Part shown: in pieces, positions 1 to 64,000 of the stretch | Numbering within the stretch: position 1 is the first letter of the stretch | Layout: every line of letters begins with the position of its first letter | Source: Cellulomonadaceae bacterium | GTDB lineage: Bacteria; Actinomycetota; Actinomycetes; Actinomycetales; Cellulomonadaceae | Assembly: GCA_031256435.1 (NCBI GenBank) | Contig: JAIRQO010000009.1 | Location: forward strand, 1-64,000 | Length of the DNA: 64,000 bases | Reading direction: 5' to 3' | The notes under the pieces: model-generated | The model's database searches: none | Told to the model about the DNA's origin: nothing | Seen by the model: the letters and a program-made list of their open reading frames with translations, nothing else | Translations under genes and position numbers: made by a program

Positions 1-1832
1 AAGATCGTGGGAGAAATCGCGATCGTGGAAACGTTCTGGAGACGCTCGGTGTGAGCGGTCACGCCGGGGAACTGGAAGATCGGCATGGACCAACCCTGCT
101 CCCAGATGATCTGCTCAACGATCTTGCCGTCCTCAAGGTTGGCGGCGTCATCCGTGGACACGGCAATCCGGTCCCAAGCCTCGTCCATCTGCGGGTCACT
201 CCAACCGTAGAAGTTGTTCATACCGCCGGTGATGTAGTTGGCCTGAGAGTTCAGGAGCATGGTGTTGGTGGACTGCCAGCCGAAGAGGGCTACGTCATAG
301 GAAGCGGTGTCCGTCAAGCGGGCGCCCCACATGTCATCGCCTTCATCGATCAGGTTGAACAGCTCGGGAGCTGCGGCCTGGATGAGCTGGAACTGGTTGG
401 CACGGCGAACGTTGGAGGCACCGTAGAGCATCCGAACGTCAACGGGCAGGTCCACGCCAGCCTCTTCGAGGAGCGCCTTGGCACCCTCAATGTTCTGCTC
501 GGCAAAGGCGTCAGAGCCGTTGGCAGCAACGGTCTCGTCATAGCCGGGGGCGCCGGGAACGTAGAGGAAGGAGTTACGCATCTGAGCGTCTTCCTGCAGC
601 GGGCGGATCAGCGTTTCGATGATCTGCGGACGCGGAACGGTCATGAGGAACGCGGTACGAACCTTGCGAGCCGTGTCAGCGTTGCCGCCGTAGGTTGCGG
701 GGTCAAACGGACCCTGGTTGTCCACTACGAGGTCGAGGTGCTCCCAGGTGCCTTCCATGTCAGTGAAGTACGTGATGCCATCAATACCCTGGAGGGTGGC
801 GAGCACGTCAACCGTGGACTGCGGGGCAATGAGGTCCAGCTCTTCGTTCTGGAGAGCGGTGACCTGAGCCAGCGGGTCCTCGTTGAAGCGGACGGTGATG
901 GAGTCAACGTTGGGAACGGGGCCCCACGGGTTGGCAAAGAATTTCTCGTTGCGGATCAGGCGGATGTACTGGTTCTCAACGAACTCGTCAATGACAAAGG
1001 GTCCGTAGGAGAGGTACAGGGCCGGGTCATCCGGAAGGGAGGTGAAGTTGAAGTCGTTTTCCCACACCTGAGAGATGGGGAGCAACTTGGTGGTGTCGTT
1101 GTCCTGGAAGGCCGTGATGAGAGCCTGCTTGGCCTCCTGCGGGTCTTCAATGTCCAGCGCGCGCTGAGCCACCACGTGAGCGGCCACCGGGGTGGGGGAG
1201 CTCATGGCCATCATGAAGTCCGAGACGGGACGGTCATGAATCATGGTGATGGAACGGCCGTCATCGCCGATCTCCGGGAACTGCGTGACAACGTTCATGA
1301 TGGTGGACGAGGAGGAGAAGTACACCTTGTCCTCGGGGACAACCTGGTTGCCGTCATCATCCCACTCGATGTCAGCATCGCCAACCTGGTCAAACTTGTC
1401 ATTCTGAGCACCCCAGGTGAGGATGAGGTCAGCGGCGTCAACGGGGACACCATCGGACCATACAACACCCTCATTGATGGTGTACTTCACGGTCAGCGGC
1501 TCGGAGCCCTGGCCGTCATGGATGACCTCAATAGTGCCGAAGTCTTCATTGTTGAACAGTTCCAGGTCATCGTTGTACGCGTGGAAGAACGATGTGGTCA
1601 TGTACAGGATGTTGGCGTTAGCCGCAGCGTTTCCCTGTGCCGTGAGGTTGTTCATTGAGTAAAGGGACTGGTTCCAGCCAACGGTGACGTGCTGTTCGGC
1701 AGCAGGTTCCGTGGCTCCGGGCGAGTCGGTGGCCGTGCCTCCGCCATTGTTGTCCGCCGGGGCGCAGGCGCCCAGAGCCAGAACAACAGCAGCCGCAGCA
1801 GCGACGAGACCGGCAGTGCGCCTGATCTTCAT
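1..1832 (-). CDS. ABC transporter family-5 (peptide-type) substrate-binding lipoprotein, C-terminus cut by window start
   Basis: Reverse translation from ATG at 1832: MKIRRTAGLVAAAAAVVLALGACAPADNNGG (lipobox LGAC) ... VGWNQSLYSMNN...; open to the window edge, so absent from the ORF track. The + ORF 51..1658 is its antisense shadow. Confidence 0.85.
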   Translation of the reverse strand, partial: MKIRRTAGLVAAAAAVVLALGACAPADNNGGGTATDSPGATEPAAEQHVTVGWNQSLYSMNNLTAQGNAAANANILYMTTSFFHAYNDDLELFNNEDFGTIEVIHDGQGSEPLTVKYTINEGVVWSDGVPVDAADLILTWGAQNDKFDQVGDADIEWDDDGNQVVPEDKVYFSSSSTIMNVVTQFPEIGDDGRSITMIHDRPVSDFMMAMSSPTPVAAHVVAQRALDIEDPQEAKQALITAFQDNDTTKLLPISQVWENDFNFTSLPDDPALYLSYGPFVIDEFVENQYIRLIRNEKFFANPWGPVPNVDSITVRFNEDPLAQVTALQNEELDLIAPQSTVDVLATLQGIDGITYFTDMEGTWEHLDLVVDNQGPFDPATYGGNADTARKVRTAFLMTVPRPQIIETLIRPLQEDAQMRNSFLYVPGAPGYDETVAANGSDAFAEQNIEGAKALLEEAGVDLPVDVRMLYGASNVRRANQFQLIQAAAPELFNLIDEGDDMWGARLTDTASYDVALFGWQSTNTMLLNSQANYITGGMNNFYGWSDPQMDEAWDRIAVSTDDAANLEDGKIVEQIIWEQGWSMPIFQFPGVTAHTERLQNVSTIAISPTI

Positions 1833-2380
1833 TTCTGATCCTCCATTGATGGGGGGATGGGTATCGGGATTGATACCCGGAGGTGGGCTCAACTGGGGGC
1901 CGCCTTGACACAAAAGTCAAAGAGACCTTCAGGGAGTTCCAACTCCGTTTTCGGACGGGTCAAGAGTAGGCAATGCAGGCAGGGCCTGAAATACGGTTTG
2001 TCCGAAATATGCGCGTATTACGCGCGTTTGGCGCGTTCTGATAATCGAATCGGTGCCCTGGTGGGCCTTCTGCGTGGAAACCCGGAGTGCAATGGTGGAC
2101 GCGCAGCGATGCACACCGCGCCACTGTTAAGGAGATGTGAACCGGGGGTGGGCTGAGGGTTGATGACGGGGCATGGGCGGCACTGGCCGCAGGTGCTGGC
2201 GGGGGCTGGCAGTGCCGCCGGCGCTCCGGGCCGCCACCGTGTTTTCACGGAGGCAGTTTCCGCCTCCCGGCGGTTCACCTCGGCGCCCGCGTGTTTCAGC
2301 CCTCAGCGAACCCCGCCTACCATCACACCGTTTTGTTCACCGGCGGGATGGTGTGCATGAGGAGTGCATGAGCAGTAGGA

Positions 2381-2461
2381 ACGCTTATGTATCAGCAACT
2401 GGACACGCACTTGTGCACCAGCACTGTAAACGTACTTGTGCCTCAGCACGGGAAACGCAAC
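2381..2461. repeat. 24-25 bp degenerate direct repeats upstream of NCS2 permease
   Basis: acgcttatgtatcagcaactggac / acgcacttgtgcaccagcactgtaa / acgtacttgtgcctcagcacgggaa / acgc. Confidence 0.6.
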
Positions 2462-2562
2462 AGATGCGCCACGCGCGCTCCGGGCATTTCCTGCGCCTCA
2501 CACTGCTCCGCCGTTAGAACAAGGCGTTGGTTCAATTATTCACCTCCTAGCAAGGCTCCCCC

Positions 2563-3969
2563 ATGACCTCCCTCTTGGCCCCCACCTCCAAGGCCCCCGT
2601 GGACGGCAAGTTCACGCTCCCCAACTCCACACGCGCCGTGATGGGTCTCCAGCACCTGTTCGCCATGTTTGGCGCCACCATCCTGGTTCCCCTCCTCACC
2701 GGTCTGTCCGTGCAGGTCACCCTGCTGGCCGTGGGTATTGGTACCCTCCTGTTCCACGTGATTGCTGGCCCGCGCAAGGCCCCGCCCGTGTTCCTCGGCT
2801 CCTCCTTTGCCTTCATGGTGGGGATCCGCCTGATCACGGACGCCGAAACCGGCCCCTTTGCAGGCATGGGCTACACGGAAACCGAACTTCTTGCCTACGC
2901 CACCGGCGGCATCATGGTGGCCGGTCTGCTGTACCTGGTTCTCGCCGGGGTGGTGAAACTGGTAGGCGTGCGCCGCTTCATGGAGTTCCTCCCCACCGTG
3001 GTGACCGCACCCACCGTCATCCTCATTGGTGTGATGCTGGCTCCGTTTGCCATCAACCAGTCCGCAGAGAACCTGTTCCTGGCCGTGGTCACCATTGCCA
3101 TCATTGTGGGCTTCAGCATTTGGGGTAAGGGTATGTCCAAGATCATCCCCATCCTCCTCGGCATTGTGGGCGCGTACCTCATTGCCATGGTGATGCACTT
3201 TGGGCTGGGCATGGCCAACGCTGACGGCTCTGCCATCCTGGACTTTGGCCGCGCCGGCACCGCCTTGGTGGGCATGCCGCCGTTCATTGCACCCCGCTTC
3301 AACGTGGTGTCCATCCTGATCATGCTGCCCTTTGCCCTGGCCACCATTGCCGAGCACATTGGTGACATGGTTATCCTCTCCCGCCTCTCCGGCCGCGACT
3401 ACATCACCGAGCCCGGCCTGGTCCGCACCCTGTGTGGTGACGGCATTGCCACCATTGTGGGCGGCGGCATCGGCGGACCCGCCACCACCACCTACTCGGA
3501 AAACGTGGGCGTGGTCTCCCTCACCAAGATCTTTGACCCCCGCGTGGTTCAACTGGCAGCCATCTACGCCGTAGTGCTGGGCTTCTCCCCCATGTTCGCT
3601 TCCGTGATCTACTCCATTCCGGACTCGATCATTGGCGGCGCCTCCTTCATCCTGTACGGCATGATTGCCGCCGTGGGTATCCGCAACCTGGTGGATGACC
3701 GCGTGGACCTGGCCGACATGAAAAACACCATCATTGTGTCCGTCATGCTCGTGGTGGGCCTGGGCCTGCGCTTCGGTAACCCCATCACCATCGGCATTGG
3801 CGGCACGGACCTCCCCATTGACCGCTTGGGCGTAGCCATTGCCGTCATCATCGGCATTGTGCTGAACCTGGTTCTTCCGTCACAGAAAACCTCCGACGAC
3901 GATGCAGCGGCTGACACCTTGGTCACTGACGAGTCCGAAGTGCGTGAGCCGGAACTGATCCACGCCTAG
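2563..3969 (+). CDS. NCS2 uracil/xanthine permease family protein
   Basis: 468 aa, multi-TM; MGLQHLFAMFGATILVPLLTGLSVQVTLLAVGIGTLLFHVI and GGGIGGPATTTYSENVGVVSLTKI typical of UraA-like permeases. Confidence 0.9.
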   Translation: MTSLLAPTSKAPVDGKFTLPNSTRAVMGLQHLFAMFGATILVPLLTGLSVQVTLLAVGIGTLLFHVIAGPRKAPPVFLGSSFAFMVGIRLITDAETGPFAGMGYTETELLAYATGGIMVAGLLYLVLAGVVKLVGVRRFMEFLPTVVTAPTVILIGVMLAPFAINQSAENLFLAVVTIAIIVGFSIWGKGMSKIIPILLGIVGAYLIAMVMHFGLGMANADGSAILDFGRAGTALVGMPPFIAPRFNVVSILIMLPFALATIAEHIGDMVILSRLSGRDYITEPGLVRTLCGDGIATIVGGGIGGPATTTYSENVGVVSLTKIFDPRVVQLAAIYAVVLGFSPMFASVIYSIPDSIIGGASFILYGMIAAVGIRNLVDDRVDLADMKNTIIVSVMLVVGLGLRFGNPITIGIGGTDLPIDRLGVAIAVIIGIVLNLVLPSQKTSDDDAAADTLVTDESEVREPELIHA

Positions 3970-4056
3970 TACCTCACCGGTGGTGTACATGCCGGTCACC
4001 ACACCTGACTGGCCAGAACACCTGACCGGTAACCCATCCCTCGGCACCTCCGCTCA

Positions 4057-6786
4057 TCACTGGGTGGGGGTGCTGTGGCGTCTGGGGCGTCCCAGTGCTT
4101 TGACTCCTTCCATGATGAGGAAAATGGCCACGGCAAATCCCAGGGTGACCAGCCACCCGGCGGCGCTGATGGGAGTGACCCGGAAAATCTGTTGCATGAA
4201 CGGCATGTACATCAAGAACAGGTGCAGGCCAATCATGGCGCCCACGGCCACCCAGAGCATCCGGTTTCCGGTCAGCACCTTCCACGTCAAGGAGGAGTTG
4301 TTGATGAACCGGCAGTTGAACAGATACGCCGTTTGGCCCAGGGTCAGCATGGTGAGCGCCGTGGTTTGGGCCAGTTTGAGATCCTGGGAGTCCGCCGGTG
4401 CAGGGTCCATCACCGAACCGCTGTAGAACACAAAGAACGCTGCCAGTGACGCCCCACCAATGAGTACGGATACCAGCAAGATGCGGCGAAGGAACTCTCC
4501 GGTGATCAAAGGAGTGGTGGGGTTACGCGGAGCGCGCTGCATGATGCCGGGTTCCGCCGGTTCCGTAGCGAGTGGCAAGGCGAGCGTCACCGCAGTCACC
4601 ATGTTGATCCACAGCACTTGAACGGGTTGTAATGGCATCACGGCGAAGCCCAGGAGCACGGCACAGAGGAGTCCCAGGGATTGCCCTCCGTTGGTAGGCA
4701 ACATGAAGAGCACGGCCTTGCGAATGTTGTCATAGATGCGCCGGCCTTCAGCAATGGCACTTTCAATGGTGGCGAAGTTGTCATCCGCCAGCACAATGTC
4801 TGCGGCCTCCTTGGTGGCCTCCGTTCCCTTGATTCCCATAGCCACACCCACATCCGCTTGGGTGAGTGCCGGGGCATCGTTGACGCCATCTCCCGTCATG
4901 GCCACCACCTCGCCATGGGATTGCAAAGCTCGGACAATCCGAATCTTGTGCTCCGGGGAGGTGCGCGCGTACACGTGGACGTCCCGCACCTGTGCCGCCA
5001 ACTCGCTGTCACTTAACTGCTCCAGTTCCGCACCCGTGAGGGCGGGGTCTGTGGACGCGTTGATGATACCCATTTCTACGGCGATTGCTTTGGCGGTATC
5101 GGCGTGGTCACCCGTAATCATGGACACGGCAATGCCCGCTCTGTGCGCTTCCGCAATGGCCGTGATGGCCTCGGGCCGTGGCGGATCCACAATCCCCACC
5201 ACGCCAATCAGCGTCAACCCCGTAGGCCCCTCCGGGGGAAGAGACTCGGGCACGTCCTCCACGTCAAAACGGGCAGCGGCCAGCACCCGCAACCCCTGGG
5301 CTGCCAGCGCGGACATGGCCCGGTTCCAGAACTCTGGATCGAACGGCTCCACGGACACGCCATCGGCGGCAAGTTGGGTGGAGCATCGCGTCATGATGGA
5401 GTCTAGGGCGCCCTTGGCAAGAACGTGCCAGTTGCCGGTGGGGTCCGCCGTGAGCGTGGCCATGTACTTGGTGGCGGAGTCAAACGGAATCTCCGAGATC
5501 CGGTTCCAGTTGGTGGCATTGACCTGAGCCTTATGCCCCAACACCAGCACGGCACCTTCGGTGGGCTCCCCCACCAGGGACCACCGCCCGGAAGTGTCCT
5601 GCTCCAAGTGCGCATCGTTACACACGGTCATCACTTCCGCGAGCGCCACCATATCCAGCGTTGATGTGGGGAGGCCTCCACGAAGGATGCGTCCCACCGG
5701 GGCGTAACCCGTCCCCTCCACATCATATTCGCCCGCGCGCGTGACCACATGCCGCACCGTCATCTCGTTCTGAGTGAGTGTTCCCGTTTTATCGGAGCAG
5801 ATGGTGGACACGCTTCCCAGCGTCTCCACGCTGGCCATCTTCCGGCTGATGGCCTTGCGCCGAGCCATCGCCTGAACACCAAGCGCCAGAGTGATGGTCA
5901 CGAGCGCTGGCAAACCTTCCGGGATGGCTGCCACAGCAAACCCAATGGTGGCAGACACCAGTTCCGGACCACTGATCCCGCGCACCAGCCCCACCGTCAC
6001 CATGACGGCACCCAGGGCAACAATCAACAGGGCAAGCCGCTTGCCAAAAGCGGCCATGGTCCGGGCCAGCGGCGTCTCCATATCATCGGCCTCGGAAATC
6101 ATGGTTTGGATTCGGCCAATCTCCGTGGATTGACCCGTGGCGGTCACCACCGCAGTGCCGGACCCGGCTACCACCAGCGTGGAGGAGAACAGCATCGATG
6201 TCCGGTCCCCCACGGCGGCATCAGGCTTCACCTGGTCCAGACTCTTGGTGGACGCCACACTCTCTCCCGTCAGAGCGGACTCCTCCACGCGGAGATTGGT
6301 GGCCTCGATCAGCCGCGCATCGGCGGGAACGCGGTCACCCGGGCGGAGTTTGATGATGTCACCGGGAACTACCGTGTCAGCGTCCACATCTGTGGCAATC
6401 CCGGCACGGATCACCTGTGCCCGTACTGAGAGCATGCCCTTGATGGCATCTAGCGCCTTCTCGGCGCGGCCTTCCTGGATCATGCCAATGGCCACGTTAA
6501 TCACGGCCACCGCGGCAATCACTGTCACGTCCACCCAGTAATCAGGTTCCGGGAGGGCCACGGCCATCACGGCTTTGACAATTCCCGCAGCGAGCAGAAG
6601 GAAAATGAGCACGTCATTGAGGTGACCCGCTAACTTCTTCCACCACGGATCCCGCTGACCGGGGTCTAGCCGGTTGGGTCCATACTCATTCAGGCGCGCG
6701 TGCGCCTCGCCGAGGGTCAGCCCCGCAGCGGAGGTGGTGAGGTTGGCGAGGACCTCAGAGGGTTTCTCAGACCACGGTGTGTTCAT
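4057..6786 (-). CDS. P2-type (Ca2+-ATPase-like) cation-transporting P-type ATPase
   Basis: CSDKTGTLTQNEM phosphorylation motif, MTGDGVNDAPALTQADVGVAMG hinge; start chosen at MNTPWSEKPSEVL rather than the upstream ORF-track start. Confidence 0.9.
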   Translation of the reverse strand: MNTPWSEKPSEVLANLTTSAAGLTLGEAHARLNEYGPNRLDPGQRDPWWKKLAGHLNDVLIFLLLAAGIVKAVMAVALPEPDYWVDVTVIAAVAVINVAIGMIQEGRAEKALDAIKGMLSVRAQVIRAGIATDVDADTVVPGDIIKLRPGDRVPADARLIEATNLRVEESALTGESVASTKSLDQVKPDAAVGDRTSMLFSSTLVVAGSGTAVVTATGQSTEIGRIQTMISEADDMETPLARTMAAFGKRLALLIVALGAVMVTVGLVRGISGPELVSATIGFAVAAIPEGLPALVTITLALGVQAMARRKAISRKMASVETLGSVSTICSDKTGTLTQNEMTVRHVVTRAGEYDVEGTGYAPVGRILRGGLPTSTLDMVALAEVMTVCNDAHLEQDTSGRWSLVGEPTEGAVLVLGHKAQVNATNWNRISEIPFDSATKYMATLTADPTGNWHVLAKGALDSIMTRCSTQLAADGVSVEPFDPEFWNRAMSALAAQGLRVLAAARFDVEDVPESLPPEGPTGLTLIGVVGIVDPPRPEAITAIAEAHRAGIAVSMITGDHADTAKAIAVEMGIINASTDPALTGAELEQLSDSELAAQVRDVHVYARTSPEHKIRIVRALQSHGEVVAMTGDGVNDAPALTQADVGVAMGIKGTEATKEAADIVLADDNFATIESAIAEGRRIYDNIRKAVLFMLPTNGGQSLGLLCAVLLGFAVMPLQPVQVLWINMVTAVTLALPLATEPAEPGIMQRAPRNPTTPLITGEFLRRILLVSVLIGGASLAAFFVFYSGSVMDPAPADSQDLKLAQTTALTMLTLGQTAYLFNCRFINNSSLTWKVLTGNRMLWVAVGAMIGLHLFLMYMPFMQQIFRVTPISAAGWLVTLGFAVAIFLIMEGVKALGRPRRHSTPTQ

Positions 6787-6857
6787 GGGTGCATCCTGCC
6801 AGGTGGGTAGGATATGAGTGGCGCATATCTTGCTGTTCGGCGCGTTAGGCTGCCGCA

Positions 6858-8366
6858 GTGATTCACGCGGGGCACGATGGAGCAGTGAACGCGCAGACCA
6901 GCCAGGACGTTGAAGCCCAGCCAACGAGCCGCATTGACCAGTTCTTCCGTGTGACCGAACGCGGCTCCACCATCGGTGCGGAGGTTCGTGGTGGCCTGGT
7001 CACCTTCTTTGCCATGGCGTACATCATTGTGCTGAACCCCATCATCCTGGGGAGCTCGCCTGATGGCACCGGTGCCTTCCTCGCTGATGGCAACACGGCC
7101 CACATTGCCACCGTCACGGCCCTAGTAGCGGGCGTGATGACCATCATCATGGGCATGGTAGCCAACTTCCCGCTGGGCCTGGCCGCAGGCATGGGCATCA
7201 ACTCCGTAGTGGCCATCTCCATTGCCGCCATCCCTGGCATGACCTGGGCGGACGCTATGGGAATTGTGGTGCTGCAAGGCATCATCATCCTGGTCCTGGT
7301 GCTCACGGGTCTGCGGGAAGCCGTATTCCGCGCTATTCCTCATGAACTGAAAATCGCCATTTCCGTGGGAATCGGGTTGTTCATTGCCCTGGTGGGCTTT
7401 GTCAACGCGGGCTTTGTGCGCATCCCGGCTGGATTGGCCACGCCTCTGGAACTGGGCCTGGATGGCTCCTTGGGAACGTGGCCCATTGTGGTGTTTGTGT
7501 TTGGGTTACTGCTTGCCGCAGTGCTCATGGTGAAGAAGGTGCGCGGCGGCATCCTCATAGCCATTGTGGCCTCCACCGTGCTGGCCATCATCATCCAAGC
7601 CATTGCGCACCTGGGACCGCGCTACATGGGCCCCGATGGCGTCACCGTCAACCCTGACGGATGGGCCCTCACCGTCCCAGAACTCAGCGCCAACTGGACG
7701 CTGCCTAACCTGGACCTGCTGGGCAACTTCTCTCTGTTGGGATCATTCAGGAATATCGGCGTGGTGGCCGTGCTTCTCCTCGCCTTCACCCTCATGCTGG
7801 CGGACTTCTTTGACACCATGGGCACCATGGTGGCCGTGGGCGGTGAGGCCGGTCTGCTCGACGACAATGGCGACCCCATCAACACCCGATCGATCCTCAT
7901 TGTGGACTCGTGCGCGGCCATTGCGGGGGGTGCCTCCTCCGTGTCCTCCAACACGTCCTTCGTCGAAAGTGCTGCGGGTGTGGGAGATGGCGCGCGGACG
8001 GGACTGGCGTCCGTGACTACGGGTTTGGCCTTCCTGGCCGCCATGTTTGTGGCCCCCATCATTGAGATGGTGCCTAATGAAGCCGCCACGCCCGCCCTGG
8101 TGGTGGTGGGATTCTTGATGCTCACGCAGGTGGCGGAGATTGACTGGAAGGATTACGAGGTAGCGCTTCCCGCGTTCCTGACCATTGTGCTGATGCCGTT
8201 TGCGTATTCGATTACGGCGGGCATCGGCGCCGGCGTGATCTCCTACGTGCTCATCAAAGTGGTGGTGGGCAAGGCCCGCACCATCCACCCCTTGCTCTAC
8301 GGCGCAGCCGTTCTCTTTGTGATCTACTTCCTGTCCGGACCCCTGCGGGACGCCCTCGGCTTCTGA
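6858..8366 (+). CDS. NCS2 family adenine/guanine (AzgA-like) permease
   Basis: 502 aa; GGLVTFFAMAYIIVLNPIILG, GMGINSVVA, DFFDTMGTMVAVGGEAGLLD; alternative GTG start at 6885. Confidence 0.88.
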   Translation: MIHAGHDGAVNAQTSQDVEAQPTSRIDQFFRVTERGSTIGAEVRGGLVTFFAMAYIIVLNPIILGSSPDGTGAFLADGNTAHIATVTALVAGVMTIIMGMVANFPLGLAAGMGINSVVAISIAAIPGMTWADAMGIVVLQGIIILVLVLTGLREAVFRAIPHELKIAISVGIGLFIALVGFVNAGFVRIPAGLATPLELGLDGSLGTWPIVVFVFGLLLAAVLMVKKVRGGILIAIVASTVLAIIIQAIAHLGPRYMGPDGVTVNPDGWALTVPELSANWTLPNLDLLGNFSLLGSFRNIGVVAVLLLAFTLMLADFFDTMGTMVAVGGEAGLLDDNGDPINTRSILIVDSCAAIAGGASSVSSNTSFVESAAGVGDGARTGLASVTTGLAFLAAMFVAPIIEMVPNEAATPALVVVGFLMLTQVAEIDWKDYEVALPAFLTIVLMPFAYSITAGIGAGVISYVLIKVVVGKARTIHPLLYGAAVLFVIYFLSGPLRDALGF

Positions 8367-8381
8367 GGGCTGCCGCTAGAG

Positions 8382-8445
8382 CCGCGTAGATGCTCAGTAG
8401 ACTTCCGCGTAGATGCTCAGTAGACTTCCGCACAGATGCTCACTT
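8382..8445. repeat. 23-bp iterons upstream of DUF4143 ATPase
   Basis: Two identical copies of ccgcgtagatgctcagtagactt (8382-8404, 8405-8427) and a shortened third ccgcacagatgctcactt. Confidence 0.85.
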
Positions 8446-8493
8446 CCGTGAATATCGGCAGTCTCGCAGCCTTCAAACACGAGGAGGAATACC

Positions 8494-9774
8494 ATGCCCT
8501 ACACGCGTCGTGTGGTTGATAACACGCTTGATCGAATGATGTTGGGCTTAGCGGCTGTCTCGATTGACGGAGCAAAAGGTGTAGGTAAAACAGAAACAGC
8601 CAAGCAGCGGGCCGCAACGGTCCTTGACATGTCCATCCTTGAGCGTCATGCCGCCGTGATGGCGAATCCCGATCTTATTGTCCAGGTTCCAGAACCCGTT
8701 TTCATTGATGAATGGCAACTGGCCGAAACAGTCTGGAATCGAGTCAAACATGCCGTGGATGATGATGACTCCCCTGGGCGATTTCTCCTTGCCGGATCGG
8801 CAACCGTTCGTCCCGAATCGCGAATCCACACGGGTGCCGGGAGAATTGTTTCCCTTCGATTGCGCCCCATGGCGTTAGCCGAGCGGGGAATCTGTACTCC
8901 AACGGTGTCATTGCGAGAGTTGCTTGACGGGCATTCCGATGCGATCTCTGGGATCAGTACCATGACAGTTCCCGATTACGTTGATGAGATTCTTGCCTCG
9001 GGATTCCCCGGCATCCGCAGGCTTCCCGGCCAGGATTTCCGTGACGATCAATTGCGTAGTTATCTTGACCTCCTCCTGAACCGCGAAATGCAACAGGCTG
9101 GAATAAACGTCCGGAAACCCGCAGCATTGCACGCATGGATGACGGCCTATGCGGCAGCAACCGCGAGCGCAGCACGGTACACAACGATCCGCGATGCAGC
9201 CACATCGTCGGACGCTGACCCCATAGCACGGAACACGGCCGATGCGTATCGTGACCATTTGACCAGGGTATTCATACTCGATCCACTCCCAGCGTGGATT
9301 TCACCGTTTAATCCACTCAAGCGATTGAGCCAGGCGCCCAAGCACCATCTTGCTGACCCGGCTCTCGCCGCAAACCTCATGGGCGTGAGCAAAGGAGCCC
9401 TCCTTATTGGCGAGGGCCAACGCATTTCTCCGCATACAGGTACTTGGCTGGGTGCTCTCTTTGAATCACTAGCCACACTGTGTGTGAGGGTATATGCCGA
9501 CGCCGCGCGGGCCAGAACTGGGCACATGATTATTGCCGATGGACGCAGTTCGCGTGAGGTAGACATTATCGTTGAAGGTTCAGACCGCCGTGTTGTGGCC
9601 TGCGAGGTTAAACTATCTTCATCTGTCTCAGATAACGATGTACGGCACCTCAACTGGCTCCACCAACAGATTGGTGACAGGCTTGCCGATAAAATTGTAC
9701 TCAACACAGGAGATATCGCCTATCGCCGCAGGGACGGTGTTGCGGTCATTCCCCTCGCTCTTCTGGGTCCTTGA
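8494..9774 (+). CDS. ATP-binding protein, AAA_14 + DUF4143
   Basis: 426 aa; GAKGVGKTETAKQRA Walker A, FIDEWQLAETVWNRVKHAVD, C-terminal nuclease-like VDIIVEGSDRRVVACEVKLSSSV. Confidence 0.85.
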   Translation: MPYTRRVVDNTLDRMMLGLAAVSIDGAKGVGKTETAKQRAATVLDMSILERHAAVMANPDLIVQVPEPVFIDEWQLAETVWNRVKHAVDDDDSPGRFLLAGSATVRPESRIHTGAGRIVSLRLRPMALAERGICTPTVSLRELLDGHSDAISGISTMTVPDYVDEILASGFPGIRRLPGQDFRDDQLRSYLDLLLNREMQQAGINVRKPAALHAWMTAYAAATASAARYTTIRDAATSSDADPIARNTADAYRDHLTRVFILDPLPAWISPFNPLKRLSQAPKHHLADPALAANLMGVSKGALLIGEGQRISPHTGTWLGALFESLATLCVRVYADAARARTGHMIIADGRSSREVDIIVEGSDRRVVACEVKLSSSVSDNDVRHLNWLHQQIGDRLADKIVLNTGDIAYRRRDGVAVIPLALLGP

Positions 9775-10375
9775 ACATCCCCTGTGGCGGGGCAGGAACA
9801 GTAGGGCGCTGCTCTAGGTCAACGATGTATCTGGACACGTTCCGAGTTACGGTTTCCGGACGCTGAGCTTGGGCAAGGCGATACAGCATGGAGTATCGCT
9901 CCTGCTTGGTGAGGGCCTCGAATGCCTGGGCTGCGCGCGGACTGGCTTCCAGTGCCGCAGTCAACTCCTCGGGGACGTCAATATTCGACGATCCACCGTA
10001 GGCACGGTCCCAGCGTCCGTCGGCGTGGGCGGCGTCCACCTCGGCGCGCCCGCGAGGGCGCAGGCGTCTTTGTGCGTCCAACCGCGCAATGTGCTCCGTA
10101 TTCCGTAGCGACCACACAGACCTTGCTCGTCGGGGAGTGAAACGACGGAAGGTGGACACGTCATCACGGCGCTTGGTTTGACCGTCAATCCATCCGGAAC
10201 ACAAGGCTTCGTCGAGCGCCTCATCATAGGTGAGCGTTGTGGGGCCGTTGGCTCCCTTACGCGCCAACACGAGCCACACCCCGGGGGATTCACTCTCGTG
10301 GGCGTCGAGCCACGCACGCCACGCCGCCGCATCAGCAACAACAAGTTCAGGAAGAGGATCAACAGCCATCGGCAT
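9746..10375 (-). CDS. YdeI/OmpD-associated family protein
   Basis: 209 aa; WRAWLDAHESESPGVWLVLARKG...LTYDEALDEALCSGWIDGQTKRRDD...FTPRRARSVWS. Confidence 0.75.
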   Translation of the reverse strand: MPMAVDPLPELVVADAAAWRAWLDAHESESPGVWLVLARKGANGPTTLTYDEALDEALCSGWIDGQTKRRDDVSTFRRFTPRRARSVWSLRNTEHIARLDAQRRLRPRGRAEVDAAHADGRWDRAYGGSSNIDVPEELTAALEASPRAAQAFEALTKQERYSMLYRLAQAQRPETVTRNVSRYIVDLEQRPTVPAPPQGMFKDPEERGE

Positions 10376-10494
10376 CAGCCTACATGAGCGCCGCGAAGCG
10401 TTTTCACACCGCAGATACCCAGCACCAGGCCACCGACGAAAAGTTTATACTTGATTATACTTAGTAATACATTGACCATCGGCTGCGGCCCTCC

Positions 10495-11127
10495 TTAGCG
10501 GTGGCCGTGCATCCAGATGGTGATGTCTACTACGCGGAGTGGGGAGACTGTGACGCCGGTGGCGGCGAGGACCTCGGCAGACAGTGCGGCGAGCGCCTTG
10601 CGGTTGTCATACACGTCATCCGAGAGGGCGTCCAGCATGCCGGGCCAGGCTCGGGCAGGGACGCGCTCGCCCGTCACCAACCTGTAGAGGTCAATGGAAT
10701 TGCGGTCCACCAAGGGAATCAGGCCGGGCCGCTTGCGGTGCAACACCTTGGACAGGACGGACAGCGTGGGTCCGCCGGGCCAGGCGGTCACGAGACGTTC
10801 CAGGTGGTCCAGCATCTCATCGGGCGCATCGGCGAGAGTGGCATCCAGCGGAATGGGGGCGAGCCACGCGGCTACGTCTGCAGCATGTTCGACGAAAAAC
10901 TGGCGGTCCCTGGGGCCCATGTTGGGGTTGAGGACCTGCGCGGCCAACACGTCCACCTCGCTCAGCACCAGCGGGTCCGTCACCAAAGCGTCGTAATACT
11001 CCAGCTCGTGATACTCCCCGCCAGCGCCGCCGGACCAGGCCATGCCGCAGAAGCGACGAACAAGGTCACCCGCGTCAGGAAAGGGGCGTCCGGCAAGCGT
11101 GATGCCGGGCCCCAAGCGTGCGGTCAT
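10495..11127 (-). CDS. Hypothetical protein (DUF6308-like)
   Basis: 210 aa intact ORF with HhH/glycosylase-like fragment LSKVLHRKRPGLIPLVDRNSIDLY; family name from memory. Confidence 0.5.
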   Translation of the reverse strand: MTARLGPGITLAGRPFPDAGDLVRRFCGMAWSGGAGGEYHELEYYDALVTDPLVLSEVDVLAAQVLNPNMGPRDRQFFVEHAADVAAWLAPIPLDATLADAPDEMLDHLERLVTAWPGGPTLSVLSKVLHRKRPGLIPLVDRNSIDLYRLVTGERVPARAWPGMLDALSDDVYDNRKALAALSAEVLAATGVTVSPLRVVDITIWMHGHR

Positions 11128-11428
11128 GTGTTCCTCCTCGTGTGGACCCCCGTCCGGGAGTTCCCTTCACCCCTAGTGTAGCGCAAAGCAATTCAGCGAC
11201 GCTTCATTGTGAATCCGTGGCCACTGGCTTGATCGCCATGCCGGGAGGGCGTATTCTTGTAACTGCTGGGCGCCTCAGAACATGAGAGCCGCAGACCGAA
11301 CGGTGCGAATCGTCGCACATACCCTTAACACACCGAACTGGTGATGACCCATGTCATCATCGCGGTGTTCATCACCGAGAGCAGCGATGGACTGTACGTC
11401 GATGCACTCAAGGCATAGCGGACTCCCC

Positions 11429-11500
11429 CATCCCGCTTGACTGCTCATCCTGTCATCCTGCTTGATTGGCCATCCCGCTTGATTGGCCATCCCCGGCGGG
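11429..11500. repeat. 17-bp repeats upstream of sirtuin gene
   Basis: catcccgcttgactgct (11429), catcctgcttgattggc (11454), catcccgcttgattggc (11471), catccccggcggg (11488). Confidence 0.6.
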
Positions 11501-11582
11501 TTTCCCATGCCCGCTTTCCATCCATCACTACCCACATCACCCACTAGCGCTCCTGGAAGGGAGGCTGAGAAAAGGACACCGA

Positions 11583-12374
11583 ATGACTCACACCCATGCA
11601 GAGCCGCCCACATCCTCGTCCCTCGCAGACGTTCTGCGGTTCATGAAGCGTGGAGTGTTCTTTGGAGGCGCCGGCGTATCCACGGAATCCGGCATTGCGG
11701 ATTTCCGCTCCGAGGACACGCAAGATATTGCCGAGGAGTTGTTTGGGTTCCCTCCCGAGGTCATTCTCTCCATCGAGTTTGCGCGGTACAACCCGGTGAC
11801 GTTCCACCGATATTTTCGCGAGCATTTGGTGGACCGTGACGCCAGGCCCAACGCCGCCCACAAGGCTCTCTCCTTGCTCGAGTATCGGGGAACGCTTGCG
11901 GCCGTGGTCACGCAGAATATTGATGGTTTGCACCAGCAGGCTGGCTCCCGCACCGTTCTGGAACTGCACGGCTCGGTGTGGCGGCACTACTGCGTGGACT
12001 GCAATGCACGGTACACGCTGGATTGGACCATGAATCCGGTGAACTGCCGCGCCCCAGAACGGGTGGTCCCCACGTGTCCGGCAGTCATTGGCACCACGGT
12101 GTGTGGCGGCTGGGTGAGGCCGGACGTGGTCCTCTACGGCGAGCCGTTGCCCTCCACCATCGTCGCCGCAGCAGCCGAAGCCATTCGTACCGCTGACGTG
12201 ATGATAGTGGGCGGAACATCGCTAGTGGTGCAACCGGCCGCGGGGCTCCTCGGTTATTTCCGAGGCCACACCCGCGCCATCATCAACTTCGACGAAACGG
12301 CCTTTGACGCGCAAGCCGATCTGGTCATCCACGCCCCCATCGGCAAAACCCTCGCCGCCGCCCTTGCCCCCTGA
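11583..12374 (+). CDS. Sir2-family NAD-dependent protein deacylase / ADP-ribosyltransferase (sirtuin)
   Basis: GGAGVSTESGIADFRSE, TQNIDGLHQQAG, ELHGS catalytic His, C-x2-C ... C ... C zinc ligands, GGTSLVVQPAAGL. Confidence 0.9.
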   Translation: MTHTHAEPPTSSSLADVLRFMKRGVFFGGAGVSTESGIADFRSEDTQDIAEELFGFPPEVILSIEFARYNPVTFHRYFREHLVDRDARPNAAHKALSLLEYRGTLAAVVTQNIDGLHQQAGSRTVLELHGSVWRHYCVDCNARYTLDWTMNPVNCRAPERVVPTCPAVIGTTVCGGWVRPDVVLYGEPLPSTIVAAAAEAIRTADVMIVGGTSLVVQPAAGLLGYFRGHTRAIINFDETAFDAQADLVIHAPIGKTLAAALAP

Positions 12375-12429
12375 ACACCCCCTGCCCACCCCATTGCCCA
12401 CCACCCGCCTACCCCGAAGGAGTCCATCC

Positions 12430-13626
12430 ATGACCGCAACCACACCCACCATCGAATCTCCCGCCGCTGCTGCCTCCGCCGTTGAGGCCACTGCCTCCAC
12501 TGAGCCTGCTGCGGAGGCCCCCTCCGTTGAAACCACCACCGTGAGGCCACAGATCGTTTCTGTGGGGGTGGCGGAGGAAGCCAACCTCGAGGACATCCTG
12601 TGCGTCTCCTGGCGCAATCACAAGGCTAGCTCTCATCGCGGCAGTCCCTTTGTCCGGCTCTATTTCATCAAGGACAACGCGGTGTGCCAAGCCACCGCCA
12701 AAGAATACATTGACAGGCAAGACCTGTTTTTCATGCTCAGGCCTTTGGGGATTCGCCCTGGTGATACTAGGTCCCTGCAAAGGAACATTACGGGCCTCAA
12801 GGACCGAGACGTAGAGTGCACAGAGAATGGAACGCTGACAATCACCCACGCCGGTCAGCGCTGGCGTATCAATGACAACTGGCTTCGCCTCAGCGCCGGG
12901 GACATCCGCAAGCTTCGCGAGCTGCGCGGGGAAGAACTCCAGCCTCTCGAAGCCTCGGAGGGTGGCGATGAGACCTCCCAGACCGCCGAGTCACCCAAGC
13001 AGGTGGAGCCTTCTGAATTGGTTCATGCTCTCCGAGCGGTCCGCAGGGAACTCAAAGCCACCAAAGAAACCAACCGGGACCTGCGCACTCAACTCGATCG
13101 GCTTGCTGGTGTTGAGCGTGGACAAAGAACGGCGCACGCGGCGAGCCTGAAGAACAACCACGCGGTGATTCAGAAACTCCTGACGCTTTTAGCAGGACCG
13201 GTAGATCCTGATGAATCCGCAACCGACGAGCAAGGCGAGAAAAGTAACGCCTCTAACTCCGGTGACCAGATTCGGCGCTCACGGAGTGATGCGAGTACGG
13301 ACACGCAGCGTCCCGTACCTGTCAAGGGAACCGATATTGCAGCAGAACTCGTCAATGCCGGCATCCGACTAGAAGCTCGCCGTCACTATTGGTGCCCTGG
13401 AAAGGTGTGCTCCTGCGGCGCGTACTCCAAGCTCAACGTTCCAGTCATGGCCATGAACATTTGGATGGACAAGCACCGCACCGAGGCTCTCGCCGACCTC
13501 ATGGAACGCGTCAGGAAGGTTCCCACCGTCCCGAAGCGGGCCCTCGTGCTCGGCAAGCGTGGGGGACGCATCACCATGACGTCCGTGGAAACCACCCCTG
13601 GAGGAATCACTGAGGAGGATCTCTGA
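12430..13626 (+). CDS. Unknown protein with low-complexity N-terminus, coiled-coil middle and Cys-rich C-terminal segment
   Basis: ATG at 12430 after the sirtuin stop; SELVHALRAVRRELKATKETNRDLRTQLDRL coiled coil; CPGKVCSCGAYSKLN; stop is 1 nt before the next ATG. Confidence 0.6.
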   Translation: MTATTPTIESPAAAASAVEATASTEPAAEAPSVETTTVRPQIVSVGVAEEANLEDILCVSWRNHKASSHRGSPFVRLYFIKDNAVCQATAKEYIDRQDLFFMLRPLGIRPGDTRSLQRNITGLKDRDVECTENGTLTITHAGQRWRINDNWLRLSAGDIRKLRELRGEELQPLEASEGGDETSQTAESPKQVEPSELVHALRAVRRELKATKETNRDLRTQLDRLAGVERGQRTAHAASLKNNHAVIQKLLTLLAGPVDPDESATDEQGEKSNASNSGDQIRRSRSDASTDTQRPVPVKGTDIAAELVNAGIRLEARRHYWCPGKVCSCGAYSKLNVPVMAMNIWMDKHRTEALADLMERVRKVPTVPKRALVLGKRGGRITMTSVETTPGGITEEDL

Positions 13627-13627
13627 A

Positions 13628-14926
13628 ATGAACAACTACGCCACTCCCGTCTCTGAACGGCCACACACCACTGCCGTGTCCAGTTCCACAGCCACCGTCA
13701 ACGCCACAGCCTCCGTCAGCGCCACGGCGCCATTCGGGATTAAGGCGGAATCCGATATTCGGTTGCCCCCGCACGCAACGCGTGCCGCCTTCAACCAGAT
13801 TGTTGCGGACGGCCAGTACCCTCACCTTGTGGGGAACCGGAAACCCGGAGGCAAGCGGGCCGGCCTTGACAGCCCCATGGCACTGCTCCCCCACGGTGCT
13901 GACGTGGTGAGAACTTCCGCGCACAGCCAGTTGGACTCTGACCACTCCGTGACCGGAACACGCGTGGTCAACGTGCTGGCCAAGGTGCCCCAAGGCTACA
14001 TGTTTGCCGAGGTGGACGAGTTGGGCGTGGAAGTGCGTGGCTGTGGGGGCAACCAGGAGGAGATCTTCGAGGTGGTGGCCACAGCCCTCGGCCGTGCCCC
14101 TGCCCCTCCTGCAAAGGATGTGGGCAACACCGTCCCTATCAAAACCTGGTACTTAACAGGATCCGGTGCGCAGTCTCAACGCTCCCGTATTGAAGTGCCT
14201 CGGTGGGCAGACATTGCCCGGAACTATCCCGTTCCCACGGCGCTGAATCTTGCTGATCTCATGCATGTGGAGCGGCCCCAGAACCAGGGACGGCTCGTTT
14301 TGTGGCATGGCGCACCCGGCACGGGGAAAACCACCGCGATACGAGCCATGGCCCACGCGTGGCAATCCTGGTGTGACATTGCCTACCTTGCCGATCCCGA
14401 GCGCGCCTTTGCAGACACGGGATACATGATGGAACTGTTGTACGAGGCCGGAAAGTTGCGGCCCAAGGAAGGCCCGGCACGGCATCTGCTGATCGTCGCG
14501 GAGGATTCCGACGAGTTCCTACGGGCCGATGCTCGCAGGACCGCCGGAGCCGCGCTAGGGCGTTTGCTCAACCTGGCCGATGGCATCCTGGGTCAGGGCA
14601 GCAACGTGTTGTTCCTGCTCACCACTAACGAGGAGTTGCGGGCCTTACATCCTGCCCTCGTCCGCCCCGGACGAGCTCTGGCCACCGTGGAGTTCCACAG
14701 GTTTGACACGGCAGATGCCAACGAGTGGTTGGCTGACTCCCCTGTTTTGAAGAAGGTCACCGCAGGCGGGGACACTGCAGACGGGGACACTGTGGGGACG
14801 GCCACCGTGGCTCCTCGCGTGACGGCCCCCGCCACCTTGGCTGAACTGTATGAGCAGCTCGGTACGGTGAAACGCATCCAGAGTCCGGAACTCGTGTCCG
14901 CTACGCCCACGGGGATGTACCTGTGA
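13628..14926 (+). CDS. AAA-family ATPase (DUF5925-like)
   Basis: 432 aa; Walker A LWHGAPGTGKTTAIRAMA, Walker B-like HLLIVAEDSDEFL, sensor LLTTNEELRALHPALVRPGR. Confidence 0.75.
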   Translation: MNNYATPVSERPHTTAVSSSTATVNATASVSATAPFGIKAESDIRLPPHATRAAFNQIVADGQYPHLVGNRKPGGKRAGLDSPMALLPHGADVVRTSAHSQLDSDHSVTGTRVVNVLAKVPQGYMFAEVDELGVEVRGCGGNQEEIFEVVATALGRAPAPPAKDVGNTVPIKTWYLTGSGAQSQRSRIEVPRWADIARNYPVPTALNLADLMHVERPQNQGRLVLWHGAPGTGKTTAIRAMAHAWQSWCDIAYLADPERAFADTGYMMELLYEAGKLRPKEGPARHLLIVAEDSDEFLRADARRTAGAALGRLLNLADGILGQGSNVLFLLTTNEELRALHPALVRPGRALATVEFHRFDTADANEWLADSPVLKKVTAGGDTADGDTVGTATVAPRVTAPATLAELYEQLGTVKRIQSPELVSATPTGMYL

Positions 14927-15036
14927 GGACCCGTCCGGCCTGTTCATCGTCGTCGAATCATCAACCTCCCCACCACAACCACCACACCCACCCCTGGCAT
15001 TCCATCCGGGAATGCCACAACCCCAAGGAGAACACC

Positions 15037-15183
15037 ATGTTTGGTATCAAGAAGAATGACGATGTTCGGTTCTACTGCGGCATCACCGGCCACCAGTACA
15101 ACGGGAGCAGCCCCGTTGGCGCGTGGGAGCGTGCGTGGATCTGTGTCAAGTGTGGTGACGTCAAGGACAAACTCTGGAACTAG
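15037..15183 (+). CDS. 48-aa small protein with possible zinc ribbon
   Basis: MFGIKKNDDVRFYCGITGHQYNGSSPVGAWERAWICVKCGDVKDKLWN; preceded by aaggaga. Confidence 0.55.
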   Translation: MFGIKKNDDVRFYCGITGHQYNGSSPVGAWERAWICVKCGDVKDKLWN

Positions 15184-15321
15184 GGCGTCAGCCACGGTTC
15201 GCTGCCGCTGTTCACTGTCGCTGTGCCGTCATGGCCGGCGGTGGTGGACCGTGACGCCTGGTCATCGTCGCAGAATCATCACTCAGCACAGACACCAACA
15301 GACCACCACACAGAACAACGA

Positions 15322-16587
15322 ATGGAGAAACGCATGGACAACAGCACAGGTGAAAGAGACAAATACGCGGAGATTGAACGGTATGCGGCGCGCGTTCGCG
15401 GATGCATACTTGGTGGAGCCATTGGCGATGCCCTGGGGTGGCCCGTAGAGTTCACCAGCCTCCCAAAAATCCTCGCCCAAACCGGACCCAAAGGCGTGCG
15501 CGGCTACCTACCGATGTACGCAACCAAGGCTGACTATCTGGCCAGCCTTCAGACTGACCTCTCCACCCCCAACGAGGCGAAGCCGGTCAGAAATGTGTAT
15601 GGCCATGTCACCGATGACACGCAGATGACCCTGTTCACCATGGATGGGCTCATCCGGGCTGGTGTGCGCCTGGACAAGGGGATTGGCTTCAACACCAACC
15701 TGATCTCCCTCGCCTACGATCGCTGGCTTGACACTCAGCAGCGGCAGGGACCCAACCCGGACCGGGATGACGTCTACTGGATATCACAGTTGGGTTGGCT
15801 CGATCAGCACCACTGGCTCTATGTCCGGCGTGCCCCCGGGAACACGTGCTTGCGAGCACTGAAACAGGCTCGCAAGGGGAAAGGCGCCGTACCCACGGAG
15901 TGGAACTCGTGGCCAGCGGAGAACAACTCCAAGGGTTGCGGCGGCGTGATGCGGGTGGCCCCCATCGGACTGGTTCCTTATGCCAGTGATCTGCGCTGGG
16001 CGTACGACGAAGGTGCGCGGGCAGCAAGCTACACGCACGGCCACCCCACGGGTCAGGTGGCCTCGGGCGCACTCGCGGCAATCGTCGCAGGGATGGTCCA
16101 TCACGGGCAAGATCTCCCTACCGCCGTGAGCACCACTCTGGAGATCCTAGAAAAGGTGAAGCACCACGAGGAGACCACCGAGGCCATCAAGGCTGCCGTG
16201 GCACTGGCTGATAACCACCGGGGCAAGCCTGAAAGTATTGGCGTCATTGAGAAACTCGGGCAAGGGTGGATAGCCGAAGAGGCTCTTGCCATGGCCCTGT
16301 ACGCAGCGCTCAGGTACCCCGAACCCCATCAGGTTCTGGATGCGCTGAGTGTGGCGGTCACCCACAATGGAGACAGCGACTCCACCGGCGCCATCTGCGG
16401 AAACATCCTCGGCGCGCTCCATGGAGACAGCGCACTGCCTGCCGAGCTCGTCTTCCGCGTGGAGGGACGCGAGACGATGCTGGCCCTCGCGGATGACTTT
16501 ATCTACGAGTTCACCCAGGCTGGGCGGCTTCATGACGGCGGCTCCAAGGCCAACACTGGCTGGGAACAGCGCTATCCGCCGCACTAG
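15322..16587 (+). CDS. ADP-ribosylglycohydrolase (ARH/DraG) family protein
   Basis: GCILGGAIGDALGWPVE, VTDDTQMTLFT, GCGGVMRVAPIGL, HNGDSDSTGAICGNILGALHG: ARH metal-binding motifs. Confidence 0.9.
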   Translation: MEKRMDNSTGERDKYAEIERYAARVRGCILGGAIGDALGWPVEFTSLPKILAQTGPKGVRGYLPMYATKADYLASLQTDLSTPNEAKPVRNVYGHVTDDTQMTLFTMDGLIRAGVRLDKGIGFNTNLISLAYDRWLDTQQRQGPNPDRDDVYWISQLGWLDQHHWLYVRRAPGNTCLRALKQARKGKGAVPTEWNSWPAENNSKGCGGVMRVAPIGLVPYASDLRWAYDEGARAASYTHGHPTGQVASGALAAIVAGMVHHGQDLPTAVSTTLEILEKVKHHEETTEAIKAAVALADNHRGKPESIGVIEKLGQGWIAEEALAMALYAALRYPEPHQVLDALSVAVTHNGDSDSTGAICGNILGALHGDSALPAELVFRVEGRETMLALADDFIYEFTQAGRLHDGGSKANTGWEQRYPPH

Positions 16588-16589
16588 GC

Positions 16590-16701
16590 GCGTACGGCAG
16601 CTTGGCTGTGCGGCGAGCGGGCCGCGCGGCGTACTGGCCGTGCGGCGTACTGGCTGTGCGGCGTTCTGGCCGTGCGGCAATCTGGCTGTACGGCAACTGA
16701 C
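16590..16701. repeat. Seven-copy 16-bp degenerate tandem repeat
   Basis: gcgtacggcagcttgg|ctgtgcggcgagcggg|ccgcgcggcgtactgg|ccgtgcggcgtactgg|ctgtgcggcgttctgg|ccgtgcggcaatctgg|ctgtacggcaactgac, exact 16-nt period. Confidence 0.85.
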
Positions 16702-16739
16702 CCCACAGATCAACTCACCACGCAGAGAAGGAAGAACTG

Positions 16740-17354
16740 ATGACCACTGAGAACACCACAGCACCTCGTCAACTGACCACCCTCCTGGGTTGCGTCACGC
16801 TTGCAGACCTCCTGCAGACGGTGGTCCACCTCAAGAACGCCGGCGTTGCGGTGAAGGGTTCGGCTGACGCTGCGATTGACGCTTCGGTTGACGGTGTGGT
16901 TGGCGCTCCAGACTCCCTCGCTGCGTTTGCCAGTGCGCCCGGGATGTTTGTTGCCACGGCCAGCGCCACAGAGCCGGCCTGCCGCGGGCGCAGTGCCGCT
17001 CAGGCCCTGCTGAACACCCTCGGCGAACGGGATCTCAGCGAGGCTCGCCATGTCATTCTGCACTTTGATGTGACTGCTGACCATGCGCTCCAGGAGTTGT
17101 GGGCCGCCATCGAGGCGATCTGCGCGGCGCTGGCTCCCGAGGCGCACGTCACCTACGCCGTGAACATTGTGGAGCCGAATCTCGTCGAGATGCATCACGG
17201 GTCATACCGTGATGACACTGACAACGAGAACGCGGGCGAAGAGGATGCGAGCGACGAGTCCGTGGGCGGCGACAGTGATGAGGATGAGGATGACTGGGAC
17301 GAGACCCCTGATGCCTCGCAGTCCATGACCATCACCATCCTGATTGCCGAATGA
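16740..17354 (+). CDS. Acidic protein with FtsZ C-terminal-domain-like core and no GTPase domain
   Basis: GMFVATASATEPACRGRSAAQALLNTLGERDLSEARHVILHFDVTADHALQELWAAIEAICAALAPEAHVTYAVNIVEPNL ... MTITILIAE follows the FtsZ_C pattern by eye. Confidence 0.5.
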   Translation: MTTENTTAPRQLTTLLGCVTLADLLQTVVHLKNAGVAVKGSADAAIDASVDGVVGAPDSLAAFASAPGMFVATASATEPACRGRSAAQALLNTLGERDLSEARHVILHFDVTADHALQELWAAIEAICAALAPEAHVTYAVNIVEPNLVEMHHGSYRDDTDNENAGEEDASDESVGGDSDEDEDDWDETPDASQSMTITILIAE

Positions 17355-17388
17355 CGTCACCCACAGGCCGCTCTACCTGGACCGCCCC

Positions 17389-17530
17389 GCCCCCAGGTTC
17401 TTGGCAAGCGGAGCGCAGTCGCAGAATCTCGGGTGGTTGAGCCAAGCGCCTCAGCGCCGACGGTCGAAACCCTCTCCGCCTAGCGAGATTCTGCGAGGCC
17501 CTACGGGCCCGCAGAATGACGGTTGGTGAC
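17389..17530. repeat. MITE/REP-like intergenic element, 5' end degenerate
   Basis: gcaagcggagcgcagtcgcagaatctcgggtggttgagccaagcgcctcagcgccgacggtcgaaac ... gagattctgcgaggccctacgggcccgcagaatgacggttgg. Confidence 0.7.
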
Positions 17531-17640
17531 GAGGCCCCACTCAACACTCTGCCGTGGAGTATCGCGCACCCGATGCTGTCTCGACTACATAAGTGGAGGC
17601 CCACAACCACGTGGAGCCCAGACCAAGAAGGAACACGATA

Positions 17641-18666
17641 ATGGCAAGGGAAGTCAGCAGAACGTTTGGCGAGATCAGAAGCATTAGTCAGGCAGATGAA
17701 CGTCTAAGTATGTGGGGAGAACGTGAGGATGCTATCTCACGCGTCGGTTCTTTCTCTCACGCTTGGGGCGACGCCAAGAGAGAAGGACGAAACCTCGGCG
17801 TGAAGTTTGATGAGGATGACAACGTGATTCTCGATGAGGAAGGCCAAATCGAGGATAGCGGAATCTCTATGAAGGAGATTGAAGAACGGCTCGATACAAG
17901 TCATATGTTTACAGTGACGGCGTTCACCGAGCCTGGAAAAAACTATGATGTTATTGAGGGACAAATGCCCCTTGATAACGATGACCAGACAACAAGGCTT
18001 ATTTGGGAACTTGACGAGTTTGGTTTAGAATACATTTCAGTTGATGGACTGTATCAGTTCGGTGGAGTAGGCGACCCGGACTTGGAGGATTCGTTCGCTG
18101 TATTCCTTCCCTTGTTTTTGTTTGACAGAGATAGACTTTTTGAGGTCGCTGAATATTTCCGAAGGGCATACACTCAGCAATCAGTGTTGATTCACGAAGC
18201 GGGAAAGAATAATCCTGCGTATTTGATATTTGGCAACAAGAGAATCACTGATGTTGGCTATCTCCATTCAGATCAAGAAATTGTCAATGCGCTAGAGGTA
18301 TGGAGCAAGCACAACGAGTCTCCTTATGCGTTCACACCCCCGGACTTTGAGAAGCCTAGAGTTTGGGGCGGCGAACCGGATTTTGAGCATAGAACCCCCA
18401 GCGATGATTTGGAAGGGCCGGAATACGATCCCAGAGACGACCCTGAGCATCCAGACTATGACCCTAACTTTGCCAGGTCAGGCGCAAGAAGGAAAGCATC
18501 CATAAACGAGATTCACAATCGTAGGATGCGCCATTGGGTTGCCGTAAAGCCTTATTCCTACAACCAAGCAATGATTAAGAGTTCTTACGACAGAAGAAAC
18601 AGGACAATGAAGGAACGTTTGCTAAAGTCTATCGCTCAGGACAGAAAAGCCGTCAGGCGCCCCTAG
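17641..18666 (+). CDS. Hypothetical protein, DUF3293-like core with charged tail (paralog 1)
   Basis: MAREVSRTFGEIRSISQADERLSMWGERED...MFTVTAFTEPGKNYD...LEYISVDGLYQFGG..EDSFAVFLP; AT-richer than flanks. Confidence 0.5.
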   Translation: MAREVSRTFGEIRSISQADERLSMWGEREDAISRVGSFSHAWGDAKREGRNLGVKFDEDDNVILDEEGQIEDSGISMKEIEERLDTSHMFTVTAFTEPGKNYDVIEGQMPLDNDDQTTRLIWELDEFGLEYISVDGLYQFGGVGDPDLEDSFAVFLPLFLFDRDRLFEVAEYFRRAYTQQSVLIHEAGKNNPAYLIFGNKRITDVGYLHSDQEIVNALEVWSKHNESPYAFTPPDFEKPRVWGGEPDFEHRTPSDDLEGPEYDPRDDPEHPDYDPNFARSGARRKASINEIHNRRMRHWVAVKPYSYNQAMIKSSYDRRNRTMKERLLKSIAQDRKAVRRP

Positions 18667-18807
18667 CAAACCACCACCACAAGGAATGACAAATGTTCTT
18701 TACGGCACACCAAGATGATAATGACGAGTCCGTTGCTGGCGGCAAATACGGTGATGAAGGCTGGACATGGCGACAACGGTTGGACACCTGACGGGGACAT
18801 GCTGCCC

Positions 18808-18936
18808 CTGTCATTCTGCGCAAGCGGAGCACCGTCGCAGAATCTCTGGTGGTTGAGCCAGGCGGCCCAGCGCCGACGGTCGAAACCCCTCCGCCCAGCA
18901 AGATTCTTCGAGGCCCTTCGGGCCCGGAGAATGACG
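18808..18936. repeat. MITE/REP-like element with imperfect terminal inverted repeats
   Basis: gtcattctgcgcaagcgg...gcagaatct...ggttgagccaggcg...cgacggtcgaaacc...gggcccggagaatgac. Confidence 0.7.
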
Positions 18937-19055
18937 GTTGGTAACGAGACTCCACTCAACACTCTGCCGCGGAGTACCGCGTAACCGATGAAAACTCGGC
19001 TACATAGGTGAAGGCCCACAACCACGTGGAGCCCAGACCAAGAAGGAACACGATA

Positions 19056-20096
19056 ATGGCAAGGGAAGTCGGCAGAACGTTTGGCGAAATCAGAAGCATT
19101 AGTCAAGCAGATGAACACCTGAGTATGTGGGGAGAACGCGAGGCAATCCCTACGCGCGTGGGGTCTTTCGCTCATGCGTGGACGCATCCACCCACGGACG
19201 TTGCGCCCCGCAAGCCTGTATGGCCCCAAAGCGCTTCAGAGGGTCCGCGAAAGCCACTCGGTCGCATCATCGAAGCCAGTACAATGCAGAGAATCTGGAA
19301 CATGATGGAAACACATCACATGTTCACGGTGTCGGCGTTCAGAAGCCTTCGCAAAACATACGAGGATACCGATGTGGAAGCGGGCCAGTATCAGGGAGAA
19401 CCCATTCCCGGAAACAAAGGCCTGGCCACAGATGACTACGGCAACCCACTTCCTGTGGAGGACCCAGACCGAGAGGCTGAGTATCAACTGAGCACCACCC
19501 TGCCGCTGGGGCACAAGGGTCGAGATGGTGTTTGGTTACCTGAGGAACCTCAACGTTCTCAACAGACACGTCCCAGCGCCCAAGAAGAATGGGATACCTC
19601 CCAGACCGAGGCACTCAAAGTTGAGTTGAATCAATGGAGAGCGTCACATGCCGAGGGCGACTTTGGCTATATTCCCATCGACGGAGGCTATCGTTATAAT
19701 GACGGAACTCCCACCACAGAGGATAGCTTCTGCGTATGGATCAACCCACGTGGTGATCTCGGAGACAAACTATTCGAAACAGCCGAATATTTCAGGTCTG
19801 CCTTCTACCAAGAATCTGTTCTTGTCACCATCGCCGGCAGAGTAAACGAGGCATGGCTCATGTTTGCTCATGGCGAAGAATATTCAGTAGGAACCCTAGA
19901 GGTGGTCACCGAACTTTCTGACGCGATCGAGTTTTGGTCGTCTCATAACAACAGGACGTATCGTTTTGCCAATGAACGTATGAGTAATTGGGACTACTAT
20001 CGGAAATTCGCCGTTGACAGCCAGGGGAAGGCGATGGAGACGTATTACGAGAAGCAGTATCGGGATCACCTGAAAAGGCGAGCTATTTTCCCTTAG
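19056..20096 (+). CDS. Hypothetical protein, DUF3293-like core (paralog 2)
   Basis: MAREVGRTFGEIRSISQADEHLSMWGEREAIPTRVGSFAHAW...MFTVSAFRSLRKTYED...YIPIDGGYRYNDGTPTTEDSFCVW; N-terminus and upstream DNA duplicated from paralog 1. Confidence 0.5.
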   Translation: MAREVGRTFGEIRSISQADEHLSMWGEREAIPTRVGSFAHAWTHPPTDVAPRKPVWPQSASEGPRKPLGRIIEASTMQRIWNMMETHHMFTVSAFRSLRKTYEDTDVEAGQYQGEPIPGNKGLATDDYGNPLPVEDPDREAEYQLSTTLPLGHKGRDGVWLPEEPQRSQQTRPSAQEEWDTSQTEALKVELNQWRASHAEGDFGYIPIDGGYRYNDGTPTTEDSFCVWINPRGDLGDKLFETAEYFRSAFYQESVLVTIAGRVNEAWLMFAHGEEYSVGTLEVVTELSDAIEFWSSHNNRTYRFANERMSNWDYYRKFAVDSQGKAMETYYEKQYRDHLKRRAIFP

Positions 20097-20145
20097 AAGG
20101 AATGTCAAATGTTCATTACGGCATCTCTCACGGTCACGCCCAGTC

Positions 20146-20163
20146 ATACCATCGTGATGGTAT
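20146..20163. promoter_or_regulatory. Palindromic operator overlapping probable promoter of HTH-MNT antitoxin
   Basis: ATACCATC-GT-GATGGTAT perfect 8-bp inverted repeat ending 9 nt before the GTG start at 20173; TATACT at 20161. Confidence 0.6.
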
Positions 20164-20172
20164 ACTTGCCCG

Positions 20173-20664
20173 GTGTCTGGAGCCGCCTATCCCGTGAATT
20201 CCCTTGAGTTCGGCGTGTGGGTACGCACACGCCGTGAACTTCTGGGGATCACGCAGCAGGACCTGGCGCGCAGGGTTTCGATGCACCAACCTCACCTGTC
20301 TGCCATTGAAGCGGGCACGCGCACCGCGGGCCCATCTGTCCAATCCCGCCTCGTCGGCGCCCTCGAAGCCACCCCGTCACAGCTCCTTCCTGCAGCCACA
20401 GAGAGCCTGCTCCATCTCTTTGCTGATGACTTCACGTCCGTGAAGATTTTCGGTTCACCTGCCACTGGGTGTGACAACACTTCGTCGGATGTGGACATCC
20501 TCGCTGAACCCAAACCCGGCGTGAAGGTGGGCCTTCTCGCCAAGGCGCGCCTCACACGGCTTGCCGAAGCCATCCTCACTACCCGCGTTGACGTGGTGTT
20601 TGACTACGGCCGCCAGTCAACGGTTTTTGATGCCGTCCGGCGTGAGGCGGTGGCGTTAGCATGA
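20173..20664 (+). CDS. XRE-type HTH fused to minimal nucleotidyltransferase (MntA-like antitoxin)
   Basis: LEFGVWVRTRRELLGITQQDLARRVSMHQPHLSAIEAGTR plus VKIFGSPATGCDNTSSDVDILAE (GS..SDVD motif). Confidence 0.85.
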   Translation: MSGAAYPVNSLEFGVWVRTRRELLGITQQDLARRVSMHQPHLSAIEAGTRTAGPSVQSRLVGALEATPSQLLPAATESLLHLFADDFTSVKIFGSPATGCDNTSSDVDILAEPKPGVKVGLLAKARLTRLAEAILTTRVDVVFDYGRQSTVFDAVRREAVALA

Positions 20665-20998
20665 ACAACAACGCCAGAATCTCCCGATGCCTCGCTGACA
20701 TTCGGCGCGAAGTCCACGCGCTGAATTACATTGCTTCGCTCGGCCAGGACGCGTATTTCAGCGCTGACGATGCTGGCTTCACCCTGCGCCGGGCTCCCAG
20801 AAGTCTCTTGAAGTCATCACTGAAGCCACCAAGAGTCTGCCGGAATCGTTCAAGGAATCGCGTCCCACCGTGCCCTGGCGGGACATCTATGCGATGCGTA
20901 TTCTGCTGACTCACGTCTATGACGAGATCGACGACGATGCCGTTTGGGTTGCGGTCACCGTAGAGGCTCCCGAACTTCTTCGCCTCATCGCCGCATAG
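20661..20998 (+). pseudogene. HepT/DUF86-like HEPN toxin partner, frameshifted
   Basis: Frame 1 MNNNARISRCLADIRREVHALNYIASLGQDAYFSADDAGFTLRRA continues after ~20797 in another frame as QKSLEVITEATKSLPESFKESRPTVPWRDIYAMRILLTHVYDEIDDDAVWVAVTVEAPELLRLIAA*. Confidence 0.75.
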
Positions 20999-21022
20999 CC
21001 ATACCCCGGGCGGTTCCTCCCC

Positions 21023-21105
21023 CGTCATTCTGCGCGAGTCGAGCGCAGCGGCAGAAGCTCGGGCGGTTGAGCCAGTGAGCGAAGCGAGCGTCGGTCGATA
21101 CCCCC
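21023..21105. repeat. MITE/REP-like element fragment
   Basis: cccgtcattctgcgcgagtcgagcgcagcggcagaagctcgggcggttgagccagtgagcgaagcgagcgtcggtcgatac. Confidence 0.6.
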
Positions 21106-21157
21106 GCACCACTGCGGCCATGCCGCGCTCCGCATGCCCAGGGGTAATAATTCTGGC

Positions 21158-21729
21158 ATGGCATCATCGTTTGAGTGGCCCGTTGCTACGCCTTACGGTG
21201 CGCTGACCTGGCTCACGGGTATCAAGAGATCGAACCTGTCAGCCTGTCAGCCTATCGGCACGGAACCAAACCGATGTCACCCCAGGTAGCCGAGCGAATC
21301 ACGTTGGCTGGACAAGCGGGGGCTCGCTCCCCCATTGCTACTCACCACCTGGTCTGTTACCCGCAATTGGCTCTGGCGATCAAGCACTACATGCGGGACG
21401 ATCCGGTCCATTGCACGCGTCTGGTTGCCCAAACCGTGGCTCACCTCAGTGAACTGACGGACCCTGCGGATATTGCCGCCTTCCACCTCCGCCCGCCTAC
21501 CACAGGTGATCCTCATTGGAACAACCTGATCCGCGGCGTTGCGGCGCACACGTGGGCCACCTCCGGTCGTCGTGAATCTCTCAACTGGACACGCACCGCC
21601 GCCACAGCCACGAGTTTCTGGACCCCCGTTGAATCACCAGCATGGCGGAACTGGAACCTTGTCCAGACCCCCTCCGCACTGCGAGACCGTGGAGTCATTT
21701 ATCCCCGATCCTGGCTGGAGACCGTATGA
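21158..21729 (+). pseudogene. HTH-like antitoxin/regulator disrupted by 8-bp tandem duplication
   Basis: ATG 21158 MASSFEWPVATPYGALTWLTGIKRSNLSA then shift; deleting one of two cctgtcag copies (21235-21242, 21243-21250) restores ...SNLSAYRHGTKPMSPQVAERI...SWLETV*. Confidence 0.7.
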
Positions 21730-21872
21730 ACACCACCTTTAACCGCACGGATATTGAGGCGCTCCTGTCCGAGTTAGGCAGGCGGCTCGCCTCCAAGAAC
21801 CTCCACGGCGAGTCCGTGTCAATGACATCCCCACGGCAAGATTCTGCGAGGCACTACGGACCCGCAGAATGA
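21726..21872 (+). pseudogene. 5' remnant of partner gene (possibly a nucleotidyltransferase) truncated by repeat element
   Basis: ATGA overlap with previous stop; MNTTFNRTDIEALLSELGRRLASKNLHGE then runs into the MITE-like tail (agattctgcgaggcactacggacccgcagaatgac, from ~21840). Confidence 0.5.
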
Positions 21873-21997
21873 CAATTAGTGACGATCCCCCAACCACCCA
21901 GTCACTCTGCGCAAGGTAAACGGGGTAGCAAGGCCACCTGATCACTGGTTATGCTAGTTAATGGATAATTTCAGAAAACAGGCATACAATAGGTGGT

Positions 21998-22975
21998 ATG
22001 TGGATGGACGTGTTAGCAGATAACGGTGTCACGGTGGAGAACGTGGACGCGTCCTCAGTCTGTCTTCGTGTCTCTGAAACATCGGCGCATCGTCGATTAA
22101 TTCAACGAGACTACCCGTTAACGCCGGGGCACATTCCTCCCGTACCTCACGAACCTTCGCTCCTCGTGGTGCCTCGGCTCAGTGAGCGTGCGCTCACGGT
22201 CGCTCTTGACCGCGGGTGGGATGTTGTGACCGACGACGGCACGGTTCGAATCACGGTGGATGGCACTGTCCTTGGCGGCCATGCATCGGGTCCTCCCCCA
22301 GTCCTTCACCGGAAGCGTGGGCCGAGATCGTACGCCGCCCACACCATGGCACGCCAGTTGTTAGCTGGAGACGTGGCAACACAGAGCGTTTTCGCGGAAC
22401 GCAGCGGAGTTGGTCAGTCTCGGGTGTCCAGGGTGCTCTCCACACTCGTCGAAAATAGATTGATCACAAGGAACGGGAAGTCCTGGGCAGCCACTCACTG
22501 GCACACCCTTCTTGACTGGTGGCTCAATACCTACCCGGGCCCTGGCGGCACGGCGTCCTACTGGTATTCACTCGACCCTGTCACAGTTCAATCGGAAAAC
22601 GCATTGGGGGCGCTTGGCGATAACGCCGTGGTGTCAGGTGACATAGCCGCAGATCTGCTTGCCCCGTGGCGACGGCCCACCCGCGCCACCATTTATTCTC
22701 CCCAGGGAGCTAACCTTGCCGAGCATGGATTCACCCCTACTTCCAACCGAAGCGACGCCACCCTGACCCTCATCTCGCCGCGTGATGAAGGACTCTATCT
22801 ACCAGCCAGTTGGCGAGTAGGCAACACCAATCTTGCAGACCCTATCCAGGTTCTCTATGACATTCATCTGCACAACTCCGGCGATGCCTCAGACGCCGCC
22901 AAAACACTCGTCGAGGCTCTCATGGGACGGCACCGCCAACGCTGGCAACAAGCAACAGGAAACGACCATGACTAG
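21998..22975 (+). CDS. AbiEi-like antitoxin/regulator with HTH
   Basis: FAERSGVGQSRVSRVLSTLVENRLITRNGKSW; YPGPGGTASYWYSLDPV; SGDIAADLLAPWRRPTRATIY; LADPIQVLYDI. Confidence 0.7.
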   Translation: MWMDVLADNGVTVENVDASSVCLRVSETSAHRRLIQRDYPLTPGHIPPVPHEPSLLVVPRLSERALTVALDRGWDVVTDDGTVRITVDGTVLGGHASGPPPVLHRKRGPRSYAAHTMARQLLAGDVATQSVFAERSGVGQSRVSRVLSTLVENRLITRNGKSWAATHWHTLLDWWLNTYPGPGGTASYWYSLDPVTVQSENALGALGDNAVVSGDIAADLLAPWRRPTRATIYSPQGANLAEHGFTPTSNRSDATLTLISPRDEGLYLPASWRVGNTNLADPIQVLYDIHLHNSGDASDAAKTLVEALMGRHRQRWQQATGNDHD

Positions 22976-23753
22976 GCAGCACATTCGCTCCACTTCACGC
23001 GCACAAGATGCCGGCTACATTGCGATGGCCGACTGTTCAACCCTCGTCGCACAACTCAACGTTGACTACCGCATTGTTGGGGGGCACATGGTCCAGTTGC
23101 TCGTTGACCACTATCAAGTCTCTGACGTGCCGGAGCGTGAAACTGCCGACGCTGACCTGGGGGCCGACTGGTCCGTGGTGAGCGATCCTCGCCTTCTTCC
23201 GGCTCTCCTCGGGATGGGGTACAAGCAGCGAGCGTCCAACAGATTCACGCGCAATCTGGGCGACGATGTTGTGGCCACCATCGACGTTCTGACAAAATCC
23301 ATGGAAGCTCGCCATGCTCCCAGCCGACAACATGGGGACCTGTTCATTGACGAGATTCCCGGCCTGGACTTGGCCCTGACCCAAGATCCGATGGTGATCG
23401 CTCTTTCCGTGGGCCTCACCACCGGCGCGCACCTAGACCTCAGCATTCGAATCCCTGGGCCGTTCCCTGCCTTGTGCCTCAAGGTGCTGTCCTACAAATC
23501 GCGCCTCGAACCGAAGGATGCCACTGATGTGTGGCGACTGCTAGCGGTGTGCCACGCTGCGGGCATTACCGCTTCAGATTGGCCCAAGCGAACAACCGCG
23601 AGGGACACAGCCGAAGCGTTGAAGAGTTTCCGCACCCCCAATTCCTCAGCGTTGCGTGCAGTCACCAATGACCGCTCCATCCAAACGCGCATCCGAGCAC
23701 TCGCCCAGGCCGTAGGCCCAGCCCCTGGGTTCATCAATCAATGGGCTCGCTGA
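22968..23753 (+). CDS. Nucleotidyltransferase-like toxin partner (AbiEii-like)
   Basis: ATG overlaps upstream stop by 8 nt; YRIVGGHMVQLLVDHY...ETADADLG...IDVL...EIPGLDLAL...LKVLSYKSRLEPKDATDVWRLL. Confidence 0.7.
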   Translation: MTRQHIRSTSRAQDAGYIAMADCSTLVAQLNVDYRIVGGHMVQLLVDHYQVSDVPERETADADLGADWSVVSDPRLLPALLGMGYKQRASNRFTRNLGDDVVATIDVLTKSMEARHAPSRQHGDLFIDEIPGLDLALTQDPMVIALSVGLTTGAHLDLSIRIPGPFPALCLKVLSYKSRLEPKDATDVWRLLAVCHAAGITASDWPKRTTARDTAEALKSFRTPNSSALRAVTNDRSIQTRIRALAQAVGPAPGFINQWAR

Positions 23754-23868
23754 GAGCCTCTTTCAGCATGGTTGCGCGTGGTGCACCATTTCGGTGAAGA
23801 GACTCCGCCCGCCGTGTTGCGCGTGCCGAGCGTAGCGGCAGAATCTGACCCCGCACCACACAGCACAC

Positions 23869-23967
23869 ATGCGATCTCATGTCCGCAAACCTGCGAACTC
23901 AGTTCAGCGTTTCTGCGATCTCATGTCCGCAAACCTGTGATCTAGACTCCGCGAATCTGCGATCTCG
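23869..23967. repeat. 22-bp iterons, ~4.5 copies, orphan
   Basis: [a]tgcgatctcatgtccgcaaac|ctgcgaactcagttcagcgttt|ctgcgatctcatgtccgcaaac|ctgtgatctagactccgcgaat|ctgcgatctcg, exact 22-nt period. Confidence 0.85.
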
Positions 23968-24151
23968 CCACACCTGTCATTCTGCGCAAGCGAAGCGAAT
24001 TCCAGAATCTCCCACTGTGCTGGCCAATCCAAGCCACTCAGAGACACCCAGAGTGTTTACTTGTGTTTATTTATACACAAATGGATACCTGATGCTACCC
24101 AGCCCACTTCGGGTTGGACATGCCGCGTGCATCTAGGGTGCCAATAGCCCT

Positions 24152-24481
24152 CTATACGGCCGCGAGTTCGCGCTCAATCAGCATTCGAGCCCACTTCGAT
24201 ACGCTCACACCGGCGCTCTTTGCACGCTGGTGGACTTCCGCATTCGAGTCCACTGAAAGCACTACCTGAATCCGCGGCGAGTGGGCTCCGGACTCGGACA
24301 GAGACTTCCCACCCGGCCGAAGGTTTGGGTAACGCCGAGCGAGTTCGTCGGCCTCAGCATCCAGCGTAGCCTCGGTCACGCGCTGACCCGAGGAATCGTG
24401 AATCTCAACCTGGTTAAGGTCAATGTCAGACACTACTGACTCACCGGGAACATAGCGGTAACGGCTCAGATCAACAGTCAT
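24152..24481 (-). CDS. RHH (CopG-like) antitoxin
   Basis: C-terminal IQVVLSVDSNAEVHQRAKSAGVSVSKWARMLIERELAAV. Confidence 0.65.
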   Translation of the reverse strand: MTVDLSRYRYVPGESVVSDIDLNQVEIHDSSGQRVTEATLDAEADELARRYPNLRPGGKSLSESGAHSPRIQVVLSVDSNAEVHQRAKSAGVSVSKWARMLIERELAAV

Positions 24482-24768
24482 TTCTTTACCTCCTTAAGTG
24501 CCGTAGGAAACACATGCTTGATGACAACGAGGTTAGGGGCCTCCTCGGCCACAAAGCCAACGATGTGGAGTTCCACGCACCTGTCATCCCGAGCAGTCCA
24601 CTCAAGGTCCCCCTTCGCATCAAATGAAGGAGCCCCGGCATTGGCCAAAGCGGCCAGCGCATGCGCGCGACCAATCTTGTGCCGCCGAGACGACCTCGTG
24701 AAATAGAAGTCCCCTAGCCGAGTATGCACTACATCTTCGGAAAATGCAACGGGGCCTTCAGCCTCCAC
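24478..24768 (-). CDS. Putative toxin paired with RHH antitoxin
   Basis: Overlaps antitoxin by ATGA; SSRRHKIGRAHALAAL...DLEWTARDDRCVELHIVGFVAEEAPNLVVIKHVFPT. Confidence 0.55.
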   Translation of the reverse strand: MEAEGPVAFSEDVVHTRLGDFYFTRSSRRHKIGRAHALAALANAGAPSFDAKGDLEWTARDDRCVELHIVGFVAEEAPNLVVIKHVFPTALKEVKK

Positions 24769-24837
24769 GGATCACATCCACAGCAGCGACCGACGCCGCC
24801 ACCCCAAGCCTGACGAAACATCGAAACTCCCACTCCC

Positions 24838-25041
24838 GTCATTCTGCGCAAGCGAAGCGAAGTCGCAGAATCTCGCCGGCGGGCGGTTGAACCAAGAGCC
24901 CCAGAATCTCGGGCGGTTGAGCCAGGCGCCACAGAATTATCCTCGGGCGGTTGAGCCAGTGAGCAAAGCAAGCGACGGTCGAAACCCCCGCCCCACTCCA
25001 CCCCGTCATTCTGCGCAGGCGAAGCGAAGTCGCAGAATCTT
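24838..25041. repeat. Nested MITE/REP-like elements
   Basis: Two copies of gtcattctgcgca[a/g]gcgaagcgaagtcgcagaatct plus three ggcggttga[g/a]cca modules. Confidence 0.7.
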
Positions 25042-25184
25042 TAGTGAATTGTGATGCAGTTGGTCCTATACTGGCGCATCTCCGTAACATCACAGCTGCC
25101 ACGGCAACGGTATTTCACGCTTGCACTGTTGAAAGGCTCGTGTATGCCAGTGGTCGGACAGTCTCACCATTGGACGCGACCACG

Positions 25185-27038
25185 CTAGTTCGTCTTTTGG
25201 GTTGGGAGATGAGGTCCAATATATCCAACAACAATAAGGCCAGATCGCGCAGTGTCATCTAGGTAATGCAGGCGGGGGCTGACGAGTCCAGACTGTGCGA
25301 TCTTGAAGTGAGCCATCATTGCAGCTGAACCATCTGGCGAAACACTGGAGGGAACTGTAAAGACTCTGGCATTGAAAAACTTCGGGTTATTCTCAACATC
25401 CTCAGACTCAACGGAGGTATGTTTGTTGGCCGAATAGCCCCGGTAGCCAGCAGGCGTGTTCTGCAGATACCCGTGGACGTCGCAGTTGGCACGACCTTCG
25501 CGCGACGCTTTGGAGTAGTCAGAGAGCGCCAGCAAGGCTCCCCAGGTCTTACCCGCCCAAACACCCATTGGGTCCTGGACATCGAGAGCAGTGGTCTTTT
25601 CTTTGTCGCCAGTGAAACTGATTCCCGGCAACTCTGATATCGATGCCAACAAGTCCACGAATGACGTCGGATAGTCCGGCTCCGAAGTTGCGGAATCATC
25701 GAAAAATGCCGCTGTCGCTAGTTCAGTTCGCAGCAAGACGTTGCGAAGCCTCCGTACCTCTCGCTCCGAAACGGTAAGCGCGCCGAAATTGTCAGCGTTC
25801 TCCAACTGTTCGTCCTCAAGGCGGCGAGTGAGCTCATGTCCCCGGGAGTTGCTCGCTGCAAGATCAGACTTGAGGCCGGTAAGGCGGTCAGCGACTTCTC
25901 GCAACCTCGACTCGGCACCTTGCCCTGCGCGGGCAAGTGCTTCCAAGCGTCTCCAGTCATCAGTACTGGGGTGATCGGTACCCAGCAGCAACTTCATAGT
26001 CGCCATCGCGGCCAAGTAGACTTCGTCGACAACAGTGAGGGTAGGTTCGTCCTTGACAATGCTGTCTACAAGCTCAGGTGTCCGAACTGCCTCATCCAGA
26101 GGCGACGGGTCCAGCATTGAACCATCTGTCCCGCTGGCATTCTCAACAGTTCCTGATAGCCCAGACAAGAGAACGTTGTCCAGATTGGACTCAATGTCAT
26201 CCAAGACCTTTTGAAAATCTGGGGTGAATGAACGCTCAAGCGCATTCTCGAGTGCACGACGTCCCAGAACACCCGCAATCCACTTGGGACTGTCATTCAC
26301 AATTCGGTTCGTCGAGAGAATTCTGTGGCGTTTCGCATCGAGCTCGCTTTCAATGTCAACTCCGGGCAAGTAAGTACGCAACGTTCCGCCACTTACAGTA
26401 TGCAATGCGCCTAGCGATCCCTCCAAGAGCTCAGTTGCATCTGCATCAAGCACATACGATGATCCAAGGCCGGTGGTCTGTCGAAGAAGCTTGCCTACAT
26501 AGCTTGACCATTCGTCATAAGGGAGGCCTGGGGTGGAACCCGCAGCGAAGAGCAATCCTCGCCGGTTTGGATCGGTAATCGCTGCCACAAGCTCAGGGAC
26601 CTGGCCCGCAGTTACAAGCAATGGAACATCAGAAACTGCAGCCAGAGAGTCGTTGACCGACAACCGCGATAGCAGCGTCCGCGCAAGTCGAGGAACCCCT
26701 GCTCGAACTGGTCGGTTGTCTTGTGATTCAGGGCTGTAGATCTCAAGCAGAACCTCAGCGTCCCGATCTGCTATCTCGGGAACATGGATGGTTAGGAGAC
26801 TTGTCCACGTCCCCTCGCTACCCGCTTCATCTACCCTTGCACGTACAGTGGACTCGCCAATGTCAAAGGTGGAGATGCTAGCCGTGGCATTATCGCTAAT
26901 TACGCCAGGCTTGCCCACCCCTATCTTCGAGACATCGTAGCCCTTGTTAAGCAACCACTTATGGAATGCATCAAGTGCTGTTTCTACTACTGAGTCGTGA
27001 TCGTGCACGTCGAAGTGTGCTCTATAGCCAAGTGGCAT
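25185..27038 (-). CDS. Unknown protein, last gene of the SNF2-DUF1156-DUF499 operon
   Basis: 617 aa intact ORF; VPRLARTLLSRLSV...LGALHTVSGGTLRTYLPGVDIESELDAKRHRILSTNRI. Confidence 0.7.
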   Translation of the reverse strand: MPLGYRAHFDVHDHDSVVETALDAFHKWLLNKGYDVSKIGVGKPGVISDNATASISTFDIGESTVRARVDEAGSEGTWTSLLTIHVPEIADRDAEVLLEIYSPESQDNRPVRAGVPRLARTLLSRLSVNDSLAAVSDVPLLVTAGQVPELVAAITDPNRRGLLFAAGSTPGLPYDEWSSYVGKLLRQTTGLGSSYVLDADATELLEGSLGALHTVSGGTLRTYLPGVDIESELDAKRHRILSTNRIVNDSPKWIAGVLGRRALENALERSFTPDFQKVLDDIESNLDNVLLSGLSGTVENASGTDGSMLDPSPLDEAVRTPELVDSIVKDEPTLTVVDEVYLAAMATMKLLLGTDHPSTDDWRRLEALARAGQGAESRLREVADRLTGLKSDLAASNSRGHELTRRLEDEQLENADNFGALTVSEREVRRLRNVLLRTELATAAFFDDSATSEPDYPTSFVDLLASISELPGISFTGDKEKTTALDVQDPMGVWAGKTWGALLALSDYSKASREGRANCDVHGYLQNTPAGYRGYSANKHTSVESEDVENNPKFFNARVFTVPSSVSPDGSAAMMAHFKIAQSGLVSPRLHYLDDTARSGLIVVGYIGPHLPTQKTN

Positions 27039-27068
27039 TTGACTTATCCTTCCAGGATTACCGACGAG

Positions 27069-30000
27069 TTAGTCCATCGACCAATCATCGTCACCGAATC
27101 CCAGTGTCTTGAGGTTTTCGCGGATCGCAGTTCTCTGGTCCTCCGTCAGTTGATCTAGGTGACTTGACTCGATGTCGAGAGAGACGCGGACCGCCACCCC
27201 GTCGCTGACGAAGTGGGAGATGATCTCGTCGTAAAGTTGGCCGACATCGCGGACCAGCCTTGTCGTGTTCAGCGACCTGGTGGCGTGGAAGCGCGTCGGA
27301 GTGACTGTTGTCGTCGAGCCGTGGCCTCCGGTGTGGCCAGATCGTCTGGCGCCACCGGTCTCGCCACCTGAAGGCGCGCCGCCGCTCGTCCCAGTCTGAG
27401 CACCACTGGACGGCTCGCCGCTCTCTTCGTTCTCCTTAGCGAGCTCCTCGTCGATCTGCGCCTGCGCGACCTTGGGATCGACCAGCAAACCCTCACGAGC
27501 AACGGCAGTGGGGCTCCTAAGGGTCAGTCCATTGAACCGTCCGTGGCTGTAGCCGTCGGCGTACCCGAAGCCATCAAGGTCAACCACTACGACCGTGTCC
27601 ATATGGTAGATGGCGTCAAACACAACCTTTGGCTTGACCACCTTGGGCATGTAGACGTACTGACTAAAGTACTGCTCCAAGGCAGCGATCGGCACGTAGG
27701 GATTCTCAGACCAGAGATTCAGCCGGTCGATCTGCTGACGGAGCAATGTGGGCGAGAACGTACGCTGGACGAATTCGGCAGCATCTGCTTTGCGGGTGAC
27801 TCGTTCCACGAGAGTGCCATCACCATTCATTGAGATCGCTTCAATCTCTATCTTGGCGGCCCCAGGTTCCTGGTGGGGAACCAGAATCCAGCGATACGCC
27901 TCACGGATCGACCCAGAGACTGCCTGGAGCGCCTGTTCGACCCGAGACTCCGCTACCCGCACGTTGTGCTGATCGAGGTTGAGCGCATCCTTGCTCTCCA
28001 GTATCGACTCCCAAGCCATGCGTTGGCGGACGTTCGTCAGGAGGGTGTCGACTCGATCCACATCCGGGGCGAGAAAGAGCAAGCTGTTCTTGTGGATGCG
28101 GGCGTTGGTGCCTCGTTTGCTGAGGAAGTCGAGGGCGGCGAGTTCCGCCTTCGATGTGCCCCGCCGGGTATATGCCCGGTCGGTACCGAAGATCACCAGG
28201 CCGATTTCGGCGCTATCGTCCACGTCACTGCTGGTGGCGGGCATGCGATGAACGCGCTCAAACAGACCCTTGTCGGCCTCGAGGCGGATGGTCTTGGCCA
28301 GTTCGTCGGCGACCTCGTCGTCTTCGTAGTTGATGGCGCGCTCTTGAACGATTTGGGCAACGGTCTGCTGGAGCGACAACCAGTAGCGGTCGCGATCGCG
28401 GTTCATGTACTTGCCACGCTCGCCCAGACGACGGAGACCATCGCCTACATGGGCCGGGTTGTCACCTGGATAAGTCGAACCAAGTACGACGCGACGTTGC
28501 TCGATGCCGCGGTTCGGCGCCTCTGACCCAGTCCGTTCCCGAAGGTTCGCTAGCGGAGCCGTCCCTAGGAAGACACATCGCGCTGCGCGCTTTGTTGCCA
28601 TTAAGCGGCCGAGGATCGGGATCTCCCGGTCGACGGTGTCCGCAGTTGACGCTTCGCCAGCGATGTCGGCGTCGACGATCGGTTTCCAAGCGTCGGGTAG
28701 GTGGCTTGCTAGCTCGTCAAACACCTTGGGGTTGTCGAGCGGCACGGAGGCCGGCAGGATCATCGGTGCGGTGTCACCGCTTGCCCACAATGCCTGGACG
28801 ACGGTGGCCATCAGCCGCAAGACACCGCGAGTCCTTTGGAATCGTTCGAGCGTTGACCAGTCCTTATAGAGCCTGTCGAACAGCTCCGGGTGGATAGGGT
28901 AAGCAGTGAGCATCGTCTCCCGGTACCCCGGTTGGCCGACCTCGCTTGGGACCTCACCCGTATGGCGCTGGTAGTGCTCCATGAACCTGCGAACAACGGT
29001 GTCGCGTGCTGCAAGCTGCTCGCGGTCGAACGGCTTGAAGATACGACGACGGACGATCTCGTAAGACTCCGCAATAGTTGCGGGTTGCCAAGGTGACTCG
29101 ACGCGGTGGATCACTGAACGGAGTCGGCGCAGCGACTCGCGGCCGGCTCGGCCACCGAGCTCGGTGGAGTTCTCGATTTCGTCGTCATCCCCTGGCATCT
29201 CCCTCACGGATGAGGAAGCGGGAAGCGAAGCGAGCATCAGTGCCGTCGGTACTGACTTGACACCCTCGGTCAGGGATTGCACGAAGGTCATGTGCGCATC
29301 GAAGGTGCCGGCTGGTCGGTCGGGTGATGACCAAAGTTGCCGCAAATAGGCGACCCACTCGTCGATCAGAATGACGCACGGGCTGTACTCGGCGATCAGG
29401 TTTGCCAGAACCGTAGTTGGGGGTGGGGCGGACGCCTCGTCAAAGCGACGCACCATCTCGTAGCCATCTGGGCCACCAAGCTGATAGGCGAGTTCGCCCC
29501 ACATGGTGTTTGTGAAGGTCCCGTCAGGCTTGTCGTTGCCGAGCACAGATAGGTCGTTGCCCACCAGTACAGCTCGGTTGATGTTCGCCGGCAATGTGAC
29601 GGCATCGCTGTCGTCAAGCAGCTCGGTGACACCCGACAACTCCTCTGGGGCAATGCCCGATGCCAAGTGATAGACGGCCAGGAGCGAGTGAGTCTTGCCG
29701 CCGCCGAACGTCGTCATGAGGTCGACAACTGGTTCGCCGCCTAGGCCGCTGAAACGGCGTGCAGCTTGCTCCAGCAGGTAACGCAGGCCCCTCGTCATGT
29801 ATGTTCGGGCAAAGAACTCGCGGGGATCCTGATATTCGGGTCTCGCGACCCGTTGATGGACCTGACGGAGATCGGCTGCGAACTGGGCCAACTCGAAGGT
29901 CCCGCTGAGAACGTCGTCATGCGGTTCGACGGCGTCACGCCAAGCAGGGAGACCCGCCGAGTCGAGTTGAACCGAGAGCGACCTCTCCTGAGCTCGCTGA

Positions 30001-30446
30001 ATCCTCTTCTGATCGTCTTCGAACATCATCCGGCGGAATGTCCGGCGCATTTCATCCGCCTTGTCGGCCTGCTCGACAGCGCCGATTGCGCGCAGGATGT
30101 GCTCACCGTCCATGAGGACGCGCTCGGTCCGCTCCGACGTGACGCGTTCATTGTGAGCCCACTCCTTTCGGGCATCCCAGAGCGCAGACACGGTTCGACG
30201 GTCCTCGTAGGTAAGGCAGTCGTTGAACACGTCGTGCCACTGCTTGTCGAACACCCAGAACAAGTATGCAGGATCAGACTGGTTAGGAGTCGACCCTCGG
30301 CCCGACAGGCCGGCCGTCTGGCCAACGACCTTCACCCAGTCGCTGCCGTACCTGGTACTGAGTTGGGTCACGATCCAAGGCCCAAGCCCATCAGCCACTA
30401 GGTCAAGCACCCGGCCGACCCGTTCCTTGTTGGTCAACGATGGCAT
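27069..30446 (-). CDS. DUF499-family AAA ATPase with Swt1-HEPN-like N-terminus
   Basis: GGEPVVDLMTTFGGGKTHSLLAVYHLASG (DUF499 P-loop), CVILIDEWVAYLRQL; N-term VGRVLDLVADGLGPWIVTQLSTRYGSDWVKVV; start at MPSLTNKE. Confidence 0.85.
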   Translation of the reverse strand: MPSLTNKERVGRVLDLVADGLGPWIVTQLSTRYGSDWVKVVGQTAGLSGRGSTPNQSDPAYLFWVFDKQWHDVFNDCLTYEDRRTVSALWDARKEWAHNERVTSERTERVLMDGEHILRAIGAVEQADKADEMRRTFRRMMFEDDQKRIQRAQERSLSVQLDSAGLPAWRDAVEPHDDVLSGTFELAQFAADLRQVHQRVARPEYQDPREFFARTYMTRGLRYLLEQAARRFSGLGGEPVVDLMTTFGGGKTHSLLAVYHLASGIAPEELSGVTELLDDSDAVTLPANINRAVLVGNDLSVLGNDKPDGTFTNTMWGELAYQLGGPDGYEMVRRFDEASAPPPTTVLANLIAEYSPCVILIDEWVAYLRQLWSSPDRPAGTFDAHMTFVQSLTEGVKSVPTALMLASLPASSSVREMPGDDDEIENSTELGGRAGRESLRRLRSVIHRVESPWQPATIAESYEIVRRRIFKPFDREQLAARDTVVRRFMEHYQRHTGEVPSEVGQPGYRETMLTAYPIHPELFDRLYKDWSTLERFQRTRGVLRLMATVVQALWASGDTAPMILPASVPLDNPKVFDELASHLPDAWKPIVDADIAGEASTADTVDREIPILGRLMATKRAARCVFLGTAPLANLRERTGSEAPNRGIEQRRVVLGSTYPGDNPAHVGDGLRRLGERGKYMNRDRDRYWLSLQQTVAQIVQERAINYEDDEVADELAKTIRLEADKGLFERVHRMPATSSDVDDSAEIGLVIFGTDRAYTRRGTSKAELAALDFLSKRGTNARIHKNSLLFLAPDVDRVDTLLTNVRQRMAWESILESKDALNLDQHNVRVAESRVEQALQAVSGSIREAYRWILVPHQEPGAAKIEIEAISMNGDGTLVERVTRKADAAEFVQRTFSPTLLRQQIDRLNLWSENPYVPIAALEQYFSQYVYMPKVVKPKVVFDAIYHMDTVVVVDLDGFGYADGYSHGRFNGLTLRSPTAVAREGLLVDPKVAQAQIDEELAKENEESGEPSSGAQTGTSGGAPSGGETGGARRSGHTGGHGSTTTVTPTRFHATRSLNTTRLVRDVGQLYDEIISHFVSDGVAVRVSLDIESSHLDQLTEDQRTAIRENLKTLGFGDDDWSMD

Positions 30447-30447
30447 G

Positions 30448-33165
30448 CTAGAACAGCCTTTCCGATCCTGTGGTTCCAGCTGAACTAACTCGTACAAGTT
30501 CCGCCCATGAACTAATAAGAGCGTTGTATCGCTCTTGATCTGCAGTTCGGGAGTTGCGGACAGCCACTTCATGCAGCCGGTAAGCTAGAGCCATTGCGGG
30601 GTCACGCAGTGCGCCAAGGTGGCCCATAAGTTCTGCCGCCGCGACCTCGCCTCCGCCGTCAATCAGACGATCAGCCAGATGATGAACTGCCTCCCACGCC
30701 GTCGGTGTGCGATCGTCCTGAGGGGTCCACCTACGGTCGAGGTTGGTGGGGGGAGTCAGCTGTACTTTCCCTGCTTGACTCGAGACCAAGCCGGCGCGGA
30801 CGACGTCGTCTACTGAGATACCCAGTGGCCTCGCAAGCTGATCGGCATCGCCGAATGGGCCCTGCCCCCAACCAAAAGTCGCCCACCATTGCGCTGCCAG
30901 TCGGGAGGTCGCGTCGAGATCACCTTCTTGCTCGTCGAGCACCTCGCCAAGCACGGAGCTGATCAACGTAAGTGCTTGATCCACCCCGACACGTGAGCCT
31001 GCCTGGTCCAAGACTGCTCGATAACGTGAATACACTCTCATTCCCGGTCCCATCGCAGCTTGGCCGAGATCTACGGGTAGAATTGAAGTTGCCTGAAGTT
31101 CTTTTACCGAAATGCTGAGCTCTCTGCGAAGAGTTCTCGCAAAGTCAGATAGAGACGTGGTGCCAGCAGACTCAGGTCTAGCTCGGCAAACCATTGCGAT
31201 ATATGAAGCCACAGCATTTGAGGCCTGGGCTCTCATTCTGGTGGATCCAGTTCCGTGGATTGGCCAAGTACCTGTTATCTCAAGATCGGCTTCAACCATA
31301 GCGGTAAGGATTGATGCCCATCGCGTTAGTGCGTCGCCACCGCTCCCCTGCTCCTTTGAGGCATAAACGACAATCATTGGCAGCCCATCGGGGGTCCCTC
31401 GAAGGCTGTTGAACGTCTCCGTGAATCCCTCAATAAAGTATGCACGGGCCGCTGCCATATCACCGCCGTGTCGACCGGGAGAAGCGATCAACTCCAGACT
31501 CTTTGGGGTCAGAATTGTCGAGTATAGATCCGGGAATACCTCGCGTAAGATTTGTCGGTGCCAGAGATAAAAGTAATCCGAAACATCAGCATATCCGATC
31601 GCTTCGAAGTATGGTGGATCAGTAGCGATCAGGGTCTGGGCGCCGTGATTGGCTTGTCGAGCGTCCTGAAGCTCAATTGATCCGGTGCCCGCCGGAATCA
31701 AGGGCAGTGCTGCCAACATTGTCTTCACACATTGAATCCAGCTTCCGGCTCCGTCGTCCAGAACTGCCGCTTCCGGGTAATCCCATGTCATAGGTAGGTC
31801 AGGCCTAGCAAATGCTCGTTCAACCTTGCCAGCTCCGGATCTGGAATCGATTTTCCATGGGGTCTCGGTTGAACTCACCTGGGCCCGTTTACCAACAGCA
31901 AGTGCCAAGAAGGTCACGATAGCCTCAGCCCACTTGACGTCACCACCGTCCTCTAGAACGCGGTCGTAAGTTCGACCAACTAGTTCCACGAGCAGGTTCA
32001 AAGTATGAAGCTGACGAGAAGGAAATAGTTGTGCCCAAGTGTCTATTCCGTAGTTGGTGACTCGGATGCCTTGTCCGCGCGGGTCTATTGGCTGATCAAG
32101 AGCAGAGTCGAGTTCCCCAAGCCTTGCGACAGCGTCGATATCCTCGGAGTCTGGGCTCCTAAAGATCCGTCTTCCATTCACTTCCGACACGATTGCCATC
32201 ATTCGCGTCGACAATCGGCCAGTTTGTCCGATTTGCCGTAGGTACGAGGAATTGAGAACACTTGAGCAGTTTAGGCACGCGAATATTCCATCGCCGATCT
32301 TGGGGGGACTTGGAGCTTTTCCAGACACCTGGCGGGAGACAACGTTAAGGTCTATCTTATTGCCAAAAATTGTTGGCTCGATCCAAGACAGCTCCCCACG
32401 TTTCTTGCTTAACCACCATGAAGTCGTCAATATGGTGTCAATCCTGCACGCGGGATTTGGACAAGGAGCAGTACGCGCCCACAGCCACGCGACCGGCTTC
32501 TCGCCAGGGCGTGCATGGTATAGAGGCCTTAGCCTCGCCTCCATCTCGCGACTAACCAGGTCGGAGTAATGGCTTACGTCGCGAGCGAGTCCACTTAATC
32601 CCACATAGTGCTCCTGCCCTAAGTCAACCTGGAGTGATTCATTCGCCCGTTTTCCTTTAGCGTTACGGATACGCTTGGGCAGTGGATGTATTGGTTGCCT
32701 ACCATAAAGTGCGGGGGCAATCTCAGTTAACGCGCGGGAAATGAGGGCTGGCACGGGGTTTAAGTCTGAGCCCATTGTGGCCAACCCAAGGCGTTGGGCT
32801 TCGATCAAAGTAGAACCACCCCCGCAGAACGGGTCGGCGACAGAAGGCAACCCTTCCGGGTATTCGCTAACTAGAACGGAACGGGCTTCATCTAAAGTAT
32901 CGCTTGCCGGAACATCAGCCCCGTTCTCAACTAGCCTCTTGATGATCCCCAGCAGGTGCGATCGACCATCCTCGGTCCCAGGATCATCAACAAGAGATGC
33001 GAACAGCAGCGCTCGCCATGCTGGAAGCGGCATTGGCGCAAACCATTTGTGGACATTACGGATCGTCCCGGTCTTCCGGTCTTTATCCGCCTTGCAAGCG
33101 CGATTGATCTCTTCGAGAGGCAGGGCCACTTCGATGAGTTTTCGCTGTCTGAGCGTTTCGGTCAT
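30448..33165 (-). CDS. DUF1156-containing DNA methyltransferase
   Basis: LIEVALPLEEINRACKADKDRKTGTIRNVHKWFAPMPLPAWRALLFASL; DPFCGGGSTLIEAQRLGL; TDPPYFEAIGYADVSDYFYLWHRQIL. Confidence 0.9.
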   Translation of the reverse strand: MTETLRQRKLIEVALPLEEINRACKADKDRKTGTIRNVHKWFAPMPLPAWRALLFASLVDDPGTEDGRSHLLGIIKRLVENGADVPASDTLDEARSVLVSEYPEGLPSVADPFCGGGSTLIEAQRLGLATMGSDLNPVPALISRALTEIAPALYGRQPIHPLPKRIRNAKGKRANESLQVDLGQEHYVGLSGLARDVSHYSDLVSREMEARLRPLYHARPGEKPVAWLWARTAPCPNPACRIDTILTTSWWLSKKRGELSWIEPTIFGNKIDLNVVSRQVSGKAPSPPKIGDGIFACLNCSSVLNSSYLRQIGQTGRLSTRMMAIVSEVNGRRIFRSPDSEDIDAVARLGELDSALDQPIDPRGQGIRVTNYGIDTWAQLFPSRQLHTLNLLVELVGRTYDRVLEDGGDVKWAEAIVTFLALAVGKRAQVSSTETPWKIDSRSGAGKVERAFARPDLPMTWDYPEAAVLDDGAGSWIQCVKTMLAALPLIPAGTGSIELQDARQANHGAQTLIATDPPYFEAIGYADVSDYFYLWHRQILREVFPDLYSTILTPKSLELIASPGRHGGDMAAARAYFIEGFTETFNSLRGTPDGLPMIVVYASKEQGSGGDALTRWASILTAMVEADLEITGTWPIHGTGSTRMRAQASNAVASYIAMVCRARPESAGTTSLSDFARTLRRELSISVKELQATSILPVDLGQAAMGPGMRVYSRYRAVLDQAGSRVGVDQALTLISSVLGEVLDEQEGDLDATSRLAAQWWATFGWGQGPFGDADQLARPLGISVDDVVRAGLVSSQAGKVQLTPPTNLDRRWTPQDDRTPTAWEAVHHLADRLIDGGGEVAAAELMGHLGALRDPAMALAYRLHEVAVRNSRTADQERYNALISSWAELVRVSSAGTTGSERLF

Positions 33166-36100
33166 TTCTGACTCATTTCAGTTGCGTCGTTCCAGAAGGG
33201 GTCCCAGTCGAAGTCGACGCGTGCAGCGCGTGGATCAATTGGGTTGGTCAGGGGGTTTCGGAGGTAGCGGACCGTGGTGCTGTCATCCGGATGAACTCGG
33301 ACAAGGGCGAGGACCGAGTGGTATTGCTTGTTCAATGCAGTGACCGCCTCTTGGCGCGTGAGTTCGAAGGTTGAACCGCCCTCAACCCTCCCCTTGACTT
33401 CAATGAAGTCAAGACCGGTTGGGGTTCGCGACTCGATGTCGTACCCGGGCCAGCTGTGGTGCTTCTCCTCTGGATGATGGTGCAGTGCGTGCTCTACGCG
33501 CAGCACCGCGTCGACGGCGATCCGCTCGATACGCTGCGTCTCGCGCGCGTGGCGATCCGCTCCCTCGGGGTCAGTTAGAGCGTCGAGCCAACCCTGGGTG
33601 AGGACTAGGCAGGCGCCAGTGATCCTTGGAGGGCGTACCGAGATGTCGCGTTCTAGTTGTAGTTCTGCAACTCGACGATCAAGCCGTCGCGTGAGGACGT
33701 CTGCCCGTTCGCGCATCTGCGAGGCCGGCAGACGAGTCCTCTTACCGGCGGCTTCCTGCTCGGCCAGTTCAAAAGCTCGGCGGTCCCAGTAGTTGATTTC
33801 CCGGAGGAGTCGTTCCTTGACAAGCCGCTCGGTTTTGTCGACTTGCTCCTGCACTCGATTGCGGACCTCGTCGGCGTGGGTTCTGGCAACCGTAACTGAT
33901 GCTTGTCGGACGACGTGCTCAACAAGGTCCGCGCCGTTGGCCCACTGCTCGCCGAGAACAGTCGAAGCGGCAGCTCGTTCCTCTGGCTCAGCAGGATCGT
34001 AGTTGGGAATTGGCGATCCAGATAGTGCGATGATTTCGCCATCGGGATTCACACGAAGGTACTGAGCCCGGCGTGAGATGACGCGTGGCTGACCGTTGGT
34101 GCCGGTTCTGCCGTCGGTGACGTCGTGTTCGAGGAGGCAGATAACGTAAGGAGTCGTGTCCGCGTCAGAGCGATCTACAAGAATCGCTCCTCGTCGTAGC
34201 GCATCGTGATTCTTGTCGGAGATGACTCCCATCGTCGCATTCACAAGAGGATGTCCGGGGTGCAGCAAGGTCGCCACAACTTCGCTTCCCGGGATCCGAA
34301 GGTACTTAGGGTCGAAGGCGACGCGGTGGTAGGAGTTGACAACAGGCATGCCTCGGCCGGTGATCCGGTCTTGGTCTTTTACAGCTGACGGAACACGCGG
34401 TATCTCAAACCTGTGGTTCTCGCGCATTCGGAGAGATCCTCCGAGGGCTTTGAAGGCTCTATGGAAGAAGGCTTCTACGTGGTGTGGCTGCAGCCGGCCA
34501 GCCTCCGCCCGCTCCATATCTAGGCGCACGCGCTCGACGTCTGACTCGGCCATCGATGACGGAACCAGCTGGTTCCGATGCAAAAGTTCCGGGATGCCCT
34601 CAGCGATACGCGGCTCGACGATCTCCGCGAGGTAGCGCTCCCGCTCCTCAGGGCTGTCTTCGCGGATCGCCTGGATCATCAGGTCGCGAAGGGCGTTGCC
34701 TTCAAAGAGTTCTCCGAGGATGTCGTAGACCTGACCTGATCCGCCAAGTGCTGCGCGCTGCTCCTCGATCTTGTCGAGGAGGCGGCGGTGCACGTCACCT
34801 TCGCGGGTGTCGTGTGCGAGCAGTGACCACATGAAGCAGGTGTTTGGCTGGCCGATGCGGTGGACTCGACCAAATCGCTGTTCGATGCGGTTTGGGTTCC
34901 AGGGGAGGTCGTAGTTGATCAACAGGTGGCAGTTACGGTGGAGGTTGATGCCCTCGCCTGCGGCATCGGTGGCGATAAGGAACACACACTGGTCGTCCTG
35001 CTCAAAGGTCTCCTTGGCCTTCTTCCGATCCTCGCGCTTGGTCCCACCGTGGATGGTGATCATTGCGTTGTCGCGGCCTAGATGCTGCGTCAACCGTTCG
35101 ACGAGGTCGTTCAGCGTGTCCTTGTGTTCGGTAAAGATGATGACCTTGCGGCGGGCACCGGTGTCATTTCGCATCTCCAAGTCGTCATCTAGCGTGTCTC
35201 GGAGTGCGTTCCACTTCGAGTAGGACGGCGACGCCTTCACGCGCGCAGATGTGTCAACGAGTCCCTCGAGGACGTGGATCTCGTGATGGAGTTCTTCCGG
35301 CGTACGGGACGCGGTGACGCCAGTGGCAGCAGCCTCCTCGCGCGCCTCGCGCTCCTCGTCGGTCAGGTCGTCGTCGTCGTCCGGGTAGTCAACGTCATCT
35401 GAGATGCTTCGCCGGTTGGCGAGAGCATCGCGAAGCTCTTCCTCTAGGCGTCGTTTCCGCCGTTCAAGTGATCTGTGGATTGCTGCGGGCGAGGAAGCAA
35501 GGCGGCGTTGCAGGGTCGTCAGGGCGAAGCCAACGGCGTTGCGGCGACGTTTGTCGCTGGAGTCGTCGACCTTGTTCATCTCGGTCTTGACGTAGTCAGT
35601 CACTGCCGCATACAGGTCCCGTTCCGGGCCTGACAGCTCGTAGGCCACGGTGCTCGCGTAACGGCGCGGGAACAGTCTGGTGCCCTCGAATGTGTAGAGC
35701 TTCTCCTTGGTGAGTCGGCGCATGAGATCTGAGACATCGACGCGACGGGTACCTTCGCGAGCAACGCCTTCGAACCTGTCGGAGTCCAGAAGCGCCATGA
35801 ACAGCTGGAACTGGGACTCCTTTCCTGAGTGCGGCGTCGCAGTCATAAGGAGAAGGTTCCGAGCATGGGCGCCAAGCGCCTCAGCCATCTCGTATCGCTT
35901 GGTCTTTCGTATCTCCCCGCCCCACTCGCTGGCTGACATCTTGTGAGCCTCGTCGAAGATGACGAGATCCCAATCGACGTCGCGTGCCTTGTCCTGTATG
36001 CCCTCGCTGTTGCGTGAGAGCACGTCCAGCCTGGCCAGCCAGAGTCCGCCTCGCGTGAACGGGTTTGCCTCGCCGACTACCTTGTCTCGGGTGAGGACTT

Positions 36101-36713
36101 CGGGCTCGAGGCTGAACTTCTCGCGGAGTTCCTCGTCCCACTGATCGACCAACGATCCAGGTGCGATGATCAGAACATTGGCCGCATCGCCGCGGAGCAT
36201 GAGTTCCTTGACCAGAAGCCCTGCCATGATCGTCTTACCAGCGCCCGGGTCATCAGCCAGCACGTACCGCAGCGGTTGCTTGTTCAGCATGATGTCGTAC
36301 ACCGCAGTCAGCTGGTGCGGGAGTGGCTGGACGCTACTGGTGCCGAGCGCAGCCTGCGGATCGAAGAGGTATGACAAGCGCATCCGTCGGGCCTCGGCCG
36401 CGAGGAGGAATGCGTTCGGATCGGCGTCGAAGGAGAAAGCCAGGCCGGGGTCAACTGTCTTCAGGTCAGCGAGTTGGTCGGCGTAAACGATGCGCTCGAC
36501 GATCCCCGACGTGGTTCGGTACATGACGTTCGCCGAGTCATCCGTAAGGCGTTCGATACCGACGATCTTGACTGGGTCTGCCTGGGTTGCCAAGCCCGTC
36601 ACAGACGCGCCAACCTTGAGGATGTCGTACAGCGAGCGCGAGGGCGTGCCGCTGTCGTGCGCGTAATACTTAGCCTGGTAGTCCGTCAGTGGGGAGGTCA
36701 TTGAGACTCCCAC
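33162..36713 (-). CDS. SNF2/DEAD-like helicase with C-terminal DUF3883
   Basis: LPHQLTAVYDIMLNKQPLRYVLADDPGAGKTIMAGLLVKEL, IFDEAHKMSA, RFGRVHRIGQ; C-term YDIESRTPTGLDFIEVKGRV; GTG 36713 or ATG 36701 start. Confidence 0.9.
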   Translation of the reverse strand: MGVSMTSPLTDYQAKYYAHDSGTPSRSLYDILKVGASVTGLATQADPVKIVGIERLTDDSANVMYRTTSGIVERIVYADQLADLKTVDPGLAFSFDADPNAFLLAAEARRMRLSYLFDPQAALGTSSVQPLPHQLTAVYDIMLNKQPLRYVLADDPGAGKTIMAGLLVKELMLRGDAANVLIIAPGSLVDQWDEELREKFSLEPEVLTRDKVVGEANPFTRGGLWLARLDVLSRNSEGIQDKARDVDWDLVIFDEAHKMSASEWGGEIRKTKRYEMAEALGAHARNLLLMTATPHSGKESQFQLFMALLDSDRFEGVAREGTRRVDVSDLMRRLTKEKLYTFEGTRLFPRRYASTVAYELSGPERDLYAAVTDYVKTEMNKVDDSSDKRRRNAVGFALTTLQRRLASSPAAIHRSLERRKRRLEEELRDALANRRSISDDVDYPDDDDDLTDEEREAREEAAATGVTASRTPEELHHEIHVLEGLVDTSARVKASPSYSKWNALRDTLDDDLEMRNDTGARRKVIIFTEHKDTLNDLVERLTQHLGRDNAMITIHGGTKREDRKKAKETFEQDDQCVFLIATDAAGEGINLHRNCHLLINYDLPWNPNRIEQRFGRVHRIGQPNTCFMWSLLAHDTREGDVHRRLLDKIEEQRAALGGSGQVYDILGELFEGNALRDLMIQAIREDSPEERERYLAEIVEPRIAEGIPELLHRNQLVPSSMAESDVERVRLDMERAEAGRLQPHHVEAFFHRAFKALGGSLRMRENHRFEIPRVPSAVKDQDRITGRGMPVVNSYHRVAFDPKYLRIPGSEVVATLLHPGHPLVNATMGVISDKNHDALRRGAILVDRSDADTTPYVICLLEHDVTDGRTGTNGQPRVISRRAQYLRVNPDGEIIALSGSPIPNYDPAEPEERAAASTVLGEQWANGADLVEHVVRQASVTVARTHADEVRNRVQEQVDKTERLVKERLLREINYWDRRAFELAEQEAAGKRTRLPASQMRERADVLTRRLDRRVAELQLERDISVRPPRITGACLVLTQGWLDALTDPEGADRHARETQRIERIAVDAVLRVEHALHHHPEEKHHSWPGYDIESRTPTGLDFIEVKGRVEGGSTFELTRQEAVTALNKQYHSVLALVRVHPDDSTTVRYLRNPLTNPIDPRAARVDFDWDPFWNDATEMSQK

Positions 36714-36810
36714 TGGGCAGGGCGTTGTTGCTGCGAAGAGTTATTGTGAACCCAAGTGACGGTGTGAATCATGCCCGGCCACCGCCGAGCAGTACGTTTA
36801 GGCTAGGCGC

Positions 36811-36886
36811 TGGAGCCTGGAGCCTGGAGCCTGGAGCCTGGAGCCTGGAGCCTGGAGCCTGGAGCCTGGAGCCTGGAGCCTGGAGC
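36811..36886. repeat. 7-bp VNTR (TGGAGCC), 10 full copies plus 6 nt
   Basis: Perfect array read directly in sequence. Confidence 0.97.
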
Positions 36887-37094
36887 GATGTTATCGCAGG
36901 TCAACGGCACAAACGCGGAGGCTCGCCGTCCGATCCAGGTACTTGTCAAGGCCATAGCGGCAAGGATGCCATACGAGCCTCGGCTCAATCTCGTCGAGGT
37001 CGCAGGCCGAACTATCTCCAGTCCATTTCCGTAATGGTTGCAGACGACGAGACCCTGCGACTCCGCTTCGCCTCCGCTCAGGGTGACGGGGGGT

Positions 37095-37245
37095 TGGGCG
37101 TGGTTTCGACCGTCGCGCCTTGCGGCGCTGGCTCAACCACCCGTGACGGGTTAGGTCCAGGGTTTCGACCGTCGCGCTTGGGGACGCTGGCTCAACCACC
37201 CGTGATGGGTTTGGTCCGTGGTTTCGATGCGGGATGCAGGCCTCC
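37095..37245. repeat. ~58-bp tandem intergenic repeat related to the MITE/REP family
   Basis: ggtttcgaccgtcgcgc[ct]t..gg.[ga]cgctggctcaaccacccgtga[ct]gggtt[ta]ggtcc twice, third degenerate. Confidence 0.7.
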
Positions 37246-37301
37246 CGGCTCAACCGACAAAGGTAGCCTGGCCCAACCGCCGTCACCATGATTCTCTTGC
37301 T

Positions 37302-37328
37302 GCATCATGGGTGATGCTGATATGATGC
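37302..37328. promoter_or_regulatory. Operator-like half-sites at vapBC promoter
   Basis: GCATCA-TGGG-TGATGC and a further TGATGC immediately upstream of GTG 37333. Confidence 0.5.
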
Positions 37329-37332
37329 GGGG

Positions 37333-37563
37333 GTGCGCACCACTGTTGATTTTCCTGCTCCAATAGCCCACCGAATCCGGGAGATTGCCCATGAGCGCGG
37401 AATGTCACGCTCGGCCATTGCGGTGGAGTTGACTCAGCGGGGCCTGGCTAGCCTCGCCGAACCACCCCGCGTTCAACCCAGTCAACGGTCAGGATTCCCC
37501 ACGGTGCGGATCGGCAGGACCGTAACCGCCGCCGAGATTGCGGATTTCCTCGATGAAGACTAA
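37333..37563 (+). CDS. RHH VapB-like antitoxin
   Basis: MRTTVDFPAPIAHRIREIAHERGMSRSAIAVELTQRGL. Confidence 0.8.
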   Translation: MRTTVDFPAPIAHRIREIAHERGMSRSAIAVELTQRGLASLAEPPRVQPSQRSGFPTVRIGRTVTAAEIADFLDED

Positions 37564-37963
37564 GCCCACTGCCCTACTGGATGCCAACGTTCTCATCGCT
37601 CTTGCCATTGAGGACCACGAGTTCCACCAAGCCGCCGACCAGTGGCTGGCTTCCCAGGGACGCGTTGCCGTATGCCCCATCGTCGAAGGCGCCTTGGTCC
37701 GGTTCCTCACCCGCATAGGCCAATCCCGCCACACGATCACAAGCACCCTAGAAGGCATGCACAACCGTGACAGTCTCGAGTTCTGGCCCGACGATGTTTC
37801 GTATCGAGACGTAGACCTGTCAGACGTTGTTGGCCACCGGCAGGTCACCGACTCGTACCTTGCAGCGTTGGCACGTCACCACTCGGGAGTGCTGGCTACG
37901 TTCGACGAAGCCCTGGCAAGGCGACTGCCGGATCATGTGGAGTTGATTGACGCGCGCCTGTAA
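37553..37963 (+). CDS. PIN-domain VapC-like ribonuclease toxin
   Basis: ALLDANVLIALAIEDHEFHQAADQWL; overlaps antitoxin 3' end. Confidence 0.85.
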   Translation: MKTKPTALLDANVLIALAIEDHEFHQAADQWLASQGRVAVCPIVEGALVRFLTRIGQSRHTITSTLEGMHNRDSLEFWPDDVSYRDVDLSDVVGHRQVTDSYLAALARHHSGVLATFDEALARRLPDHVELIDARL

Positions 37964-38100
37964 GCGCATTCAAGGCTCCGACGAGACCCTGCTGCTCCGC
38001 CTTGTTCCGCGCAGGGTGACGAGGGGGGGTGGGGACACAGGGTGGCGAGTGCTGTAATCTCGTCCGGGCTGAAAGGTTGATATCAACGAGGTTCAGTGCC

Positions 38101-38170
38101 TTAAATCTACCTTTTGCAAAGACTGAAATCTACCTTTTGCAAGTTCTGAAATCTACCTTTTGCAAAATGA
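38101..38170. repeat. 23-bp iterons x3 upstream of second DUF4143 ATPase
   Basis: ttaaatctaccttttgcaaagac|tgaaatctaccttttgcaagttc|tgaaatctaccttttgcaaaatg. Confidence 0.9.
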
Positions 38171-38327
38171 CGGGGTGGGCGTAGAGATGGGATCGTGGTT
38201 TCGACACGGGCCTTCGGCCCGGCTCAACCGACGAAGGTAGCCCAGCTCAACCGCCGGGATGGGATGGCCGAAAAACGCCATGGTACCTTTACCACCGCAC
38301 CCAGGACACCACCGCGCTCCCGTTCAG

Positions 38328-38390
38328 CAAATCTACGAGTTCACCTCAGATTTTCAACGAGATACGGTCAGATTTTCAACGAGTTTGATA
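38328..38390. repeat. Second iteron block abutting start of DUF4143 gene
   Basis: caaatctacgagttcacct|cagattttcaacgagatacggt|cagattttcaacgagtttgatacg; ATG at 38401. Confidence 0.85.
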
Positions 38391-38400
38391 CGATGGGTCG

Positions 38401-39654
38401 ATGACCGACGTTCTCCCACGCCACATTGAGTCAACCGCCCGTGAGTGGCTGGGCTACTTTCCTGGCCTTGTGATTGAAGGAGCCAGGCAGGTGGGCAAGA
38501 GCACCCTGACTACCCTTATCAAGTATCCCGATGCGGTTGTTGCCAACCTGGACGATCCCTCGGTTCTGCTGGCGGCGCGCAACGATCCCACGGGATTTGT
38601 GGACCAGGGCAGGTCACAGCAGCTAGTGATCGACGAAATTCAGCGATGCCCAGAACTAACGCTCGCGGTCAAGGCATCCATCGATGCTGACCGCCGACCA
38701 GGACGATTCATCCTGACAGGATCGTCGTCCTTATTGCGGGTCCGCGGCACGTCCGATTCACTGGCCGGGCGTGTGGGCAGACTCACGCTATACGGTCTCT
38801 CCCACGGGGAAGCAACACGGACGCCCGACGATTTTGCGGCAGCCGTCACCCATGATCCAGCATCACTGCTCGCGGCTACCAATGGCCTTAAACGTCACCA
38901 GTATGCGGACCTCATTGCCCGTGGTGCCTACCCCCGTATCTACGATGCGCCGGTCAGAGTGCGCAATGCTTGGCTGGACTCGTACGTTGACAATATTGTG
39001 GGGCGTGATCTTCCGGACCTGAGACGAATGGTGGATTCCGCTAGAGCAATGTCAGTGTTGCGTACTCTCGCAGGCCGTCAATCAGCCGAACTAGTCCAGG
39101 CAAAGTTGGCGCACGAGACGAGCATCCCGGCGGGAACCGTCACGGGGTACGTTGACCTTCTGCATGATGTGGGACTGATCTCGTCCATACCGCCCTGGAC
39201 TCCCAACCTGGCCAAGCGTGAGATTGGCCGTCCAAAGACCTTCATCACGGACTCCGCTCTGGCACTTCGTTTAGCGCGGCTCACCTCGCAACAACTCGCT
39301 TCGATCCCGTACGGCGAGGCGCTCGGGTCATTCTTGGTGGCCTATGTGGCAGCCGAATTGCTCCGACAACGCGCGTGGTCAGCCTGCGATTACCAGCTCT
39401 TCCACTGGCGTGACGCCAACTCAGGTGAAGTTGACCTTGTCATGGAGTTCGACGATGGCAGCGTGGTGGCGCTCGAAGTGAAATCAGCCCAATCATTCGG
39501 CGCGAACATGTTCCGCGGCCTCACCTACATGAGAGACGCACTCGGCAGTCGCTTCAGAGCAGGTATTGTCCTCAACACCGCGAAAAGCGGCTTACGATTC
39601 GGAGACCGCCTGTACGGAGCACCCATATCAACGCTCTGGGAAATACCTCGGTAA
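38401..39654 (+). CDS. ATP-binding protein, AAA_14 + DUF4143
   Basis: VIEGARQVGKSTLTTLIKYPDAVVANLDDP, LVIDEIQRCPELTLAVKASIDADRRPGRFILTGSSSLL, C-term VDLVMEFDDGSVVALEVKSAQSF. Confidence 0.95.
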   Translation: MTDVLPRHIESTAREWLGYFPGLVIEGARQVGKSTLTTLIKYPDAVVANLDDPSVLLAARNDPTGFVDQGRSQQLVIDEIQRCPELTLAVKASIDADRRPGRFILTGSSSLLRVRGTSDSLAGRVGRLTLYGLSHGEATRTPDDFAAAVTHDPASLLAATNGLKRHQYADLIARGAYPRIYDAPVRVRNAWLDSYVDNIVGRDLPDLRRMVDSARAMSVLRTLAGRQSAELVQAKLAHETSIPAGTVTGYVDLLHDVGLISSIPPWTPNLAKREIGRPKTFITDSALALRLARLTSQQLASIPYGEALGSFLVAYVAAELLRQRAWSACDYQLFHWRDANSGEVDLVMEFDDGSVVALEVKSAQSFGANMFRGLTYMRDALGSRFRAGIVLNTAKSGLRFGDRLYGAPISTLWEIPR

Positions 39655-39659
39655 CTGCC

Positions 39660-40634
39660 TTAGCCAACAATCTGCCCGGCGAGATCGCCGAGGCCGGTGG
39701 CGGTGCTGTCCCAGCCGTAGACCTTCTCACGCCACTCGGCAGGAATGGCGGATTCTCCCCACATGGCGCCTAACAGGCTCCCAGCGATGGCGGCCACGGT
39801 GTCCGTGTCATTGCCAATGCCGATGGCAGCATTCAGAGCATCAACCAGGTGGCCTTGCGGGTTGTCAGCAGGCACGGGGGTCTGCACAATGGCAGCCCAG
39901 GCGGCTTGGAGGGCCACCACCACGTACCCGTTACTCGCCTCAAACAATCCCAAGTCCTGCGTCTCCGCTTCCTCAATCCGGGCGTCCCAGAAAGCCCGGA
40001 CATCCTCATCGGCCAAATACGGTAATCCAGCCCGCAGATCCGGCCTCTCGCCCGTGGCAATGGCCGAACGAATAGCCAAACACCACAGGGCACACGCCTG
40101 ACCGTTCAGCGGGTCAAAGTGAGTCAATTCCGCCACGGTAAACGCCGCTTCCACCAACGCCTCGGGATCATCCAGGTACGGCAACGCCACGGGCGCGGTG
40201 CGCATGAGGGAGCCGTTCCCAGCCGTCCGGCCTGAATACTCGTGCTGATGGACGGCAAAGGTCCGCATCTGCTCCGCCGTGGTGGGGAACCCCACAGCCT
40301 GCAAGTTTGCGGACGTCTGAATGCCACAATCGAGGCACTCGGGGCTGCGGAACCACTCAGCAAAGCCGTTGGCTATGTCATCCAAGGCGGACTCCTGCCG
40401 CAGGTCCCCATGATCCGCAGCAGCCCGCGCAATGGCGTAGAGCTGAGCGGTATCGTCGGACCAGGAATAGGCAGGGAAACCGAAAGGCCCACCACCAATC
40501 ATCTCGCCTTCGCCCGTGAACGGCGTGGCCCCAAACTCGTAAGGCACGCCCAACGCATCGCCCACGGCGCCGCCCACCAGCGCACCCCGCACCCGGTCAC
40601 TACTCACCTGCTGCACTTTCTGCCCCTTCTCCAC
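39660..40634 (-). CDS. ADP-ribosylglycohydrolase family protein (second)
   Basis: GALVGGAVGDALGVPYEFG, SWSDDTAQLYAIA, NGSLMRTAPVAL, IGNDTDTVAAIAGSLLGAMWG. Confidence 0.9.
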   Translation of the reverse strand: MEKGQKVQQVSSDRVRGALVGGAVGDALGVPYEFGATPFTGEGEMIGGGPFGFPAYSWSDDTAQLYAIARAAADHGDLRQESALDDIANGFAEWFRSPECLDCGIQTSANLQAVGFPTTAEQMRTFAVHQHEYSGRTAGNGSLMRTAPVALPYLDDPEALVEAAFTVAELTHFDPLNGQACALWCLAIRSAIATGERPDLRAGLPYLADEDVRAFWDARIEEAETQDLGLFEASNGYVVVALQAAWAAIVQTPVPADNPQGHLVDALNAAIGIGNDTDTVAAIAGSLLGAMWGESAIPAEWREKVYGWDSTATGLGDLAGQIVG

Positions 40635-40776
40635 AGTGAACCTCCTCGCTCAACTCGTCGAATCATCCTACCCGGCCAACCCGCTCGGCCAACCCGCCCA
40701 GTGTACCAACGAGCCCCGCCGGTGCGGCGCGCCACGGGGGGCGGTAGGTTGGGGGGAACGTTTGAGGGGGTTAGGC

Positions 40777-43700
40777 ATGTATATGCTCGACGACGCCGTG
40801 ATACTCAGCCCGTCTGATGTCACGCGGGCATCCGGGTGCGAATACGCTTTCCTGCGCGGGCTTGATGCCACGCTCGGGTGGGCTGCGCCTCCGCCGAACA
40901 CGGACGACGAGATGCTGGCCCGTGCCGCTGCGGAGGGTGATAAGTATGAAGCCGAGGTAACAGCGGCAATGGAAGCCGACTACGGCACCGGGTCCACCGG
41001 CGTAGTGAAGGCCCCTGGCCTACGCGGTCAATCGCTCCCACAACGCCGCGCCGCCGCAGACGCCACGCTGGACCTCCTGCTGTCCAACCAGCCCGCCGTG
41101 GTGACGCAAGGGTACGTGTTTGATGGCACCCTGGGTGGGTTTGCGGACTTCCTCATCCGCGAGGACAGCGCCGAAGGCGCCATCACCTGGAAGGTCATGG
41201 ATGCCAAACTGGCTCGCTCGGCCAAAGTGACGGCGCTCCTGCAGATTGCCGCCTACGCCGATCTTCTCACCCAGGCGGGCGTCCCCGTGTCCCCGGGGGC
41301 CGGTCTCATCCTGGGTAACGGGACTACCGAGACGTTCCCGCTGGCCGATCTCATCCCCGTCTACCGGCACCGCCGCGCACACCTGGAGCAGATGATCGCC
41401 ACGCATCGCACCGGCGGCCACCCTGTGGCGTGGGGCGATTTCGAGTACATCGCCTGCGGGAAATGCGAGGTGTGCAAGCCGGAGATCGAGCGCACTCGCG
41501 ATCCCCTGCTGGTGGCCGGAATCACGCGCAAGCAACGAGATGCCCTTCATGCGGCGAGCATCACCACCATGGACGCGTTGGCAGCGCTCCCCGTGGGCAC
41601 GCGGATTGCTGGCATTGGCGCTCCGGCGCTGGCGAAAATCACCCAGCAGGCCGCATTACGGGTGGAGCAGGAGGCGCTGGACTCGGCCCACGCCGCTGCG
41701 CTTAATGCCGCAGCCCTCGACGCGGCTTCCCTCAACTCAGCCTCCCTCAACGCTTCGGCCAACACCAACACCACCACAGACAACGCCGCCGAACCCGCCC
41801 GCCCCCTAGTGCCGCCCGTCGTCGTGGATCTTGACGAAATCGCCCGACTCCCACGCCCTGATGCCGGTGACATCTTCTTTGATTTTGAGGGCGATCCGCT
41901 GTGGACGGACGGCAACCGGCGCGAGCAGGGGTTGGAGTACCTGTTCGGCGTCCTGGAGTTACCCGCCACTACCCATTACACCCTCACCAAATGGGATGAC
42001 AGTGACGCCGGCTTCATCGCGTTCTGGGCGCATGACCGCACCCAGGAACGGCAGGCCCTGATGGACTTCCTGGCCTACGTCCGCGAGCGCCGAGCGCAAC
42101 ACCCCGCAATGCACATTTACCATTACGCCCCGTACGAGAAAACGGCGCTGCTCCGCCTGGCCGCTCGGCACGGCGTGGGTGAGGACGAGGTGGACGCGCT
42201 GCTGAACGCGGGCGTACTGGTGGATTTGTACGCCACCGTGCGGCGATCCATCCGCGTGGGAACCACCTCGTATTCCATCAAATACTTGGAGCCGTACTAC
42301 ATGCCCGGCCACCGCACGGGCGAGGTCACCAACGCCGGCGCATCAATTGAGGAATATGCGCGCGCGTGCGAGTTGGAAGGAATCGAGCGCGAGCACGCGC
42401 TCAAGGAACTCGCTAACTACAACAAATATGACGTGGTGTCCACGCTCGGTCTGCGCGATTGGCTGCTGGGGTTGGCTGCCGAGCGCGGCGCAGGCCCCAG
42501 TGCTGGCCAGGTAGGTGGTAGTCCGCTCAGTGGTGGTCAGATTGGTACGGGCCAGGTCAGTGGAATATCCGACGACGATGGGGTGGGTGCATCGCTGGAC
42601 CCTCGTGTTGACGCGGGCTCGGACAACGCAGCCCCCTCCCCTGCGGCACAAGCCGCTTCGGACCACCGTGAGAACCGTGACGCGCTGGCTGAACAGATGT
42701 GGCGGTTGGCGGGTGAGGATCCCGCGCACCGCTCCGAACCTCAACTCATTGCCGCCCAACTGGCGTCCATCCTGCAATTCTGGGACCGGGAGGGCAAAGG
42801 GTTTTGGCAAGAACACTTTGACCGCATGGCGAATGACCCCGATGATTGGGGCTTCCGCCGTGACACCATGCTGGTGGACGAGGCGGAGATTGTCACCGAG
42901 TGGGAACCGCAGGTCACCCGCACGGGGAGGGCGTCCACGCAGCAACAACGCGTCCTTAGACTGGTGGGCACCATAGAACCGGGCTCGGCGCTGTCCGTGG
43001 GCAAAGAGGTGTGGGGTCTCCACCGCGAACCCATCCCTGAGGTGGGCAGGCCGCGCGAACGGTATGGCCGTTCCTGGACGGAGAATTACACTATCGAGGC
43101 CATAGGCGAGGACGCTACCGACGGCCAGCACCGTGACGCCCTCACGGTGAAGCAGACCATGACCGGCAAGGAGAATACGGAAACGGGGCACTACGCGGAG
43201 GTGCCGTTCGCCCTGGTCCCTGCCAAACTGCGCATCAGCAGCCAGCCGCTGGAAGCCGCCGTGATGGAGGTGGCCGAAGAGTTTGCCCGTTCCTTCCCGT
43301 CCATCCCTCACGCGGCGTTGTTCGATATCCTTCAGCGAACGCACCCGCGCCACCGGCGCGGTGATCGGACGGATCCCGGTAGCCTCACCTGCCCCATTCC
43401 CTCGGCCGCAGCCATTGCGGCGTCTGTATTGGACCTGGACCGTTCCTATGTGGCCGTCCAAGGTCCGCCCGGAACGGGGAAAACGTTCACGGGTTCCTGG
43501 GTGATCTCCACCTTGGTGGCCGAATACGGCTGGAAGGTGGGGGTGGTGTCCCAAGGGCATGACGCCGTGGAAAACCTTCTGGACGGCGTGGCCAAGCGCG
43601 GCTTGGTCCCGCGTGAGCGAATTGGCAAGAAGCAGAAGACGGGCGATCCACGCGATCCAGAAGAACTCCCCTGGACCACGTTTGGAAAGCGTCAAGGAAC

Positions 43701-44709
43701 GCGACAGCAGGACTTTGAGGCGCGGTACGTGAACGACGGGTACGTTATAGGCGGCACGTCCTGGGGCATCGCCTCCCTCACCGAACACCTCGACCTCCTG
43801 GTAGTGGACGAGGCCGGTCAGTATTCACTCGCTCCCACCGCTGCCGTTTCTGGCAAAGCCGAACGCCTGCTCCTCCTGGGTGATCCCCAACAGTTGCCGC
43901 AGGTGGCCACCGCCAAGCATCCGGAGAATGTGGACGTTTCCGCGCTGGAATGGATCATTGACGGGCACGCTGTGCTCCCGGCTGAGCGCGGCGTGTTCCT
44001 GGGCACCACCTGGAGGATGCACCCGGACCTGTGCCGGAAAGTCTCTGACCTCTCCTATGACGGCCAACTGATGGCCGAAGCCAGTACGGCAGCGCGGAGC
44101 CTGGCTTCGAGCGGGCGGGCTCCCCAGGCGCAGGCTACCCAGACGCGGACTTCCCCAGTGCAGGCTCCCCAGACGCACACATCACCAGCGCAGACCTGTG
44201 ACACTCGCCCCGGCGTGATCCCCGTCCCCGTCACTCACACCGGCAACAGCACCTTCTCCCCGCAGGAGGTGACCGTTGTAGTCGAACTGGTGACACTCCT
44301 CCTTGACGGAACAAGTACATGGCGTGACCCATCGTCGCAGAACCCAACAGACACAGCAGGCCGTCCGCTCACGCCGCAGGACGTGCTGGTAGTAGCGCCG
44401 TATAACGCGCAGGTGAACGCCATCCGCGATGCGCTCGTTGAGGCCGGTCAGCCGAATGTGGCCGTGGGCACGGTGGACAAGTTCCAGGGCCAGGAAGCGC
44501 CGATTGTCATCGTGTCACTCGCCGCGTCCTCGTCCGAGGACGCACCGCGCGGCTTGGAGTTCCTGCTGAACCGGAACCGCCTCAACGTGGCCATTAGCCG
44601 GGCGCAATGGTGCGCGTACGTGGTTCACAGCCCGGCGCTCCTGGACTCCCTGCCCACCTCACCGGAGCGGCTCCAGGAACTCGGCGCGTTCTGCGGACTG
44701 GTGACCTAG
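40777..44709 (+). CDS. RecB-like nuclease (TM0106-type) fused to UvrD/Dna2-like superfamily 1 helicase
   Basis: ILSPSDVTRASGCEYAFLRGLD; CGKCEVCKPEIERTRDPLLVAGI; VQGPPGTGKTFTGSWVI; LVVDEAGQYSLAPTAAVSGKAERLLLLGDPQQLPQV; TVDKFQGQEAPIVIVSLAASS. Confidence 0.9.
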   Translation: MYMLDDAVILSPSDVTRASGCEYAFLRGLDATLGWAAPPPNTDDEMLARAAAEGDKYEAEVTAAMEADYGTGSTGVVKAPGLRGQSLPQRRAAADATLDLLLSNQPAVVTQGYVFDGTLGGFADFLIREDSAEGAITWKVMDAKLARSAKVTALLQIAAYADLLTQAGVPVSPGAGLILGNGTTETFPLADLIPVYRHRRAHLEQMIATHRTGGHPVAWGDFEYIACGKCEVCKPEIERTRDPLLVAGITRKQRDALHAASITTMDALAALPVGTRIAGIGAPALAKITQQAALRVEQEALDSAHAAALNAAALDAASLNSASLNASANTNTTTDNAAEPARPLVPPVVVDLDEIARLPRPDAGDIFFDFEGDPLWTDGNRREQGLEYLFGVLELPATTHYTLTKWDDSDAGFIAFWAHDRTQERQALMDFLAYVRERRAQHPAMHIYHYAPYEKTALLRLAARHGVGEDEVDALLNAGVLVDLYATVRRSIRVGTTSYSIKYLEPYYMPGHRTGEVTNAGASIEEYARACELEGIEREHALKELANYNKYDVVSTLGLRDWLLGLAAERGAGPSAGQVGGSPLSGGQIGTGQVSGISDDDGVGASLDPRVDAGSDNAAPSPAAQAASDHRENRDALAEQMWRLAGEDPAHRSEPQLIAAQLASILQFWDREGKGFWQEHFDRMANDPDDWGFRRDTMLVDEAEIVTEWEPQVTRTGRASTQQQRVLRLVGTIEPGSALSVGKEVWGLHREPIPEVGRPRERYGRSWTENYTIEAIGEDATDGQHRDALTVKQTMTGKENTETGHYAEVPFALVPAKLRISSQPLEAAVMEVAEEFARSFPSIPHAALFDILQRTHPRHRRGDRTDPGSLTCPIPSAAAIAASVLDLDRSYVAVQGPPGTGKTFTGSWVISTLVAEYGWKVGVVSQGHDAVENLLDGVAKRGLVPRERIGKKQKTGDPRDPEELPWTTFGKRQGTRQQDFEARYVNDGYVIGGTSWGIASLTEHLDLLVVDEAGQYSLAPTAAVSGKAERLLLLGDPQQLPQVATAKHPENVDVSALEWIIDGHAVLPAERGVFLGTTWRMHPDLCRKVSDLSYDGQLMAEASTAARSLASSGRAPQAQATQTRTSPVQAPQTHTSPAQTCDTRPGVIPVPVTHTGNSTFSPQEVTVVVELVTLLLDGTSTWRDPSSQNPTDTAGRPLTPQDVLVVAPYNAQVNAIRDALVEAGQPNVAVGTVDKFQGQEAPIVIVSLAASSSEDAPRGLEFLLNRNRLNVAISRAQWCAYVVHSPALLDSLPTSPERLQELGAFCGLVT

Positions 44710-44767
44710 GGCCGTAGGTGCGGCTCACCGCAGCGCGTCCCCGGTTAGATGATCCAAACGAGAAAAC

Positions 44768-45904
44768 CTAGTGCTGCCACTGGTACGGAGACCGCTGTAG
44801 CACCACCTGTTCGCCACGAATGTTCACGGTGAGGCGATCCCCGGTGACCTCAAAGGTGAGCGGTTCAACGCCCACGCGCGCCACCAGGGTCCCGTTGATG
44901 CCGGTCATGGTGGCCACGTTCCCGTGGGGAGTCCACCTGAACTCCCACCAATCATCCAGGACCCACAGGGCATCATCATCCCACCGCATCACCCCGGTGC
45001 GATCCGTGCGTATATCTATAGTGAGGTGCCTCCACGCCGGGTTTTGGTCCGTGGCCTCCCACAATCCCACCAGCGGGTGAACCACCCAGGCCTCCTGGCC
45101 CGGCGTGGGCACGCACGCCACGGGCGAACAGGGTCCCCCCGTACCCGCATTCTCCCGAGCAGCACTTTCCAATTCCTTCACGGTGGCAGTCAACCCTCGG
45201 GACTTCTCCCGCAGGTCATCGCGCTCCGTGGTCACCCGGGACGCATTGGCCGCGTACGCATCGCGCTCGCGCTGGGCCCGCGCAGTGAGGGAGGTCTGGT
45301 CATTCAGCGCTTCTTGCAGGCGGTGGATTTCCTCGCGATACCGGTCCGTCATCACGGCAGCGTTCTGCGAGCGGTAAGGCGTCTCGGGAGCCTGGTGCGA
45401 GGCGATACCCCAGGTGACCAGGACCGTCAGTGCGACGATGCCCGCCGCAGCGGCGGCCAGGATGCCCCCGCGGACCCGGCGGACATGAGGACGCTGTTCG
45501 CCCGGCGCGGCGCTCCCACCGTCAGCACCCAGCAGTGACTCAACAAACGGAGGTTCGGCGCGTGAAATCTCAATCAGACGCCGTGCGTCCTTTTCCCGAG
45601 TGCTCAGGGTCTCTCCAAACACTCCCACGCGCCACAGTGCGGCCTCCTGAAGTTCCAGGTGCTCCCCGGCGAATTCCCCGTCATCCATGCGCACGGTGAA
45701 CCACCGTGCGTCGTCGGGGGAAATACGCACTACCACCCCGCGGCCAACGTACCCCCCAACAATCACATCAACGGATTCATCCAGCTGCGGCGGCGAGATG
45801 CCGGACGCGCGGCGCATGCCGATTTCTGGTGAGAGCCGTGCCTCCCAGGATTGGCGGCGCACGGCGTTTCGTGCCGCAAAGCGGCGTAAATTCCATGAAG
45901 TCAT
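44768..45904 (-). CDS. Hypothetical single-TM protein with coiled coil
   Basis: Start MTSWNLRRFAARNAV; TM GGILAAAAAGIVALTVLVTWGIA; coiled coil REEIHRLQEALNDQTSLTARAQRERD. Confidence 0.6.
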   Translation of the reverse strand: MTSWNLRRFAARNAVRRQSWEARLSPEIGMRRASGISPPQLDESVDVIVGGYVGRGVVVRISPDDARWFTVRMDDGEFAGEHLELQEAALWRVGVFGETLSTREKDARRLIEISRAEPPFVESLLGADGGSAAPGEQRPHVRRVRGGILAAAAAGIVALTVLVTWGIASHQAPETPYRSQNAAVMTDRYREEIHRLQEALNDQTSLTARAQRERDAYAANASRVTTERDDLREKSRGLTATVKELESAARENAGTGGPCSPVACVPTPGQEAWVVHPLVGLWEATDQNPAWRHLTIDIRTDRTGVMRWDDDALWVLDDWWEFRWTPHGNVATMTGINGTLVARVGVEPLTFEVTGDRLTVNIRGEQVVLQRSPYQWQH

Positions 45905-46028
45905 GGTGCTCCTTTCGGCGGCCTCCCTCCGGGAGAGCCCTGCGGGGCCCAGTATACGGCAGGGGTGTGACACGAACTCACACCCCGGCTTGCGGGCCCA
46001 TCCGCCGGGTCTGAGGCAGAATCAGGGG

Positions 46029-46931
46029 GTGAACTCTGATGCTTCTGCTGCGATCACCCCAGCTCCACTCCCCCGCTGGACGCGCTACATTGCCCTGGGT
46101 GACTCCGTGACCGAGGGTCTGTGGGACCCGTACCCGCAGGCGGAGGTGGCCGGTGCGGCGCAGGAGGACGGCGAAGCCGCTGCGGCGTCGTCGAAATACA
46201 TCAGGCAGCGCGGCTGGGCCGATCGGCTTGCTACAGCCCTTTCTGCTCGACGAATCTCCTGCGGAGAACCTGCGCTGGAATACGCGAATCTTGCGGTGCG
46301 CGGGCGCAAACTCCCGCAGATTGTTGCTGAACAAGTGCCGGCGGCGTTAACGAGTGCGCCGGACCTGGTGTCCATTCTGGGTGGCGGCAATGACATTTTG
46401 CGGCCCGGCGTGGACGTAGAGGACATAGCAGGGTTGCTGGAGGAGGCGGTGGTACAGGTCCGTGCCACAGGGGCGGACGTGCTGCTGGGAACCGGGTTCA
46501 AGTCAGGCCGGGCCTTGCGGTGGACGCGCTCCGCCACCGGGCAGTTCAACGCTGAGGTGTGGGGAATAGCGCAGCGGCACGGCTGCCATGTGCTCGATTT
46601 GTGGGGGATGACAAGCCTCTTTGATTTGCGTTTGTGGGCCGATGACCGAATCCACCCCACGCCTGACGGGCACGAGCGCATCAAGGATGCCGCCCTGGTG
46701 GCGCTGGGACTTGCGCCGGACAATCCCGCCTATGACGTGCCACTGGGCCCGGATGAGGATGCACGGTGGGACCGGATCAAGGGCGATGCTTCCTGGGCAC
46801 GGAGCCACGGGCTGCCATGGATTGGCAGGCGGATGGCCGGGAAATCATCCGGGGACCGCATCCGCCCCAAGTGGGCCACGCCCGTGGTGTGGGAGCCGGG
46901 GTTGGGGGAACCAGACACGCCGCCGGTGTGA
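46029..46931 (+). CDS. SGNH/GDSL hydrolase family protein
   Basis: GTG start; YIALGDSVTEGL (GDS), VSILGGGNDIL, WADDRIHPTPDGHERI. Confidence 0.9.
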   Translation: MNSDASAAITPAPLPRWTRYIALGDSVTEGLWDPYPQAEVAGAAQEDGEAAAASSKYIRQRGWADRLATALSARRISCGEPALEYANLAVRGRKLPQIVAEQVPAALTSAPDLVSILGGGNDILRPGVDVEDIAGLLEEAVVQVRATGADVLLGTGFKSGRALRWTRSATGQFNAEVWGIAQRHGCHVLDLWGMTSLFDLRLWADDRIHPTPDGHERIKDAALVALGLAPDNPAYDVPLGPDEDARWDRIKGDASWARSHGLPWIGRRMAGKSSGDRIRPKWATPVVWEPGLGEPDTPPV

Positions 46932-47263
46932 AGCGGCTGCGTGTGAAGCGCCTGCGTTGACCGGACGTGTGAGCCACGCGTGTGAATCGGCTGCGTGAGC
47001 CTACTGTGTGAGCCGCGCCACACAATATCGTCGAGCACCACCTGTGCCGATACGCAGGATCACTAGCCCGGACTACTCACCCTGCGGTGCTCGCGGCATC
47101 GTGGGGACTACTCAGGCTGCCAAAGAAACCCTGGGGCGAGCGGAACAGTACCTAATTCTGGCGTAATTCGCATGAGCGCCGGGGGGATCAGGTGAAACCT
47201 TGTGTTCAGCGCCAAACCGGCACTGAATCTGAACACCGAACCTGACCACAAGGACTGATCCCC

Positions 47264-48097
47264 ATGAACCGCATCACCACCGCTCTCCACCGAGGGCTCA
47301 TTGCCGCCGTGGCTGCAGCCTGCGTAGGTGCTGCTGGACTCGCCGCCGCTCCTTCTGCCTCCGCGCAAACCGTGGACTCCTCCGTGACTGCCCCTGTGGT
47401 GACTACTCAGGCTGTGCCTGCTCAGGCTCTGGCTGCCAAGGTTGCGGCCAAGGCCAAGAAGGCCAAGAAACACACGTTCAAGGTGGGTCAGGTGTACTTG
47501 ACCCTGAAATCCCACACCTTGACGGCCAACGTAGTGAAGGTTTCACCTAAGCCGAGCAAGATCACGTATCAGTGGTACCGCAACGGCAAGAAGATCTCGG
47601 GTGCCAAGCACAGTACCTACACGCTGCGCTCTGCCGATTCCGGCAAGGTGGTGTCCGTGGTAGCGAGCGTGTCCCGCTCCGGATACGTCACTAAGAAGCT
47701 GAACTCCCACACCACTGCCAACTGGAAGAAGCGCGATGTCAAGGGCCTGAGCGCTGCCAAGAAGCGCGCCGAGGTGGTAGAGGTTGCTCGTGGATTGACC
47801 GGCGTTCCCTACGTGCGTGGTGGAAGTAGCCCGCGTGGACTGGACTGTTCCGGCTTGACCCAAATGGCCCTGTCCGCCGTGGGCAAGAACGTGTCCACCA
47901 CCTCCAGCGGACAGCGTCACAACGGACACGTGGTGTCCCGCGCCAAGGCCCAGGCTGGTGACATTGTGTGGACGCCCGGCCACGTAGCCATCTATGCCGG
48001 TCACAACACGATCATTGAAGCCTCACAATCCGCCCACCGCGTGGTGGAACAGAAAATGTGGCAACGGAACCCCGTGTTCATCCGCGTGATTGGCTAG
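47264..48097 (+). CDS. Secreted NlpC/P60 family peptidase
   Basis: Signal peptide MNRITTALHRGLIAAVAAACVGAAGLAAAPSASA; GVPYVRGGSSPRGLDCSGLTQMAL, GDIVWTPGHVAIYAG. Confidence 0.92.
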   Translation: MNRITTALHRGLIAAVAAACVGAAGLAAAPSASAQTVDSSVTAPVVTTQAVPAQALAAKVAAKAKKAKKHTFKVGQVYLTLKSHTLTANVVKVSPKPSKITYQWYRNGKKISGAKHSTYTLRSADSGKVVSVVASVSRSGYVTKKLNSHTTANWKKRDVKGLSAAKKRAEVVEVARGLTGVPYVRGGSSPRGLDCSGLTQMALSAVGKNVSTTSSGQRHNGHVVSRAKAQAGDIVWTPGHVAIYAGHNTIIEASQSAHRVVEQKMWQRNPVFIRVIG

Positions 48098-48789
48098 TGC
48101 TGGCCCAGCGGAAACCGGGTTAGTTCCTGATGGAGCGGCCCGCCTTCTGGTCCCGCACCGAGTTCGCTGCTGACCACCACCACATCCTGGGCCGTCCAGG
48201 CCGGTCCGCGATACACCGACAACGCCCTGGCCCAGTCCCCAAAGAGCGCTCCAGCATCCGGGCCGTGCCCGCTATGGTTGCGCCTGCGTGCCGCCGCGCG
48301 TCGCGAAGCGCGAGCCAGGGTCACGTGAGGTCTGCTGCCCACTCTATCGTCGAGCGGTAATCCGGCCTCCACCACGGCCCTGGCGGCGCGGTTGACCAGG
48401 GCGGCAAGGTCCGCTCGCCCAGCCTCGGCTACCCCGGCAAACAGGACGGATTCGCGGAAAACCCCACAACCGGCCAACTCCAGGGTGAGCGGCTGAGCGC
48501 CTTCGATGGCGGTCTCTAGGCAGTCCAGGAACTCGGGCACCGCGCCGTCCGTTACGTCTCCCAGGAAGGCGAGAGTGAGGTGGCGCTGCTCGCGCGGAGT
48601 CCACCTGACGGCGCCACCGGAGTCTGCCAGATACCCGCCGCCCACCGAGGCGAGCGCGAGGTCAAGGTGGTCAAGGGCTTCAGCCGAGGGATACACGGCA
48701 GTAAACAATCGCACCGGCCAATTATCTGCCGAGCGCGGTTCCTTTGACAAGGGTTCAGGCCGAAACGATGGCGGGTTCGCAGAATACAT
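48094..48789 (-). CDS. thpR: RNA 2',3'-cyclic phosphodiesterase (2H family, ThpR-like); true start likely inside the ORF (VRLFTAV)
   Basis: Two HxTx motifs: HLTLAFLGD and HVTLAR; VRLFTAVYPSAEALDHLDLAL. Confidence 0.8.
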   Translation of the reverse strand: MYSANPPSFRPEPLSKEPRSADNWPVRLFTAVYPSAEALDHLDLALASVGGGYLADSGGAVRWTPREQRHLTLAFLGDVTDGAVPEFLDCLETAIEGAQPLTLELAGCGVFRESVLFAGVAEAGRADLAALVNRAARAVVEAGLPLDDRVGSRPHVTLARASRRAAARRRNHSGHGPDAGALFGDWARALSVYRGPAWTAQDVVVVSSELGAGPEGGPLHQELTRFPLGQH

Positions 48790-48946
48790 CCAGGATGCGC
48801 CAGGTGTTCAACACAGTTGCGCCAATGTGTCCCGCTGGGCAGTCGAAGCATCATAATGCGCCATGAAATTCGCTGGCACTGGGACGCTGGGGTACAACTG
48901 GGGCCGCAGGGAAGCTCCGGATGGAGAGCCGCAGACAGGAGAATAG

Positions 48947-49798
48947 ATGAAGATGATTGACACCCGACGCCGGGAACTACCGGCGCGTTTGGCAGCAATG
49001 CCGACGCTCACAATGGGAAAAGAGTACGAGGGCACGTTTGACGAGTCCGCCTACCTTCAAGTGATTGAGGATAGCAAGACCTACCTCTCGTGTTTCCCCA
49101 CCAACCGCTTATGGCGAGCCAAGCGTGGCACCGTCACCGTCGCGTGGCTATCGGGCATCATCACGCGACTCATGACTGAAACCAACGGCCATGGCGCGCA
49201 ATGGGCCGAAGTCACCGTCAGTGATGCTGACGAGACCATCAACGTCATCATTCCGCCGGAGAACTACGCGGATTGGATCAACAGCATTCAGCCCGGGTGC
49301 CTTGTGTGCCTCAGGGCAGACAAGATCACCTACTCTGAGAATCAAGCATGGGTGGCCAATGGACTCCAGTGCCTTCCCGTGACTGACTGTGCGGCACCTA
49401 CCGAAATTACGGATGCCACCAATACGTCGTTAGCGGAACTCAACCCCGATCAGTTGGTGTTCGCCGTGTGGGAACCGCCCTATGAACACGGCGGCTTCGT
49501 TGACCTGTGGTACACCACGCCTGACGGAATCGCCCGAGTCCAGGTCAATGAGTCAGTAGTCGAAGCTATTTGGCCTGCAATTGAGGATCTACTACACCGC
49601 AGCCATGACCACATGCTCGTGATCTATTGCGGCTCGGGCCTCAACGCCCAATTTGTTGACGACGGCCGTTTGACCTGGGACAGCGTCTCCGGAAAGGTGT
49701 TCGTTAGCCATGTTGGCAAGCGATGGCCCATCATGTCCTGGTATCGCGTGTTGGCAGCCGCAGGTGCTTCATTGACGGCACCTCCCAGAGACAAATAG
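48947..49798 (+). CDS. Hypothetical protein
   Basis: 283 aa, hairpin leader and gacaggag SD upstream. Confidence 0.65.
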   Translation: MKMIDTRRRELPARLAAMPTLTMGKEYEGTFDESAYLQVIEDSKTYLSCFPTNRLWRAKRGTVTVAWLSGIITRLMTETNGHGAQWAEVTVSDADETINVIIPPENYADWINSIQPGCLVCLRADKITYSENQAWVANGLQCLPVTDCAAPTEITDATNTSLAELNPDQLVFAVWEPPYEHGGFVDLWYTTPDGIARVQVNESVVEAIWPAIEDLLHRSHDHMLVIYCGSGLNAQFVDDGRLTWDSVSGKVFVSHVGKRWPIMSWYRVLAAAGASLTAPPRDK

Positions 49799-49876
49799 TT
49801 GAACTCACCAACTCACCAACCCACCCATCAACCCCGCTAGGCACTCCCGGAGGGAGGCCGCAGACAGGAGAAACAC

Positions 49877-50641
49877 ATGTGGAATGACATTCCTAGGCCA
49901 AAGGCGCCGTGGATTAGTGTCACCGAGGAGGACCTCAACGCGGCGGTAGCCGTGGCTGAGAAGGCTGAGGCCGCAGTGCGCGCGGCCAAGGCAGAGCCTG
50001 TTGACTTTGTGTACAACATCTTTGATCCGCCTGGGACCTTTGCCACAAAACACAAGGCGCGCATGAGCGCGATCCATGACCTCGAGAACGTTGCCACAAA
50101 AGCCCGCTGGGATATTGGCGACATCAAAGATCACCTCAAACAGATGCACGTGCCAACCGAGGTTGAGCCCACGCCCGAAGCCATTGCCGCAGTTCCCGTG
50201 GACAAGGTCATTTGGGGCTCGTGGTCAGACACGGGAGCGATGGGAATGGCCGGCCATGTGTGGGTGTACTACCTCACGGACAACGGCGTTTCCGTCATCC
50301 GTACCCACGTCCGCGTGAACGAGGCGGCGTATGACGCTCTGACCCCCATGCTGTGGGAGAACCCTCGCGTAACCAGGCTTGACCGCTGCTATGGCAACTT
50401 TGCGTTTATCTCCCGCACGTTGGCACTGCTTCCCGATCCCGACCGTGACGTGCTCACCGCCGTGATCAACGGCGTCAATTACCGCTTCGAGGCACCTTAC
50501 GGGGTGAAGATGCTGGCGCCTCGCCTCGAACAGTTCTATAACTCTGGTCCTCCCGCACCGCCAAACGATCCTGTGATGAAAATCATCAACTCAGGGTCGT
50601 ATTACAAAACGTCAAAGATGCTCAAGAGACTTGGGATCTAG
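49877..50641 (+). CDS. Hypothetical protein
   Basis: 254 aa, near-identical leader (ccgcagacaggagaa) to the preceding gene. Confidence 0.65.
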   Translation: MWNDIPRPKAPWISVTEEDLNAAVAVAEKAEAAVRAAKAEPVDFVYNIFDPPGTFATKHKARMSAIHDLENVATKARWDIGDIKDHLKQMHVPTEVEPTPEAIAAVPVDKVIWGSWSDTGAMGMAGHVWVYYLTDNGVSVIRTHVRVNEAAYDALTPMLWENPRVTRLDRCYGNFAFISRTLALLPDPDRDVLTAVINGVNYRFEAPYGVKMLAPRLEQFYNSGPPAPPNDPVMKIINSGSYYKTSKMLKRLGI

Positions 50642-50660
50642 TAGGAAGGAGAACGAGGCT

Positions 50661-51875
50661 GTGACTGCACACCTGTTGCCATCCTGGCTTGCGCCCCTCG
50701 TCGTCGGCGCCCGGGACGAGGATATCAACCGCCTTGTGGAAGAGTATGCCGAGTACCTCAAGTTGTACGAGGTCTACCGCGCTGACCCCAGTGACGCGCC
50801 CAACGCTTACGCCTGGCTGAACTCCCACCCCGTGTTCTGGACCCGCGCGACCGGGCGCACGCTGCCCGGCGCACCCGGGTGGAAGCCGGAGATGGCGGGC
50901 TCGTGGAGAACCGACTTCCTGATGGAGAAGAACCCGCCCGACATCGTGCGCGAGCACGACGGTGGCGTGGTGGTCTGGTTCGAGGACGTCCACGTCCACG
51001 TCCAGGACGAGTATCTTTCGTCTTCCGGCGATCGACACAATTGGGTCAGCGCAAGGAACGCCTACCTGGACCGCATCCCCGACATCAGGCTGGCAACCTG
51101 GAAGCCCACGTACGAAGAGGCCCTAGTCGAAGTCGCCCGCCTCGTCGACACGTACTACGACTTCGAGGGCAACGACCGTGACGCCGCAAGCCCCGAGTTC
51201 GGGCACTACCCTGAGGCGCTGCAGGCGCTGGTGGCCGCCTCGCACGCCCAGGACGCTGAGATCGCCGCGTGGTACGAGAAGCGCCGGGCCATCACCACGT
51301 TCACCGGCGTGGACTTCCAGCCATTCGCCCCCACTGCCGAGATGTTGCGGATCGAGGACATCGCTCACTCGCTGTCCCTGCAGTGCCGCGCCAACGGGCA
51401 CGTGACCCGGTTCTTCTCGGTGGCCCAGCACTCGATCAACGCTGCCCACGAGGCCGCCGCCCACAACTACTCCGCAAAGGTGAAGCTCGCCTGCCTGCTG
51501 CATGACGCCTCAGGGGCCTACCTGACTGATCTGCCTCGGCCGATCATGAAGCGGTTGGGCGAGTACCAGGAGGCCGAACGGGTGTTGCAGACGCTCATCT
51601 ACGAGCACTATCTGGGCTCGGACTTGGTTCGTGATTTCCGAAAGGTTAGTTTCGACGAAGACGGCCAAGTCGAAGACGTCGACGATGCGATGCTCGCCGC
51701 CGAGTTCGCGGCCCTCATGCACCCGGGCACCATCGTCGACGAGTCATTCGATCCCCTCCTGTCCGAGCCCGATCTGCGCACCAGGCCGCCTGAAGAGGTT
51801 GAGGCCGAGTTCCTCGCGCTCTTCCACTCCCTGGCGGCAGACAATGTCACGCTTGATCCAGATAATCAGACGTGA
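50661..51875 (+). CDS. HD-domain (YfbR-like) phosphohydrolase fused to N-terminal unknown domain
   Basis: VTRFFSVAQHSINAAHEAAAHNYSAKVKLACLLHDASGAYLTDLPRPIM (H..HD); DAMLAAEFAALMHP; GTG 50661 start preferred. Confidence 0.75.
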   Translation: MTAHLLPSWLAPLVVGARDEDINRLVEEYAEYLKLYEVYRADPSDAPNAYAWLNSHPVFWTRATGRTLPGAPGWKPEMAGSWRTDFLMEKNPPDIVREHDGGVVVWFEDVHVHVQDEYLSSSGDRHNWVSARNAYLDRIPDIRLATWKPTYEEALVEVARLVDTYYDFEGNDRDAASPEFGHYPEALQALVAASHAQDAEIAAWYEKRRAITTFTGVDFQPFAPTAEMLRIEDIAHSLSLQCRANGHVTRFFSVAQHSINAAHEAAAHNYSAKVKLACLLHDASGAYLTDLPRPIMKRLGEYQEAERVLQTLIYEHYLGSDLVRDFRKVSFDEDGQVEDVDDAMLAAEFAALMHPGTIVDESFDPLLSEPDLRTRPPEEVEAEFLALFHSLAADNVTLDPDNQT

Positions 51876-51972
51876 ACTCAGCGTCGATGCGGCAGGTCAC
51901 AACGACGTCCTCGGGTTGAAACTCCTGATGGTTGTCCGGTTCTGATGATCCGAACTTTGCTGCCATCATCGG
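51853..51972. repeat. Left copy of 120-bp direct repeat: 3' fragment of SIMPL gene
   Basis: About 8 mismatches by eye to 53851-53970; minus-strand reading MMAAKFGSSEPDNHQEFQPEDVVVTCRIDAEFTSDYLDQA* matches SIMPL C-terminus. Confidence 0.9.
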
Positions 51973-51973
51973 G

Positions 51974-52018
51974 CGAATCTGCTCAATAGAACCACCGAAA
52001 TCTGCTCAGTTAACGCTG
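51974..52018. repeat. Two 23-bp iterons at AbiEii 3' end
   Basis: cgaatctgctcaatagaaccacc|gaaatctgctcagttaacgctg. Confidence 0.75.
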
Positions 52019-52951
52019 TGCCTTGGCAAGATTGAGCATCTTCCATTTACCTGCCGGGTCCGCCAATGCCGCTGTGAGCGTTGCAGGGAACTCAGCAAAC
52101 AACAGTTCCGGACGAAGGTCGGCCATGGCTGCGAGGCTGAGGAACTCAGCTTCTACCTCGTCGCGTGGTAGGGCGAGGTCGGCTACGAATGCGTCCACCC
52201 TGTCAATCATGGTTTCCAGTTGTGGCGCAGTCCCTGAGGCGAGCATCGGGACGAGATCTGCTTTGATGTCTCCGCTCCTATGAGCGAAGCGATGACGTAT
52301 CTCGAAGGGACGCGGGAAGGGATCTGAGGTGGCCAGATAGTACAGGACAATCCGGCGAATCAGGGTTTGATCTGCACCGGCGAACAGCCTGGGGAAGTGT
52401 TCGGCGATCAGATAGACATCAAAGAGGTCGCGGATCACAACCCTGCCAACGAGCGCCCTGAGCTTTCCCGCAATCACCTCAATAGCTGACTCGATGGTGA
52501 AGGTCGCCGTGACATCGTCGAGCCTTACTGTGGTTTGCTCCGGTGTAAGGAGCGGCGATCGGTTGCGATAGTTGACGTCGATTTTCACGTGGTCTGGGCC
52601 AGTGGCGCCGACATACTGGAGGTGAAAGGCCCCTCCAGAGTCCGAACTGGGGCCGCGGCCAACGTTGTACCCCAACCCGCGTCCAATAGCCGAGACAGCG
52701 ACCTCGATGCCTGGCCTTTCGGCGAGCATCGCTTCGCGATGGACAGCGCCAATGTAGTTAAGGTCGATGTCAACTGACAGTCGTGGCAGGTTAAGCACAA
52801 ACAGGTTGAGTGCCGTTCCACCATGAAGTGCGAGGCGCCCGGCGAGCATAGGTTCGGCGTCTAGTTCATTCAGAACGCCGGCCAGTCGGCGTACCTTCTC
52901 CACTCCCGCGGCAGGGAAGCCGGAAAGGCTTACAATCTTGGGTTCAGCCAT
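52010..52951 (-). CDS. AbiEii/AbiGii-type nucleotidyltransferase toxin (type IV TA)
   Basis: LALHGGTALNLFVLNLPRLSVDIDLNYIG; start MAEPKIVSLSG. Confidence 0.9.
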   Translation of the reverse strand: MAEPKIVSLSGFPAAGVEKVRRLAGVLNELDAEPMLAGRLALHGGTALNLFVLNLPRLSVDIDLNYIGAVHREAMLAERPGIEVAVSAIGRGLGYNVGRGPSSDSGGAFHLQYVGATGPDHVKIDVNYRNRSPLLTPEQTTVRLDDVTATFTIESAIEVIAGKLRALVGRVVIRDLFDVYLIAEHFPRLFAGADQTLIRRIVLYYLATSDPFPRPFEIRHRFAHRSGDIKADLVPMLASGTAPQLETMIDRVDAFVADLALPRDEVEAEFLSLAAMADLRPELLFAEFPATLTAALADPAGKWKMLNLAKAQR

Positions 52952-53709
52952 GATGCCACCTCGTCTCTTGGTGCAGGCAGGTAGAGCCTCCAATTGTTGA
53001 TCCAGCGGTCAGCCCCCACCCTTGTGCCAGACCCAAAATAGGCGGTGGCGCCGGATGCCAGATCATGGAGTCGACCAAGTTGGGACTGGGTGACATGCCA
53101 CGGTTCGGCCAGCGACTCCGCTAGCCAGCCGACCCGCGCCGCAGAGGCTGCCGACCGCGCACTTGTGAGCGAGATCAGAGCATCGATATCCACCAGGTTA
53201 AACCCGCTGACGGACCGCAGCACGTTCTCCGTACCGCCAGCCACTGAGGGACTGTCCAGGCAGTCCAGAATTGTTTGTTCCCGGGTGCTCACCCGGACTC
53301 TTCTGCCCTGTGCATTCGACCGTTCCCGCGCCGCGACTGTTGACAGGTCCACCTTGATAGGTTGGTAGTCCACACCCGCGTAGGTGAAGGGCATCATCCG
53401 GCGTTCCGTGTAGAACTGGTTTCGAAATACGAGGTTATGAAGGACTCCGTGTACCTGCAGTGCGGTCAGGAGACAGAATGTGCAGTCGTCGGTGCTGGCT
53501 GCGGCAACTTGCAGCGGATCAACGGGGGAACCCTCGAAGCGCCCGGTCCGGGAGACGTACACCCCACGGCGGACCTTATCTACCTTTCCGCTCGCCACAG
53601 CACGGGACAGCAGGTTTCGATCAGTCTGCGAGTTGGGGAACATAACCTCGAACTCATTAGAGGTGAACACCGGTGTGCGCCCCAGAAACTGAGAAATCGC
53701 CATCATCAC
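52930..53709 (-). CDS. AbiEi-type antitoxin (type IV TA)
   Basis: N-terminal HTH, RRGVYVS, TREQTILDCLDSPSVAGGTENVLRSV; overlaps AbiEii start. Confidence 0.85.
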   Translation of the reverse strand: MMMAISQFLGRTPVFTSNEFEVMFPNSQTDRNLLSRAVASGKVDKVRRGVYVSRTGRFEGSPVDPLQVAAASTDDCTFCLLTALQVHGVLHNLVFRNQFYTERRMMPFTYAGVDYQPIKVDLSTVAARERSNAQGRRVRVSTREQTILDCLDSPSVAGGTENVLRSVSGFNLVDIDALISLTSARSAASAARVGWLAESLAEPWHVTQSQLGRLHDLASGATAYFGSGTRVGADRWINNWRLYLPAPRDEVASWLNPRL

Positions 53710-53838
53710 CTCCGCAGTTCTCCAGCACCCAGGATATTACCACTGCAAGTGGTAATTAGTCAGCAGGCACTCAACGGCGGCTTGGTTCCGAACAAGGCTC
53801 CGGCAACGAGCGCCGGCTCCGTGCTGAACCATGGTTTT

Positions 53839-54522
53839 CTACCCGGGAACTTGATCCTGATAATCAGACGTGAACTCGGCGTCGATGCGGCAGGTGACAA
53901 TGACGTCCTCGGGTTGAAACTCCTGGTGAATGTCCGGTTCTGATGATCCGAACTTTGCTGCCATTATCGGCGCAGATCCCATGGGGTCTACGTTGCGGCT
54001 AGACCTCTCGATGCCGAGCATTCCAGCATCGGCAATGACCACAGGAACTACGGGTCCGCCGCCGGCAGCCCGCGCATAGCGCTCCGCCTTCACTCGCGCG
54101 TCAGCAACAGCCGCCACTTGGGCGGCCTCGTCAGCCGCTGCCTGACTCTCGTCGGTCAATAACCAACGCACCCAACTGACGTGGATGCCCTGGATGACGG
54201 CTTGCTCTTTCAGGAAGTCAAGGATCGCTGTGAGGTCCGTGAACTCTGCGGTCACGGACGCCGAGGCGGCGTATTTAGTGGGGAGATCGTGTCCCTTGTT
54301 GTCCTGCGGCGTGTACGACGAAACCCGCAACTGGTCAGATACCACCATGGAGACTGCGGATGGCACCAGGGCATTCGTCGCATCAACGAGACCCGCGAGT
54401 GCCGTGGTGGCGGAATCAACAGTTGCGGCCTTGTTGGTGCCTTCACACGATACTGACAGGTGGGCGCGCGCAAGGTTCGGCGGGAAGGTGAGCCGAGACT
54501 GGCCCTGGATGCGAATCAACAT
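53839..54522 (-). CDS. SIMPL (DUF541) domain protein
   Basis: IQGQSRLTFPPNLARAHLSVSCEG; DARVKAERYARAAGGG. Confidence 0.7.
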   Translation of the reverse strand: MLIRIQGQSRLTFPPNLARAHLSVSCEGTNKAATVDSATTALAGLVDATNALVPSAVSMVVSDQLRVSSYTPQDNKGHDLPTKYAASASVTAEFTDLTAILDFLKEQAVIQGIHVSWVRWLLTDESQAAADEAAQVAAVADARVKAERYARAAGGGPVVPVVIADAGMLGIERSSRNVDPMGSAPIMAAKFGSSEPDIHQEFQPEDVIVTCRIDAEFTSDYQDQVPG

Positions 54523-54626
54523 GACTCCAGCGTAGCGCGGAACAGGTGGTGAATCGGCTGCGTTCAGGTGACGAGGGCGGCGCGGTTCCCGGACACGTCA
54601 TCGGGAGTTTGCGTGATACAGAGATC

Positions 54627-54694
54627 GATATTTGCTCAATAAAGAGACCGAAATCTGCTTAGTAGGTAGTCCGAAATCTGCTTAATAGGTACGG
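54627..54694. repeat. Three 23-bp iterons, orphan
   Basis: gatatttgctcaataaagagacc|gaaatctgcttagtaggtagtcc|gaaatctgcttaataggtacgg. Confidence 0.9.
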
Positions 54695-54832
54695 GGACGG
54701 AGGAGCAGGCTAGCGACTACAGCGCCTAGTATTGTCGCGCGGGTTGGGCGACATCAGCCAACTCCGCTCTGCTCCAGATGACCGGTCCTTCCAATAGGTA
54801 CCTTTGGAGCAACGCAACATTTAGGAGGGCCG

Positions 54833-55207
54833 ATGCCCGCAAAGGAACAGATCGCCCACGATCTAGCAATGGTGTACGTGGTGAACCGCCATGGCGCTGC
54901 GGTCACCGGATCGTTTGAGGTGTCCAGCGACGACGATGGAGTCGAGGGAGACGGCTCCGTCAAAACCGAGCGCCTCCCTGACGTCGGAACAATCAACTAC
55001 CGCAGCGAGGGCACGGGCAAGTATGAGACAAGAACTGGCGGTTTCCTATGGAACAAGTACGAATTCGAGGTTGAACTCACTGTCGACGTCCCCGACGGTC
55101 GGGTTGTGGATACCGCCTTCGAGGCGATGATCGAGGACTACATTGCGGCGTACGCGCGGTTCCTCCACCTGCTTGGTGAGCGCTCGGCGCGGCCTGGACA
55201 ACCGTGA
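54833..55207 (+). CDS. Hypothetical protein
   Basis: 124 aa ORF with SD-like aggagg upstream. Confidence 0.5.
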   Translation: MPAKEQIAHDLAMVYVVNRHGAAVTGSFEVSSDDDGVEGDGSVKTERLPDVGTINYRSEGTGKYETRTGGFLWNKYEFEVELTVDVPDGRVVDTAFEAMIEDYIAAYARFLHLLGERSARPGQP

Positions 55208-55420
55208 CGGATGGGGGTTATTGGTCCCAACTAGAGTCAGATGCTGCTCAATATCCAAACCCTGATGCCTCGGTAGTGTGTTTCCACCGCGTCAACGTCG
55301 GTACAAACGCCCCGACGATATGAGCATTTGGCGTCAAGCATTCTCCGGGTATTGTCGTTAGTGGCAACTCTGAGAAGATGACGATGGAGCGATGGCAAAC
55401 AAGATCACAGAAAGGGGCGG

Positions 55421-56563
55421 TTGGTGCAAGACGTGGACTCATCCAACCCAGATTCGGGCCCAGAGCACCCGATGAATCACACAACAAGTGAACCCGTCGA
55501 TAACCCGCTAACAAAAGTCAAAACACTCGCCGCCGCCGCGTACGTGACGGTCGATCAGACACTGTTTGACGTGACCGACAAGTCGCGATATACCTTCAGG
55601 AAGAGATCTGAGGTGGCCCACGCAGGCCTCGGTGCCGAACTGTCCGCAATAGATCGCTTTATGAGTGAGGTGTCGACGTCCGAGTTCCACGCATTGTTGA
55701 CCCAAGTCCCAGTTTTAGGAAAGGTTCTCGAATCGATAATCGGCAAGCCTGAGCTGGTTGCGCGAATGTCCAAGAGGTCACAGCAGTTAGTTGATGCCGG
55801 CAAAGCCTACCTTGTAAAGGCCGCAAATGGAGATGGACTCCGAGCGAATGTCTAACTAAAGGGAAAATCCGGATACACTGAGAACCTTCGCATCGATGAA
55901 ATTGTGCGTCGACCCGACCTGCTAGACTCACTCGCGAGCCTAGCTTTGGCAGATAATGTGGCGAACCTCGCTGCTGACATCGAGATGCTCAGCCACGCTG
56001 TTGGTGTGATAGCAGAAGGCCAACATCAAGACCGCATTGCAGGATACTACGGTGCGCGGCAAAACTTCCTTCAGGCACTGAGCCTTTCATGCGACGCGCT
56101 GAGACGCCCGGCTCTCGTCAGAGCGGCTGAGGAAGCGACCACAGCAGCCGCTACACTCCAGCTTAGTATGATGCGGGACCTCAGGGGATTGCCAAGTGTC
56201 GTCACGAAAGCAGCCCAAGACAAGACGAACCGACACATCGCCGAGTCTTTCGAGGCAATCAATGATGCCACCCAGTTGGCGGTTCAGGCATATGCTGCCG
56301 TCGACGAAAGAAAGGCCGTCATCGCCTCGGTTCGAGGCTACCAGGTGTTCGTTGAGGAGTCACTCCTTACTACCGTGCCGGAAGGCAAGTACCAAGGGGC
56401 AACCCTCGCCGACATGCTGTATTCATCAATGCCGCCGAACTCACCTGACTGGCGTGACATCCCGCAACGGATCATTGACTCATGCGAGCAATTAGTGGCG
56501 ACTGAAATGGGTATGGTCACTGCAATCACCAACTCCGTGGAGGATGAGGATGTCGAAGCGTAA
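55421..56563 (+). pseudogene. Hypothetical gene interrupted by in-frame TAA
   Basis: ORFs 55421-55855 and 55904-56563 share a frame; ...NGDGLRANV*LKGKSGYTENLRIDEIVRRPDLLDSLAS... Confidence 0.6.
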
Positions 56564-56767
56564 GTGTGTAGAATGCAAGAAGGACCTCATTGCAGGCGAG
56601 AAAAACGCTGCAACCACTGTCAGGTGCGGTGGAAGGAGACGCGGAAGAAGGTTGGTGGGGGCATTGTTGCAACTTTTAGTCTCGGGGTGGTTGCGGTACG
56701 TGTAGCATTCCCGTGGATCCGAGAACATGGTCCCGGATTGGTAACCAAGATCACTAGTAAGAGCTAG
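56550..56767 (+). pseudogene. Small zinc-ribbon + TM protein, probably frameshifted at A5 run
   Basis: ATG 56550 MSKRKCVECKKDLIAGEK; with one extra A: KRCNHCQVRWKETRKKVGGGIVATFSLGVVAVRVAFPWIREHGPGLVTKITSKS*. Confidence 0.55.
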
Positions 56768-57129
56768 GCTCACAGGCAACAACGCTTGGACAGCGGATTT
56801 TCGCCGACGACGTCTTCGGAGTCGACGCAACTGAGATGGGGAGCACGAGGTTTGTCCCCTCGACAAGAGCGACGAGACCGTAACCTAGCGTTTCGGTGCC
56901 CACGAATCCCCACCTTATGACGGAGACAGGACGTGAACCTGCAACCTCCAAGTGATGATTGTGATAGGTTCCCCAGGACCGTCTCGGCATATCTGCGTAG
57001 GCCGGAGATCAAATGCAATCCATTAGTTAGTCCGGAACATGTTCGATAGGAACACCGCAAGTGCCATTGACCCGGGGCCTGTGCACACAAAACTGGACTT
57101 TGGTGTGCAGATTGACGTATCGTGGACCC

Positions 57130-57480
57130 ATGGCCATGCCTGACATCACCCTGAACCCTGACCAGGTAAGCGACGATATGCTGCCGTCATGGCTCCGCAC
57201 TTTCGCTGATTACATCAAGCAGGCTGCCGCAAGCGGCAAGACGATCACTATTGCTTCCGAGGAGCGACTGCTCACTCCTGAGCAGGTTGCCCAGAGGATG
57301 GGAGTGCATCGGTCCACGATCTCGCGCAGAATCAAGGACGGTGAGTTGAAGGCCACCAAGATTGGCGGCCGCAACAAGATCACCTATGCCGAGTTTCGTC
57401 GTTACCAGGACACGGTACTGGACAACATGGTGATGGTGGTTGGTCCCGACCTTGAGGAGGAGTTGTTCGGTGACACGTGA
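57130..57480 (+). CDS. Excisionase-type HTH antitoxin
   Basis: LLTPEQVAQRMGVHRSTISRRIKDGELKATKIGGRNKITYAEFRRYQ. Confidence 0.8.
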   Translation: MAMPDITLNPDQVSDDMLPSWLRTFADYIKQAAASGKTITIASEERLLTPEQVAQRMGVHRSTISRRIKDGELKATKIGGRNKITYAEFRRYQDTVLDNMVMVVGPDLEEELFGDT

Positions 57481-58141
57481 GCGCGTCCTGACTGTCTTCG
57501 TCGATGCGAACGTTCTCGCCAAACCGGTCACCCGAACGCTGCTCATCAGATGCGAACCATCAGGCTGGTCTTGCACGTGGAGCGTCCAGGCAGAGACGGA
57601 GGCTAACCGACACCTACGCCCTCGCGCACAGTCGCTGACTACACTTCGAGCACGCCATCTGGAGAACAGGGCTTTAGCTCCGACTGGCGCCCACCCTGAA
57701 CGATTCACTTCCACCGCCGAGTCCGATCGGCAGATCCTCGCAGATGCCGTCGAGTCAGGCGCGGCTTTTATCGTGACTGACGATGTAGACGACTACGGTG
57801 AAGTAGACCTGATTACTGCCGGGATCTCCGCAGTTCATTACGATCTGTTCCTTGCCGAAAAGACCGAGTCCATGACCTACAGCAAAGCACTGTCGGCGAT
57901 GGTCCGAAGCATGCGAAACCCGAGGCGGACGGCTGCGGAACTCCATGGAGTCTTGGCCAAGGTTCATCCTCGACTGTTCACGCGGTTCGGTGATCTTTAC
58001 AAGGTTGACCCGATCACGTCAGGGCGCAACGAGTCCAGATTCATCTTCAGAGGAACACGCTGCCTCCGTTGCGCCCAGATGCAGCCTAACTCGGCCTACC
58101 TCACCGACGGTATCTGCACCAACTGCCGCACCACCAGGTAA
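57470..58141 (+). CDS. PIN-domain toxin with C-terminal zinc-ribbon-like Cys pairs
   Basis: LTVFVDANVLAKPVTRTLL, FIVTDDVDDYGEVDLITAGISAVHYDLFL; C-term TRCLRCAQMQPNSAYLTDGICTNCRTTR. Confidence 0.8.
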   Translation: MTRERVLTVFVDANVLAKPVTRTLLIRCEPSGWSCTWSVQAETEANRHLRPRAQSLTTLRARHLENRALAPTGAHPERFTSTAESDRQILADAVESGAAFIVTDDVDDYGEVDLITAGISAVHYDLFLAEKTESMTYSKALSAMVRSMRNPRRTAAELHGVLAKVHPRLFTRFGDLYKVDPITSGRNESRFIFRGTRCLRCAQMQPNSAYLTDGICTNCRTTR

Positions 58142-58615
58142 GTCAGCACACGCGCACCACCTACCCGAACCACCCCTGAACACGGGGTATTCGACGGGAT
58201 TCCCAGAACAACTCGAGTCTGCATCCACAGGTGGACGAGGTTAGTGTAGGTTCACGCCGGAGCGCCTTCCCTGCTACTTCGAGATCACAGAGCGTAAAAC
58301 TGCGTAACAATACGATTTCCGGATAGATAGGTCATGCGACGCTCTACTCTGAGGACTGGGACCCAGGGCCGCTTGGCTCGCCGACCGGTGCATCTCGCAA
58401 GGCGTTCTTGGGTGGCACCGCCTTCCGAACCCACGCCACCTCGCTATCATGGTGCCTTTCCATGCAATACTCCCGCCCATCATCGCAGGTCACAGCGATT
58501 TGCTGGTCAGCGATGAACGAACCCAACTCGTCGCGACACGACTCGGAAATGAGGATGCCAGAGCATACAGAGGCGCCTCTGTCCTCCATCGGCATGCCTA
58601 GGTGAGCCGGTCCTG

Positions 58616-59239
58616 CTAGAAGGTGACGTTCCCTGCTTGTTCTTCCTTGGCCAGCGTCCATAGGTACTTGTCAATGTCACGCACGTTGTACTGCTCCAGT
58701 CCGAAGTGTTCGCGGAATCGCAGGATAGACCGGTTGAACACCGCATAGTCTCCACGCCAGGTCTCACCTTTGCTGAACTGGTCGAATGATTCCTGCCGTT
58801 GGAAACGACTAAGAACCCGAGCGATCAAGCTGTCGAAAATTGGATAGAGGTCCGGTCTATGCATAGCGCAATACTTCGTCGCAAAGGAGTAGAAGCGGCG
58901 GTTCGCCACAGGAAGTCTGGCAATCCGTTCGACCAAGGCGGGGTTGACTTCATCGGCACGCAGATCTGTTCCAATCTTGAGTGTCACAATGTTCTTGGCC
59001 ATGGCCAACTGGGCATAGACGTTCGTAGCGTATAGACCATTCAACGCTGCTACCTTCACGGCGACGGTGCCCAGGTCAGTGTTCTCGAAGTCCCGGCTGA
59101 ACAACTCTGTTAGTGCCAGGTCGATCGCCTCTGAACCTCGGGCTTTCCATAAATGAAGGTAGTGCTCAACTACACTTGGGGCGGGTCTCTGTATCTTCAC
59201 GCCAGTTCCTTTCGCGATTTCCGGTGTCACTGCATCCAA
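58616..59239 (-). CDS. Hypothetical protein
   Basis: 207 aa, plausible composition; LPVANRRFYSFATKYCAMHRPDLYPIFDSLI. Confidence 0.6.
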   Translation of the reverse strand: MDAVTPEIAKGTGVKIQRPAPSVVEHYLHLWKARGSEAIDLALTELFSRDFENTDLGTVAVKVAALNGLYATNVYAQLAMAKNIVTLKIGTDLRADEVNPALVERIARLPVANRRFYSFATKYCAMHRPDLYPIFDSLIARVLSRFQRQESFDQFSKGETWRGDYAVFNRSILRFREHFGLEQYNVRDIDKYLWTLAKEEQAGNVTF

Positions 59240-59914
59240 CTGGACATGTCGATCCGGCGGAGTGAGGCAACCTCAAGGCCCCAGTCAGGAAGGATGAATC
59301 TGGGGCTCAGCGACTCGGCCTTTGCACCCTCGTCCTATCTGCGCGGATTCCCCGGCGCAGGATGCCAGTCTGGGCCCAGTCTACGGATTACCTGCGACCA
59401 TGCTAGCAAATCTCCGTATCTGGCCCGCTTCGCGCCGCCCATGGTGGTCATGGAACAAGCACGGAGTTCTGATCGGTGGTGTAAAGCACCGTTGAGCGTC
59501 GTTTCGTGTTTCCGCGATCGCCAGCCGAGGGCGGGTCGATTGGGCACCCTTGGAGCAGTGTCGCCATCATGAGCAGAGTGAATCGAAGGTTGACCCGATG
59601 GACCATCATTGACGATCTACCCTTCGCCGCCATTGTGCCACCCCAAAGCACGACCTGCGGAATCTACGTGCTGGAGTTCGCCGACCGCACTCGCGATGGG
59701 CACTACCGCACCACAGGCGACGTCTGGTCTATCTACTTCGGCGGGACCCCTGACGATCTATTCACTCTGCTCAACAACGCCGTGATCAAGACTGGTGCCC
59801 GGCGCTTCGCGATGGGGCTGCTTCGCAAGGGCAAAGCATGTTCGCCGCCGCATAAACCAACCAGCTCGCTGACGACATCTTCATTACTCTCGGCGACCAT
59901 GTAAACGCAGATTC

Positions 59915-62023
59915 TTAATCGTCGCTCATTTGGTGCTCGAAGGCCTGCCGGACGAGCCCCATAACGTAGGTGAAGTCCGAGGACTCATCCAGCCCGACGA
60001 CGGCGTCTCCGTTGCCCCAGACACCCTTGCCGGTGAGGTCTTCGGCGAGCCGTCGTTTGTCATCGAGCGCATTGAAGGGCAAATTCAGGACGAGCTTCAA
60101 GCGGCGTCCCTGAGGAATGAGGTCAACGAAGTTAGTCTCGGCCCTGAAGGCGACGTAGAGCTTCAGGAACTCCATCGTGACTCCGGGGTCCATGTCCAAC
60201 ACTGCAGCCGCGAATCGTTCGAACAAGGCCTTGCGAGCAGGCGGTTGGAGCAGGTTGGGGTGGTCTTCTATAACGTATGCCTGGGTGGCAGACTTCTTCT
60301 CCTCGAACGACGCCAGAACGTCAACGGGGAGCATTGGTGCTGGCCAGATGAGCATTGCCTCGTCCGCGAGCCTGGTGGCGCGCTTCTCGATCTGTTCTAC
60401 ATTCCAGTCGTCGAGTTGACCAAGTCCCTTGTTCAGTCGCAGCGGGCTGACCTTGAACCCCTTGTCGGGCAGGTCACGCTTGTCGGTAAAGGCGCGGTCG
60501 GAGTATTCGGCATTGTAGCCAGTGAGGGTCAGGTTGCCCAGCGTGTGCAGGTACTTTTCTTGGACGGCCTGCCAGTCGTCCCCAAGGGCTTCGCGCCACT
60601 CCTCGGAGAGGTTCTCATTCTGGGGCAGGATGTGCTCAAAGGTGTACTCCTCGATGACCACCTCTTCCTTGCGTCCAAAGTTCTCAAGTTTACGAAACAG
60701 GTAAGAGCGGCGGCGGAAGTTGTACAGATCTGCGGTGATCAGCGCTATCCGAAACTCGGCGTCCAGCGGGAATCGGCGATACGTGCCCATCTTCAGAAAG
60801 GCGGCCTTGACACTGTCAAGGTACTGGCTCTTATGCACTGAACTGGAGAGGCCAGCGAAAGTCTTATTCAGAGAGTTGGTTGGGATTCGGCAAACTGCTC
60901 GGCGGAAGACATAGGCAATTACCATCTGGACGATCTCGTTGAACTCGCCTGCGTCGAGGATCTGGGACTCGTAGTCGGCATAGACTTCGATGAGGAAAGG
61001 GTAGACAACGTCAGCACCGATTTGGGCAAGATCTGTAAATGACCGCTTAAGTATGGGGTCACCCTCCTTGCCGAGCGTCATTGCGCAGAACCGGCGGGCG
61101 TTTTCCCGCATATCCTTGACCAGTGTCTCGATGTCTTCTCCCTGGTCGCGCATGTAGGCGGCATGATCCTTGAAGGCCTCATAGATGTCATCCAGTCGCG
61201 GGATCGAGCCAGACTTGATGGTCAGGTAATGGCGCACAAATGCGTCGAAATGGGTCTCGGGGCCGCCGATGAACTCGAGTTCCATCGGTCGCCAGAAGGC
61301 CTCGTAGACATCGGTCTGCTGCTTGGTAGGCAGGTCCATTAGGACGAAGTTGCGGATTAGGTCTGCCTGCGTAAGCTCTTTTCCAGTGGAGTTCATCGCC
61401 TCGAACACCAACTGTGGGTTGTCAACTCCACGCTCGAGTTCGACATCAACGACGATCAGTTTGTCGAGGCCTTTGCATACGGCTGACAGATCGACGCTCG
61501 AGTCGGCCAATCGCCTCTGGAAGTAGGCGAAGTTGTCCACAACTCTCGTGTCGCTGCTTGTTGGCGGTTTTACACCCCGCAGGATGCCGAACAGAGCGTC
61601 CTTATCATTCCGGGACAGCATAAGCTTGAACTGACGGTCACCGTCTTCCTCTTGGTTGAGTAGGTAGCGTGCGCGGATCTTCTTCGGCGAGAACCCGTCG
61701 ATCGGTTCACGTTCACTTTCGGGTAGTTGCTCCAATCGACGAGCCAACGCTTCAAGGATCAACGTGACCGTAGTGACGCGCTGCTGGCCATCGATGATGA
61801 GATCGGGCTCGCTGGAGTGCTTAGTGCCATGGCCACGATCGACGTACACGATCGATCCGGTGAAGTGCGCACCCATCGAGTCGTGCGAGCCTGCGCGGAT
61901 GATGTCGTCCCACAACTTCGCGCACTCGCGCTCATCCCAGGAGTAAAGACGCTGGTAGATCGGTACGATGTACTGGCTGCTGGCCTTCAGTAGTTGGAGC
62001 AGGTGGCGATGGACGGCCTTCAT
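59915..62023 (-). CDS. GmrSD-like DUF262 + DUF1524 protein with C-terminal DUF5655-like domain
   Basis: YIVPIYQRLYSWDERECAKLWDDI, DLIIDGQQRVTTVTLILEAL, FEHILPQNENLSEEWREALGD...LHTLGNLTLTGYNAEYSDRAF. Confidence 0.9.
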   Translation of the reverse strand: MKAVHRHLLQLLKASSQYIVPIYQRLYSWDERECAKLWDDIIRAGSHDSMGAHFTGSIVYVDRGHGTKHSSEPDLIIDGQQRVTTVTLILEALARRLEQLPESEREPIDGFSPKKIRARYLLNQEEDGDRQFKLMLSRNDKDALFGILRGVKPPTSSDTRVVDNFAYFQRRLADSSVDLSAVCKGLDKLIVVDVELERGVDNPQLVFEAMNSTGKELTQADLIRNFVLMDLPTKQQTDVYEAFWRPMELEFIGGPETHFDAFVRHYLTIKSGSIPRLDDIYEAFKDHAAYMRDQGEDIETLVKDMRENARRFCAMTLGKEGDPILKRSFTDLAQIGADVVYPFLIEVYADYESQILDAGEFNEIVQMVIAYVFRRAVCRIPTNSLNKTFAGLSSSVHKSQYLDSVKAAFLKMGTYRRFPLDAEFRIALITADLYNFRRRSYLFRKLENFGRKEEVVIEEYTFEHILPQNENLSEEWREALGDDWQAVQEKYLHTLGNLTLTGYNAEYSDRAFTDKRDLPDKGFKVSPLRLNKGLGQLDDWNVEQIEKRATRLADEAMLIWPAPMLPVDVLASFEEKKSATQAYVIEDHPNLLQPPARKALFERFAAAVLDMDPGVTMEFLKLYVAFRAETNFVDLIPQGRRLKLVLNLPFNALDDKRRLAEDLTGKGVWGNGDAVVGLDESSDFTYVMGLVRQAFEHQMSDD

Positions 62024-62142
62024 GGTGGGGAGTCTACCTGCGACTACCGACATGAACTTGTAGGCACCCCCGGCCTGGCTGGCTGGTCGCGTCAGAGGGC
62101 TGGGCAACAATAGTCCCAGGACAGTTAGGTCAGAGGAGCCCC

Positions 62143-64000
62143 ATGAAGTACGAGTTGTTCGAGTATCAGGAAGCCGCCGTCAACGCTCTAACCAAGTCGC
62201 TCGTGCGTTCCGCTCGCGACCACGAGGAAGATCCGTCTGAACGGTCAGCCATCGTGCTGTCAGCCCCCACTGGATCGGGCAAGACAATCATCGCCACCGG
62301 CGTAGTTGAGGCCTCGCTCGATGAATCGCCGACCACCCCGGGCATCGACAACGCCACATTCCTGTGGGTGACTGACGACCCGTCCCTAAACCGGCAGACA
62401 TTAGCGAAGATGATGGATAGCGCCTCCGACATGGACCTGTCGCGCATGATGGTGATCGAGAACGACTTCGACGCCGAAACGTTCGACCCCGGGTTCATCT
62501 ACTTCCTGAACATCCAGAAGCTCGGCGTCAAAGCCACTCTGTCCCGCTCGCGCGAAGACGGCCGTCACTACTCTCTCTGGGAGACGATCGCCAACACCGT
62601 TGACCAACGGCCTGGTCAGTTCGTAGTCGTGGTCGACGAGGCACACCGTGGCACATCCCCGACGGCTTCTAGTAGTCGCCAGCGAGACACCATCGTCAAC
62701 CAAATTATCGGCGGTGGAGTTACCAACCGCCCCGCTGCCCCGCTCGTCTGGGGTATCTCGGCCACCCCTCGCCGGTTCCTGGCGGGTATGAGCGCGCTAG
62801 GGCGCACCACGAGGCAGCACTCGGTCAAAGTCGAAGATGTTCGCGCTTCAGGGCTGCTTAAGGACCAAATCGTTCTCGGCCACACCCAAGGCGTGAATGC
62901 GGCCGAGTCGGCATTAGTCCGCTTCGCAGTAGAGCGCATCCGCAACTACGACCGCAAGTGGGCAGAGTACACAACGGCCACTGGTGCCCCTGACGTCAAA
63001 CCTGTGCTCGTCATTCAGGTGGCCGACAAGCCCTCCCCACTCGAGTTGGGCACACTACTCTCCACCGTTCTGGAGGAATGGCCTAGCCTGCGCCCGGAGA
63101 ATATCGTTCACACGTTCGCCGAACACGGACTCGTTGACGCCCACTCCTGGAAAATCCCGTGGTGCCCACCCGAAGACATCCAGGATCGCCTGGACGTCCG
63201 CGTTGTGCTCTGCAAGACCGCCATCACGACCGGTTGGGACTGCCCACGCGCAGAAGTTCTACTATCCCTTCGCGTCGCCAAGGACCTCGACGTCATCACC
63301 CAGGTCATGGGCCGCATGGTCCGCACGCCTCTGGCTCGTAGGATCAACACGGATCAGGATCTCAACGCTGTTCACTGCATCCTGCCGCACTTTGACGCCG
63401 ATGCGGTGACCGCCATCGCCGATCGCTTCAGACTCGGCGACGAGGAGACCCTGGCCGGTGGAACCGCGATTATCCTCGACGCAGTCGAACTGTCCCGGAA
63501 CTCGGTGCTACTTGAATTCCAGACCGAGCGGGCGCGAACGCTTGGCCCAGCCGCGTCACACTCAGCCCCAGTGCACCACGCAACGTCAGCGGACACCCCG
63601 ACGGAGCCGATGCCTACATCGAGCGGTCAACCGTTCATCCTAGCTGAACCGATTCATTACTCCGAACCCGGGGTTTCGGCATTAGGCAACGCCGTAACAA
63701 CGCCATCGCGCTTGGGCACACCGGTCGCAACCTTGGCCAGTGGGTCCGACGACGAGACGATTTTCGACGCTCACGCCACCGCACTCGCCTCACTCACTAA
63801 GACCTCCGCGGACGATATATTCCGCTTGATCGAGTCACTTCCGTCCTACACGATCCCGCAGCGCAGCACACGATCCCAAGTCGAGAGGCTGTACAAATTC
63901 GCCATGGAGCTGGCGGGTCCGAGCGGGTCCCCGCCCATTGATCACCAAGCCCCGGCAAAGGCGAAAACTGCACTCCGCTCCGTGATCGATGAACGCCGCC
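62143..64000 (+). CDS. DEAD/DEAH (type III restriction Res-like) helicase, truncated at window end
   Basis: MKYELFEYQEAAVNALTKSLV, IVLSAPTGSGKTIIATGVVEA, VVVVDEAHRG, WGISATPRR, TGWDCPRAEVLLSLRVAKDLDVITQVMGRMVR; open to window edge, absent from ORF track. Confidence 0.9.
   Translation, partial: MKYELFEYQEAAVNALTKSLVRSARDHEEDPSERSAIVLSAPTGSGKTIIATGVVEASLDESPTTPGIDNATFLWVTDDPSLNRQTLAKMMDSASDMDLSRMMVIENDFDAETFDPGFIYFLNIQKLGVKATLSRSREDGRHYSLWETIANTVDQRPGQFVVVVDEAHRGTSPTASSSRQRDTIVNQIIGGGVTNRPAAPLVWGISATPRRFLAGMSALGRTTRQHSVKVEDVRASGLLKDQIVLGHTQGVNAAESALVRFAVERIRNYDRKWAEYTTATGAPDVKPVLVIQVADKPSPLELGTLLSTVLEEWPSLRPENIVHTFAEHGLVDAHSWKIPWCPPEDIQDRLDVRVVLCKTAITTGWDCPRAEVLLSLRVAKDLDVITQVMGRMVRTPLARRINTDQDLNAVHCILPHFDADAVTAIADRFRLGDEETLAGGTAIILDAVELSRNSVLLEFQTERARTLGPAASHSAPVHHATSADTPTEPMPTSSGQPFILAEPIHYSEPGVSALGNAVTTPSRLGTPVATLASGSDDETIFDAHATALASLTKTSADDIFRLIESLPSYTIPQRSTRSQVERLYKFAMELAGPSGSPPIDHQAPAKAKTALRSVIDERR

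Follow-up and report, generated by a model that had tools for sequence, protein, structure and literature searches.

A run of six genes extends along the plus strand from 11584 to 17354 in the 64,000-nucleotide stretch of Cellulomonadaceae DNA analysed here (the window), with gaps of 1 to 152 bp between neighbours (Table 1). It opens with a SIR2-family deacylase, passes through a protein of no family, a DUF5925/AAA ATPase, a small open frame and an ADP-ribosylglycohydrolase (ARH), and closes with a gene for a small acidic protein, P0001. The original prediction had read P0001 as a free-standing relative of the FtsZ C-terminal domain (FtsZ_C), possibly directed at FtsZ itself.

Table 1. Features of the P0001 gene run and of the P0001 reading frame (window coordinates)
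Feature	Position	Strand	Basis
SIR2-family NAD-dependent protein deacylase, first gene of the run	11584-12374	+	PRK00481.1-1, 236.9 bits, over its cut-off
Unknown protein, likely ATG 12430, ends 1 bp before the AAA gene	12430-13626	+	no family
DUF5925/AAA ATPase	13628-14926	+	Pfam; homologues in Actinobacteria and Myrna-type mycobacteriophages
Small ORF with CxxC, between AAA and ARH	15038-15183	+	no family in profile searches
ADP-ribosylglycohydrolase (ARH)	15334-16587	+	PF03747, E 2.5e-69
Tandem repeat of 16 bp in 6 copies, between ARH and P0001	16603-16699	unstranded	sequence
P0001, orphan acidic protein gene, 204 aa	16740-17354	+	open frame, codon usage, Shine-Dalgarno-like AGAAGGAAG upstream
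Compact domain predicted for residues 60-204: strand-helix-strand-helix-strand-strand-(acidic loop)-strand	16917-17351	+	AlphaFold2
Segment with sub-threshold FtsZ_C similarity, residues 83-144 against profile 17-78	16986-17171	+	PF12327, TIGR00065
Acidic insertion, residues 158-188 (31 residues)	17211-17303	+	sequence; pI and charge

The gene run and its surroundings

The ARH frame opens at 15223, its likely start being ATG 15322 or 15334, and the gene is intact, with both metal-site motifs (HVTDDTQM and NGDSDSTG) readable. Its presence beside P0001, part of the original prediction, is borne out by the Pfam match. Against the Tri1 equivalog model NF041672 it scores 45.3 bits where the cut-off is 490, a generic match. 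The 152-bp gap that follows the ARH gene contains the tandem repeat, and it is therefore uncertain whether P0001 is transcribed together with the genes before it.

There does not appear to be a conserved arrangement of these genes elsewhere. Homologues of the AAA gene in 80 Actinobacteria and in Myrna-type phages have not kept ARH, SIR2 or FtsZ_C-like neighbours, and the genes around a 43%-identical ARH elsewhere are unrelated ones. The 33-39% relatives of the DUF5925/AAA protein in the Myrna-type mycobacteriophages (L022, L023) are flanked by a PRPP synthetase/phosphoribosyl transferase gene and a nadV-type gene, neighbours that suggest a tie to NAD salvage.

The wider region includes several genes of phage or defence character. 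Two paralogues at 17593-18666 and 19008-20096 (+), 54% identical over their first ~130 residues, score 24.4 and 27.7 bits against the phage S-adenosylmethionine lyase family PF23780 (cut-off 28) and have a GC content below that of the surrounding genes. Upstream of each lies a copy of a ~200-bp repeat (17395-17595 and 18814-19010), a dispersed REP-like element, parts of which match 63 places in the genome. An HMA-type anti-phage defence locus occupies 25185-36713 (-), with HmaA helicase, HmaB methylase and HmaC ATPase scoring 1247, 676 and 900 bits; a 617-aa gene adjoining it matches HEC-07/NsnC weakly, and just past it lies a second ADP-ribosylglycohydrolase gene (39660-40634, -; PF03747, E 4e-51). 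Also present are an AbiEi/AbiEii-type toxin-antitoxin pair (52010-53709, -) and a restriction gene of the GmrSD family that carries a DUF5655 tail (59915-62110, -).

P0001 is a real gene without detectable relatives

The P0001 frame is a real gene, since it fits the codon usage of the window better than any competing frame: scored on that usage it reaches +0.35 bits per codon, where the two remaining plus-strand frames have -0.59 and -0.90 and no antisense frame exceeds +0.11. A spurious open reading frame is ruled out on these grounds, and the frame stands where it was first placed. GC by codon position is 0.69/0.47/0.72, much as in the neighbouring genes, and the ATG start is preceded by the Shine-Dalgarno-like AGAAGGAAG. 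The option of an RNA element was examined as well, and no Rfam match was found between 8000 and 22000 of the window.

The whole protein has a pI of 4.1 and a charge of about -29, most of it carried by the acidic insertion. Proteins of the FtsZ superfamily are marked by a GTPase domain that carries the tubulin signature GGGTGTG; this signature is missing from the 204 residues, and searches of Pfam and further profile libraries found neither a GTPase domain, in agreement with the original prediction, nor any other domain or enzyme family. No catalytic motif was found either.

No homologue of P0001 turned up in 59 relatives, 396 genomes of the order and 395 of the class, where the searches returned noise and some true FtsZ proteins, or in viral contigs, GTDB genome contigs, phages and plasmids, which were covered by seeded scans that reach close relatives only. 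A phmmer search of the PDB gave acidic-tail matches alone, and nothing like P0001 was found near the AAA-gene relatives in the 80 Actinobacteria or around the 43%-identical ARH. P0001 is so far unique in all collections searched, a lineage-restricted ORFan, and since no homologue was found, no conserved context speaks for any function. The host FtsZ gene is intact and located on another contig, and its product is the least similar to P0001 of 13 FtsZs compared (-2.9 bits); P0001 is therefore not a recent truncated copy of it, and that origin is ruled out.

Resemblance to FtsZ_C

The best match of P0001 among 24,736 Pfam models is FtsZ_C (PF12327), at 20.6 bits and E 5.6e-4, aligned without gaps over 62 residues. 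Both this score and the 21.8 bits of a six-frame scan lie under the curated cut-off of 27 bits. The ftsZ model TIGR00065 matches at E 0.01 in the identical register, and the likeness includes a hydrophobic pattern across the 62 residues.

Several further comparisons point the same way, to varying degrees. On a local HMM built from 14 FtsZ_C sequences of fetched actinobacterial loci P0001 scores 13.7 bits, a value that none of 40,000 shuffles reaches (best 13.6). With hhalign the match to FtsZ_C has a P of 5e-4 and a probability of only 31%, and none of 300 shuffles does better (best 21%). The best S10-like 8-mer in the whole protein, TITILIAE, falls at the extreme C-terminus, a placement with p 0.017 against shuffled tails and p 0.135 against whole-protein shuffles. 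Used alone as a phmmer query on the 396 order genomes, P0001 brings up, along with numerous matches due to chance, true C-domains of FtsZ aligned in register (E 0.002-0.09); two loci whose identity as FtsZ was checked give 16-18 bits.

No sequence support was found in P0001 for an S7 segment. Before S7 in FtsZ sit the T7-loop residues, which complete the active site. When the two proteins are aligned by eye the NxDxxD residues of this loop are not retained, residues 52-58 of P0001 reading GVVGAPD opposite INLDFAD in host FtsZ (GVVGAPDS opposite INLDFADV when the comparison is one residue longer).

How much weight the PF12327 score can bear is clarified by a scan of 120 genomes of the phylum, which gave two other sub-threshold matches at the level of P0001. 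One, of 21.7 bits, lies in a 213-aa frame that encodes a TetR-type regulator; the other, of 20.2 bits, lies in a 301-aa frame that encodes DapA, dihydrodipicolinate synthase, both assignments being made by recognition of the sequence rather than by a profile run. Neither a TetR regulator nor DapA can be FtsZ_C, so these are certainly false positives of the profile, and at 20-22 bits PF12327 can therefore be said to give about one false positive for every hundred genomes. In the 59 nearer relatives, background matches outside FtsZ go no higher than 17.3 bits. Judged against the TetR and DapA proteins of the 120 genomes, the score of P0001 is not clearly above that of unrelated proteins.

In secondary tests P0001 does better than both false positives: 13.7 bits against 11.5 and 7.4 on the local HMM, 31% against 15% (DapA) and 1% with hhalign, and 17.8 against 9.5 and 5.3 with phmmer against FtsZ. 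It therefore stands somewhat above noise and not clearly out of it. Judged on sequence, the resemblance to FtsZ_C is real as a pattern, yet it falls short of significance once the true false positives of PF12327 are taken into account. The line-up first made by eye was reproduced by PF12327 and TIGR00065, and the profile search proposed as its check did return PF12327 as the top Pfam match; the score was nonetheless sub-threshold, equalled by TetR and DapA, and accompanied by a modest hhalign probability. Where an alpha/beta pattern is rich in Ala/Val/Leu, a match made by eye carries little weight, and the TetR and DapA matches (L135/L136) counsel caution in any use of PF12327 below its cut-off.

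The genome scans yielded one further FtsZ_C match of note. In one genome the only such match (L138, G795:C1:549103-549342) lies in a 165-aa frame that lacks the N-terminal domain, an ftsZ gene that is broken or mis-assembled.

Predicted fold

Structure prediction with AlphaFold2 from the single sequence gave a pLDDT of 49 for full-length P0001 and, for residues 60-204, a pLDDT of 66 with a pTM of 0.51, a low-confidence model. FtsZ sequences were kept out of the alignment, as their inclusion would bias the fold. The shorter model begins with strand 69-75 and helix 86-95, repeats this pairing at 104-111 and 118-131, and continues with strands 137-145 and 148-156; past the acidic loop comes strand 194-202, in agreement with the original placing of that loop ahead of the final strand. 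At this low confidence (pLDDT 66) the order and boundaries of the elements agree with S7-H8-S8-H9-S9-S10 of FtsZ at all six elements, and acidic residues lie between the last two strands as they do in FtsZ_C. The place where the insertion falls is the acidic H10 region of FtsZ (PMC8456036). Unlike FtsZ, P0001 has neither a GTPase domain nor H7 or T7 residues, and it adds the 31-residue insertion.

Foldseek searches of the models against the PDB and BFVD gave no significant match. The 60-204 model, the better of the two, has no FtsZ or tubulin among its 50 listed PDB matches; the poorer model lists CetZ (3zid) at rank 39 with E 7. Weak matches, none with a significant E-value, included IF3-C and Alba for the poorer model and Alba for the better one. 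The beta-alpha-beta-alpha-beta-beta topology is common to other folds as well: the IF3 C-terminal domain and Alba-type folds have the identical string of secondary-structure elements predicted in P0001, though no sequence similarity to it. The structural check of the original prediction thus came out mixed, with an element order that fits FtsZ_C in a low-confidence model and no significant structural match.

Interpretation

P0001 is coding, acidic and the last gene of its run. The explanation we favour, at about even probability, is that it is a genuine lineage-restricted protein serving as an accessory of the SIR2-AAA-ARH run, its likeness to FtsZ_C being coincidental or very remote. Residues 60-204 would probably form a compact domain of beta-alpha-beta-alpha-beta-beta type, its last strand preceded by an acidic loop, and the FtsZ_C resemblance would reflect chance within a common topology or a very distant kinship at the level of the fold. 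P0001 would then not be a recent FtsZ derivative, and action on FtsZ would be improbable; its likeliest role would be that of a non-enzymatic subunit, either protein-binding or an acidic adaptor, in the SIR2-unknown-AAA-ARH run, with which it may be co-transcribed. Counted for this reading are the coding character of the frame, the lack of homologues, the co-directional run, the false positives of PF12327, the non-significant Foldseek results, the bottom rank of host FtsZ, and the absence of a catalytic motif or enzyme family. Counted against it are the standing of PF12327 as best of all Pfam models, the outscoring of both false positives, the six-of-six order of elements, the repeat-bearing gap before P0001 and the differing neighbours of the AAA homologues.

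Some of the same evidence would suit descent from FtsZ, with P0001 as a stand-alone, strongly diverged FtsZ_C/BCM-type domain whose acidic H10 region has expanded and whose target need not be FtsZ. The ungapped top Pfam match with TIGR00065 in matching register, the shuffle controls of the local HMM and hhalign, the C-terminal S10-like 8-mer, the phmmer matches to genuine FtsZ C-domains and the low-confidence secondary-structure fit all argue for it, but the score is below the Pfam cut-off and equalled by TetR and DapA, hhalign gives 31% where DapA has 15% and one shuffle 21%, S7 is unsupported, and the better model has no FtsZ in its 50 listed Foldseek matches. We regard this descent as possible but somewhat doubtful, and the same tentative standing applies to a fold-level relationship with FtsZ_C in general. 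A different use of the acidic character, as a DNA mimic or charge decoy whose polyacidic loop binds a basic nuclease or nucleic-acid site in a defence-rich region, fits the low pI and strong negative charge and the nearby HMA locus and SAM-lyase-like genes; it is quite unlikely, given that the acid is confined to one loop rather than spread over the surface and that P0001 has no family match in PADLOC or PHROGs.

The original prediction went further and cast P0001 as a decoy, inhibitor or immunity factor for FtsZ, capping or titrating it or, together with the ARH, shielding it from ADP-ribosylation. There is precedent for parts of this: the ADP-ribosyltransferase Tre1 modifies FtsZ at Arg174, and Tri1, an ARH that acts as immunity against it, reverses the modification (PMC7827354), while the FtsZ C-terminal domain is a known site of inhibitors such as MciZ, which binds at H10/S9 (PMC8456036). 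The P0001 locus resembles the Tre1/Tri1 pair in that an intact ARH gene adjoins the candidate. It differs in that no Tre1-like toxin was found, no ADP-ribosyltransferase toxin gene being seen beside the ARH and no match to the one exotoxin-type family searched, ADPrib_exo_Tox (PF03496), in the genome; its ARH matches Tri1 only remotely, and Tri1 as described involves no FtsZ mimic (PMC7827354). Arg174, moreover, lies outside the FtsZ C-terminal domain (residues 210-316). MciZ and other small FtsZ inhibitors are, like P0001, small proteins and have the C-terminal face of FtsZ as their target, but MciZ is a 40-aa peptide and no copy of a domain (PMC8456036). With the T7-loop residues (NLDFADV in host FtsZ) missing at the aligned position, host FtsZ the least similar of its kind, and neither homologues nor a conserved association elsewhere, the proposal gained no positive support and is very unlikely. 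The other option of the original prediction, that a similar fold is put to an unrelated use, may still hold. Least credence goes to the fullest form of the FtsZ reading, a domain like the FtsZ C-terminal one that stands alone, has its acidic H10 region expanded, is encoded alongside SIR2 and ARH enzymes, and would regulate or shield FtsZ in a pathway linked to ADP-ribosylation.

We return, then, to an orphan acidic accessory of the SIR2-AAA-ARH run as the preferred account. If kinship with FtsZ_C were nevertheless true, P0001 would be a detached C-terminal domain of FtsZ, of a kind not described within the literature searched, and might represent a new way of controlling division.
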